Below, one piece after another: positions 1-64,000 of a stretch of 64,000 nt of DNA (position 1 is the stretch's first letter; each line of letters starts with the position of its first letter). The DNA is from Chondrosia reniformis (taxonomy: Eukaryota; Porifera; Demospongiae; Chondrillida; Chondrillidae): positions 8,074,501 through 8,138,500 of the forward strand of contig OX359189.1 of the NCBI GenBank assembly GCA_947172415.1. The letters run 5' to 3'. Below the pieces are notes generated by a model. It was given only the letters and a program-made list of their open reading frames with translations. It was not told the origin of the DNA and did no database searches. Both the position numbers and the translations under genes were made by a program.

Positions 1-3000
1 TGAAGTAGACTTCAGAAGTATAACACTGACATACATACGTATGTATGCGTATCTCTACAGGGTTGGGTTTTTATACATTGAGGTTTTGATCTCTTGTTTT
101 ATCAGATGCTGATACTTACGTACATAGGTACGTATATGGCAGCTGCATAATAACGGTAATGGCTACTTCTACTATGTACGAAAGTACACTTGTCTTCAAA
201 TTGAAGCATAGTTATACAAATAATAGGTTCTGCTATAGGTACGTATGTATGTATGTATCTCACTCTAAGTATTGAATCATATTCTACATGTAGGTTTAGT
301 TCCCCATAGGCCTTTTACTCGAAAAATAGTGTGTTAGATTCTTCATATACTGTATGGAATATGTACGTAATTCTGTTAATATACGTATTCTAACCTGGTG
401 CCGCCATCTCCAGTAGTGCATTCGATGAGAGCTCTGAGATGACCTGCGCAGTTAGGTCTGAAAGTGACCACAGAGTTGACCAGTCCTCCGGGGGGAAGCT
501 CCCCAGATGTGGTGCTCAGCTCAATGCACTCCTAAAGTAACAATTATACAAGCATATACAGAAACTGATACACTACTTGACTACATTCTACTCACAGAGA
601 GTTTTCTATTTTCTTGATCAACAGTTTGAGGTATACAGTGCATGGAGAAGGTGACTGGTGCTTGATTATTATTTGTCAGTGAAAGACCCTTGGTAGCTCT
701 CTCTGCAACTGCTACTAAACCAAAGTTTAGTAATGGAACTTGAAAGGACACCAGAGGTGTCTGATGAAAGGTAGAACGGAAGGACATACACTAATTATTA
801 GAATCAATATGTTGCTTAATCTGTATTATACATTCTTTCTGTCTTGATGCTTGAGAATAATTACTTGTGGTTTGATTATCACTTTTATTAGTCATACAGT
901 ATACAATTCTAAGTAAACTTTGACAGATTAATAATTAGTACTTGGAGTTGAACCAGTAGGGAATTGCCTTATATACCTAAAATTATTCATGTGCCTGTTT
1001 GTATACAAGGTACAATGCATTGTACAAGAGTGCCTCTACCTTAACTGTGAAGCTGAGTGGACAGATCAGAGGAGAATCAAAGTTTTTTACTTTACACATC
1101 AACTCCACTGCAAACACTCCAGGGGAATGTGGGTTTATAGTGACGCTACAATCAACTCTACTTCCTGCATCTACCAGTAACATATGTATGTATATCACAT
1201 ACGTATGTATGTATGAAGTGTCATGTTAGTAGGATTAAACTTTAATCTCTTTTACATATATATTATTATTAATGAGATTGTACATGCATGCCAATCTTTA
1301 ATAATGTACGTACGTATGGCGGGATACATAATCTGCAACCTACGTATATATTCAATATCAGATATGCTACGTAGGTGTGCGTATAAGTGCACAGTACCTA
1401 AGGACCCTTCATTAGGGTCTGTGGTGATGTTGAATGCACCTTGCTCTGCCTCACTCCTCCATTGCCAAGCATACTCCACTTGACAGAGACTAGAATTGAC
1501 AATCTATGCAATTGACCAACCACAACAACATAGAGTCTAACCTCAAGTAATATGTAGCTTTGTATCTTTGTATCATGCTGTGAAATGTATAGATTTTCTG
1601 TACTACTATGGTCGTCTAATCTCAATAACGGGATTTGTTTCAGTTAAAATATTGTATATATGTACGTATGCTAACCTTTACACTTCTATTCACTAGAGCA
1701 TTTGGTTCCAGTTCGCCAAGCAACTTCAACAGAGGTGGAACAATGGCTATGTTGTAAGGCTAACAAAAGAGATGTTACAATATACGTACATAATATTTAG
1801 ATTATATTTACATATGTGTGAATACCTCGCAATGTGCACCAATTTCAGCACTCATCATTGATACACACATGGTCTTCTGACTGGGGTCAGTGAACGGTAC
1901 GACCTGATTCATGTCCAAGGACAGTGTTGGAAGATGATCCAGTACAAGGTGGCCAACATCAAAGTACTCCCCCACCTGTATACCCATGTATAAGGAATAC
2001 AATAAGTACAAACATATTGGCGCATGAATAATCTAAAATACCATAATCTAAAAACTGTGGTTATCATGTCTATAAGGCTAAGGAGACAGGAGAGAATAGA
2101 CTAAAACACAATATTCCTAGACTAATGACTTATGGCAAACCTATAGAGCTTTGGATGAGGATACAGTTAAGATTCTTTCCTTCTTTCCTCCCCTGGGTCA
2201 TGCACAATTGAATAACAATTAATATTTAAGAACCATATTTATTGGGTATTGAACTCAGAAGAAGTTATTCAAGTGTCTGTTATTCTATTCTGCCACTGAG
2301 CTATAGGTTGGATGCCTTTCCCACACTAAAGAACTACGGTATGTGTATTATTCATTGATATGGCTGGGGCATGCGTGGTTACAGCAGATAGAGGTGTCAA
2401 CAAAATCTTACCCTTTTTGGTGAGAAAGATAATATAAAGAGTTTAGATTCGAGTGGCTCCAGGAAGGAAGATGAGGGGGAAAAGGCAAATGGTGAGTCCT
2501 TTGACTCAGAGACATCTAAAGGAGAAGGCTCCTGTCTCTCTCCAAACACAGGTCGGTAGAGCTTCCAGGAACAAGGAACTCTGGCATGGCTGCAAGGAAT
2601 GAAAATATTGATATTAATTTACATACATACATACATAAGTGTACCATAGATAAACTAAAAAATATCGTCTATCTGAACTCTTCAGACACCTCATGTATGT
2701 CTGCAATTGCAAATATGTACATAGATAGATCTAAGCTATGTACATATACGTACGTACATAATACCGTACGTACATACGTATGGTATGCATGAAATGTGTT
2801 ACCTCAAATTCTTTATGGTAATCTTCTTGTAAGTAGACTCTCCAGGGTTGGTTGGAATTAACTGTACTGTTAAAAATCCTACATCAGTGCCTTTGTTACA
2901 TTCCTCATCAGGGACCTCTAGGTGATTCTCCTGTTGAGTGCTTGACTGATCTGCTGCACTGGAAGTTACTATTGGCTGCTCCTGGGAATGTGTTTTAGTT

Positions 3001-6000
3001 TCCAATTCAGAACAATCCTCAAATGTCCCAATTCCAAGTTTAAAGGATTCTCCCACACCTAATTTATAAGGTGCACAATAAGAATGGAAAAAGTGTGCAC
3101 ACATACAACATATATAGGACTCAAAAGAGAGAAAGAATCCTAACCGTATCCTCATCCATAGCTCTATAGGTTTGCCCTAAGTCAATAGTCTGAGAAAATT
3201 GTATTTTAGTCTATTCTCTTTCTTCCCTTAGCTTCATAGGCATGATAATCACATATAGTTTTTGTTCCAAATTGTTCATATAAATAGATGTGCACACACA
3301 TAACATGTACCTGTTACAGTGAGTTCTCTGATGTCCGAGTTATCACAAGTCAAAATCAGTGTTTCCTTAAAATGACCTTCATACTCGGGACTGAATAGAA
3401 CCTACAAACATGTCCACACAAAATTGTATAAAGACATACATACATACGTAAGTACATACCTACTGTAACTAAATGGGAGCAATTTTAACAGGTTACCAAT
3501 AAAGATGCATAAGCACTTGGAAAATAGAGGACTTTAAGCCGATCTTAAAGCTGGGATGTCTTATCATAGGCATGTTATTGGTATGGCATGGGACCCACCT
3601 TCACATTAACAGAGGAGTTTGGAGTTAAATGAAATGCTGTTGGAAAGATGGAAAACCTTCCGACATCGAGTTTCCCTTCTCGAACACAATGTTCCTCCTA
3701 CACACAAATAGACGTAAGTAGAGAGCATGTACATCAACTCCCACTAATAAATAATACAGTTGAACCTACGGACATACATACATTAGATAGGTGACCCAAT
3801 AAATGATTTTTCTTATAAGATGAAAGTAGAATTAATTTGGTGGCTCACTCTTGTGTCAAGGAAGGGTGGAGTTTCTTCTTCTTGCAGATGAATGACAAAA
3901 CCTCCCTCTCCTCCAGTGTTGGTGCATACAAAATCAACCTCCTTCTGATTGCCAGCTAAACAGTAGCCACACCTCAACTCAGAGGGTACTGTAAATAGAG
4001 AAGGGGATTAGTGAGTGCCTCTACGCCAACCACTGTAGACGATGGGACCACCAATTATACCCCTACGTAAGTTACAACATTTTTAGAAACCTAAAATTAC
4101 AGTTTCTGACTATGTAAATGTGTTATTTGCACGTACTCTGTCCATGTCTGGAATGCAACAATGGATGATGGTATGGTATTAGTAGACTTCGTTTGCATGT
4201 GACTGTGGTAATATTGAACTGCACACACACACCGGATGGGATGAACCTACGTACATGTGATGTCTGGCGTTGGTCTACAGCCCCTCAGAGATACACTGAA
4301 TCTATCACCATTATGCAGGAGCACCTGACAAGAGAATATACATACATACATACATATGTTGTGTGACATGTGCATAGTGAAGGGACTTCAAACTAACGGT
4401 CAGTTCATCGTGAAAGTTAGCCAATGAGTCTGGTGTGAATCTGATTGGATAACGGCAGCTCATACCAGGGGCTATAATGCCATCCTCTGTAGGAAACTGA
4501 CCTAATGAGTAATACATGAGACATGTGCTGTATTTATGTTATTATGGATACAGCATATTTGAATACAGTATCTACATGTTGGCATATTTAATCCAGAGGT
4601 ATTATTGAACAACAGTAACATAAATTATTGATAATAGGACGTTTCAACCCGTAGGTCTTCATCAGCAAACATGATAAATGAGGAATGGTTGGGGTTTATG
4701 TATATAGAAGTTGGATGAGAGGTGTGAAAAGATGATGTCATTGTGAAGGTGTGATAACTTCTATATAAACCCCAACCATTCCTAGTTTGCTGATGAAGAC
4801 CTACGGGTCGAAACGTCCTATTATCAATAATTTATGTTGCTGTTGCTCAATAATACTTCTGGATTAAATCATGATCGCCACAAACAACCCTTATCACTTC
4901 ATGTTTGCATATGTACCTTGTCCAACAGTAAAGAACTTTGTCCTGGGAGGCAGTATTCTCAACTGGTGACTGGCACTGCTCACGTTCCTCAGTACAAGAA
5001 CACACTACAGACAGATAGGCAGACACAGCAGTAGAGAACATATCCATAGCAGGGTGTCCTTACACGGGGGAGGGAATACAATATTGAGAGGCAACCATGT
5101 AGTTCAATATGTTTCTAAAATTGACAATTTGATTGAATGTGGATCACATCATGTCTGACTATAGTAACTATTTTCCAATGCTTCATTAGAGCTACATGCA
5201 ACTTCAGTATGGATAACCTATATACGTACGTACCTAGTCATGCAGGCCTATACAAGATGGTTGGATTACACCATACAAATGTAGATATAGGTAAATGTCA
5301 CATTATGTGAAAACAGATTAACTGTCAGATACATTGCTATCCCCAACCTCATGTGTCTTGTTCTTTGTGTATTCTGTGTAGACAACCTCTTCTGGCTCAG
5401 CAATAAAGAACTTTGATTCAAGACACCTACATTCGTATGTACATATGTAAGCCACTTTACATTGAACAGTTGAACAGTTATCTTGTTCTGACAAATAGAA
5501 GCACTAATTTGAATGAATGGAGATTACATAACACAGTGTAATTACAATAAAATGGAAGCATGGGGTATTGCTACAGCAATTACAGCTCAGTGACAGAGCA
5601 CTGGTGGTTGTACCAGCTGTCCTATGTTTGATTCTTAGCAATTGCCTCTTTCAAATATACGTACGATTTAATGTAATCAATCTGAAACTTAAATTTCTGA
5701 AATTTGTAAAATATACGTACCTACATACGTATGTACATACGTACATAAACATTACAGTTTTTTGCATTGAATTAATGGATTTTCTAAGCCCACTAACTTC
5801 AAGCCAAGAGGCAGTTTTCCTTCATTAAGCTTGCCATAGGCAGCTGTATTGGACAAAGTGCTTGACTTATAGCGAGGGTTCTTCTTATATTCCGCTTTCC
5901 GAGCCAGCTCTGACAGAGCTAGCTTTGCCTCCACTCTCTCACCAGTAGCAGTCACTCCTTTCCACAGTGGCTGTAGAGACCCAAGTGGATAAAGTATAAC

Positions 6001-7553
6001 AGTAAACTGGATTTGATCTAAGTCATGTGACCTGCTTTGAACAATCCAATTGGCTGGAGGTCTTGAAATTATCATTTAAAAATCATTAAGTATACATTCA
6101 AGTATAAGAATTAATGAAGTTTATATACACATTATATACGTACGTACATATACATACCCAGCAATACAGTATGGACATACATGTAGTACGTACATCTAAC
6201 AGTGAGTGCTTATGACTACACATATTCAGCTGCAGACATAAATTTATACCTTCACCAATATACATGTACCACAGTCACGTACGTACGTATATCTACTGAC
6301 ATGGTAAAGATTAAGACAAATGTATTGCTTATCCTAAGATAGAAGCTGGTGTATTAGATACGTAAGTCATAATCTCGACCTTTTTCTTAACTTTCTCTCC
6401 TTTTCCAACACCATTATGAAGTAAGGTCTTCCTAGTTGGTGGGGCAGGAACTTTGGAATGCTGCTCATAGGAATGTGTGGTTCTTTGATAGCCAGGAACA
6501 TCACCAACTGTACGTGGAAGCAGACAATGCAGGTAGAGGGCGGCATACTAATAGAGTATCATTTTTCCAAAAAGGGAATTAGAACACACAATCAAGAGAA
6601 TATCTATTTTGGTATACGTATATACATACGTACATACGTACGTTGGTACTCCCTTTTCTGTCTTACATATGGGCCCAGTGAAGGAAGAAAATTCTATTCT
6701 ACTAAATTGTATCCTTATCCAAAGTTGTACAGACTTTTCCTAAGAATTAAGTTTTATTTTTTTCAGAAATTATTAACTTAAAAATTAAAGGTGAAAATAG
6801 GTGAATAAAATAATATTATAGTATTAATTTGTCCATTCTATTTATATGGTTTCTATAGTTTCGTGTTGACTAAATGTACATACGTACATACAGAAAAATG
6901 GTGCCTTGTGATATTAATACATAATGTAAAAATGAAGGCATTCTGTCCTTATGTTCAACTCACTACATTACGTGCGTACACAACCAACCTGAAGGTGGGA
7001 TGTAGCTGGCTTCAGTTTCAGTAAGGTACTGACTTGGCCTCAAAAGATTGTGCCTTGTCAGCAAATCTTCATCCAAGTATTGCCTAAAGGTTGAAGGGCC
7101 TTCTGGTACACCTGTCCTCTGAAAATGAGGATATTCTTTTAGCAATTGCGATCTTCTTATGTCATCTTCTACAGACGCCTGCATCCTTGCCTTTACAACA
7201 TGCTGCTCCAGTTTTGATAAATCTGCGACCTTTAGGACATATTCTTCATACGCCTATATAGTATAGCAATGAAGTAATGCAAGGCAGTTAACTATAAGCG
7301 TAAAAAATAAACACATCTTGTATTCAAAGCTAACCTTTTGCAATTTTTCTACATATTCCGCGTGAACGTTATCAGAGTCATCTTTCGATGTTTTCAAATT
7401 TTCAATCATCTCTGCCGTTACAAGACTACCTTCATGCATTACATCACCAAAGACTTGGTTGATAATGTGAGCTGTAGATTGGTTGGAAGCAGAAGACGGC
7501 CTTGGTAACCTCATGAGAGGCTCTTTTTCAGCTCTTTTTGAAATTCGTGACAT
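1..7553 (-). CDS. DLEC1: DLEC1 (CFAP81)-like ciliary ASH/MSP-domain protein, 5' part; 3' end outside window
   Basis: DLEC1-family proteins are large axonemal proteins built from repeated immunoglobulin-like ASH/MSP domains. The start at 7553 opens an exon (7335-7553) with the family N-terminal pattern, including HAEYVEKLQK before a GT donor. Further exons recognised by splice signals and family similarity: 6989-7253, 6362-6507, about 5760-5970 (KNPRY motif), about 5348-5425, 4912-4998 (RILPPRTKFF), 4395-4509 (GIIAPGMSCRYPIRFTPDSL, an ASH strand pair), 4255-4325, 3849-3990 (LRCGYCLAGN), 3600-3700, 3325-3405, 2815-3060, 2440-2590, 1835-1980, 1690-1760, 1405-1480, 1010-1170, 585-780 (LLNFGLVAVAERATKGLSLT, start of another ASH domain) and 393-532. 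Order and spacing follow human DLEC1. No break was seen in the coding exons. The gene continues past base 1, so length and C-terminus are unknown. Identification is strong; individual borders are approximate. Confidence 0.88.
2040..3290. repeat. dispersed repeat arms inside DLEC1 introns
   Basis: About 2050-2180 and 3120-3260 carry related sequence in opposite orientation: each has a core like GTATCCTCATCCAAAGCTCT (one copy reads ATCCATAGCTCT), followed by a stretch resembling TCATAGGCATGATAA. The same family recurs on the plus strand at 43130-43320 in the first RhoGEF intron. They are non-coding interspersed elements of unknown class. Confidence 0.5.
4592..4866. mobile_element. fold-back element with hammerhead-like cores, in a DLEC1 intron
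   Basis: Two arms of about 110 bp (about 4592-4705 and 4760-4866) are near-perfect inverted copies around a short spacer. Each arm carries CTGATGAAGACCTACGGGTY followed by GAAACGTCC, which is the hammerhead ribozyme core layout CUGAUGA - stem II (GACC/GGTC, loop TACG) - GAAAC-GUC. Related fold-backs lie at 38520-38645 and 52122-52313. Hammerhead motifs of this kind are known from Penelope-like retroelements. No reverse transcriptase is visible here. Confidence 0.7.
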
Positions 7554-8134
7554 TCTAAGCAGCCATTTTCAACAACGTTGCCATAGATACGAAAGGGCAA
7601 TAGCTTCAGGGTATATACGTAGTTGCGCAACGAAAGGTCTGATTTCACATACATACAGCCATTTCCTATCAACATATAACAAGAATAATTCATAGCTGTA
7701 ATACACATGACTACGTATGGCTTTGAGCTTCACACTGCTAAAATCAGTAGTCCTGTGCCTCCGAGGATGTTGGGTCATCACCAGCAACCAAATCTCGGGT
7801 TTTCAGAAGACATGAAACACCCCAAGACCCTTTGAACTGCCAGGTTTCAAAAGGTATGAAAGTATGTAATCTTGGATTCCATGCATATAAAACCTGACAT
7901 TTGATCCTGTGTATTACATGCCATTCAACTCAAATTGACAGAATTATTATCATTATTATTGATGTTACATGAGACATGTGTGTCTTATTATCATTGTACA
8001 TGTTCTCTTGTATTATATGGCATAGAGAACATTGAACAAAAAACAAGTGCATATTATACTGTTGTATTCAATTGTAGCTATATATATTACAGCTTTTAAT
8101 CAACTTTATAGAGTCTAACTGTGCTCTACATAAG
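7554..8134. other. intergenic stretch between DLEC1 start and glycosyltransferase copy 0
   Basis: No gene is seen. From about 7740 the sequence is a diverged relative of 13030-13540 and 19850-20360, so it belongs to the amplified block. It includes a deleted version (about 7790-7905) of the GGTTTCAG-ended element that is fuller in the other two units. The DLEC1 promoter should lie just right of 7553; I see no clear TATA box. Confidence 0.5.
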
Positions 8135-9703
8135 CTATCTTGATGAGCAAACACTTTTAAGCCATTCTGTTGTAGCTGTTTCTGAGGTTGACTCGAAAGT
8201 TACTTTCTCTTCACTTGTTAACATGACTGAATGACTAGAGGCGGATTTCATTTTAGCTCCTGCAATTTGTATACTGAAAGGATGTGAAATAAGCAGAGAT
8301 TTTAAGTCTACTTTAGCACATCTATGACGGCATATCAACTCTTCTCCAACGATAGCTATATATGTTGAGTACTTTTGGGATATACCAACATGGATACTTC
8401 CTTGGTTGGTCCATGACATGTTCATGAGATAGAGAGCCCAATTCAATCGTTTTTGATCATCTATTTCACCAACAGGCCTTTTGCTAAGTTCATCGAATAA
8501 AAATCCTACAGTACATGTATACACAGAAGATGACGTAAAGTGCCCAGAAATCAGGACAACATGCAATTAGTTGAAGTTGCTCATTTTGTGTGCTTGCTAG
8601 TTAGGACATGCATAAGAATATATAAGAAAGGATATAATGCTGGAAATTGTTGGTATATATACAAAGCATATATTTCTTTGATTTCTATACCAAAAATTGT
8701 ATATTAGTTCTTAATATGTATTCAGCAATTTGGAAACAAAACACTAAAATTGAATGCATGCATCCATGCAGAGATTTGAGTTAACACGAAATACCTGTTT
8801 TTGGAGAACTTCTGTAAATGGCTGTTCCTGCACATCCAGTAAATCCCCACTTTTTATAAATGTCTCCTGGAGCATTACCACTACCCAAAACAATGTCATA
8901 ATCAAAGTCTTCAAACCAAAGAAATGGATCTTTTAGAACAATGGCATCTGCATCTATAATCATTACATTCCATCCTTTGAGAAGGATATAATGTACAAGA
9001 AGTGTACGAGCCATCCAAACTGACTCATGAGTGATTCTGTTGGACTTGAAGATGGTACTGCATATACATAAGATATTATTGCAAATTAAATGAAAGATTT
9101 TTACTTACTAAGTACATGCATGCATGTACTCCTTTAGAAAAGAACTTACCCAATCTTTAGATAAATGGAATTGATTCCCTTGCTACGAAAGTATTTGCTG
9201 TGTGGTTCATCAGTGTTTACAAGAATGACTTGATTCAGAAGTTCTGGTACATTTTTGTTTAAATTACAAATCCAATTAACAGCTACTATGTCATAACTGT
9301 CACTGCTTATAATTATGAATGCGTTCTTCTTTTTGGTGATGTCAAATATCCTTTCCAGAGTGTCATCAATGTCTCTGAAAATTGTAGCATTAAGGTAGTC
9401 TCCTCTAGTTGACCCAGGGTTAGGAATTTGTGAAGACCAATTGTAAGATTCCTTTGGCTGAGATTCTGGTACATTAGTAAGTTGAATTCTTTGTATATCT
9501 TCATCATGGTAAAGCTTCATAAAGGTGACATTTAGAATTGGCTTATATCCTCTGTTAATTGTAACAGTTGTAATAAATAGCAAAAACAATGCCAACAATA
9601 ATATAATTCTTCCTAGTGACCGCTTTATTTTGAACATGACAATGATGTTTTTGAAATTAACAATACTGGAGCCAGCTATAGTTACTTTAGCACTGCTGTT
9701 CAT
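8135..9703 (-). CDS. type II membrane glycosyltransferase (nucleotide-diphospho-sugar transferase family), copy 0
   Basis: Three exons, 9150-9703, 8795-9057 and 8135-8505, join in frame with GT-AG borders into 395 codons. The N-terminus has a short basic segment and one hydrophobic helix (LLLALFLLFITTV), so a Golgi type II enzyme is expected. Exon 2 holds the metal/nucleotide-sugar DxD site in IIDADAIVLKDPF, then GFTGCAGTAIYRSSPKTG; exon 3 holds DDQKRLNWAL. This set is typical of the PF03407 nucleotide-diphospho-sugar transferase family. Substrate and acceptor cannot be read from sequence. A start at the inner MFKIKRSL methionine is also possible, since it is the part conserved in the other copies. 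It is the most diverged of three paralogs; no break is seen. Confidence 0.82.
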
Positions 9704-11440
9704 AAAATATTTCTACAGAAGGAAATTTCAATTTATATAACAACTCTTAAAATACTACTTTTATAAAGTCACACATGCCAGTAGGGGACTCATGCATGCA
9801 GAGTATATAATGTGCAGCATGGGGGATGGCCACTCCTGGCCTCGAACAGAGGGACATGCACAGAGGGATCGATGCATTTGATGAGGTGCATGGAGGTGAA
9901 ATAAAAAAAACGTTTGGTTAATTTTATCACTGTGATGAACTAATTAAGTTGCATGTTGTCCTGCATGAGTTTGAGCTTGTCTCCTTCTCATTCACATTGA
10001 CAGTTGAAGATGTCACTGGAGTGTTATGTTGTTCTAAACTGCATAACTTGCAGTGAAATTTAATTAAATATCAAAGTTTGTGCACATCTGCAGTTATTTG
10101 ATATATATCTTGTGATTAGCTTCCTCTATAGAGTGGCCATCCTCTGTATGACCTTACCTCACTATCTCCTGAAACATATACAGAAATGTCTTAAATATAC
10201 TCTATATAGCAGTCGTTCTAGTGGATTGGTGTAAATAATTGATCATGACTGCACCATACAATATATGTCATGCACATTGCATGGATAAGATCATTTCTTG
10301 TAGTATACATAGTTTTACCACAAAAGCACTTCCCTTAGTACTCTTAGCATTGTTGTCACTTATAATGGTGCTCGCTTGGGCTGACTTATATACGTCGACA
10401 GATAGGGCAAAGGGCTTAATTAAGTCGAGTCGGCAGACTATGCGGTCATATTCCTTTTGGATGTCGTAGCGCAGCATCTATGTACCCAGAGTTGGCAGGC
10501 TGCATGAGTCACATAAAATAGCGTCTTCATCTTTCCCATCGTCAATTTCTTGCTGTCAGATCGATGTCGGTTCGCGATCGCGGCATTTATCTCTATACGC
10601 GCGCCTTTGGCATCATTATAGCGTCGAATCTTTTATTTCAGCTAGGGGTCCATGTAACTTCAAATAAGTCGAGAGATTCGAGAGAATCTACTGGAATAGT
10701 ACTAGTGGAGCTGCATGGTCGCTATACAACCGGTCAATGGTCGGGCAACGGTATATAGCTCACCTTTGTCTAGCCGGAGCTCTATTCTTGTTACTGTTTG
10801 ACTCGCCTCTTTTCCAGTTGCCTTTCAATTACTTTCCAGATTGCTAGTGAGGAATAATTCTTTGTCATATATATCCGTATAAACGCTCTAGAATGCAAAA
10901 TTAAACATAAACATGACAAGTCGCGAAATATATACTTCAAGACACTCCTATCTATAGCTGGCTTCCGTTTGAGAGATATGAACCGCGGTAAAATATAAAT
11001 TACACAAAACATATTATGCACATACCTGCAGGAATTTAAGCGTACAGACAGGCGGTGCATGAACAGAATGATAATATTATCAATGATTAAGTACATATAT
11101 ATACTGTATATCACAACATAATTTTTATATATACAGTGCAAGTTACAATATAATAAAGTAATGTAATAATTATATATATACAGGGACATTGTACATGAAA
11201 TAAATTAAAGGGCTCGGCCTTTTATGTCCGGTCCTTGTGTGCAAGTTACTAAATGGTCTCTAACAGAGTATGTTGTTTATGCGGATGCATGCAACCAACC
11301 GTTGGTATTCCTATAGCTCATGATCACAATCAAGGTTTATCAAATCTGCGATGATTATTGGTTGAGACTGGAATTTATTTTGATAATGGCATGCAGATGC
11401 ATCATCTTCAGTGCTATACTAAGGTGGAAGGCCATGTGTT
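9704..11440. other. non-coding upstream region of glycosyltransferase copy 0
   Basis: No gene is seen. 9750-10780 aligns by eye with the upstream regions of the other two copies (15600-16400, 22400-23250). 10480-10760 is unusually CpG-rich for this window (CGCGATCGCG-like) and probably contains the promoter. 10800-11440 is plain AT-rich sequence with TATATA runs. Confidence 0.45.
10480..10765 (-). promoter_or_regulatory. conserved CpG-rich block, candidate glycosyltransferase promoter (copy 0)
   Basis: This block is conserved in all three units about 0.8 kb upstream of the glycosyltransferase start. On the minus strand an ATTGACC/CCATTGACC element sits at its upstream end, followed by a block containing GAATCTCTCGA and GCCAAAGGCGCG. 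The position would require an untranslated first exon. Assignment rests on conservation and CpG content only. Confidence 0.3.
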
Positions 11441-11815
11441 TGCAATCGAGGTGAATTGAAAAGACACCTTGCAGCTCCAATAGGCCTCCTGGTGCTTAAT
11501 CCAATTTTTGGCTTAAGCACCGGCAAGCCTTGTAATATTGGAAATTGCTATCGAGGTAACTTGAAATGACAACCTGCAGTTCCTATAGGTCTCCTGGTGC
11601 TTAATCCACTTTTTGGCTTAAACACCGGCAAGCCTTGTTCTATTGGAAAATGCAATCGAGGTGACTTGAAATGACACCTTTCAGCTCCTATAGGCCTCCT
11701 GGTTCTTAATCCAATTTTTGGCTTAAGCACCGACAAGCCTTGTAGTATTGGAAAATGCAATCAAGGTGACTTGAAATGACACCTTGCAGTTCTTATAGGC
11801 CTCCTGGACACCCTG
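11440..11815. repeat. tandem repeat, about 105-bp unit, roughly 3.5 copies
   Basis: Units begin near 11440, 11541, 11646 and 11751 and share blocks such as CTTAATCCAATTTTTGGCTT, GCACCGGCAAGCCTTG and CAATCGAGGTGACTTGAAAT. Copies differ by scattered substitutions. Reading frames across it only reflect the repeat. It lies where an SC5D copy would be expected if unit 0 were complete. Confidence 0.8.
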
Positions 11816-11834
11816 CAACTTCTATGTACTAATT

Positions 11835-12836
11835 TTATAGCATGTTATACTATTTTGAGATTTAATATTGTTTTAATTACAGAATAGTATTAATACAAGG
11901 TGACAACCATATGATACAAACAAACAAAAAGTAATTGAAATACTGTCATTGGTCCTTAATAAGTGAAATTAAATTTATAATTTTAGATATTTACAAATAA
12001 GGTTGCATAAGTTAACTGAACAATTCCAAGAGTTTAACCAGTTTATGCTTCAGAAGTGTCCACTGCATGGGTTAGTGAAGTTCTTAATCCCCAATCATGT
12101 CTACACCTAGCCACATAGACATTTTCAAAGTGATATAGTAACATGCAATGTGTTTGTTTGCTATTAATATTGGACACATATAAATGTTCATATATATGTA
12201 TACAACACATACCACCTTGATGTCCATTAGTGGTGATTGATATTGTAGGTTCGTTTATAACTCTATTTGGCTCCTCTGATACATCAGCAAACAAGGGAGG
12301 CGGAGCTACTAAGCTACCTTCATCTTCTCCATCATAGGACACAAAGCTGCTCAGGCTGGTGAAACTGTTTTCTAAGGAAGAAAGCCTCGAAACTATAGCT
12401 AAATGTTTATCATCATTTTCAATGGAATTGAAAGCAGACTCCTCATCTGTTGGGAAAGTATCTGATGGAGGAAGAGGAGGAGATGGCAAGTCTTCTACTT
12501 CATCTATAGCATCTTTGGGACCCATTCCCTCAATAGGATCAGCAGCCTGTTGTGGCCTTTCCTGTTCACCATCTTCTTGCAGCTCTGTAACTACCAGATC
12601 AGGTGATGTAATATCCTCTCCATCCTGATTGGACAGAGGCAGTTCAAACATGGCCACTCCCGGTAATGAGGCTATTAAAGGCTCCGAGTCCTCATTCTCT
12701 GTTACAGAAGATGATGATGACTTATCAAACTCCTTACCCTCTGACAGGATGTGGGAGTCCATATATAGCAATTACAGCATCCTACAGAAGTGTAATACAA
12801 CCCCTTCAAATGAGGAGAAACACTTTGAATACAATT
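11835..12836 (-). pseudogene. RhoGEF C-terminal exon fragment, unit 1 (exon lost, frameshifted)
   Basis: This matches the 3' end of the RhoGEF gene (25367-26863). The acidic exon ([14 protein letters not shown] to the donor after GHQG) is readable from 12771 to about 12215, but a 4-base ATAT insertion just before its ATG shifts the frame entering from the acceptor and gives a stop about 16 codons in. The proline-rich last exon is gone: sequence jumps at about 12070 from the hairpin remnant directly to the terminal HAVDTSEA codons and the 3' flank. No upstream RhoGEF exons are present beyond about 12836. Confidence 0.75.
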
Positions 12837-13084
12837 ATTACAATTTTAAAGGTGTCTGCAGTCATGTTGTTGTGATGCAATCTCTTTACCCCACTTATAT
12901 ATTGGTATATACTATTTGATTGCTGTTGTGATGCATTATTCGGTATTCTCCTTACCTGTCGCTGCGCATCTTGAGTAGCTAACAATAAATAATTCATAGC
13001 TTCACTACACGTGTCCTAACTGTCTTTTACAAGTGCATCACTTCCAATCAGCAGTCCTGTCTTGTTTGTTGACTTCACAGAACC

Positions 13085-13278
13085 AAATCTCAGGTTTCAG
13101 AAGGCATGAAACCCCCTTCGAACTGCCAGGTTTCAAAATGTATGAAAGTATGTATAATCTTGGAAAGGGGAGCTGTTAAAAATTTGAAACCCATACATAC
13201 TTGATCATGAGCACCTTTTGAAACCTGGCTGTTCAAGATACAAATTAGTTTCATACCATTGAAACCTGAAACCGGAAA
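13085..13278. mobile_element. short inverted-repeat element (MITE-like), unit 1
   Basis: The ends read CAGGTTTCAG-AAGG-ATGAAAC and, inverted, CAGGTTTCAATGGTATGAAAC, about 21 bp with few mismatches, around roughly 150 bp of non-coding sequence. The same element is at the matching place in unit 2 (19909-20097) and is internally deleted in unit 0, so it predates the amplification. Confidence 0.55.
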
Positions 13279-13537
13279 ATTGATCCTGTGTATATATGTG
13301 CCAAACAACTCAAATTGACAGAATTATTATCATTATTATTATTGATATTGCATGTGAAATGTATATATACGTATGTCTTATTATTATCATTGTATATATA
13401 TATATTGACTCTCATAATAATAATATATATAGCCATATAATTACAAGGCATATAGAGGGTATTGAACATATACTGTTACATTCAATTGTATATTAATCAT
13501 GATCAACTTTATAGACAGTCTGTGCTCTATACATAGT

Positions 13538-15541
13538 CTATGTTGATGAGCAAACACTTTTAAGCCATTCTGTTGTAGCTGTTTCTGAGGCTGACTCGAA
13601 AGTTACTTTCTCTTCACTTGTTAACATGACTGAATGACTAGAGGCGGATTTCATTTTAGCTCCTGCAATTTGTATACTGAAAGGATGTGAAATAAGCAGA
13701 GATTTTAAGTGTACTTTAGCACATCGATGACGGCATATCAACTCTTCTCCAACGATAGCTATATATGTTGAGTACTTTTGGGATATACCAACATGGATAC
13801 TTCCTTGGTTGGTCCATGACATGTTCATGAGATAGAGAGCCCTATTCAATCGTTTTTGATCATCTATTTCACCAACAGGCCTTTTGCTAATTTCATCGAA
13901 TAAAAAACCTACAGTACATGTATACATAGGGATGACATATAAAATGCCGGAAGTACAGAATAACATGCAATTAGTAGAAGTTAATTGCTCAACAACCTAG
14001 ATTTTGTGTGCTTTCCATATAAAGTAGTTAGGACATATATAAGACAGGATATATAATGCTAGAATTGGTATTTTTATTTCTTTGATTTCTAAAAAGCAAA
14101 TTTATATGTATATTGTTAGTTCTTAGGCATACATACTGCATGTAGTCTCATGCATGCAGTATATATTCTGAATCAGCAATTTTGAAGCAAAAATTGAATG
14201 CATCCATACAGAGATTTGAATTAATTATCATGAAATACCTGTTTTTGGAGAACTTCTATAAATGGCTGTTCCTGCACACCCAGTAAATCCCCACTTTTCA
14301 TAAATGTCTCCTGGAGCATTACCACTACCCAAAACAATGTCATAATCAAAGTCTTCAAACCAATGAAATGGATCTTTTAAAACAATGGCATCTGCATCTA
14401 TAATCATTATATTCCATCCTTTGAGAAGGATATAATGTGTGAGAAGTGTACGAGCCATCCAAACTGACTCACGAGTGATTCTGTTGGACTTTAAGATGGT
14501 ACTGCATATAAAAATTTAAATTATTGCAAAATGAAAACGGTTACTTACTAAGTACACATGTGTGCATGTATGAAAAATCATACATGCCTGCTAATATATT
14601 CTGTATATAAAAAAGCCTATAGGATTCACAGAAGATCAACATAAAGAAAAAGACAAAGACTCCCAGGATCATGATCACTGATGAAGGGTGGAATTCCCAG
14701 AAATGGCTGTCTGGCCCAGTGGAGCAGAAGAAGAAAAGGAGACACCTGTATCTTCATCCAAAGCTCTCTTCAGGTTTAGTTCCCAATAGGCTTTTTAATT
14801 AGGCATTATAATTAGGCATAGCATGTAGGAAAATGGCGTACTATAGATTATTCATGCATGAAAAATCTACAACATTTTCCTATATAGGTACATGCATGCT
14901 ATATAGTCTATATATATATTCTGTAAAAAAGCCTATAAGGAACTAAACCTGCATGGGGACTATAGGAGAGAGCTTTGTACTCCTGTAATCCATGCACTCC
15001 TTCACAAAAGAACTTACCCAATCTTTAGATAAATGGAATTGATTCCCTTGCTACGAAAGTATTTGCTGTGTGGTTCATCAGTGTTTACAAGAATGACTTG
15101 ATTCAGAAGTTCTGGTACATTTTTGTTTAAATTACAAATCCAATTAACAGCTACTATGTCATAACTGTCACTGCTTATAATTATGAATACGTTCTTCTTT
15201 TTGGTGATGTCAAATATCCTTTCCAGAGTGTCATCAATGTCTCTGAAAATTGTAGCATTAAGGTAGTCTCCTCTAGTTGACCCAGGGTTAGGAATTTGTG
15301 AAGACCAATTGTAAGATTCCTTTGGCTGAGATTCTGGTACATTAGTAAGTTGAATTCTTTGTATATCTTCATCATGGTAAAGCTTCATAAAGGTGACATT
15401 TAGAATTGGCTTATATCCTCTGTTAATTGTAATAAAATAAATAAAAAATAGCAAAAACAAAGCCAACAATGTAACTCTTTGAATTCCTAGTGACAGCTTC
15501 ATTTTGAACATGGCAATGATGGTTTTGAAATTATATAACAA
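13538..15541 (-). CDS. type II membrane glycosyltransferase, copy 1
   Basis: Exons 15018-15541, 14239-14501 and 13538-13908 join in frame (385 codons); exon lengths match copies 0 and 2 apart from the N-terminus. A hydrophobic signal-anchor (LLALFLLFFIYFI) follows the conserved MFKMKLSLG start, then a luminal stem with N-glycosylation sequons (NVT, NWS, NAT). IIDADAIVLKDPF in exon 2 supplies the DxD site and DDQKRLNRAL follows in exon 3. The family is PF03407 as for copy 0. The intron between exons 1 and 2 has gained about 400 bp of dispersed repeat (14610-14960) absent from copy 0. The reading frame is intact, so it is probably functional if transcribed. Confidence 0.82.
14611..14962. mobile_element. 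interspersed fold-back repeat in the glycosyltransferase copy 1 intron
   Basis: Starts with GATTCACAGAAGATCAA, continues through GGTGGAATTCCCAGAAA and CTTCATCCAAAGCTCTCTTC, then CAGGTTTAGTTCCCAATAGG (14772 on). The last part is repeated inverted at about 14935-14960 (AGGAACTAAACCTG), making a fold-back. Family members are at 288-345, 21428-21760, 27030-27260, 37440-37690, 56530-56740 and 57610-57765. No coding capacity. Confidence 0.65.
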
Positions 15542-16545
15542 TACTGGAGCCAGCTATTATAGTTACTTTCACACTGCTGTTCATAAATATTTCTACAAAT
15601 ATATAGGAAATTTACCAATTTAACAACTCCTAAATAAAATGCTACTATTAAAGTGACATATACCAGATGGGGACTCGTGCAGAGTATATAATGTGGGGGA
15701 TCAAGCAGAGGGACATGCACAGAGGGATGCGTTTGCAATTGATGAGGTGGAGGGTGATGGCTGTGAAATAAACAAGTAGCTATTTCGAGTTTATGTATTG
15801 ACGTATAAATTAAGTGTTACAAGAGTTGCGTATGAACTCGTATTATACATTATATTATTATATAATATATATCTGTAACATGAAGCCATACCTAAATTAC
15901 GTTATGAAAACAATTAAGGGGCTGCCATAGGCACCCCTAAAAAGTGGTTACCACCATACCATACCACCATACTACTACATAGTCTGGCAGTCATTCAAGT
16001 GCAGGATTGGTTTAAATCATTGCATTGTTGTCACTTATACTTATAGTAGCTTGTTTCTTTTGGGCTGACAGATGGGGCAACACCATGCATCGGGTCTGCA
16101 GACTATGATATACGATCATATTCCTTTTTGGATGTCTTAGCGCAGCGTCTGTGTACCAGACAGATCAATGTCGGGTCGCGATCGCGCTCCTACGCGCCTT
16201 TGGCATCATTAGCGTCGAGTTTTTATAATTTCAGGGGATCTTACTGCATGTATCTTCGAGAGATTCGAGAGAATCTACTGGGAAATCCGAATCGAGAACA
16301 GTGGAGCTGATGTGCATGATCGCTAACGGCGGTCATTGGTAGGGCACAGAATGAACTCGCCTTTACTCCTGAGCTCTATTCTTGGTAGTGCATGCGTACT
16401 GTTTGACTCACTTCTTTGCCAGCTGCCTTTTCACAATCCTAATATTTCATTCCAGAATAATGGTAATTCTTAAGAAAAAAAATAGAAGGTTGTCTGGGCT
16501 AAGGGTGGTGCTTGGGCACCCCAGGCACCACCCTAGATCCGCCAC
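15542..16545. other. non-coding region upstream of glycosyltransferase copy 1
   Basis: No gene is seen. 15600-16400 is shared with the other units. 15900-16010 holds degenerate TE-like sequence, and 16490-16545 holds a GC-rich imperfect palindrome (GGGTGGTGCTTGGG / CAGGCACCACCC) resembling a decayed element end. Confidence 0.4.
16125..16345 (-). promoter_or_regulatory. candidate glycosyltransferase promoter, copy 1
   Basis: On the minus strand a CCAAT box (complement of ATTGG at 16335-16339) is followed about 110 bp downstream by TTATAAAA (complement of 16220-16228), then a CpG-dense stretch with GCGATCGCG. The same order occurs at 22970-23195. It sits about 0.7 kb from the start codon, so an untranslated exon would be needed. 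Inference only. Confidence 0.33.
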
Positions 16546-16547
16546 TG

Positions 16548-17300
16548 GTATGGAGCAATAGCATCTGGTTTAAATAACAAAGGTCATTATATATAATTGT
16601 TTACAAGTTTTAAGCTTATATAAAACATTAAAGATAGTGGGCTTTGTCCCATGGCTTCAACAAAGGTTATATATGATGCATGCCATTGTCTTACGCTGGG
16701 CGCGTTGCATAATTAGCGGGCACTCAAACATCAAAATATTAAAATATATGGTTTTTAACTTGATTGTATACTGTAGGACAGCCAAGGCATCCAGCTTAAC
16801 GGTATTAACACTTTGGATCGTTCAGAAAATTGTGGAATAGTATATATTTGTCAGTATGGAACAATAGTATCTGGTTTAAATAACAAAGGTCATTATATAT
16901 AATTTACAAGTTTTAAGCTTATATAAAACATTAAAGACTTTGTCCCATGGCTTCAACAAAGGTTATATAGGATGCATGCCATTGTCTTACGCTGGGCGCG
17001 TTGCATAATTAGCGGGCACTCAAACATCAAAATATTAAAATATATGGTTTTTAACTTGATTGTATACTGAAGGACAGCCAAGGCATCCAGCTTAACGGTA
17101 TTAACACTTTGGATCGTTCAGAATATTGTGGAATAGTATATATTTGTCAGTATGGAACAATAGTATCTGGTTTAAATAACAAAGGTCATTATATATAATT
17201 TACAAGTTTTAAGCTTATATAAAACATTAAAGACAGTGGGCTTTGTCCCGTGGCTTCAACAAAGGTTATATATGATGCATACCATTGTCTTTGACACAAT
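16548..17300. repeat. tandem repeat, about 300-bp unit, about 2.5 copies
   Basis: Units start near 16548, 16853 and 17151 with GTATGGARCAATAG and contain TAACAAAGGTCATTATATAT, GCGCGTTGCATAATTAGCGG and GGCATCCAGCTTAACGGT. Unit 2 of the large block has only one partial copy (about 23461-23750), so copy number differs between the paralogous segments. Non-coding. Confidence 0.8.
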
Positions 17301-17394
17301 TTTTGCCACCCTACTTTTTGACAGATTGTGCCACCTCTGCTTAATTAATAAGTACTACAAATTTGAGAATACAGTGTGCATAATAATTATCTGG

Positions 17395-17640
17395 TGTTCA
17401 TTATAATTACTTGTTGACTGAAGAAGACCCCCAGGTCAAAACGTTTGACCAAGAACCCAAGAACCAAACTGCGTTTCTAAACGCTCATAAAGCCGAAGGA
17501 TGTACCATCCCAAAGATAAGTTTGATGCAGTTAGAAGGAATTCTTATTCTATTATGTTTATTACTTGTTATGTCACTATCTACATTAAAACAAGAAAATG
17601 CAGTAAACACAAACAGTTGGTAGTAAACAGTAGTGTCACT
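17395..17640 (+). mobile_element. Penelope-type end remnant (GAAGAAGACC...CAAAACGTTT), unit 1
   Basis: CTGAAGAAGACCCCCAGGTC followed by AAAACGTTTGACC is a degenerate form of the hammerhead-like core seen at 4592-4866; the downstream text (AGTTAGAAGGAATTCTTATT) recurs at 33460-33490. The copy in unit 2 is at 23870-24080. Short ORFs across it are chance. Confidence 0.45.
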
Positions 17641-17689
17641 GGGTCTGCTGGAAATATGTTAAGTGTCTTGTGCGGGCGGTGGTTATACT

Positions 17690-18511
17690 TCACTCCATAT
17701 GGCTGTGATTGGCAATATTTCTTGAAGAAAATCCATTAGATGAGTGAATATTTCCATTTGGACAAGTCATACTTTTAACTAAATCAAGGGGTGACTTGCC
17801 TTCAAATGCTGAGGGATGACGAAATGATCCTCCAATTCTATCCCATAATGTAAAGAACTGCCCATAGTTGTAATTGTAAAACAGGTGATGATCAGTATGG
17901 TGGGCCGAGCCATTGATAAATGGCCGCAGCAGGGCTGGCACACGGTAATCACCGTCATGAATTGATACAGTCCAGACATTCACAAATACAAACAGTAAAA
18001 GATATAGCACTTTGTGAAGTGGAAAAATAAATGGATATATGTGGTATGGAGTACTCTGCAAGAAGCCATCCAAGGGATGAAAGGCGTGACTGACGAATGG
18101 CGTGGGAACCTTCCACTTATGATGAGGTTTGTGTATACGTTTGTAGAGCATTGGATGATGCAGACAGCGGTGGATCCAGTATATGAGGCAATCGGTAAAC
18201 ATGAGAAACGTAACAGCACTGACAACCAATCCCAAGTAGCCCGCCCAGCTGTCCACTCCGCTGTACAGCTTCGAGTAGCCACGCACTTCTAACAGAAATG
18301 CAATACTTGTTAAAAGAGACATTCCTGGAATGGACTTCAGAGTGTACTGGATTTCCAGTCGAACTTGATTCTTCAGATATTGAGGGTGAAGCATATGTCG
18401 CTTGTCGAAAATGAACATGTAGCTAAGAGAGGCGGTAATTAGATAGAGCAATGCTCCTCCCAGACTGGTAATTAAGAAGATACTAAGAATCTGTCGCCGA
18501 ATGTCATCTTC
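17690..18511 (-). pseudogene. SC5D: lathosterol oxidase (sterol C5-desaturase), 5'-truncated copy
   Basis: From the stop at 17690 to 18511 this is a near-identical copy of the full SC5D at 24143-25093, with all three histidine boxes (HRCLHH, HKPHH, HHTDHH). Homology stops abruptly at 18511, inside the codons for PEDDIRRQ, so about the first 45 residues are missing. Immediately upstream is the proline-rich exon of a RhoGEF tail copy in another frame (reads DQKMTFGDRF). The first usable methionine (18451) would delete the N-terminal part and half of the first membrane helix. Probably a duplication by-product. The open frame is otherwise clean, which implies a recent event, purifying selection or an assembly fold. 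Confidence 0.82.
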
Positions 18512-18517
18512 TGGTCA

Positions 18518-18668
18518 GTGGGAGGAGGATCAGTAGTAGAAGGGTCAGCGGTAGAAGGGTCAGTGGGAGGAGGGTCAGTGAGAGGAGGATCAGTGGGAGA
18601 AGGGTCAGTGGGAGGAGGGTCAGTGGGAGGAGGGTCAGTGGGAGGAGGATCAATGGGAGGAGGTGGTG
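18518..18668. repeat. 15-bp coding minisatellite (Pro-Pro-Thr-Asp-Pro), unit 2
   Basis: Units of TCAGTGGGAGGAGGG encode PPPTD repeats on the minus strand. The third copy (25700-25880) has more and different units, including PPPID. The array is probably the recombination substrate of the SC5D junction. Confidence 0.8.
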
Positions 18669-18807
18669 GAACATCATTAAGATCACTGGAGGATGATGTC
18701 TGAGATAAGTATTTGTAAAAGGTATCCTTGTTTCCTGCAAGACACAAGGTTAAGAGTAACAACAGAGACCTGGACCTGGTACACAAGGCAGAGTATCTTT
18801 TAGAAAA

Positions 18808-18952
18808 TATAGTAACATTATTGGGGATTGAGAACTTCACTAGCCAAAAAATCGAGGGACAGATGTCGATTGTCACCAAATTTACCAAACGATTTGGCCC
18901 AATCTCTCCCTAGATTTCCTAGCTTGGCTAGTGAAATTCTCAATCCCCAATC
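18808..18952. mobile_element. hairpin element inside the RhoGEF tail intron, unit 2
   Basis: TTGGGGATTGAGAACTTCAC at the left and the inverse of AATTCTCAATCCCCAA at the right form about 28-bp inverted ends around about 85 bp. It is also at 26040-26167 in the functional gene. In unit 1 only one end remains (about 12075-12100), and that copy lacks the adjacent exon. Confidence 0.6.
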
Positions 18953-19908
18953 ATGTCTACACCTAGCCTTATAACAATATGCAATGTGTTTTGTGGACAC
19001 ATACGTATATATATATATATACAACACATACCACCTTGATGTCCATTAGTGGTGATTGATATTGTAGGTTCGTTTGTAACTCTATTTGGCTCCTCTGATA
19101 CATCAGCAAACAAGGGAGGTGGAGCTACTAAGCTACCTTCATCTTCTCCATCATAGGACACAAAGCTGCTCAGGCTGGTGAAACTGTTTTCTAAAGAAAG
19201 AAGCCTCGAAACTATAGCTAAATGTTTATCATCATTTTCAATGGAATTGAAAGCAGACTCCTCATCTGTTGGGAAAGTATCTGATGGAGGAAGAGGAGGA
19301 GATGGCAAGTCTTCTACTTCATCTATAGCATCTTTGGGACCCATTCCCTCAATAGGATCAGCAGCCTGTTGTGGCCTTTCCTGTTCACCATCTTCTTGCA
19401 GCTCTGTAACTACCAGATCAGGTGATGAAATATCCTCTCCATCCTGATTGGACAGAGGCAGTTCAAACATGGCCACTCCCGGTAATGAGGCTATTAAAGG
19501 CTCCGAGTCCTCATTCTCTGTTACAGAAGATGATGATGACTTATCAAACTCCTTACCCTCTGACAGGATGTGGGAGTCCATATATAGCAATTACAGCATC
19601 CTACAGAAGTGTAATACAACCCCTTCAAAATGAGGAGAAACACTTTGAATACAATTATTACAATTTTAAAGGTGTCTGCAGTCATGTTGTTGTGATGCAA
19701 TCTCTTTACCCCACTTATATATTGGTATATATTATTTGATTGCTGTTGTGATGCATTATTCGGTATTCTCTTTACCTGTCGCTGCGCATCTTGAGTAGCT
19801 AACAATAAATAATTCATAGCTTCACTACACGTGTCCTAACTGTCTTTTACAAGTGCATCACTTCCAATCAGCAGTCCTGTCTTGTTCGTTGACTTCACAG
19901 AACCAAAT

Positions 19909-20097
19909 CTCAGGTTTCAGAAGGCATGAAACCCCCTTCGAACTGCCAGGTTTCAAAATGTATGAAAGTATGTATAATCTTGGAAAGGGGAGCTGTTAAA
20001 AATTTGAAACCCATACATACTTGATCATGAGCACCTTTTGAAACCTGGCTGTCCAAGATACAAATTAGTTTCATACCATTGAAACCTGAAACCGGAA
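19909..20097. mobile_element. short inverted-repeat element (MITE-like), unit 2
   Basis: Same GGTTTCAG-ended element as at 13085-13278, almost identical in sequence and position relative to the glycosyltransferase. Confidence 0.55.
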
Positions 20098-20357
20098 AAT
20101 TGATCCTGTGTATATATGTGCCAAACAACTCAAATTGACAGAATTATTATCATTATTATTATTGATATTGCATGTGAAATGTATATATACGTATGTCTTA
20201 TTATTATCATTGTATATATATATATTGACTCTTATAATAATAATATATATAGCCATTTAATTACAAGGCATATAGAGGGTATTGAACATATACTGTTACA
20301 TTCAATTGTATATTAATCATGATCAACTTTATAGACAGTCTGTGCTCTATACATAGT

Positions 20358-22348
20358 CTATGTTGATGAGCAAACACTTTTAAGCCATTCTGTTGTAGCT
20401 GTTTCTGAGGCTGACTCAAAAGTTACTTTCTCTTCATTTGTTAACAAGACTGAATGATTTGAGGCAGATTCTATTTTAGCTCCTGCAATTTGTATACTGA
20501 AAGGATGTGAAATAAGCAGAGATTTTAAGTGTACTTTAGCACATCGATGACGGCATATCAACTCTTCTCCAACGATAGCTATATATGTTGAGTACTTTTG
20601 GGATATACCAACATGGATACTTCCTTGGTTGGTCCATGACATGTTCATGAGATAGAGAGCCCTATTCAATCGTCTTTGATCTGATATTTCACCAACAGGC
20701 CTTTTGCTAAGTTCATCGAATAAAAATCCTACAGTACATGTATACATAGGGATGACATATAAAATGCCCGGAAGTACAGGATAACATGCAATTAGTAGAA
20801 GTTAATTGCTCAACAACCTAGATTTTGTGTGCTTTCCATATACAGTAGTTAGGACATATATAAGACAGGATATATAATGCTGGAATTGGTATATTTATTT
20901 CATTGATTTCTAAAAAGCAAATTTATATGTATATTGTTAGTTCTTAGGCATACATACTGCATGTAGTCTCATGCATGCAGTATATATTCTGAATCAGCAA
21001 TTTTGAAGCAAAAATTGAATGCATCCATACAGAGATTTGAATTAATTATCATGAAATACCTGTTTTTGGAGAACTTCTATAAATGGCTGTTCCTGCACAC
21101 CCAGTAAATCCCCACTTTTTATAAATGTCTCCTGGAGCATTACCACTACCCAAAACAATGTCATAATCAAAGTCTTCAAACCAATGAAATGGATCTTTTA
21201 AAACAATGGCATCTGCATCTATAATCATTATATTCCATCCTTTGAGAAGGATATAATGTGTGAGAAGTGTACGAGCCATCCAAACTGCCTGACGGGTGAT
21301 TTCATTGGACTTTAAGATTGAACTGCATATACATAAGATAAAAATTTAAATTTTTACTTACTAAGTACACATGTGTGCATGTATGAAAAATCATACATGC
21401 ATGCTAATATATTCTGTAAAAAAGCCGATAGGATTCACAGAAGATCAACATAAAGAAAAAGACAAAGACTCCCAGGATCATGATCACTGATGAAGGGTGG
21501 AATTCCCAGAAATGGCTGTCTGGCCCAGTGGAGCAGAAGAAGAAAAGGAGACACCTGTATCTTCATCCAAAGCTCTCTTCAGGTTTAGTTCCCAATAGGC
21601 TTTTTAATTAGGCATTATAATTAGGCATAGCATGTAGGAAAATGGCGTACTATAGATTATTAATGCATGAAAAATCTACATTTTCCTATATACATGCATG
21701 CTATATAGTCTATATATATATATTCTGTAAAAAAGCCTATAAGGAACTAAACCTGCATGGGGACTATAGGAGAGAGCTTTGTACTCCTGTAATCCATGCA
21801 CTCCTTCACAAAAGAACTTACCCAATCTTTAGATAAATGGAATTGATTCCCTTGCTACGAAAGTACTTGCTGTGTGGTTCATCAGTGTTTACAAGAATAA
21901 CTTGATTCAGAAGTTCTGGTACATTTTTGTTTAAATTACAAATCCAATTAACAGCTACTATGTCATAACTGTCACTGCTTATAATTATGAATGTGTTCCT
22001 CTTTTTGGTGATGTCAAATATCCTTTCCAGAGTGTCATCAATGTCTCTGAAAATTGTAGCATTAAGGTAGTCTCCTCTAGTTGACCCAGGGTTAGGAATT
22101 TGTGAAGACCAATTGTAAGATTCCTTTGGCTGAGATTCTGGTACATTAGTAAGTTGAATTCTTTGTAATATATCTTCATCATGGTAAAGCTTCAAATAGG
22201 TGACATTTAGAATTGGCTTATATCCTCTGTTAATTGTAATAAAATAAATAAAAAATAGCAAAAACAAAGCCAACAATGTAACTCTTCGAATTCCTAGTGA
22301 CAGCTTCATTTTGAACATGGCAATGATGGTTTTGAAATTATATAACAA
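20358..22348 (-). CDS. type II membrane glycosyltransferase, copy 2
   Basis: Exons 21822-22348, 21060-21322 and 20358-20728 join in frame (386 codons). Signal-anchor, luminal stem, DADAIVLKDP site and GCAGTAIYRSSPKTG are as in copy 1. Exon 3 reads SDQRRLNRAL where copies 0 and 1 have DDQKRLN, and differs at several more positions near the C-terminus (ESASNHSVLLTNEE). One extra residue lies in the stem (DEDILQRIQ). Exon 2 is nearly identical to copy 1, so divergence is uneven along the gene. No break is seen. Function is assigned by family (PF03407) only. Confidence 0.82.
21420..21762. mobile_element. interspersed fold-back repeat in the glycosyltransferase copy 2 intron
   Basis: Same insertion as at 14611-14962, in the same intron, so it was present before these two units separated. 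Copy 0 lacks it. Confidence 0.65.
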
Positions 22349-24142
22349 TACTGGAGCCAGCTATTATAGTTACTTTCACACTGCTGTTCATAAATATTTC
22401 TACAAATATATAGGAAATTTACCAATTTAACAACTCCTAAATAAAATGCTACTATTAAAGTGACATATACCAGATGGGGACTCGTGCAGAGTATATAATG
22501 TGGGGGATCAAGCAGAGGGACATGCACAGAGGGATGCGTTTGCAATTGATGAGGTGGAGGGTGATGGCTGTGAAATAAACAAGTATATAGCTATTTCGAA
22601 TTCGAGTTTATGTATTGACGTATAAATTAAGTGTTACAAGAGTTGCGTATGAACTCGTATTATACATTATATTTCCGTAACATGAAGCCATTCCTAAATC
22701 ACGTTATGAAAACAATATAGGCCTAAAAAGTGGTTACCACCATACCATACTACCATACTACTGCATAGTCTGGCAGTCATTCAAGTGCAGGACCGGTTTA
22801 AATCATTTCTTGTTTCATACTCATATACCATCTTAAAATTCCCTTAGCACTCTTATAGCATTGTTGTCACTTAGTCTATACTTATAGTAGACTACTCGCT
22901 TGTTTCTTTTGGGCTGACAGATAGGGCAACACCGTGCATCGGGTCTGCAGACTATGGTATACGATCATATTCCTTTTGGGATGTCTTAGCGCAGCGTCTG
23001 TGTACCAGACAGATCAATGTCAGGTCGCGATCGCGCTCCTACGCGCCTTTGGCATCATTAGCGTCGAGTTTTTATAATTTCAGGGGATCTTACTGCATGT
23101 ATCTTCGAGAGATTCGAGAGAATCTACTGGGAAATCCGAATCGAGAACAGTGGAGCTGATGTGCATGATCGCTAACGGCGGTCATTGGTCGGGTATATAG
23201 AATGAACTCGCCTTTACTCCTGAGCTCTATTCTTGGTAGTGCATGCGTACTGTTTGACTCACTTCTTTGCTGCCTTTTTACAATCCTAATAGTTCATTCC
23301 AGATTGCTTGAGGAATAATTCTTCGTCATATAATGCATACTTATAAACGCGCTATAAGAATGCAAAAACTACATTCCAAGCATGCATGATACTCCTAGCT
23401 GGCTTCGGTTTGTCAGATATATATGGACCGGTATAAATTCCTTATACATCTCAGCACTAAAATTGCATAATTAGCGCGGGCACTCAAACATCAAAATATT
23501 AAAATATATGGTTTTTAACTTGATTGTATACTGTAGGACAGCCAAAGCATCCAGCTTAACGGTAATAACACTTTGGATCGTTCAGAAAATTGTGGAATAG
23601 TATATATTTGTCAGTATGGAACAATAGTATCTGGTTTAAATAACAAAGGTCATTATATATAACTGTTTACAAGTTTTAAGCTTATATAAAACATTAAAGA
23701 CAGTGGGCTTTGTCCCGTGGCTTCAACAAAGGTTATATATGATGTATGCCATTGTCTTTGACACAATTTTTGCCACCCTACTTTTTGACAGATTGTCCCA
23801 CCTCTGCTTAATTAATAAGTACTACAAATTTGAGAATACAGTGTGCATAATATCTGGTGTTCATTACTTGTTGACTGAAGAAGACCCCCAGGTCAAAACG
23901 TTTGACCAAGAACCCAAGAACCAAACTGCGTTTCTAAAAGCTCATAAAGCCGAAGGATGTACCATCCCAAAGATAAGTTTGATGCAGTTAGAAGGAATTC
24001 TTATTCTATTATGTTTATTACTTGTTATGTCACTATCTACATTAAAACAAGAAAATGCAGTAAACACAAACAGTTGGTAGTAAACAGTAGTGTCACTGGG
24101 TCTGCTGGAAATATGTTAAGTGTCTTGTGCGGGCGTTATACT
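22349..24142. other. non-coding region between glycosyltransferase copy 2 and SC5D
   Basis: No gene is seen. 22970-23195 repeats the candidate promoter block. 23461-23750 is a single unit of the 300-bp repeat. 23870-24080 is the Penelope-type remnant. 24085-24142 is the SC5D 3' flank, shared with unit 1. Confidence 0.45.
22970..23195 (-). promoter_or_regulatory. candidate glycosyltransferase promoter, copy 2
   Basis: Near-identical to 16125-16345: inverted CCAAT (ATTGG at about 23183), TTATAAAA on the minus strand at about 23070, and a CpG-rich core with GCGATCGCG. Confidence 0.33.
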
Positions 24143-25093
24143 TCACTCCATATGGCTGTGATTGGCAATATTTCTTGAAGAAAATCCATTAGATGAGTGA
24201 ATATTTCCATTTGGACAAGTCATACTTTTAACTAAATCAAGGGGTGACTTGCCTTCAAATGCTGAGGGATGACGAAATGATCCTCCAATTCTATCCCATA
24301 ATGTAAAGAACTGCCCATAGTTGTAATTGTAAAACAGGTGATGATCAGTATGGTGGGCCGAGCCATTGATAAATGGCCGCAGCAGGGCTGGCACACGGTA
24401 ATCACCGTCATGAATTGATACAGTCCAGACATTCACAAATACAAACAGTAAAAGATATAGCACTTTGTGAAGTGGAAAAATAAATGGATATATGTGGTAT
24501 GGAGTACTCTGCATGAAGCCATCCAAGGGATGAAAGGCATGACTGGCGAATGGCGTGGGAACCTTCCACTTATGATGAGGTTTGTGTATACGTTTGTAGA
24601 GCATTGGATGATGCAGACAGCGGTGGATCCAGTATATGAGGCAATCGGTAAACATGAGAAACGTAACAGCACTGACAACCAATCCCAAGTAGCCCGCCCA
24701 GCTGTCCACTCCGTTGTACAGCTTCGAGTAGCCACGCACCTCTAACAGAAATGCAATACTTGTTAAAAGAGACATTCCTGGAATGGACTTTAGAGTGTAC
24801 TGGATTTCCAGTCGAACTTGATTCTTCAGATATTGAGGGTGAAGCATATGTCGCTTGTCGAAAATGAACATGTAGCCAAGAGAGGCGGTAACTAGATAGA
24901 GCAATGCTCCTCCCAGACTGGTAATTAAGAAGATACTAAGAATCTGTCGCCGAATGTCATCTTCGGGTAACCAAGAGGGATAAACGTACGGAGTAAGGAC
25001 GTTCTTGTCGCACAAGTCTAGTATTAGGTCCATGGAAATATTAATGACGGCGTGAGCTTCGGATTCTTTGGCGTTCGTGATTTCCTTGTCCAA
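24143..25093 (-). CDS. SC5D: lathosterol oxidase / sterol C5-desaturase, intronless
   Basis: 316 codons in one exon. SC5D introduces the C5-6 double bond of sterols in the ER membrane (lathosterol to 7-dehydrocholesterol), using a di-iron site. Residues about 20-50 (LTPYVYPSWLPEDDIRRQ) match the family N-terminus. The motifs PHQ-like LHPQYLKNQV, FLLEVRGYSKLY, YWIHRCLHHP (His box 1), HKPHHKWKVPTPFASHAFHP (box 2) and NGSAHHTDHHLFYNYNYGQ (box 3) are all present, with several hydrophobic segments between. The length is close to the vertebrate enzyme (about 299), with a roughly 20-residue N-terminal extension; a start at the inner MDLILDLC, which aligns with the human start, is equally possible. 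The lack of introns is unusual beside its intron-rich neighbours. The truncated copy at 17690 derives from this gene or shares its parent. Confidence 0.93.
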   Translation of the reverse strand: MDKEITNAKESEAHAVINISMDLILDLCDKNVLTPYVYPSWLPEDDIRRQILSIFLITSLGGALLYLVTASLGYMFIFDKRHMLHPQYLKNQVRLEIQYTLKSIPGMSLLTSIAFLLEVRGYSKLYNGVDSWAGYLGLVVSAVTFLMFTDCLIYWIHRCLHHPMLYKRIHKPHHKWKVPTPFASHAFHPLDGFMQSTPYHIYPFIFPLHKVLYLLLFVFVNVWTVSIHDGDYRVPALLRPFINGSAHHTDHHLFYNYNYGQFFTLWDRIGGSFRHPSAFEGKSPLDLVKSMTCPNGNIHSSNGFSSRNIANHSHME

Positions 25094-25366
25094 AAAGCAT
25101 GACAGATCGTACGATCATGTGATGTGATCGTGATTGACCTCATGCATGCATGCTAATATTATATATATCGCGATCGATATCGGTGGCACGCTCTGTAAGT
25201 ATACGTGTACGCGTGCCAGATCGAGGTGTCATCAGCACCGGAGGGATAAAAGGGTACATAGATCTGACTATATGTATACGTATGTTACAACAGAAGTGCA
25301 GCTCATATACAGAATGAGTATTAGCAGTCAAAATCAGGATTCCAACCACAAACTGTGCATGCATAT
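25094..25366. other. SC5D upstream region
   Basis: 273 bp unique to this unit, with CpG-containing palindromes (CGCGATCGATATCG at about 25169) and TGCATGCATGC at 25142. It probably holds the SC5D promoter; no clear TATA or CCAAT box. From 25367 the sequence is shared with 11838 onward (RhoGEF 3' flank). Confidence 0.4.
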
Positions 25367-25568
25367 AAATGTTATACTATGTTGAGATTTTATATTGTTT
25401 AATTACAGAATAGTATTAATACAAGGTGACAACCATATGATACAAACAAACAAAAAGTAATTGAAATACTGTCATTGGTCCTTAATAAGTGAAATTAAAT
25501 TTATAATTTTAGATATTTACAAATAAGGTTGCATAAGTTAACTGAACAATTCCAAGAGTTTAACCAGT

Positions 25569-28125
25569 TTATGCTTCAGAAGTGTCTACTGCATGACCCA
25601 GTAGAAGTGTGGATCCGCCCATTGTTAAAATGGATGTTTCCTGTGTATCAGGCACTGGAGGTGTGTCCAGTACAGTGGGTGTGTCCAGTACAGTGGACAG
25701 GTCAAGTAGAGGAGGAGGATCAATGGGAGGAGGGTCAGTTGGAGGAGCGTCAGTTGAAGGAGGATCAATGGGAGGAGGGTCAGTGGGAGGAGGATCAGAG
25801 GTAGAAGGGTCAGTGGGAGGAGGGTCAGTGGGAGGAGGATCAGTGGGAGGAGGATCAATGGGAGGAGGATCAATGGGAGGAGGTGGTGGAACATCATTAA
25901 GATCACTGGAGGATGATGTCTGAGATAAGTATTTGTAAAAGGTATCCTTGTTTCCTGCAAGACACAAGGTTAAGAGTAACAACAGAGACCTGGACCTGGT
26001 ACACAAGGCAGAGTATCTTTTAGAAAATATAGTAACATTATTGGGGATTGAGAACTTCACTAGCCAAAAAATCGAGGGACAGATGTCGATTGTCACCAAA
26101 TTTACCAAACGATTCGGCCCAATCTGTGGCCTCAATTTCTTGGCTAGCGAAATTCTCAATCCCCAATCATGTCTACACCTAGCCATATAACAATATGCAA
26201 TGTGTTTTGTGGACACATACGTACATATACAACACATACCACCTTGATGTCCATTAGCGGTGATTGATATTGTAGGTTCGTTTGTAACTCTATTTGGCTC
26301 CTCTGGTACATCAGCAAACAAGGGAGGTGGAGCTACTAAGCTACCTTCATCTTCTCCGTCATAGGACACAAAGCTGTTCAGGCTGGTGAAACTGTTTTCT
26401 AAGGAAAGAAGCCTCGAAACTATAGCTAAATGTTTATCATCATTTTCAATGGAATTGAAAGCAGGCTCCTCATCTGTTGGGAAAGTATCTGATGGAGGAA
26501 GAGGAGGAGATGGCAAGTCTTCTACTTCATCTATAGCATCTTTAGGGTCCATTCCCTCAATAGGATCAGCAGCCTGTTGTGGCCTTTCCTGTTCACCATC
26601 TTCTTGCAGCTCTGTAACTACCAGATCAGATGATGAAATATCCTCTCCATCCTGATTGGACAGAGGCAGTTCAAACATGGCCACTCCCGGTAGTGAGGCT
26701 ATTAAAGGCTCCGAGTCCTCATTCTCTGTTACAGAAGATGATGATGACTTATCAAATTCCTTCCCCTCTGACAGAATGTGGGAGTCCATAGCAATTACAG
26801 CATCCTACAGAAGTACAGTATAATACAACCCCTTCAAAATGAGGAGAAACACTTTGAATACAATTCCAGAAAAACAATACTGACTATATAAATTTTAAAA
26901 ACAAATACACTGTACATGCTACAATGTACCTCTAATGTTTCTTCTTCTGATATAGGAGATTCTATAGTGAAGCATTTACAAATATACAAATTAAATAAGT
27001 AGTAAAGTAACATTTTATAATGTAGAATGCATGGAGAATTCACCAAAGATCAAGAAAGTGACAAAGATTACTGATGAAGGGTGGAATTCCCAGAAACAGC
27101 TGTCTGGCCCAGTGGAGAAGAGGAGAAGGAAGAGAAGAAAAGAAGACAGGAGAAAAGACTCCTGTATACGTATTTATCCAAAGCTCTCTCCAGGTTTAGG
27201 CTTTTTCACAGAATAGGCATAGCATGTAGGAAAATGGTGTATTACATTTTTCATGTAGCATGTCAGCAGCTGTCATTGGGAAGGAGTAAGACCCACCAAT
27301 TTGCAGTTCTTCAGTGAGTGTGTGGGTTGATCCCCTTCGTTCAAATTCAGTATTACCACCAGCTAGCATTCTCTAAAGATACACAAGATAGCAATAATGC
27401 ACAGTTAAATATTTGAAAAAAAGAGGAAATGGATACGTATCTTCTACCAAAAATAATATTTGTCATTCCTACTACATCTGTTAATTCTCTTTATGTATAC
27501 ATAAGAGTGATGAAGTATCGCAACAAAATGAAACAGTTTATAAGATTTAGATTCTAAACTCACAAGAAGAGATGTTAACTGTCGCTGAAGCATGATTGCA
27601 TGATCTGCAATAACTGCCTGTGAGCATAGGAAAGTGTATATATATTATGTTAGTGTAGGAAGGTATACATTTTAAGAACTTACGCTGGCAATGTTCGCAT
27701 AAGTATATACAAACATACATGAACAGGGAAAGTATATTACACTTGCCACATACGTACGTATGTAAGATAAGACAACTCCGATATAAAGAGCAAAGTGAGA
27801 TGAAACACTCTTCTGCTTACTTGAGCTGCAGTAATGTTGGGATCGGGAACTAAGAGGGCATTTGCAGCTGAGACCATTATACAAGCTATATACATAAGTG
27901 TAACAGGCAAAAATGAATAACCACAAATGTAAAAGGATGGATGGATGGATGGAAGGATGGATGGATGGATGAATGGATGGATGGATGGATGGATGGATGG
28001 AAGGATGGATGGATGGATGGATGGGATGGATGGGATGGATGGAGGGATGGATGGATGGATGGATGAGGGATGGAGGGATGGAGGGATGGAGGGATGGAGG
28101 GATGGATGGATGGATGGATGGATGG

Positions 28126-28161
<36 letters not shown>

Positions 28162-31100
28162 ATGGATGGATGGATGAATGGATGGATGGAGGGATGGATG
28201 GATGGATGGATGGGATGGATGGGATGGATGGGATGGATGGATGGATGGAGGGATGGATGGATGGATGGATGAGGGATGGAGGGATGGAGGGATGGAGGGA
28301 TGGAGGGATGGATGGATGGATGGATGGATGGATGGATGGATGGACGGATGGATGGATGGATGGATAGATGGATGGGATGGATGGATGGGATGGATGGATG
28401 GATGGATGGATGGATGGATGAATGGATGGATGGAGGGATGGATGGATGGATGGATGGATGGGTGAACGAAGGGATGAGAATATGTACTGTATGTAGACTT
28501 GTTCATACCTTGTTCAGTAGCTGCCTTCGCTAGCCCAATTGGAGTGTCTGGCAATTCATGTGTCTGTGAGGACTCCCTTGACAACTTATCCTCTGTAGAG
28601 TCCTTATTTGATGGCTACACAATTCACATAGTCATGCCCTAAGATACTAATTTATGAATCCTTTATAGAAAGATGGATCAGCACTATCAATTACAACCTA
28701 CTTGAATGTCCTTGATGAGACTCATTTTCTCTTCAAGTAGTTTCAGTAAATTATAATCAATATTTGCAAGAGCATCTACATACATAGGTGCAGAATATGT
28801 ATTTATACATTTAAATAAGCACCATATGTACAGTACATGCATTCATAACAGTATCTAGAAATTAGTAAATCCTGCATTATTATGTACAGTGGAAACTGGC
28901 TAACATGAAAACATTCTACATGAATTATTGCTTTTTAGGCTGTGTCTTCATTCAAACTCTCACTTATGTAGTTCACTATAGGACTGTAATTTAAAAGAGC
29001 ACATATTGAAGATTATTCTGTACATATATACCTGGATATGATAGGGAGGTCACAGATTGATTTGGTGAGCGAGTAGTTGAGAGAGTGTCAGTTGACAAGC
29101 AATCAGGATCAGTTGGAGAGCTCAGAGATTTAACAGACTCTACAGCAGCATCTAAAAAAACATCAAGTAGAGCAGATATCTAAAAGAACATCAAGTAGAG
29201 TAGACATCTTTGTATAGGAGCATCAAGTAGAGTAGACATAATAGAACTGCAGTTATTTCTGTAGATCATACTCACTTTCTAAAGCAAACTTGGCACTCTT
29301 AACCATGTTTTCCCACCTACATACATTCATACATACATACATACAAACAAACAAACTAAATGTCATAAATTGTAAACCCAAGTTTTTAAAATGCTCAATT
29401 ACACATTTCTACAGGATAATGATAGGGTCTTACTCTGATTTCTGACTGGCTGTTTCAGCCTGCAATTCATACATCTGTGCAACCCTCAAAGTCTGAGAGT
29501 AACTGACCAGAAAGAATGTTCTTCCAACTGCAAATACAATAAAATGGAGTGAAAATGACATATTCAATAATTGGTTATATATGTATATAGTCTCTGCTTC
29601 TGATATTGAAAGTGTATTATGTACGTACGTATAATAATAAAGAGCCTATGTAGTCTACAGAAGTATAGTGACTAGACCTCTATCAGCGGCTGCATCTCTA
29701 CATATAGTGTCTGCTATCTGGATGACTGGACTCAGTTCCTTTTTATCTCCTTTGACATCAGTTTGGGAATGGGTCCGTAGATAGTACTTGTCTCGAGATT
29801 CATCTCTCTCAAGTAACAACAGAATATCAGTCAGCATTAGGGCATGGATTTCTAGAGTGGGGAGCAAACAAGAATACCTTAAAAGGCAGCAGAGGTTTTG
29901 TGTTTCCATAGCAACATACCTAGTTTCTTATTCTGTAGTTTCCAGGTTAGTGACCCCTCATGGAGTAAAACCCTGCCATTACTAGTTAAGTCAGTGGTCT
30001 GCAGCAAAATACAGAATACATGATTGGATCTGTGTATACATATACGTACGTATATACGCAAGACTGTATAAGCAAGCACTTCATGTAAATACGTATACAT
30101 GTAAAAACATACTTTAAAATTCTGAGCCAATTTGTTAGAAGATCGTTCCAAAGCACTTGTATCTAATTTCAATTGATAATCAAGCAAATTCAAATGCGCT
30201 ACAGCCTTGTTTACTTCCTTATTCACATCTGCTAGAATATTCTGTGCCAATCAAGTAGAATAGATCACTTAATTCTCCAAAATTATATATATAAAGCAGT
30301 TACGTGTAAATTACACATACTTACGTATGTATTGGTGATATGGTCAACACAATGGATGGGAAGACTCACCTTAACTCTCTCAAGTACTACTTCTAGCCTC
30401 CTCCTTTCATCTTCATCTTCCTCTGGGAGAAATAGTAAAAGAGATTACTATCTATATCCACCTTTCTATCAACAACATACTTTATTTCATTATGACCACT
30501 AAATCTGTGAATAACTTATAATGACAAGGTTGTGGAATGCCAAAAATGTTAAGTCATGTACAGCACATAATATATGAAGTACTCACTGTCAAATAGATAG
30601 TCAAGTAAAAAATCCTATCTTGATATTTTTAATCAATTTTGTATTTAGAATGTATGTACCACTTGATAGAGATTTAAAACCGGGAAAAGGTTGCAAAATC
30701 TAATTACTTGTGAGGTTGTCTAGTTTGCTCTTTTGTGACTTATATTGCTTCAATAATCCTTGGACCAGTAACTCATATTTGGTCAGTCTTCTCCAGGCTA
30801 TTATGGTGAGATCAGGGAGAGTTAACCTTTTGCACAGGTGGTGTGATTCAGCAATCTACAAGAGTAAAAAGAGACAGAACAGTGAGGTGTAAGTATACGT
30901 CTTTGTGTATATCACCTACACACATGATAAAACTCACTTTTACAAAATTCTTGAATTTCTCGTCTGATTGCTTCCAATCCTAAACATCACATGGACATAA
31001 ACTTCAAAAGTTAGTCAGATTTAAACCAGACAGCTAAAGATGCATGTTTTTTTTGGAGTTGTCCCTATCTAACTCATAGAGAACCTATCTATCACATGGT

Positions 31101-34100
31101 TCATCTTTCATCTGTTGAGCACCTAAAGACTATATTTGGTTTCTTTGAAAAAAAGCCAAACGTTTTAACCCTGAGGGTCTTCTTCAATGACCGGATGCTC
31201 AGAAGATGAAAAATGAATCATTTGAAAGATAAATCTGGTGCGGATAGAAGAAATCCTGCATCCTACATCCTATACTGACTTCATTCAATGGCTCTTATGA
31301 ATCAAATTGGAGGTTGTCTACATGTATGTAATTACGTAATAAGGCAACTGAGGCCGTTATACAATGAGGGAGCACTGGTGAATTGAACCAGTAGCTACCC
31401 TGACTATATTCCCAGCATTTGTTACAGTCTTTTCCTCTTCCTCTCTTTTTATTTGTGGTTTAATATTACTATACAGCTATTCATACAATGCTCACTCGAA
31501 AGAGTTTATCTGCTTGAGCTTGATTAGCAGCAAAAACTGCACAAGCCTTTGTCATCCTCCGACCAGCCTCCCCATCAAACTACAAACAAACAAACAAACA
31601 AAAACATCAGTAAATACAGCAGTGACCCACTTGAAAGTGCATTAATTGGTGATCAATTAGAATTTCAAGCATAGAGTTGTTGTTGAAAATCTGAAATTCC
31701 TTTCACTCGATGTTTACTGCCGGACTCTCTGCTTTTATTTATATCGCTCAATTTGGTGTAGGAACTTCTCACGTCTTACCCTTTGAAGTAGAATATCTGA
31801 AATTCCTTTCACTCGATGTTTACTGCCGGACTCTCTGCTTTTCAAGTCAGTTAACAAGATCCCTACATGGACAAGCAAGAGGGAGTTTGTAAGAAATCCC
31901 ATATAAACAAAATAAACTACGATTGACAGTTAGAATAATGCACATACCATGAATAAGAATCAGCTCTTCAAGATTGGGAAAGAGTTTTAAAACCTTCTCG
32001 TGAGAGATAATTTTTTGTCTAATTAGCGGTTTCTTGTAAATCTGAGAAATGAAAGATGAACATTTAAAACAAAATGGACCCAAAAGAAATAACAAGAATA
32101 TCATCTTTCAGAGGTTAGACACATCTGGTTTCCTTAGAGAAGCCAGACATTTTGACCTTGAAAGTCTTCACAAAGATGAAAATGAAGTTTAGTGGAGTTA
32201 GATTAAATCTTTATCATCTAACAAGCACATTATCCACTTCACAAGTGTCACACCCTTAGATATACATGTACATATGTGTCAGGGGAAGGAAGCAAATACA
32301 ATGAGATTGGTTCAGATAAATCCTACGTACAGTAGATTCAGGTAAACTACAGGTCTCATATACACTCCCTAGAGCTCTGTACAGGTAAGGTCTATACATA
32401 ATTCTTGAGAAGCTCTAGTTTATAAGGTCTTACATATAACATCAGTTTCAGCTTTTTCAAATGAGTTCTCTCCGTGTGAACAAATTCTGAAATAAAAAAA
32501 GGAAAAAATTACCAATAGCATGTGTATGTATGTATTGAGAACCACATATGGACGGGCATGGCATAGGAATTGTATAAGACTGGTCCTATATAAGCATGAA
32601 TACTTTTTTTACCTCTAATTAATTCTTCTCTTTCTTTTTCATATTTATTCAATTTTTCTACCATCTAAGATTATATACGTAGGCATACGTACATGAGTAG
32701 AAAGGATATATACGTACGATTGTAGAGACAAATATACAAGTAAGTATGTACATACGTACATAAATGCATAGTTATGCATATGTACGTACGTATAAGATAT
32801 CAATGCCCCATATTCCTAAAAGATACATACTGACTGTCTATACCTCTTTCTCCACAATACAAGCCCAGGGGACTAATTCATCTTCGACTTCTAGATCCTT
32901 GTCTTGTAGGTCAATCTACAGAAGAAAGGGTTGGCTATCTTACCCAGGGGGGGGTGTAGTAAAGTTATCTTACCCAGGGGGGGTGTAGTAAGACTATCTT
33001 ACCCATGGGGGGTGTAGTAAGGCTATCTTACCCATGGGGGGTGTAGTAAGGCTATCTTACCCATGGGGGGTGTAGTGAGGCTATCTTACCCATGGGGGGT
33101 GTAGTAAGACTATCTTACCCATGGGGGGTGTAGTAAAGTTATCTTACCCAGGGGGTTGATAATATCCGTACATGGATAACATAAATTTAATGAGCTCTAG
33201 GATGTTTTAACGTGGAGGTCTTCATCAGTTGATGATGCTCAACAAATCATCTATCACTACAATATTCTACAACAAATACTCCCTACTCTTTCCTACAAGG
33301 ATGACACATCTTTTGAAAAGATCATCTTTCGACTTTTAGAGAGTCTAAAGACGAAGGAGACCCTCAGGGTCGAAACCATTTGACAGCAAGAAGAAACAAC
33401 AAAACTGTGTCTTCGGATGCTCTAAAAGTCGAAAGATGATCCTTTCAAAAGATAAGTTCAACCCAGTTAGAAGGAATCCTTACTCTATTATGGATAACAT
33501 ACTAGTAATACAATACCAAGCGTGTCAACTAAGTGATCACATGTTTCATGTTAAAAAATAGACATATACGGAGTTTATTTCTATAGAATTGGACTTTCAA
33601 CCATGGGAACTTCTTAATGACTGGATCACAGGATTAAGATCAGTCACTAAAAGCCCCATCAGGGTTTAAAAGTCTGATTCTCAAATATTGTCTCTAGATA
33701 CTCAAAAGACTAAAGATGAACCATCTCAAAGATTAGTTTGGCACAGAAATTCCTATCAAATAGATACATAAGTACGTAGTTGTGATAGGCCCACTGGCAT
33801 TCTCTAAACTGACCTCAACATCAGAATCAAAAGGGGACAATCTCATTCCTGTTGGACTCATTGGACCATTATTTCTCAATCTAAAAATCAGCCAATAGAT
33901 AAACAAATAAAAGAACAGATAAACAAATAAAAGAACAGATAAACAAATAAAGAACAGATAAACAAATAAAAGATCTGATAAACAAAGAGATGCGTGAAGT
34001 GAAGATACCATGAAAATTAAAAACTTACAAGTCTTCAGAAGAGCCGTGCTTAGCAGGAACAGGGAAATTGAGTGTGGAAGAACTGTAGTGAATTTCTCTT

Positions 34101-37100
34101 TGACGAGAGGTAACCAGTGGTTTCTCTGGAAGCTTTTCCTGCACAAAGAAAATCATAAGGTTAAAAAATGTTCAAATCTTTCAATAGTTGAGATTTAGAA
34201 CTCACTGATACAGCTCTGTGTACACTGGTATGAGCACTGACAGTTCTGCTAAGTGCAGAAATGAAGTTTTAGATACACCAGCAGTAGCAAATCACAGTAA
34301 AACTCACTTGTTCACAATAGGAAATAAAAATTCAGGATGCATCTGTTAAGGCAAAAAAAGAGAAAAAGATAAAGAGAGGGAGAGAGGAGAGACGTAAAAA
34401 AACAAAAAGAATAGCTTTTAATGGTCAAAATACAAAGAACCAGATGAACTCTCTTAACTACACAAACTACAGAGATTTAGCAGATTATGACACAGAATAA
34501 ACTGAGCAAAAATAGCAAACAACAATAAACAACATCAAACAACAAAACAACATCAAACAACAAAACAAGAGCAAACAACAAAACAAGAGCAAACAACAAA
34601 AACAATGGCAAACAACAAAAACAATGGCAAACAACAAAAACAATGGCAAACAACAAAAACAATGGCAAACAACAAAAACAATGGCAAACAACAAAAACAA
34701 TGGCAAACAACAAAAACAATGGCAAACAACAGCTCCTCTGCTCACAGGTTTTCCTTCTGTTAGAGATTGGCTGCAGGAGACATACAAATATAGACAGTAT
34801 AAACAGGTACGTACATACGTACATGCATATATACGTACTTTAGGCAGCTTATGTTATATTTTCAACTATGCAAGCAGGCTCACCTTCGTTCATTCTTTGG
34901 TGAAAGAATTTCAGAATAGCCCAAACTGCAGCAAATGGAAGGTTAAATAAAGAGTGTCCTAAATACGTATGCAAACAATCAAAAATATATGCAAATGGTA
35001 CCTTCCATTCATTGCTTCATCATACGGTGGTCTGTCTGTGTCAGCAACGTAGTCGCCAACTAATGAAAGAGTAGAATTGTAAGAATTGGTTGGCATTCAA
35101 AACATGTGACTGCATCAGAAAGATCTCAACGGTAGATAAAGTCAAGGAACACATTAATATTCACTCTGCACTGTACTTAGAACAGTCTCTATAGGACTTT
35201 TACTGTAAACTATGGGAACATTTTCGTTAGCTACGTAGAAGGATATTTTCTGAATTCCCATCAATATATGATAACACACATGATACACACATGATACACA
35301 CATGATACATACGTATGTACATACATGGTTAAGGACACAAATATGGGCTACAAATATACTCAAACAGATGGTTCAACACTGCTTACACAAAGAATCCCCG
35401 TCTTCAACTGGACCATATAATGGTTTCCTCATGTAAACAATAGGAAGAGACTTTCGCTTGCGACCAAAACAACGAGGAAGTTCTCCTAGAGTGACACATT
35501 CCTCAGAAAAGTGTACATTAATGCCGCAGTTGGAACAGTGCAGTCCATGGACTCCAATTCCCCATATCAGCGAGGAACATTGCTCACAAGTAGTGGGTCG
35601 ACTGAAAGTGGTCGGAACAAGGGGATGTCCCTGCCTTACTTCTGGCTACAGAGTAAAAATATAATAGATTAGATTATTTTGGTTAGTGATTTTGCCAGTT
35701 AATTAAATCACAGTACGTAGATTCATCAAAAGTTCTTCCTTTTTCAGCCACATATCAAGGTTTGTTTAGAAATACCATAATACAATATATTAAATTCTGA
35801 GGGCCGACCTACATAGTTCATTATGTTTGTTTGCCATTAAATTTGGCAATTAAACTTTCTTCAGGGGGGAAAGTATTTTTAAGAGTGGGTAGATGGTCGG
35901 AATCAATGGTACTTATGGTATTCATACTTATCAAACATGCTGCTCTCTATACATAGTTTATGTGGAAATTGTCCCAACGAACTTGATTTACTAATATGAA
36001 TTGAAGGGTTGAAAAAATAAAAACCCAGTCTCTTATACAAGCCCAGTCTCCAGGTTCCGAGGGGTTTGAAGAAAATACAAGCCCGGGCTTATATTAGAGA
36101 TAATCCAGTATGTACCTTTCTTTTTTGCTTTAGCTTCTTGGCATCACATTTTGTGAAACTTGGAATTTTATCAAATATTGCATGTTCCGACTTGCCCTGT
36201 ATTTATCAATTAATAATGTACATATAGAAATACATTGCTACAGAGTACAAAGATAAAACTACTGATATTAACAACAAATGAGTTAGGGAATAATATGAGT
36301 GGTGTTCATAAATCATGAAATACGGACTAAATTATCTACCTTTGGTTTCCCTACATCTAGTGTGAACGTAGCAACACATGACATCACTGCAAGACTACAG
36401 GAGGAAGGGGAAAACCCTGTTGTTTCACGCAAGATATCCAAACAGAAATTTGGCTCTTACATTTTCATTTTAGCTTTTATATCTTTTATTTCAAGATCTT
36501 TCCTGCAGAGAACAACAGGTTTATTGTATCATGCATTGCAAACACCTCTCCTTAATAGTCTGTGTAGCTATAATTCCCCTATTGTTCTATAATATAGTTA
36601 TATATGTATATATTGTACGTATAAGTGCAGTATGTATATAGCAACACAAACATACTTATAGCAGTCTAATCAAACACTTCCCACAGCTGCTTTTAGAGGT
36701 TAAGATCAATTTAGACAGTGAATTACATATAGCAGTAGGCACATACAGTATATGTGAAATTAAAATACAACGGATAAGGTATCGAGTTACCACTAATATT
36801 ACATGCTATGTAAACAAAATTTGCAATTCTAATTGCTTTTTAGTGGCGATGGTTTATACGTGTCCAGGTATAGCCCTGTGCCTCTTAGCCAGAACTGGTT
36901 GGCATATACTGTATCTACACCTCAATGTATGTACATGCATGGGCACTTTAATAATAATAATAATAATAATAAATAATAATAATTTAATTTGGACCTGTGA
37001 TGGATAAATATTTGTAAAAGGCCCTGTATGTTGAAATCACTAACATTAAGGTTTTAAGGGTGGGAAGAAGAGTCCCGTAAACCACATCTGTTACTTCATC

Positions 37101-39425
37101 TACGGACATGTTCGGTGTCAGTTTATAGTCACCAAACATCCCTCCAAGACCTATTAGACGCTTTGCTTGAAAGTCAGCCAAGTCATCCGCAACAGATTGC
37201 TGAATTAAACTCCTGAAAAAGACACATTATCATGTTATTATTATTCGTATGTAGCACGGTATACTTGTATAAGTATAGTCCTACTTTGCTTCCATAAACA
37301 CTGGTCTGATTTTAGATTCCAATTCTTCATTTTGAAGTGTGTTCACTGCATCAACAAAGGAATATGTATACGAACATAATGTACGCATGTACGTATATAT
37401 ATAAATAGTGTATATAAGGCCCCTAGATTTAGCATAGAGAGCCCAGGATTCACAGAAGATCAAGATAAAAAAAGATAAAGACTCGCATGAACACTGATGA
37501 AGGGTGGAATTCCCAGAAACAACTGTCTAGCCCAGTGGAGAAGAAGATGAAAGAAAGGAAAAGAAGAAAGAAAAGATTCCTGTATCTTCATCCAAAGCTC
37601 TCTTTAGGTTTAGTTCCCCTATAGGCTTTTTACCAGAATAGGCATAGCATGTAGGAAAATGGTGTATTAGATTTTTCATGTATGTTGTGGTAGCCCTCAC
37701 GTATTCTGTTGGCTATTCCTTGATGCTTTGACTCCAAGTCAACAAACAAAGGCTAAAGAGACAGTATTTAGGATATATAAAATATTCATAGTCAAGTTAA
37801 TGATATTCATTAGGTCACACTCACAGACTGTTCATGGAAGAAGGCAATAAAGATGTCGAATGCTTTGGATTTTAGGTCTACAGTTTTACACTGTGTCTCT
37901 TGGTAGCTTTGTGCAATCAGATAGAAACACTACCAAAACAGAAGGTAGAGACTTTCATTCAGTGATCACATTTCAATTTATGAAATCTTCCAGAGTATAC
38001 GTATGCAAATTTCAAGTTTCTGATTATCAATCAATTCATCCAATAACCAGAGAATGTCATCTCAGGTTATTATACAATTTAATATCCATTGACTACTTCA
38101 TTTATACCAAATAATCTTGTACAGATAATTAGGCTGGATTTATTATATGAAAGATCGCACTGATGAACTCACAAGCTTTCTAAGGTCTTTACTTTGCTTG
38201 ATCATGTAGTTCAAGAAAACAGCCAAATGTGCTACAATAATCAATATATTTACAAGTGATATAATGCACACATGTACGTACGTACGTATGAGCAGTGGAG
38301 TAACACACAGGTACAGTATGCATGTAGCAACTCATGAATATCATTACCTGGTGATGTCTTTAGTGTTTGCAGTGATTGAAAGGGACTATAGGTTTCCACA
38401 ATCTAAAGGTCAGAGATGTAAAGTGTGATTCATCATAATACGTATTTTAGACCCAGACGTACAGTAGATACACATGTACGTTACATACGAAGGAATAAGG
38501 AGTGCTTGTTGCCATCATTGTGAGAATAAAGTCTTATTGAGCAACACGAATTTACTAATTCTGGACGTTGCTGATGAAGACCTCCGGGTTGAAACGTCCA
38601 GAATTTGTAAATTCATATTGCTGACGCTCAATAGAACTATATTCTCGTTCATTCTTACATACAGTAATTATACTGTCTTTTAAAGCAGATACGTATATAC
38701 ACAGTACATATACACCACTTACATTCATGTTATCTTCATCATCTGATGATGGAGGGCTGACATCCATTGAAGCATCCTTGGACTTGTGTTGCAGCGGTGG
38801 AGTTAGGGATGAGGTACTCTTGAACTGCAAGATAAAGTGTTCATGTTTAACAGAAACACATGTACACTGTACGTACGTAGTTAGTGCAGACATATACGTA
38901 ATTACGAAAACACATTTGGTAATGACATGGCATATTTGTTGCGTCCATTGTAAGATCAGTGGATTCCATATGAGCATCAGCGACAGTATCTTTAATACAG
39001 GTTATACATTCATAGACTTGTAAATAAATATACATACGTCTGTATTCTTGTATACGTACCTTATTTTCAAAGGGAAAGCCCCTTTTTGATTTGGAAGCTT
39101 TGCTAGACAGAGGAGGTGAATACTTTTCAACAACATTGCTGAAGGCCACAGTCTAGAAAATTGATACAATAAAAATGATGAGTTGGTAGGACTTATAAAC
39201 ATATTTACATTGTTATCAATTAGTAAAGCAGGCAAATTGCATCATAAATACATAATGTATATGTAACTGCATGAAATGTTAATTAGGACATTATGCACCT
39301 GTATGTAGTATTACAATTATTTCCCTTTTTTGAAATATAGGGTTGACTAAGGCATACATACGTATGTACATACCTTTGAAGAATGCTTTCCTGTAGCATT
39401 CAGCTGCTTGTTTGAATCATGACTG

Positions 39426-39477
<52 letters not shown>

Positions 39478-42400
39478 AAGAGAAGAGTAGGCAGCCAGTG
39501 TGTGTGGGGGTGTGTGGGGATGGTTGGGGAATCAGGCCTGCCCACACAAATGGTAAAAATCAGGACTGAGAAGAAATGAAGGAGTTAATATTTACTGCTG
39601 CTACTTACAGTTGTTCAAGAGCTTCCTTTTGAACAAATTGAGCCATTTTGGACGAATCAGAATGTGATCTCTTGTGACCTTGTCCTCTGAGTGCAGCTAT
39701 AGAGGCCTGAGTAGACCTGATGTGGCTCTACGTACATGATAATCATTACAAGGGTCACAAAATAAAATGACTTCAGAAATGATTTACAAACAGCTACAAA
39801 TAAGACACAATTATTAGGTGTCTGGTGAGCTATGTACGTACATATATGTTTAATACGTATATTACATTATCATTTGACTCTGGATCAACTAATAAACCAT
39901 AGTAGCAAGGTACATTACATTATCATTTGACTCTGGATCAACTAATAAACCATAGTAGCAAGGTACACACACGTACGTTTATGCTTGGAGATTTAGCGGC
40001 TATCTGCTGTTCCAGATCACGTATCATGATTTGACAATCCATTATCTCAGAAACTAGTTTCTCATCCTGTGTCTTGGAATATTGCACAGCCAGTTTCTAT
40101 AAAAAATGTCATCAAGCATTCAGTTTTCTTTCAATTTACTGAGTGTCTAATGTTTGTATGAGGCTCACTTCATAGTTGGCTTTTTGTTTCTGAAGACATG
40201 ATTTGAGATTCTGAACACCAAATGCCAAATTATCAGCAGAAATATTGTTCTAGAGAGTGTAAAAACCACAAATCATTTAAATGACATTCAAAAGGTAAAC
40301 AGCTGATAGATAGAGGAAACCAGAACATTCAAACCTGATAGTATGGGTCTGAGCATACGTATATTACTGGTTTTGTAAGTACTCTGCCCTGAGCTATAAA
40401 TACATATATCAGAAATGCTTCACTACTCTTGTTATATGTACCAACTCCACAACCAAAGCAGTTCATAGAGGAAACCAGAACAGACTTAGTTTTGAATGGT
40501 TTCCATGTCAACACGCTCTGAAACCTCATTATGCACATATCTCCCCAGAGGAAAGACTGTCACCAAACACAACTGCTCATTGATCAATTTCAAATGTATA
40601 CGTGCACATCATCATGTTTACACATTGGTGCTGACCTGCCAGACGTGCAGTGGAGTGGAACAGGTCTTAAAGTCTCAGGCAATTTGGGGAGAAGAGTTCA
40701 AAGTGCAGTTTACTAATAGGAACTGCCAGTTTAAGGGTCAAACAAACCTCCTACTTGTACTTTTATGATAACATTTCACTTTACTATAGTGTGCCGGTGT
40801 TCAAACTATTTGAAATGTTTTGCCAAGAAATTCAATTTTCTTTGAAACAACTACGTATATTGTCTATTCCATTTTCAACTGTTTAATTTTCTAGATATGT
40901 ATATACGTACATATGTGTGTATAAGTTACATTACGTATACACAAACTAGGGGACTTAGGCGAATCCAGTATATATTCCTGTTAGTCATATTACATCCATA
41001 TTTCCCTAAAATGATGTAATGAGATATAAAAATGTCTCGTTTTTGGGAATTTGCTGATGAAATAGTTGCTTCACAGTTTATCAATAGAAGAAATATTTGA
41101 AACAATAATAACATGGCAAACTATAGAAGTGAAATGGGAGAGTCATGTATATACGTACATACATATGTACGTATATACATATTACATTCAAGCAGCATAA
41201 AGAAAGGAATGTGTGCTTAAAACATTCTGTGTAGTTATAAACCTTTTCATTGCCTCTACAACAAGCTATACTGTAGCGTGGTAGATTTTTAATAATAATG
41301 TGAATTTCTAGGTATGTACGTATGTATGCATGTACAACCTGTGTTATAATGTTTGTGAGTTTTGCAAGAGTCATATTAAACTATGAAAAATAACCAAAGC
41401 CATTGTAACACTCTCTTAGTGGATTATGAAAAAGATGATTACTATATATGATGCAGCAGCTAGACTCCTTGTAAGTATGTATATAGAATTGTTTAGATTT
41501 TTCATAGAATGTTTTTAACTCCCTCGGGCAGTAACTGACATAAAGCAAAATAAACAATGTGCGTGTGTGTGAATACAGTCATCTCATAGTGAAGAAAAAT
41601 AGAACAACAAGCAATGCATACCTGATCAGCTAAAGGAACAAGGATTCCATTTCCAGTCTTTTTTGGAATGTGACCTTTAGCTACACAAATTGAATATATA
41701 CAACATATAAGATATACATACGTAAGACTAACATACATTCAAAGTGTCCAGATCTTTGTAAAACTCATTATAAAGTAAAAGGTAACAGCTCTTGTTGCAT
41801 AAGCTTATGTCATACGTATATTACTATTGAAGTTGATAAGGCTGTACTGTGACTATTAAATCACATTCAAAGTGATAATTCATGACTTTAAAATCTGAAT
41901 ATTTGGGTTTTACCCCAAATAATAATTATAGTTACTTAATATAGGCATACGTACGTATGTACATTTGTAAAGTTTTGTACCTTTAGTGTCTCCGTCAGTC
42001 AATTTTCTCATGAGTGTCAAGGAAACAAAAGTTGACACTTTGATTATTTCCACAACTTGGTGATGGTTCTTGTTCATGATACTCTCTCCATTTACCTGAT
42101 AATCAAGTAGTACATAAGAATAATCTAATCCATCATTTTTCATACATGCTACGTACGTACATCTATTTAGAGTAAAGGCTTACTATAGGGAACTAAACCT
42201 AGTGAAAGCTTTGAATGAGGATACAAGAGTTTTCTCCTCCTACTTCTCTTCTTCTTCATTGGACTACAACATTTTTCACAGTATTTTGGTAAAATAGAAA
42301 TTATTCAAATCCTGTAAACATGCATATATTTATGTACAAATGTACAGTAGCCTACAGAGAAATCCGCAGAAATATGTATGTATTATATGTATACATACTC

Positions 42401-45261
42401 TTCCTCATATGCCAGCCCATTCATATCAACATGGTCATTAATGTCAAAATGTCACTAAGGTGGGATTTCCCCTCACTTACCCACTTTGAATCTTATATAG
42501 TTAAAGTGTCTTACGTATAGTTGTTGAATGATAGTATGGCTGGTACTGGAATACCACACTCCCACACTCCCCACAATCCCACACACACACTCACACACTC
42601 ACCTTCACAATCCGATCCCCTGATCTGATGCCAGCACGCTCTGCAGGACCACCAGGAATCAACTTCTGAACATGGACAGGTTGGGCTTCAGCTAAAGTGA
42701 GACCAAATCCATCTCCCTCCTTCTTGACAATCACAGTCTCTTCAAGCCACTGTCGACCTGAGATCAAGCAAAAGTAGCACCATGAATTAAAGGTGCGCAT
42801 GGACTAAAAGACATTAAAATAAACAATGAGATTAAAACAAACATTGAGATTAAAATAAACACAGAGATTAAAATAAACACTGAGATAAAAATAAACACTG
42901 AGATAAAAATAAACATAGAGATTAAAATAAACACAGAGATTAAAATAAACACTGAGATAAAAATAAACATAGAGATTAAAATAAACACTGAGATAAAAAA
43001 TACACGTAGACATTAAATACAGCTTATGTTCTGATGAAGGTACACTTTTATGGGTATTCTCTTGTGTATGCCTTTCATTTGCTTTGCACTACTTTATCAA
43101 CGACACCGGCAGTGAAGCGAGGAATTTTATCTGACAAGAAAAATCAACCAAATAGCAGGGCCAAAGGGTCATGGCCCAGTGGAGAAAGGAAGAAAAGAAG
43201 CCTAACTGTATCCTCTTCCGTAGCTCTATAGGTTTGCCCCAAGTCATTAGTCTAAGAAAATTGTATTCTCTTTGTTTCCTTAGCTTCATAGGTATGATAA
43301 CCATAGTTTTCAGAACATAGTGTTTTAACAAAGTATTTTGAGTATAAAAACTGGTGCCCCCAAACTCAAACTACTTGCTTGTTCTTACTGTAAATGTCTA
43401 GTTAAACGATTCAGGTTGTCGCTTGATTGCTGTCAATTTCAAGAACATAGTGTTTTAAAAATAATTTTGCATACAGTCAGTCAAGAAATTATAAGAAGAA
43501 AAAGAAAAAGAATAAGACACTCAATAATTCTTTGCTGGATTGCTACACTGTAGTTATTCACTCAGTCTATTCAAGTTTAACAGGTCAGATCCGCTAAACA
43601 ATGGAACAACTACGTACGTACGTAGGTAGGTGATTCATAAGTACCAGCTGTATCTGATTATTAGTAGTGTATAGTGCAGCTGCAATGAACATTGTAAGTG
43701 GCAAATGTAAAACTTAATCTTTCACCTACTTTGGATACCAGATAGAGGATTAGTGAATGGGCTAATTGATTTGACAGCTTGTTGCAAACTTAAGTCTAGA
43801 TTGTCTTATCAACAAATTACACTGAGTTAAATTCACACATTATCCTAATTACCATATTGTGTACTTACATACGTATCTACGTACGTAACTAGAACACCAG
43901 AATAATGATAATATTTACGTACATACGTAGCTCATTCAAACTACAGCAAAGGTATCAATAAAGTTGATATAATACATAGGTCTTAGAGGATCTAAAAGTT
44001 CTCAAAAAGTAATAAAGATTGACTATGCTACTCCCCTACTGGACTGTGCAGTCCAGTATCCTGTGGCTACTGAGCCATACAGTGATAGAGAATATGCAAG
44101 CAATGGTTGAATGCACAATGTTTTTAAACATTACCACTCAATAGCATACCTATCATGTTTGTTAATAGATTTGAACACTTCCAACAGCACGACAAAATGA
44201 TAAGGTTAAAATGGTGAAAATTGATTAAGAAAACCACTGATTCTGATTGTTCGGTATTTTATCAATCTATACTGAACTTTGATATTATATAGAGCATTGC
44301 AAGACAAATTATAATGTCACCATCCAATCACCTCCTAACAACTCATTCTCTTTCTATAGCAACTCATCTGTACAGTACATTTATTAGTACAAAGGGCTTT
44401 CCATAGCTAGAATTGTTCATCCATATATGGAAGTAGGTACGTGAGAAGCTGGAAGCACTTGTTCCTCAAAATATACACACTGTGTTCTTGTACAAATTAT
44501 AATTCTAGTACATATAATGGTCGTAGAACTACCCAGCCATTACAGTACAATAACTATATCAATTAGTAGGAGCTGCATCTAATTATGGATGAATTATGGA
44601 TTAATCATGTGATTAATCCAATATAAAATAATCCACGTATATTAATCAAAGGTAACAGGCTTGTCACTAACTCTTCCATACCTTACTTCAATGGCAATGC
44701 CAATCTAATTACTAATATCCAATAAAGACAATTAGCATGGACAAATAGAGTAGATTTTAAACCAGACCAGTAAGGTTAATTAAAGAGGAAGCAAAAGGGA
44801 TATAACTTTTATGTCTGTCAACAAAATGGCCGACGCTTGGGCACTCAATGGCCTTCTAAGATTTACATCTTCACTTGTGCAATAATTTAAACTGATAAAT
44901 AGTCTTTCAAAACCATTGTTAATTATACTAGAACAATGCAAAGCTGCTACAAAAGGTTTCATAAGAGATATTGACTTGAAATTGACAGTAGTCAAACGAC
45001 AAACTGGAATCAGTGACACCTTATATGTGATTGAAAAGATTAAGCTGACAATTAAAAACCAGCAAGTAGTTCGAGCTTGGGCTCCCCAGGTCCCCCATGA
45101 GTTTATTTAACTCGAAATACTTGTTTTGAGTGTCTAAGATATGCAAACATATTATATATGTAGGTATGATATAGGTATGTATACATTATATGATAGGTAC
45201 GTATATCAATGTACATACGTATGTACGTACCTTTTCTATCGACAATGACTGGTCGACTCAT
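25569..45261 (-). CDS. RGS-RhoGEF (PDZ-RGSL-C1-DH-PH), ARHGEF11/12 / RhoGEF2-like
   Basis: Guanine-nucleotide exchange factor of the family linking G-alpha 12/13 to RhoA. About 45 exons; those I can place: 45231-45261 ([10 protein letters not shown] start); PDZ 42601-42758 and 41981-42096 ([33 protein letters not shown]); linkers 41622-41682, 40168-40250, 39993-40097, 39608-39728, 39375-39422, 39060-39153, 38724-38824; RGS-like 38347-38402, 38172-38232, 37803-37868, 37690-37752, 37284-37346, 36989-37213, 36343-36390, 36117-36197; C1 35390-35646 ([17 protein letters not shown]...CSNCGINVH); linkers 35000-35058, 34026-34137, 33811-33880; DH 32846-32916, 32611-32663, 32436-32490, 31949-32043, 31784-31860, 31496-31579, 30942-30978, 30709-30855 ([14 protein letters not shown]), 30111-30242; PH 29875-30000, 29679-29852, 29437-29530, 29275-29318; acidic and proline-rich tail 28508-28615 to 25569-25955. 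Domain order matches Drosophila RhoGEF2. No break was seen; borders approximate. Confidence 0.88.
25700..25882. repeat. 15-bp coding minisatellite in the RhoGEF last exon
   Basis: Repeats of CAGTGGGAGGAGGRT on the plus strand encode PPPID / PPPTD / PPSTD units on the minus strand. Glycine-rich frames on the plus strand are shadows. The array is longer and more varied than in the unit 2 copy. Confidence 0.8.
27030..27262 (+). mobile_element. interspersed repeat copy in a RhoGEF intron
   Basis: Contains GGTGGAATTCCCAGAAACAG, TGTCTGGCCCAGTGGAGAAG, CCAAAGCTCTCTCCAGGTTT and GGCATAGCATGTAGGAAAAT: one arm of the family described at 14611-14962. Confidence 0.6.
27934..28469. repeat. (GGAT)n tetranucleotide array with higher-order structure, RhoGEF intron
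   Basis: About 535 bp of GGAT/GGAG/GGGAT units. Two long internal blocks (about 28020-28190 and 28205-28430) repeat the same sequence of variants, including runs of GGAGGGAT and a single GGACGGAT. Every frame is open (His-Pro-Ser-Ile on minus, Met-Asp-Gly-Trp on plus); these ORFs are repeat artefacts. Confidence 0.95.
31140..31225 (-). mobile_element. Penelope-type core remnant in a RhoGEF intron
   Basis: On the minus strand TGAAGAAGACCCTCAGGGTT is followed by AAAACGTTTGGC, a degenerate hammerhead-like core as at 17395. Confidence 0.45.
31691..31861 (-). repeat. partial duplication of a DH-domain exon
   Basis: The 46 bp at 31798-31843, inside the exon that encodes [21 protein letters not shown], is repeated almost exactly at 31691-31736, within the following intron. 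The downstream copy lacks the exon ends, so it is probably not spliced. Confidence 0.75.
32938..33152. repeat. about 29-31-bp minisatellite, 7 units, next to a DH exon acceptor
   Basis: Units read CTATCTTACCCATGGGGGGT then GTAGTAAG. On the minus strand each unit contains TGGGTAAGAT, a good match to a 5' splice site. The array ends about 20 bp before the acceptor of the exon at 32846-32916. Confidence 0.85.
33195..33500. mobile_element. paired Penelope-type remnants in a RhoGEF intron
   Basis: 33200-33235 carries, on the minus strand, CTGATGAAGACCTCCACGTT then AAAACATCC. 33350-33400 carries, on the plus strand, GGAGACCCTCAGGGTCGAAA. Flanking text GACTTTTAGAG / CTCTAAAAGTC forms an inverted repeat around the second. 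Confidence 0.5.
33895..33978. repeat. about 20-bp minisatellite (AGAACAGATAAACAAATAAA), 4 units
   Basis: Tandem units in a RhoGEF intron. The hydrophobic minus-strand frame across it is a shadow. Confidence 0.85.
34515..34732. repeat. about 19-bp minisatellite (AAACAACAAAAACAATGGC) and related units
   Basis: Seven near-perfect units after several shorter AAACAACAAAACAAGAGC units. RhoGEF intron. Long open frames in both directions are repeat artefacts. Confidence 0.9.
37440..37690 (+). mobile_element. interspersed repeat copy in a RhoGEF intron
   Basis: GATTCACAGAAGATCAAGAT through GGTGGAATTCCCAGAAACAA to GGCATAGCATGTAGGAAAAT: full-length single-arm copy of the family at 14611-14962. Confidence 0.65.
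38520..38645. mobile_element. fold-back element with hammerhead-like core, RhoGEF intron
   Basis: Left arm GAGAATAAAGTCTTATTGAG...TTCTGGACGT and right arm ACGTCCAGAATTTGTAAATT...CTCAATAGAACTATATTCTC pair over about 50 bp. The apical loop is the core TGCTGATGAAGACCTCCGGG then TTGAA. Same family as 4592-4866. Confidence 0.68.
39427..39482. repeat. (GA)n microsatellite
   Basis: About 25 GA dinucleotides followed by GAGAAGAGAA; RhoGEF intron. Confidence 0.95.
39858..39966. repeat. 51-bp direct tandem duplication
   Basis: ATTATCATTTGACTCTGGAT to CATAGTAGCAAGGTACA occurs twice in direct succession without visible mismatch, in a RhoGEF intron. Confidence 0.85.
42805..43012. repeat. 18-bp minisatellite (AAACACTGAGATAAAAAT)
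   Basis: About 11 units with GAGATTAAAATAAACA and GAGATAAAAATAAACA variants, in the long first RhoGEF intron just upstream of the PDZ exon. The '[10 protein letters not shown]' frames are artefacts. Confidence 0.92.
43013..45230. other. first intron of the RhoGEF, distal part
   Basis: No exon is seen. It holds an interspersed repeat at 43130-43320, otherwise AT-rich single-copy-looking sequence. Exon 1 (45231-45261) codes for only ten residues and a split codon. Confidence 0.5.
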
Positions 45262-48200
45262 TGCACGCTCAGGAATAGCAGAGAACTACAGATCTTCCGA
45301 TCTTACTGCGCATTAAGTACAAAGATGAAAATCAGTCAGTGGATCACCTAAAAATCTTCACTTTGATCTTCAGCTTTGGTTGCTATGGAAATGAGATATC
45401 AGTACCAGTTGGAAACACATAATAAATACCAAAACATGACTCGAGACACTTAGGTAACCCAAACAGACAGTTGTGTGAGAGAGCCTGTGAAATAGACTGT
45501 CAGAGAGATCAAGCATGACTATTTGATAGTACATACAAACCTGACATTAGTATATTAATTAAAGACTGACACAACCATGAAGTAATGAAATACATAACTA
45601 CATAATGAAGCAGTAATCTCTATCTAGACCAGATCATCTGATTCAACTGATGTCATTTTATAGTACTGAAATGACAGTTATAGTAGTATTCTCCCAAGTG
45701 ACACTACCATGGCTTCTTTAAAACATCAAAGGGTGTGGGTAAAGCCTAATTTTCCTGTGTGTATGTTTGTTTTTTTGCTATACATTTATAATTAGTAATT
45801 TCACTTTCTTCCAAAGGGGGAAATGCCCCATCCCTAAAGAACAAACTATATCATGTTTAGTATGTATGACAAATAATGTCAATTGTAGGAATGCAGATAT
45901 CTGATTCATTTACCCATTAAATTTTTTAGATATACGTACATACGTACATCAACGTATGTACAGTGGATACTGGTTTGGTTACCTTTTGACTGTACATTTG
46001 TACATACAAACACACCAAACCATAACCCTTCAAAGGGGAAATTAAACTCTATCCCATGCACTCTCATAATCTGACAAGTAAGAGTAATGAGGAAGAGTTG
46101 TATTTCAAAGGTATCGGATAACCTCTACTAGAAGGTTTTTGGTGAACTGAAGGTGACCCTATATTGTTTACACTTATGGTTTGTTCTTATAAAGATGACA
46201 TTCACACATAGAAATTTTGCGCGTATTAGTTGCCATACGTACATACATACATATGCAGGGCTGTATGCAGAACTTGGGACCAGAGGGGACAAAATGAAAA
46301 TTACAAAATTAAGGGGGGCAATGGTATGAGAGTGTTGAATCAGTTTAGGGGGTTCCCAAGAGTCTAGGGGGGGGGGGCAAAATCAATCCTAGGGGGGGGG
46401 GGCCCTGCCCCCCTCTATGCAGCCCTGATACACATACATATAATCGTATATACATACATACATACGTATATGCACATATTATAAATAATTAATACTAGTG
46501 GATTAGTGGAAATGGGAAGTATTGAACTTCTTAAGGACAATACACAGTAAGTACTACAACAGAAAATTGAAAGTTTACTTTTAAAAGCACAAACATACGT
46601 TCACTTTAATACAATACACAGTTTCCTCTAGTAGACTGAATAAGACACATGAAAGTGAATTAACAACACTATACTCTGTACTGTCAACAATGACTAGTAC
46701 ATGTACATATACAGGAATTTCCCAGACAGACTGTAGGTTGGAAATAGTATGGGATCTTACACAATGTTACAATATAAATGTGTCAGATCAAGAAATATCC
46801 ACATGGATTTCCCGTCTACAAATGTTTCCACTTTTACCTTTACTGCTCCCAGTTAACATACATACATCACAGAGGCACTTACATGATCTGGTGATGATTA
46901 GAAAGCTTTTAAAGATTAATAAATTACATTAGAAATACATTATAATTGGCTATTACAGATTATATGTACGTAAGTGATACCTTTCACAAATACTTTCATT
47001 TCCCACACTGAAAGATAAAAAGAGATGCCATAGAGACCTACGTCGTACTTTAGCTGAATTATATGTACGTACCAATGCTAATATCACACCAATAATTATA
47101 CAATATGATGAATACAGTGCATAGACAGGCCTTTGAGCACACACTGAAGCTGGTATGTTGCTAGTATTAAATCTATTCTATTGAATATGTATGTACATGT
47201 ATACGTATATAATTAAGCCGTAAGGATATAAACCTACTATGGAAGGAAGTGATACTATACAGTTACCTATATATGTATGTATGTATGTACATGTAACAGT
47301 GTGTATAATATATTATAATTGTCAACTTTGTGTGGATATAATCCTTCTACTTCTCCTATGAACACTTGCTTCACCTCCATTTAAAGGAATCAATTTGATC
47401 TGTTTCTCATGAGACCCACATACATACATATGTGAGAATTGTTTTGATGTCCACATTTGTAAGTTCATAGTGCAGTATATACTCTTGTAGATATCAATTT
47501 AACAACTTCATTTCTATTAATTTATAAGTATAAGTATGCACAAAGTACGTATATGCCTTCATACAAAAAGGGTTGTATACATATACTTCCTATATATAAA
47601 CAATTCAATGAATAAATGTACTGATAATCAAACCACAAGTCATTTTACTCAAACGTGAGTCATAAACCCCTTAGCAGCTGGTTTTAAATAATCAGTATGT
47701 TTTGCCTCTTAGCCGCAGTTGCCATAGGAATGCATCAATCACGCCTCCCTCTTGTACTAATATACTACTACAAATTATATAACTGGTCTCATTTATCCAA
47801 TTAAGAGTGATTCTACAGTGGATATACAGTGGAACCTAACCACCAGTCGGAAATGTTGTTTAGATCGTTTAGGCATCCAAGGATTACATTTCCACTCCCT
47901 CTAGAACAATGATAAACTCACACAAACTCTATGTGTCTGTACTGGGAGCCAAGACCACAAAAAGAATGGGTTGATTCCCTAGCTGACAAGTGGAAGAAAT
48001 AGTGTATTTACAGCCAACAAATAATATATCACCCTTTATAGGAGTGTTTCTTGCAGGTTTATCTAGGAACAGAGGTTAGGTCATTGTGTCACATGGAGGA
48101 CCTAAGTGGAATTTTGGCTTGAATGGAAAGGAGTATAACAATGCTCCCACTTTGTACATAAATATACAAACAAGCCTATGTTCTTTAGTTTGACACCCCA

Positions 48201-49257
48201 CACAAACACTTTGTAACAATATCATCTACTGGCTGGTCATCCCTAGCCTACATGCAGTGTAAACCCTTTGATGACAACCCTTTGATGAAGACAATCAAAG
48301 AAACAAAGTGAGTAGAGAGTAATGTAGGGCCCTTGGTGAAGAGACAAAGAGAAGGACCTCTGATAAAGAAGATCAAAGAGAAGGGACCCTCAATGTGATA
48401 AAGGATTGTAAAGTCATACTATTACAAAATCATAATAAACAAGGTTATCAAATTGTGATGTATTACACCTGCAGGTGTCTAATACAATGAGCTGCACTCC
48501 CATAAACACTCTCTTCACTGCATACAAACACTGGATTACAAAAAAAGTTGACATTTTGAAACTTTGATTAGACATCAATTAATATTTTAAATTCATATAC
48601 ATTGTGGTTTCATTAGTTCTAAAAACATTCAGCTTAATCAATCACTGTTGATTAAAACATGTTCATAAATAAAAAATAGCTTAGGCTACATACAGAGTCA
48701 CTAAACTCTCACTTTTAGCTGATTGTTAGCAAAAAGTTTAAAAATTTGTCCAACGGACTGGATACATAAATTACCTCACTCATAGTTGTTTTAGTAATGA
48801 TAACATACGTAATACACCAGAAAGTCGATTAGAAACATACCATATAAAGTGAATATTGTAACGCATCCATTTGTGATTAAGCTGCAAATTAACATCTCTA
48901 AGACAAACGTTGCTTCATTTATTAATCAAATAATTTAAGAACCTGTTTCATTTGCTAGTAGAATAATTGCAAGCCTGGTTTAACGGAAAGCGAACACACA
49001 AACTGAAAATGTTGACAAATGAACAACCTTAAAATACTGGCGGATAAAGAGTGCTCTATATTACATAGACTAACCTAAGGTTGCTGATCAGTGGAGGCCC
49101 TAAATAAATGTTGTACGGTAAAACGTCTACGCACAACGAGTACAAGCGAAGAACAACACACCATTTTGTGCACCTGCCCCAACAGGTGTTCACAAGGAAT
49201 GTTTGCATACAAAGGAACAAAGGGTGATAAACACTACATCGAGAGGGACAATTTTGC
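45262..49257. other. intergenic region, RhoGEF 5' side to SAXO
   Basis: About 4 kb with no gene I can support. It contains scattered (TACG)n / (CATA)n palindromic runs, a TIR element at 46256-46431 and AT-rich filler. The RhoGEF promoter should be at 45270-45700. Short ORFs here have no recognisable features. Confidence 0.45.
46256..46431. mobile_element. non-autonomous TIR element (CAGGGCTG ends)
   Basis: Left end CAGGGCTGTATGCAG and right end CTATGCAGCCCTG are inverted copies around about 145 bp, including two long G runs (about 46365 and 46393). CAGGG-type ends suggest a hAT-like or similar DNA transposon derivative. A clear target duplication is not visible. Confidence 0.55.
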
Positions 49258-49598
49258 TTAAAGGAAAATCTCTTCCGAAACATATTGTATTACTTTTCGT
49301 TTCCTCTTGGCAAGAGACGAACCATTCGTTCTGGTAGTGACAATTTTAACACTCTTATCTTTATGGGATATTATTTCACATAGATCAAGTTTCTTTGAAT
49401 TTATTTCAACAATCGACATGTATAAAAATGGTATTGACACTTTTCTGTTCGTCTAGGGGTACCTACGACAGTAATACACTCCTCTGTAGTCTGATAGCGA
49501 GAGGAGACCGTAGTTCCCGTACGCACCGTAACTTTTAAATTTCCACTTATAGAGTCTATATATGTATAAAGATTAGTCAAATCCTTTACACTTAGCAT
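49258..49598 (-). CDS. possible unrecognised small gene or exon pair (uncertain)
   Basis: Two open stretches in different frames: 49401-49598 (MLSVKDLTNLYTYIDSISGN...) and 49258-49440 (...KVSIPFLYMSIVEINSKKLD... KRKRKV...). The two overlap, and an intron joining them would be only about 20 bp, so either a longer upstream intron or a frameshift is needed. A good donor (AAG then GTGAGAG) lies just upstream at about 49600. I recognise no family. The 5' end would be about 260 bp from the SAXO start, head to head, so a shared promoter is conceivable. Confidence 0.25.
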
Positions 49599-49858
49599 CT
49601 CTCACCTTCCAAGCTTCGTCTCAAATTCTTTGCAAGTTTTTGATCCTATCTGAAGACACTCACGAGGCGTTTACGACCGTATTGCACAGCCTACTTTACC
49701 CTTCAGTCATTTCCTTCAAATCGGTAATTTGCTTCCGGTTAAGCGGAAATGGGTACACGCCTATTGTTGTCATGGGCGACAGACAAGAGAACACTACATT
49801 GCACTAGAAGAGTTTATTGGTCATTTCGGAGAATATTACCTGTAGCGCTTGTCCTAGC

Positions 49859-51441
49859 ATGTCCTTAAAGTGTATTTGCCAGATCTGTACATGTGGGTAA
49901 GTTGTTAATAGAATTCAATTTCAACTAACTATCACTTTCAAAATTAAATGGAGTAAACAAGTGGATATTACTGTTTATAGAATTTAAATAAACAGTAATA
50001 CATTATCACTCTTTCATTTTATATGTAATAGAATTTTTGTATATTTGTGTGTTTTAATAGGAGACACCACTGCCCGCACAAACAGAGTAGTGAGCTTTTT
50101 GAAAAGATCCACGGACCCTGCAATCTGTCAGAATACGGCCAGAAGTACAAATGGACAGATGGAAAGCCGAGAGAGACTCTACGCCCTGCGCCAAAAGCCT
50201 TAACGAGCGATGCTCCCATGGAATGTTCGACCATTAATCGTCTCGACTTTAAGCCGCACGAAGTTAAGGTTCCTCCACCGAAACAAAAAAGCTCCTACGC
50301 TAAACCGGATGGAAAGATCGAAAAGGACAGCGAATACCGCCTAAAGTACACAGGAGATATCGTCCCACCTCCCAAAGCCATCAGACCTCCTAACACTAAA
50401 GCTGTGGATGAGTCGCCCTTCAACGCTAGATCGACCCAGCAAACGGATTTCCCGAACTGGGGAAACCCCAAACCGAATAGATACAACGAGCAGCGGGTCT
50501 ATTCTCCGCCCAAGGAAAAGTTTCAGGGGAAATCCACTGTACAAGCAGACTACATTTCAAGAGGGCGTATGTCTCCAACACAGTCCATGAAGCCGGCCCC
50601 AGTTGTGCTATCCTCCAGTGAGCCCTTCCAAAGCTACTCCAACTACAAAGCAGATTTTCATGTACACCCCATACCGCCAAAGCACATACAAGAAAGGGAA
50701 GTGTATCAGCCCAGTAAGGATGGCTTTAAAGGGACCAGTACTTTCACTGCAGACTTTAAAGCACACTATGGAACAATGCCACCTCAAAGCCTGAAGCCTG
50801 CCCCGACCAGCCTAAAGTCAAATGAGCCGTTTAATGCAAAAACTGTTCAGTCCAGTGACTTTCAACCCTGGGAGACGCAGGCCAGACAGAAACGTCCTCC
50901 TACCAAATACAATCCCCCAATAGAGAAATTTCAGGCAAAGTCTTGTTTTGCAGATGACTTTAAACACTATGGGCCAGTTTCTCCTTCCAAGAGTCTCAAA
51001 CCACCTCAGAAGCCAGTAGCTTCAGATAAACCATTCGAAGGTACTACTATAAAATCAGTTGACTTTAAATCATGGCCTCTTGATGCTCGTGCAAAGCCAA
51101 TCCGTCACGAGAAGGACTATCAACCGCCAACACAAACCTTTAATGGAACATCAACCATGCAGCTCTCTTTCAAGGGCGCTTATGGTCCCCCAGCCAACTC
51201 AGCCAAACCAGAACAACAAGCTTCCCAAGGATCTGGCAAATTGGATGGAAAATCTGTCTATCGTGATAGCTTTACACCAAAGCATAATGATCCCTGCCCC
51301 ACTACTTTCTTCAAGCCAGACAATATGGACAGCACGTCACGCTATCTGTACTCGCATCAAGACAAGACAGGACACAAGTTTTTTGCTCCATTAAGTGAGA
51401 TTACTAAAGCCGCTTTACAGACAGCAACTGGACAAGCTTAA
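49859..51441 (+). CDS. SAXO2: SAXO1/2-like (FAM154) stabiliser of axonemal microtubules
   Basis: Two exons, 49859-49896 and 50061-51441, joined across GTAAGT / TTTTAATAG, give 472 residues. The spliced N-terminus MSLKCICQICTCG + RHHCPHK is the Cys-rich SAXO signature (CxCxxCxCGxHxCPH), followed by CNLSEYGQKYKW. The rest is the Mn-type microtubule-binding repeat array: about nine modules with T-x-x-x-x-DF/Y, a spacer and SLKP or P-P-K-x-x (for example GTSTFTADFKAHYGTMPPQS, KTVQSSDFQPW). SAXO proteins bind and stabilise ciliary and flagellar microtubules. The start at 49859 is chosen because the first exon supplies the family signature. Orthology to SAXO1 versus SAXO2 is not resolved. Confidence 0.9.
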
Positions 51442-51725
51442 CTTTCAAGTCAAAATTATACACAAACACACTTATTATACTTAGTAAACTTGTCCATAAT
51501 TTATGCTCTTTCTACATATTCCTATATGTATGTAACTATTCCTTCTCTCATTATTTGCATGTCTGTGAATTTGACAGCCATTTAATATTAATATAAGGTT
51601 GATCAAACAAAGTTAAGAGTGTATATATACGTATATACGTATTTGAATTCTTATCAGAATACATACAGCATATCAGTGTTATACATAATAATATAAATTA
51701 AAAAGTTAATACTCATTAGAAGAGT
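51442..51725. other. convergent 3' flanks of SAXO and SLC37
   Basis: 284 bp of AT-rich sequence between the two stop codons; contains a TATACGTATATACGTAT palindromic run at about 51622. It is duplicated at 59895-60182. Confidence 0.5.
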
Positions 51726-54700
51726 TTATTTTATCTTTCCTTCAGAATCTTCAAGTCCGTCATGATTAGATTTGCTAGAAGTATGGCCTAATTTCTTTCT
51801 TACAAGCTTAATCAACTTTAAAACCTCAGATATCACCAGTCGAATGGTAAACTGTATTAAAAACAATCAGACTCCATCAAAAAGTTCACGTCAACTTGGT
51901 CAACTGAGTGACTCACCACAGCAGATAAGAAACAGGACGACATCAACAAGTAGAAAACACTGTTCCATCCCTGAATTAAACATGGAATTAAAACAGTTGT
52001 GGTTTATTAACACACTCACAAATGATAGCATTACAAAGAAATGCAATATGCTAGATATAGAGAATAGAGAATGAATTCGAAACTTTCTATAGCAATGATT
52101 CTCTACATTCAACATGGCTATAGATAGTTATTGAACGTAATCACAGTGACTGGAATATATAATGAACAATTTTAGGAAGGGTTTCTTTAGTTGTTTCAGT
52201 TTGTTTTTATACCAGTTAAGAAAGTCCTTGGATCGAAATGTCCTGGAAATTAATTGAATTGGTCATTGTGTATTCCAGTAACTGTGATTATGCTCAATAA
52301 CTATCTATAACCAGTACCCTCCATGCAGCAATGAGCCTTTACAGTAGCATTAAAACATGTATCTACGTATATGATAGATGCTAGAGTCAATCCAGTTAAG
52401 AAGAGAATTATATATATCTATTAACCAACAGTGATTCATACATACGTATGTAGCAGCCCTTATCACACTTACATATTTCACCAGCCAGCCAGTTAATAGT
52501 GGTCCTATAGCTGCACCTGAAGGGATATGGAGTTGAATGTATGAATGTATGAATGTATATATATACAGTAGAACCTCGGTTATCCAAACCTCAGTTAACC
52601 GGCTGCTCGGATTATCCGGACTCGAAGGTCGCATAATCCTATTAACGCCCATCGTTTGTTTGCGAAGTGATGGCTAGTTCGAGTGGCTCTGCGAGGAAAA
52701 GGAAACGCTAAGTTTTTCCCCTAGAGAGCAAGATAACTATACTGGAGCGACTGAAGGCTGGAGCAACCCTAGCGTAGCTTGCGGAGGAGTACTAGTACGG
52801 GATCAGAAGTTCGACCGTTGGCGATATCAAAATTTATTCATATTCATTAAGATGATTCACATATCCGGCCGTTTCACTTATCCGGCCATAGCTTGGTCCC
52901 ATTGAGGCCGGATAACCGAGGTTCTACTGTACAGACATTACTTGTTCCTAATAGCCAATTAGTCAGCTAACTAAGCAGTCAGTACTTTTGTCAATTCATC
53001 TGTCAAAGCAAGATATTCTTTATGAATATGAATGGCATTCTTGATAAACTTCACCTATGGATCCCGTCCCATCAATGATGGCTGTAACAGTAGCCTTTGC
53101 CTTCTGGTTACCTTTGAGTGTCTCATGAGTACCCTAGGGTCAAAGGGGAGTGGTCAAAGGGAGTGGTCAAGGGGAAGGGTCAAAGGGAGTGGTCAAAGGG
53201 AAGGGTCAAAATCAGAGACACTACTATATACTCATATCAGTAGCGCAGGCTGTGACCTTTGAGAAGCAACACTCAAAGTGACAATGCCAGTACTATACGT
53301 ACAATACCAGGCAGAAAAAGATTGAACGTAATGTCCAACCCTATATGTACGTACTGTACGTATATGTGTATCTTTAAACATTAAATTTTTTCTGTATGCC
53401 AGGTAACTCACCAAGTCGGCTGATATTGCCGTGGCGATGATGGAATAGGGACCATTCACAAAAAAGCCACTCAGCATGACAAGGACTGCCAAAAATCAAA
53501 ATGTATTATATGTACTTAGTAACTATATACATTATATTATATGTACTATATACACAGCCAAAATGTGCATAAAATTGTTAATACAGTCCTACCTCGAGGT
53601 CTGGATAATCCAGGTAGGGACTGTACTACATAAAACTACTAGTGCCTTACATACTTTTGCATACATAATTAAAAGCTACAAAACAACAACAGATATCTTT
53701 TACTTTATTAGTACATATACTTAAGACTCACATATTGAGATCACTTCTGATACACCACCGTATGATTTATATATAAACAGCTATACATACAGTGAGGAAA
53801 GATGTGAGGTACAAATGTACGCATATAAGTTCATCATGAGAGATGAAATATAGTTGCAAAGTGCTGTAAATTAAGGTACCATATAGCGGCATATTTCTAA
53901 GGATACAAATTTCTTTGAAAACGTCCACAGAATAAATGTTTGCAGTTCTTAGTTATTGACATTTCATGTATTCCACATGTAGTCACTTCTACAAAAAGCG
54001 GAATTAAAGTCATCGTGAAAATATCCTGCTATATGGTAACGACATTTCAAAATAAGGAAACAGAATACAGTGGTGAATTAGTGGGTCGAACACTTACAAC
54101 TGGAACTGTAATGATTAAAAAGACAAATGTTGGAATTGCTCTTGATTTGAACACATCAGAAATGAGACCTATTGCAACACTCCCTTCATACAGGAGAGAG
54201 TGTAAAGAAATGGATTACATACCATACCTTCCTGTGTACTATTACTATTATCGTCACAGGAATACACTTAGACAGTACTTTTGTATAATTACTATTATCG
54301 TCACAGGAATACACTAAGACATTACTTACCTACAATACCACCGACATCAAACATGCTGGCCAACCAAGCGGACTCAAATACTGTGACTGTGTACTCGTCT
54401 GTAGACACTGGAATACAAGTATACGTACGTAAATATACAGTATGCATATAGTGCAGTATAGGTATACATTTATGTACAGTATAGAGATCCTTACGTTTAG
54501 CATTCTTGATGTAGAATGGCAGCCAAAACAGAAAAGTGTAAGCAACTAACTTTGAGAAGAACAGAGCCATTGAGTATTCAATCACACCCTAAAAGAGATA
54601 TGTACATATATATAGGAAATGAATTGAGTAGAACCCTATCGTTTATGTGTCCTAGCAACAGTAAGGAGGCAAATATACGTACAACTTGTACCAAAAATGA

Positions 54701-57700
54701 AATTAAAAAATTAATACAAAAATGACAACATACAAAAGGAAGGCAGACTTACTGGTATACAGAATGCTCTAAAGAACCCAATGGCCTCTTGTTTCGATTC
54801 CTATTTTGTAAGAGAACATGTAGGATTCATGCATATAGCTAATGCTTCACTGTGTAACATCCCCTTCTTGTTTCTGTGCTTTTTGTGCCATCCCTACATC
54901 TTCACTATTTTTGTAGAAAATGTTTACTGTTCTCTAGTTTCTGTACTTTTATGAAGCATAAACTAAGAAGTTGATTGTATTCAAACCCACTTTGGTTTCA
55001 CAATCTTCGACTGAATATGACGTCATTCAAATGGCGAATTAATTGAGGCCTTGGCTCTGGGGCCATGAAAACCGTCATACTCAATAATAGTGTTATCGCC
55101 CTCACTTCTACAAAAGAATACAGCTCGGAAAATTTGCAATAGTTTCGTTTAACAATTAGTCCAAAAGCTTATATAGTTGTTTTAGTTATGGGTGGCGAAG
55201 AAGAATATGAAGAAGACGAAAATGGGAATTTTTAAAGTTTATTATTTCGCTGGTTGTAAGATAATACAATCAAATGAGATGTACCAATATATATACATAC
55301 CTAACAACAGATGAACGTATGTAGCTATAGAACACCACATATTTGTGGGTATACTATAGTACTCCTTTAAAGCTCTATAATCAGTTACATAAAGAGAGAG
55401 GTTATCCAGACTTCATTTAAACCTGATTTTATTCTGCAGACCCAATATTTACCATTTTGCACCATTTGTGGGTTGCACAAGAAATCAGCAGTTTGGATAT
55501 CCTGGGTTCCATTTTGCATATTCGTACATGCAAGCTAATCCTCTTATGGACATACCTCAGAATTGAGAGGACGAGGTGTTACACTGCTTCCTTTGTCATT
55601 CTGCTGATTTTGGTCAGTCTTTGGAGGAGTAAGGTCAACGAGCTCTGGCTCTGTAGGAACAGAGAGGAGGTTGGGAATAGACTGATAGTCACATGATAGG
55701 CACATGATAGAGATTACAAAGGATTCAAGTCATACAGATGTTTGTTAAGAAAAGTTTAAGTAACTATTCAGCTAATGTTTATGTGCCATAACTCACCAGT
55801 TGGTAAACAAAGGAAAACAAACAGAGTCACTATAAACATAATTCCACCTGTTGACACAAAGGCCCACCCCCTATTGGGAGAGAATTACAACACTTATTTA
55901 AGATAAGAAATTGTACTTATATTCAGCCTTTTCCAAATTATGATCAACTTTACGTTTTGTATGAGCTTTGGGATAATTACAAAAGTGTAATTGCTTCAAA
56001 CAAAGAGGATTTCTCCCAGAGAGCTAGTTTACAGTACTTCTATACTTCATCTGTAGTGTGTACCTCAACAATATATTTACACACATATTCAATTAAAAAT
56101 ACTTTTATTACTTAAATTATTGCACAGAGTATAATTACTGCATAATTCATAGGTATTTACATAGTAAATTTGTATACATCATTCCTACCATCCAAAATCC
56201 TCAAAGGCTGCAGGAACTATTGTACCAACGATGCTTCCAACAGACGTGTGCGAGTTCCAAAGTCCCATTATAAAACCTCTCCTTTTGAAAGAGAAAACAT
56301 AAAGACAACCCATAAAGAAGTATTTTGGACACAAGCATAAATGCACAAGCACAAAACTATATACAGAACGTTTACATTGAACGTGCACTTATAACTTACC
56401 TTCCCTTTCCAAACCAGTTGGCCATAACAGCTACCACACCCGGCCACCCTGTAGACTGAATGAGGCCTCCCAGAATCTGTATATAGACATAGCAAATGGA
56501 TGCAGTCGGCCAAGGCACACTATTATAAAGTACAAGGATTCACAGAAGATCAAGATAAAGAAAAAGACAAAGACTTCCAGGATCACTGATGAAGGGTGGA
56601 ATTCCCAGAAACGGCTGTCTGACCCAGTGGAGAAGAAGATGAAAGAAGGGAAAAGAAGGAAGAAAGACTCTTGTATCTTCATCCAAAGCTCTCTTCAGGT
56701 TTAGTTCCCCTATAGGCTCTTTTATAGAATAGGCATATAGCAAATGGATGCAGTTACAGGAGAGGTCGAAGGAAGGCACACTACTATAAAGTACATGTAC
56801 GTAGGTAAATGGACTTACTTGTACCACAACATAGTAAGCAATACTGTGGATTCTCAACCAGTAGCCAGCACCAATGGCCACAGTCATGAGTACGCTACCT
56901 ACAGCCATAATTAGTCAAGATTCACATTTCAGTTGCAAGATAATAAACCCTGAAGTTACGTTTGATTATTTTAGTACTTGTTACCAAAACAGTGAGAGTT
57001 ACCAAATTCAAAAATCAGCCATCAACCTGGCAGTCAAGGCAACCTATAGGCTTATACAGCAAGTACAGTCATTCCACTAAATACGTATGTACACTCCACT
57101 AAATATATGTACCCTCCACTAAATATATGTACACTCCACTAAATATATGTACACTCCACTAAATATATGTACACTCCACTAAATATATGTACACTCCACT
57201 AAATATATGTACACTTCACTAAATATGTACAGTCATTCCACTAAATATGTATGTACAGTCCTTGTATAATACGTATGTACACTCCTCTTACCGAGCATTC
57301 CAACGGTTAGAAAGTATCTCAGAGGAGTACGGTCTGCTATCATTCCACTGGAGGAGGAAGAGAAGACTATCGGCTGATATAGTGTGTATATGTGTATATT
57401 CTCAGTTCATGTACGTACCTTATAAACATTGCCAGAGCGTACGCAAACAAAAACGAGTAGTCCAGTATTCCGAGTTCAGTCTCTCCATTTGCACCGTCTA
57501 AGTGAGCATGGGACAAGTAGAGGAGAGTATACATATAGCTTATCATGGTTACAGATAACAATTATTTAATTAAACGTTTTCTGATCTACATATCATTAAC
57601 AATATAATAACAACAAACATGACCCAGAGGAGAAGAAGGAGAGGAGAAAGAGAAAACTCTTGTATCCTCATCCAAATCTCTCACTAGGTTTAGTTCCCTA

Positions 57701-58417
57701 TAGGCCTTTTACTCTAAAGTAGATGTAGCATGTAAGAAAATGGTGCTGTTAGATTATTCAAGTACGTAGCACAGAATTTACATGTGTCGACTAATTGAAA
57801 GCAGACTATAAAGCAATGCTAATATTCTCAGCTTTCTCGTATATACATTTGATTTGGTTGTGTATGTTTACCGAAGGGAGGCCATCCTGCCCTGCAAGGT
57901 ATAGTAGTCTCATTGATTTCCTTTCCATTCAGAAATGATTCATTGATATGTAATCCACCCAGGGCTACTCCGCCCCCAGAAGTGACGTTTGTGTCAGGTA
58001 TTGGTGGGTTACACGGAGGGGGATCCAGTATAGTCTAAGGTATGGAAGGAGTCCTTCACCATATACGTACCAACACACGTATGTACAAGATGTACCTTTA
58101 CAATGCTGATGGTCTTCCTCGTCATGTGGAAACTCATATAACATAGAAAGGTCAGTACAACCACAATCAACTGGTAACTATAACATAGTATCAATACAAA
58201 CATGAACTATTAATATTAATGGAATGGGGTTATATAGCAAGTACATAGTTAAATAATTGCCTCTATTTACAGTTGAGCTAAATAGACATTGTGTAATATA
58301 CCGAAAGTAGGAAACTCACAATATCCGTTTAACTTTCTGGTTCCTATTACATGCTCCCGTAGACTCAAGTACCAGAGGACCCAACGGGACATTAAGAAAT
58401 CTCGGACAAGATGGCAT
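51726..58417 (-). CDS. SLC37A1/2-like sugar-phosphate/phosphate exchanger, copy 1 (possibly defective)
   Basis: MFS transporters of the SLC37 family exchange glucose-6-phosphate for phosphate across the ER membrane. Exons: 58320-58417 (start ATG, MPSCPRFLNVPLG), 58096-58177 (FLCYMSFHMTRKTISIVK), 57872-58034 (luminal loop with NVT, NES, NET sequons), 57419-57497, 57292-57347, about 56815-56902, 56400-56478 (LGGLIQSTGWPGV), 56190-56279 (RGFIMGLWNSHTSVGSIVG), 55797-55870, about 55550-55650, 54760-54800, 54500-54585, 54335-54410 (FDVGGIVG), 54096-54185, about 53990-54025, 53412-53487 (NGPYSIIATAISADL), 53040-53135 (TVTAIIDGTGSIG), 52458-52520 (GAAIGPLLTGWLV), 51916-51970 and 51726-51850. Compared with copy 2 it lacks a 90-nt loop exon, and a 41-nt deletion removes the donor of the 34-nt exon, which should break the frame near TM8. 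Confidence 0.85.
52113..52350. mobile_element. fold-back insertion present only in SLC37 copy 1
   Basis: Arms TATAGATAGTTATTGAACGT (from 52122) and its inverse ending ATAACTATCTATA (52313) enclose a degenerate core AAAGTCCTTGGATCGAAATG. In copy 2 the flanks are directly joined (TTCTCTACATGCATTAAAAC at about 60548), so this is a copy-specific insertion of about 240 bp or a clean loss from copy 2. Confidence 0.65.
52566..52929. mobile_element. pogo/Tigger-like MITE with TA target duplication, copy-specific
   Basis: Perfect 20-bp terminal inverted repeats, CAGTAGAACCTCGGTTATCC and GGATAACCGAGGTTCTACTG, flanked by TA on each side. Inner text (GGATTATCCGG, TATCCGGCC) is typical of pogo-class non-autonomous elements. 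The paralogous site near 60770 (GTATATACAGAGATTACTTG) lacks it. 364 bp, no transposase. Confidence 0.88.
53138..53215. repeat. 16-bp minisatellite (GGTCAAAGGGAGTGGT), about 5 units, copy 1
   Basis: Short array in an SLC37 intron directly beside the acceptor CCCTAG of the exon at 53040-53135. The paralogous array at 60965-61330 is much longer. Confidence 0.85.
53584..53623. mobile_element. 40-bp palindromic pogo-like deletion derivative with TA duplication
   Basis: CAGTCCTACCTCGAGGTCTG and the following GATAATCCAGGTAGGGACTG form a hairpin with inverted ends, flanked by TA. Copy 2 has an uninterrupted site (GTTAATAATACATAAAAC at about 61645). It looks like the two ends of an element with nearly all of the interior removed. 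Confidence 0.65.
54805..55241. other. replacement block in SLC37 copy 1 (a coding exon is missing here)
   Basis: Flanks align with 62871 and 63046 in copy 2, but the 437 bp between are unrelated to copy 2's 175 bp, which hold the exon 62957-63046. The block contains a CRE palindrome TGACGTCA (55018-55025) and a short ATG-initiated acidic ORF (MGGEEEYEEDENGNF, from 55190). Origin unknown. Confidence 0.6.
56530..56745 (+). mobile_element. interspersed repeat copy in an SLC37 intron
   Basis: Family of 14611-14962. It is flanked by an imperfect direct duplication (ATAGCAAATGGATGCAGT ... TATAAAGTAC on both sides, about 45-60 bp), which may be a long target-site duplication or an earlier tandem repeat. 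Confidence 0.62.
57082..57250. repeat. 20-bp minisatellite (CCACTAAATATATGTACACT), about 8 units
   Basis: Direct head-to-tail units without spacers, in an SLC37 intron. Not a CRISPR-like array. Confidence 0.92.
57605..57770 (+). mobile_element. interspersed repeat fragment in an SLC37 intron
   Basis: CCAGAGGAGAAGAAGGAGAG, CTCATCCAAATCTCTCACTA, GGTTTAGTTCCCTATAGGCC and GTAGCATGTAAGAAAATGGT: partial copy of the same family. Confidence 0.55.
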
Positions 58418-59387
58418 AATAAGACACTCAATCAGTTGTCGTTAAACAACAATAGAATTCGGAGGTCCTGTTGAAAAAACAACAACACGATAATATAAAC
58501 ATAGGCTATATTCTTATAGTAGCTTACGATTAGAAACTGTATCGTGAAAGACTTCTCTTCGTCATGATTCTCACGTGAAAATAGGGCCTTTCCGAAAGAT
58601 AGAAAATTAACTTAAATCATCAGGGGGTGCTGGTGGTATAGAGGAAAGGCACAAGATTCAAGATCCAGTGATTATGGGATGTCCTAAGTTCAAGCCAGGT
58701 TTTGGCAGCAGATTTTCAGTGACAGCACCCCCTGACACCAAATTAAACACTGCCCACTGAACAGATAACAAACTGATTACTGACTAATTTAATGACTGAT
58801 TTACTGTATGTGTGTATATGTGTTCATATGTTGTATGTAAGGACCCCCAGGTAGACCAGCCTTATTGAGCTGATGGGGCTTTCCTGGTTAAATAAATGAA
58901 ATGAAAATGAATGAAAAATTTCATTACGTAGTAATTGAAAAATGGCGGACTCCAGCGAATATGTACTTATTCTAACATGCATTTATTCCTCCGGCTTTAG
59001 ATCTTAAATTTCCCTGCATTTCATAATTCAGAAGAGATATGGCACAAGATGTACTTAAATGAAATTCTAGCATATATATGGTAGGAGATATAGGGCAAAT
59101 TTTAATTTTAATCAAACAAGTTTCAGCACCAAATGAATAATCTAACACAACTTTTCCAACATGCTACATCTATTATATAAAATAAAATTTTACACTTACA
59201 AAACATTGTTTGAAACATCTCCAAGCAGGTATAGAACAGCCTACTTGTTTTCCCTAAATTCTTCTTATCCTTCCTTTGAGTTGTACCAGCATAAGAATTA
59301 GCTAGTAAATAAATAGTTGGCTATATAGTGTCTAAAATAGACAGAAAAGTACATATTGCAAGTAGTTTTATTAATTATTAATTTCAG
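58418..59387. other. intergenic region between SLC37 copy 1 and SAXO fragment
   Basis: No gene is seen. It contains the SLC37 5' flank, a SINE-like element at 58621-58922, and AT-rich sequence up to the duplication breakpoint at about 59385. Confidence 0.5.
58621..58922 (+). mobile_element. tRNA-derived SINE-like element
   Basis: A box-A-like TGGTGGTATAGAGG (58631-58644) and a box-B-like AAGTTCAAGCC (58686-58696), about 42 bp apart, fit an RNA polymerase III promoter. The 3' part ends GGGGCTTTCCTGGTTAAATA followed by an ATGAAATGAAAATGAATG simple tail. The head is also bounded by CAGGGGGTGCTG and its inverse CAGCACCCCCTG (58726-58737), which could instead mark a small TIR element. Confidence 0.55.
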
Positions 59388-59894
59388 GCAAAGTCTTGTT
59401 TTGCAGATGACTTTAAACACTATGTGCCAGTTCCTCCTTCCAAGAGTCTCAAACCACCTCAGAAGCCAGTAGCTTCAGATAAACCATTCGAAGGTACTAC
59501 TATAAAATCAGTTGACTTTAAATCATGGCCTCTTGATGCTCGTGCAAAGCCAATCCGTCACGAGAAGGACTATCAACCGCCAACACAAACCTTTAATGGA
59601 ACATCAACCATGCAGCTCTCTTTCAAGGGCGCTTATGGTCCCCCAGCCAACTCAGCCAAACCAGAACAACAAGCTTCCCAAGGATCTGGCAAATTGGATG
59701 GAAAATCTGTCTATCGTGATAGCTTTACACCAAAGCATAATGATCCCTGCCCAACTACTTTCTTCAAGCCAGACAATATGGACAGCACGTCACGCTATCT
59801 GTACTCGCATCAAGACAAGACAGGACACAAGTTTTTTGCTCCATTAAGTGAGGTTACTAAAGCCGCTTTACAGACAGCAACTGGACAAGCTTAA
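59388..59894 (+). pseudogene. SAXO2: SAXO 3' fragment (last about 168 codons), duplicated
   Basis: Nearly identical to 50935-51441. Differences include VPVPPSKS for GPVSPSKS and one I-to-V near the C-terminus. The N-terminal Cys-rich exon and about five Mn modules are absent; upstream sequence is unrelated from the point ATTTCAG. It is open throughout, starting with the residues that follow EKFQ in the parent. It could only be expressed from a foreign upstream exon or an internal Met (59424). Confidence 0.85.
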
Positions 59895-60182
59895 CTTTCA
59901 AGTTAAAATATACACAAATACACTTATTATACTTAGTAAACTTGTCCATAATTTATGCTCTTTCTACATATTCCTATATGTATGTAACTATTCCTTCTCT
60001 CATTATTTGCATGTCTGTGAATTTGACAGCCATTTAATATTAATATAAGGTTGATCAAACAAAGTCAAAAGTGTATATATACGTATTTGAATTCTTATCA
60101 GGATACATACAGCATATATATCAGTTTTATATATAATAATATAAATTAAAAAGTTAACATACTCATTAGGAAGAGAGTTTAA

Positions 60183-63100
60183 TTATTTTATCTTTACTTC
60201 AGAATCTTCAAGTCCGTCATGATTTGATTCGCTAGAAGTATGGCATAATTTCTTTCTTACAAACTTAATCAACTTCAAAACCTCAGATATCACCAGACGA
60301 ATGGTAAACTGTATTAAAAACAATCAGACTCCATCAAAAATGTTCACGTTAACTTGGTCAACTGAGTGACTTACCACAGCAGATAAGAAACAGGACGACA
60401 TCAACAAGTAGAAAACACTGTTCCACCCCTGAATTAAACATGGAATTAAAACAGTTGTGGTTTGTTAACACACTCACAAATGATAGCATTACAAAGAAAT
60501 ACTGGATATAGAGAATAGAGAATGGATTCAAAACTTCAGCAATGATTCTCTACATGCATTAAAACATGTATCTATATGACAGATGCTAGAGTCAATCCAC
60601 TTAGGAACTGAATTATCTATTAACTAACAGTGATTCCTGTGAACATTTAGGTTTTACATATGTAGCAGCCCTTATCACACTTACATATTTCACCAGCCAG
60701 CCAGTTAATAGTGGTCCTATAGCTGCACCTGAAGGGGTATAGAGTTGAATGTATGAATGTATATACAGAGATTACTTGTTTCTAATAGCCAATAAGTCAG
60801 CTAACTAAGCAGTCAGTACTTTTGTCAATTCATCTGCCGAAGCAAGATATTCTTTATGAATATGAATGGCATTCTTGATAAACTTTACCTATGGATCCCG
60901 TCCCATCAATGATGGCTGTAACGGTAGCCTTTGCCTTCTGGTTACCTTTGAGTGTTTTATGAGTACCCTAGGGTCAAAGGGAGTGGTCAAAGGGAGGGGT
61001 CAAAGGGAGTGATCAAAGGGAGTGATTAAAGGGAGTGATCAAAGGGAGGGATCAAAGGGAGGGGTCAAAGGGAGTGATCAAAGGGAGGGGTCAAAGGGAG
61101 TGGTCAAAGGGAGTGATCAAAGGGAGGGGTCAAAGGGAGGGGTCAAAGGGAGTGATCAAAGGGAGGGGTCAAAGGGAGTGATCAAAGGGAGGGGTCAAAG
61201 GGAGGGGTCAGAGGGAGTGGTCAAAGGGAGGGGTCAAAGGGAGGGGTCAAAGGGAGGGGTCAGAGGGAGGGGTCAAAGGGAGTGGTCAAAGGGAGGGGTC
61301 AAAGGGAGGGGTCAAAGGGAGTGGTCAAAATCAGAGACACTACTACTCATATCAGTAGCGCAGGCGGTGACCTTTGAGAAGCAACACTCAAAGTGACAAT
61401 GCCAGTACTATACGTACAATACCAGGCAGAAAAAGATTGAACATAATGTCCAACCCTATATGTACGTACTGTATGTATATGTGTATCTTTCTTTTCTGTA
61501 TGCCAGGTAACTCACCAAGTCGGCTGATATTGCCGTGGTGATGATGGAATAGGGACCATTCACAAAAAAGCCACTCAGCATGACAAGGACTGTCAAAAAT
61601 CAAAAAGTATTATATGTACTATATACACAGCCAAAATGTGCATAAAATTGTTAATAATACATAAAACTACTAGTGCCTTGCATACATATTAAAAGCTACA
61701 AAACAGCAACAGATATCTTTTACTTTATTTGTACATATACTTAAGACTCACATATCGAGGCCACTTCTGATACACCACCGTATGATTTATATATAAACAG
61801 CTATACATACAGTGAGGAAAGATGTGAGGTACGTACGTACGCATATAAGTTCATCATGAGAGATGAAATACAGTGGCAAAGTGTTGTAAAGTAAGGTACC
61901 ATATAGCAGCCTATTTTTAAGGATAGAAATTTCTTTGGAAACGTCCGCAGTATAAATGTTTGCAGTTCTTAGTTATTGACATTTCATGTATTCCACATGT
62001 AGTCACTTCTACAGACGTGCAGGGAAGAAACTTGCAATTTGGGGTTAGCTCACAAAAAAGCGAAATTAAAGTCATCGTGAAAATATCCTGCTATATGGTA
62101 ATGACATTTCAAAATAAGGAAACAGAATACAGTGGTGAATTAGTGGGTCGAACACTTACGACTGGAACTGAAATGATTAAAAAGACAAATGTTGGAATTG
62201 CTCTGGATTTGAACACATCAGAAATGAGACCTATTGCAGCACTCCCTGCATACAGGAGAGAGTGTAAAGAAATGGATTACATACCATACTTTCCAGTGTA
62301 CTATAACTATTATCGTCACAGGAATACACTAAGACAGTACTTACCTATAATTACTATTATTGTCAGTACTTACTTACCTACAATACCACCGACATCAAAC
62401 ATACTGGCCAACCAAGCGGACTCAAACACTGTGACTGTGTACTCGTCTGTAGACACAGGAATACAAGTATACGTACGTATATATACAGTATGCATATAGT
62501 GCAGTACAGGTATACATTTATGTATGTATCTTACGTTTAGCATTCTTGATGTAGAATGGCAGCCAAAACAGAAAAGTGTAAGCGACCAACTTTGAGAAGA
62601 ACAGAGCCATTGAGTATTCAATCACCCCCTAAAAGAGATATGTACGTATATAGGAAATGAATTGAGTAGAACCCTATCGTTTATGTGTCCTAGCAACAGT
62701 AATGAGGCAAATATACAACTTGTACAAAACGTCACCAAAAATGAAAAAAAGTAAATTTCCTAAAAAAATTAATACAAAAATGACAACATACAAAAGGAAG
62801 GCAGACTTACTGGTATACAGAATGCTCTAAAGAACCCAATGGCCTCTTGTTTTGATTCCTATTTTGTATAAAGAAGAAACAGTATCCCAAAAGCCTTCAA
62901 GACTAACATGGACACCTTATCACTTCTATAAGGTCATCGCATGTGGATGTGCTCACTTGAGGTGGCACTTCATAATCTTGTATGTCATTATCTCCGTCCT
63001 CCGAGCCCCCTTTCATTAGTGGGGTAGTATCAGCAGTCACAGTAGGCTGGTTGTAAGATAAAATACAATTAAATGAGATGTACCTATACATATACGTACC

Positions 63101-64000
63101 TAACAACAAATGTAAATACATATTTGTGGGTATACTATAGTACTCCTTTAAAGCTATATAGTCATTTACATAAAGAGAGAGGGTCTCCAGGCTTCATTTA
63201 AACCTGATTTTATTCTGCAGACCCAATATTTACAACTTTGCACCATTTGTGGGTTGCACAAGAAATCAGCAGTTTGGATAACCTGGGTTCCATTTTGTAT
63301 ATACGTACATGTGAGCTAATCCTCTTATGGAAATACCTCAGAATTGAGAGGACGAGGTGTTACGCTGCTTCCTCCGTCATTCTGCTGATTTTGGTCAGTC
63401 TTTGGAGGAGTAAGGTCAACTAGCTCTGGCTCTGTAGGAACAGAGAGGAGGTAGGGAAGAGACTGATAGTCACATGATAGTCACATGATAGAGATTACAA
63501 AGGATTCAAGTCATAAAGATGTTTGTTAAGAAAAGTTTAAGTAACTATTCAGCTAATGTTTATGTGCCATAACTCACCAGTTGGTAAACAAAAGAAAACA
63601 ATCAGAGTCACTATAAACATAATTCCACCTGTTGACACAAAGGCCCACCCCCTATTTGGAGAGAATTACAACACTTATTTAAGATAAGAAATTTAGTTAG
63701 TTAATTAATTTTAATTTTAATCTTATATCTTTAATTTATATCATTGATCATATTTTAGTAATTTACTGTAAAGATAAGAAATTGTACTTATATTCAGCCT
63801 TTTCCAAATTATGATCAACTTTACATTTTGCATGAGCTTTGGGATAAATACAAAAGTGTAATTGCTTCAAACAAAGAGGATTTCTCCCAGTGAGCTAGTT
63901 TACAGTACTTCCATACTTCATCTGTAGCTACCGCAACAATATCTTTACACACATATTCAATTAAAAATACCATTCTTACCATCCAAAATCCTCAAAGGCT
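60183..64000 (-). CDS. SLC37A1/2-like exchanger, copy 2 (3' half; 5' part beyond window)
   Basis: Mirror of 51726-56217 with the exons readable: final exon ending KIK-stop at 60183, GAAIGPLLTGWLV (about 60675-60735), TVTAIIDGTGSIG (about 60895-60968), NGPYSIIATAISADL (about 61513-61590), 62054-62087, 62160-62245 (IGLISDVFKSRAIP, following FDVGGIVG), about 62372-62455, 62535-62625 (ALFFSKLVAYTFLFWLPFYI), 62815-62862, 62957-63046 (acidic loop, TPLMKGGSEDGDNDIQDYEV), about 63330-63440 and 63575-63650. Unlike copy 1 it keeps the 90-nt loop exon and the GTGAGC donor at 62053, so it is the better candidate for a working gene. The N-terminal half is outside the window. Confidence 0.83.
60965..61330. 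repeat. 16-bp minisatellite (GGTCAAAGGGAGTGGT type), about 22 units, copy 2
   Basis: Units GTCAAAGGGAGTGATC, GTCAAAGGGAGGGGTC and GTCAGAGGGAGGGGTC alternate in a non-random order. It sits beside the acceptor of the GTGSIG exon, as in copy 1 (53138-53215, about 5 units). The open frame across it is a repeat artefact. Confidence 0.92.

Follow-up and report, generated by a model that had tools for sequence, protein, structure and literature searches.

On the minus strand of the Chondrosia reniformis (kidney sponge) genome, between 7.7 and 26.9 kb of the 64-kb stretch of DNA analysed here (the window, which spans 8,074,501-8,138,500 of contig C1), three intact glycosyltransferase genes (GT0, GT1 and GT2) lie together with two SC5D-like genes and three RhoGEF 3' ends. 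We favour a stepwise tandem duplication as the probable origin of this locus, in which an old duplication of the GT gene, the arrival of a stray RhoGEF tail, unequal recombination of that tail with the native one, small deletions and gene conversion would have followed one another. The part of the locus that holds GT0 and the first tail copy, tail0, is best read as two pieces of different ages.

Organization of the locus

The genes are transcribed in the order RhoGEF, SC5D2, GT2, tail1, SC5D1, GT1, tail0, GT0, all of them from the minus strand (Table 1). An earlier note had called for a comparison of the window with itself, and this comparison gave repeats far beyond chance, all repeat pairs being direct repeats. 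Together with the open reading frames (ORFs) and Pfam matches, it bears out the note's count of three GT genes, two SC5D genes and three RhoGEF 3' ends in one orientation. The offset between units 1 and 2, given there as about 6.8 kb, measures 6,804–6,821 bp for the GT genes and the tail junction, 6,453–6,467 bp for the SC5D copies and 7,208–7,220 bp from tail1 to the native tail, and the proposed edges at 11838/25367 and 12836/19655/26863 are correct within 4 bases. The label DLEC1 found no confirmation, as the two ORFs concerned are without a Pfam match and one of them is without a PDB match. The same 64-kb window contains a second tandem duplication.

Table 1. Features of the locus and direct repeats found by self-comparison, in window positions
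Feature	Position	Strand	Description	Basis
GT0	8135..9637	-	3 exons: 9637-9150, 9057-8795, 8505-8135; 373 aa; intact, older paralogue
GT0 upstream region	10290..11108	-	old homology to GT2-SC5D2 spacer 22802-23535
105-bp satellite array	11441..11807	.	3.5 copies, left of tail0
tail0	11842..12836	-	stray RhoGEF 3' end copy; source 25369-26865
Dispersed satellite monomer	12845..12967	.	at tail/GT junction; copied at ~19665-19787
GT1	13538..15511	-	3 exons: 15511-15018, 14501-14239, 13908-13538; 375 aa; intact
296-bp unit	16548..17291	.	2.5 tandem copies in unit 1; fewer in unit 2 (~23463-23758)
SC5D1	17690..18514	-	5'-truncated, 274 open codons; without codons 1-22 and upstream DNA
tail1	18513..19656	-	RhoGEF 3' end copy; tail0-like on left, native-like on right
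GT2	20358..22318	-	3 exons: 22318-21822, 21322-21060, 20728-20358; 376 aa; intact
SC5D2	24143..25033	-	full-length, single open frame; start codon inferred
Native last two RhoGEF exons	25569..26804	-	26804 to ~26237; 25954-25569	splice sites and frame
RhoGEF body	29433..35645	-	C1, DH-like, PH_16	Pfam
Direct repeat	12070-16456		vs 18926-23303; 94.2% identity	E 0
Direct repeat	17001-18515		vs 23463-24968; 97.6% identity	E 0
Direct repeat	18513-19656		vs 25733-26865; 94.2% identity	E 0
Direct repeat	7890-9128		vs 13269-14570 and 20089-21383; 80-81% identity	E 0
Direct repeat	9120-9908		vs 14988-15775 and 21792-22582; 86-87% identity	E 0
Direct repeat	11842-12069		vs 25369-25595; 98.2% identity	E 9e-109

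Searches of the sponge's own genome covered 117,379,552 bases in 15 contigs, their match counts being minimum values in the case of repeats and of large families; the published assembly has 117.37 Mb in 14 chromosomes plus the mitochondrial genome (PMC12181767).

Each of the three GT genes consists of three exons that form an open frame and are bounded by GT-AG splice sites; intron 1 of GT0 is 92 bp long, compared with about 500 bp in GT1 and GT2, where a repeat is inserted. With the glycosyltransferases of the Nucleotid_trans family (PF03407, cut-off 22), GT0 (41.6 bits) and GT2 (42.9 bits), the two scanned at full length, share a domain scoring above the cut-off, and the GTs are predicted glycosyltransferases on this basis. 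The translation carries an N-terminal hydrophobic stretch, presumably a membrane anchor, and the residues DADAIV, which we take to be a DxD-like motif. To judge by their sequence, all three look like working enzymes. Our literature search found no paper on a glycosyltransferase in Chondrosia.

The SC5D-like genes, which we take to resemble human SC5D, both score above the FA_hydroxylase cut-off of 31 (PF04116; SC5D2 96.3 bits, SC5D1 95.4 bits), and a PDB search with SC5D2 found no relative at E 0.001. They differ in nine codons, five of the differences being non-synonymous. SC5D1 starts at codon 23, with an in-frame TGA directly at the junction with 15-bp repeats of the last RhoGEF exon, and so lacks a complete N-terminus. 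A genome search gave at least six matches, namely SC5D2, SC5D1 and four weak ones; among them SC5D2 appears to be the sole full-length SC5D-like gene.

The body of the RhoGEF gene, presumably of the Lbc type, contains a C1 domain (35376-35645, 45.2 bits, cut-off 26.5) and a PH_16 domain (29658-29927, 38.9 bits, cut-off 22.8). A second PH_16 exon (29433-29645, 16.5 bits) and the single DH-like exon (31850-32107, 15.6 bits, cut-off 27.6) score below their cut-offs, and an ORF at 29882-30250, near the DH-like exon, matches ARHGEF11 chains at E 9e-5. Homology among the three tails ends at 12836, 19656 and 26865, inside an intron and 61 bp upstream of the penultimate exon, so that no exon is cut at this limit. 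The claim of the earlier note that half a RhoGEF exon was deleted in units 1 and 2 holds insofar as the last exon is cut in two tails; these are, however, tail0 and tail1, and the cuts are separate deletions, one of 546 bp inside tail0 (equivalent to 25596-26141) and one in unit 1 that spans 764 bp and takes away the start of SC5D1 as well. Two indels are common to both copies, an insertion of 4 nt, which puts the RhoGEF sequence out of frame, and an intronic deletion of 5 nt. Because the frameshift is shared and a gene body is missing, tail0 and tail1 are probably dead. The tail has at least 15 matches in the genome, three of them full-length and the other 12 spanning just query bases 1 to 62-75.

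Relative ages of GT0 and tail0

All pairs were compared with one aligner, and GT0 non-coding DNA was counted under lenient or stricter gap scoring; GT0 intron 1, the unalignable stretch 9909-10289, deleted stretches and the 15-bp repeats of tail1 were excluded, as was 10290-10900 in the GT0/GT1 pair. Non-coding DNA of GT0 differs from that of GT1 and GT2 by 9–11% with 64–76 gap openings per kb, values that hinge on gap scoring (10290-10900 diverges by 30% in blastn and by 10–11% in the global aligner). For GT2 there are 122/1277 (lenient) or 137/1286 (stricter) differences, that is 9.6–10.7%, and 97 or 91 gap openings (71–76 per kb); for GT1 there are 75/796 or 86/800 differences and 57 or 51 gap openings. 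Tail0 differs from the native tail at only 30/939 positions (3.2%) with 9 gap openings (9.6 per kb), in a comparison that is part exon, where the native side is under selection, and that gives 3/227 in the 3' flank alone. Substitutions are thus about one third (Fisher 1.4e-9, lenient, or 5.8e-12, stricter) and gaps about one seventh (5.8e-14 or 8.1e-13) of those between GT0 and GT2. The remaining pairs are close: GT1 and GT2 non-coding DNA differs at 19/1548 positions (1.2%, 7 gap openings), SC5D1 and SC5D2 at 11/1208 (0.9%, 4), tail0 and tail1 at 19/968 (5) and tail1 and the native tail at 23/976 (5).

Since tail0 is far less diverged from the native tail than GT0 is from GT2, GT0 and tail0 would stem from separate copying events, barring a later homogenisation of the tails. 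This bears on the history proposed in the earlier note, in which a block of GT, SC5D and RhoGEF tail was duplicated twice by unequal crossing-over and SC5D was subsequently deleted from unit 0. Such a history fits the order and orientation of the genes and the shared tail/GT junction, and also the homology upstream of GT0, which extends about 1.5 kb toward SC5D. This upstream region shows about 70% blastn identity as far as 10900, and its continuation, 10938-11108, is collinear with 23385-23535, an extension equalled by 0/500 shuffles; as the collinearity with the GT2-SC5D2 spacer reaches 11108/23535, SC5D may have been part of the old duplication. Against a single block stand the contrast between GT0 and tail0, about threefold for substitutions and about sevenfold for the density of gaps, the lack of any SC5D trace left of tail0 (by self-comparison and a test of 11109-11440) and the finding that the place is taken instead by a satellite array and by sequence with no other match among the 40 of 1417 candidates scored. 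We therefore consider it unlikely that GT0 and tail0 form one duplicated block, a claim that the measured divergences leave unsupported, and a loss of SC5D from unit 0 is not required if this unit did not arise as one block. Conversion among the tails could nevertheless give tail0 too young an appearance, in which case the two-block model of the earlier note could stand. What stands of that history is a real tandem duplication with unequal exchange, in more than one step and with later deletions.

Satellite junctions and probable recombination between tails

Tail0 is flanked on both sides by satellite DNA. On the left, its homology stops at 11842, 34 bp from the 105-bp array, whose unit occurs on many contigs (at least 134 genome matches, 40 of 1417 candidates being scored). 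In this search all matches listed apart from the query itself fall in the array part, and 10901-11440 has no other match among the candidates scored, which hints that this stretch may be single-copy. On the right, the stray tails lead into a monomer of a dispersed satellite (period about 130–156 bp in its arrays; at least 137 genome matches, all except the two local copies within query bases 5-132) and from there into the GT 3' flank, recognisable by comparison with the GT0 3' flank from 12980 on. This tail/satellite/GT junction is identical in make-up at 12836 and 19656 and about 99% alike, and was therefore made once and then copied. Neither a target-site duplication nor an empty site came to light at tail0.

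Tail1 looks like a hybrid. Among tail0, tail1 and the native tail there are 33 informative sites, three sites that group tail0 with the native tail having been set aside. The left 19 comprise 14 at which tail0 equals tail1 and 5 at which tail1 equals the native tail, compared with 1 and 13 among the right 14; the maximum chi-square of 14.4 was reached by 2/5000 permutations and places the break between 12231 and 12188 (tail0 coordinates). As the right part is low-complexity intron beside the tail0 deletion, this test alone is not decisive, and the signal may come partly from local damage. Flanking homologous tracts and a hybrid copy, such as unequal recombination would leave, are both found here, part of the hybrid signal lying in that intron.

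In the order of events that we infer, an old tandem duplication of the GT gene would have produced GT0 and a second copy, GTx, with SC5D and the RhoGEF gene adjoining. In a later step the RhoGEF 3' end, copied over about 1.5 kb from the intron to the 3' flank, would have come between GT0 and GTx, presumably by insertion, in surroundings with satellite on both sides (the 105-bp array on the left and one monomer of another satellite on the right). Recently, unequal homologous recombination between the stray and the native tail would have duplicated the intervening GTx-SC5D, giving tail0-GT1-SC5D1-tail1-GT2-SC5D2-RhoGEF with tail1 as the hybrid. The 764-bp deletion in unit 1 and the 546-bp deletion in tail0 would have followed, and gene conversion would then have swapped exon patches among the three GTs.

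The difference in age between GT0 and tail0 and the shared junction could also come from ordinary tandem duplications alone, if three GTx-SC5D-tail copies once stood beside GT0 and the first of them lost its GTx and SC5D by deletion, so that tail0 remained of it. This needs an extra duplication and a large deletion, and no second GT or SC5D remnant was detected in 11109-11842; we regard it as improbable. It is very improbable that two haplotypes were joined end to end in the assembly. The assembly does come from a diploid animal, and its report gives a primary k-mer completeness of just 69.43% (PMC12181767); the divergence of about 1% between units 1 and 2 could be allelic. However, the same report describes 0.80 million HiFi reads totalling 10.31 Gb, which at a mean of about 12.9 kb are longer than the 6.8-kb unit, as well as the use of purge_dups and manual curation. 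There is no N within the 64-kb window, and individual copies have private deletions and structural changes. Nothing in the letters themselves appears to point to split haplotypes.

Probable gene conversion and the place of the locus among duplicated families

The preferred stepwise history ends with conversion among the GTs. In their coding alignment (1128 columns, gap columns skipped), 26 of 57 sites group GT0 with GT1 and 31 group GT1 with GT2; five more, grouping GT0 with GT2, were omitted from the runs test. The 57 sites fall into 11 runs, compared with a shuffle mean of 29, a value as low in 0/20000 shuffles and, when the anchor block is left out, in 12/20000; a longest-run test on its own is weaker (306/10000). 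Past the anchor, exon 1 of GT0 and GT1 has one difference in 402 positions and 0/82 synonymous differences, compared with 75/796 in their non-coding DNA (p 0.0007), and the anchor before it has a dS of 0.22, from just 3.8 of 19.3 sites. These alternating relationships suggest that the GT exons are a patchwork made by gene conversion. For exon 1, a direction from GT1 to GT0 would be the simpler one. Conversion mediated by cDNA was dropped, since the near-identity starts within exon 1, after the membrane anchor, and not at an exon border. No fourth close GT copy that could have donated the GT2 patches was found in the primary assembly among the matches listed, and the residues of more distant GT relatives gave no clear polarity by eye. 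For the phrases used, nothing was found in the literature on conversion of exons and introns. A MAFFT alignment had shown the GT0 introns as almost unalignable (about 50%) beside exons at 86–100%; in pairwise realignment the introns have many indels and are about 90% identical where aligned, and the exon effect is real, though far weaker than in MAFFT.

Selection on the protein alone, which is independent of the duplication history, might be held to explain the similarity of the exons. All three frames are open, the synonymous divergence of GT0 and GT2 (14/219) does not differ from their non-coding divergence (55/648, p 0.39), and the exons of GT1 and GT2 (30/1035) are not less but more diverged than their non-coding DNA, by a factor of about two (18/1197, p 0.03). 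GT0 and GT1, however, differ at fewer synonymous sites (6/218) than their 75/796 in non-coding DNA (p 0.0006), and the relationships alternate along the exons; we find it quite unlikely that selection acted without conversion.

Multigene families can evolve by birth and death of their members with gene conversion among them. The sponge GT cluster shows no basic difference from such families and shares with them mosaic exons and clustering: GT exon 1 matches at least 17 places in the genome, three of them close copies (the three local ones), and 11 of the 17 among the matches listed lie in groups of 2–4. A review of the diverse products of duplication is available (PMC3449122). A further parallel is offered by tandem segmental duplications that arise through non-allelic homologous recombination and carry incomplete gene copies at their edges, an example being NOTCH2NL (PMC11956922). 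The sponge locus likewise has a partial gene copy at the block edge, a shared junction, a hybrid copy and later decay, but its unit of 6.8 kb is small and its partial copy seems to be earlier and to have served as the recombination partner.

To judge from the second tandem duplication in the window and from the clusters of GT relatives elsewhere, duplications of this sort are probably not rare in this genome, and the duplication history is accordingly ordinary in kind; the case is clean and unusually easy to read stepwise. We speculate, with considerable doubt, that the satellite-flanked stray tail is a landing pad for repeated unequal recombination, so that the GT-SC5D copy number would still vary from one individual to another and conversion would reshuffle GT exons into new enzyme variants, a reading that draws on the roughly twofold greater divergence of GT1 and GT2 in their exons than in their non-coding DNA. 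For the annotation of sponge sterol genes it matters that the one SC5D-like gene found in this genome is present here as a full-length copy and a headless one, and expression data would be needed before SC5D1 is listed as another working enzyme. More generally, the locus keeps in compact and well-preserved form the traces of a partial gene copy that may have preceded and enabled the duplication of genes, with exon patches exchanged afterwards.

Repeats in the glycosyltransferase and RhoGEF genes

A dispersed repeat sits in intron 1 of the glycosyltransferase genes GT1 and GT2 and recurs at a minimum of four further sites of the window; sequence comparison within the window showed that the short intron 1 of GT0, the third gene of the cluster, is without it. 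The GGAT array lies somewhere in the interval from the RhoGEF exon at 26804 to the PH exon at 29433. A 60–75-bp stretch overlapping one arm of the inverted repeat was found in the own-genome search at 12 other places, a lower bound.

Positions of repeats and of the SAXO1/2-like ORF in the window
Feature	Coordinates	Detail
Inverted repeat, 43 nt	26035-26172	Last RhoGEF intron; arms 88% complementary
GGAT tetranucleotide array, 527 bp	27935-28461	Within RhoGEF gene
Dispersed repeat, ~150-260 bp	14621-14860, 21430-21669, 27046-27257, 37445-37684, 56535-56737, 57620-57767	
SAXO1/2-like ORF	50032-51438	PF05217

Glycosyltransferase relatives elsewhere in the genome

The own-genome search also returned relatives more distant than GT0, GT1 and GT2. 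Tandem groups of 2–4 hold 11 of the 17 glycosyltransferase places found, the GT0/GT1/GT2 cluster included. Identical scores were obtained for the relatives on contig C6 near base 5,103 and on contig C5 near 8,799,621.

A second tandem duplication

Self-comparison revealed a second tandem duplication in the window (50927-56209 versus 59380-64000), with pieces 84–97% alike. Its start falls within the SAXO1/2-like ORF, the copy of which comprises the last 170 codons only, a 3′-end fragment. In this the copy resembles the RhoGEF tails, the stray copies of the RhoGEF 3′ end: both duplications carry a 3′-end gene fragment.
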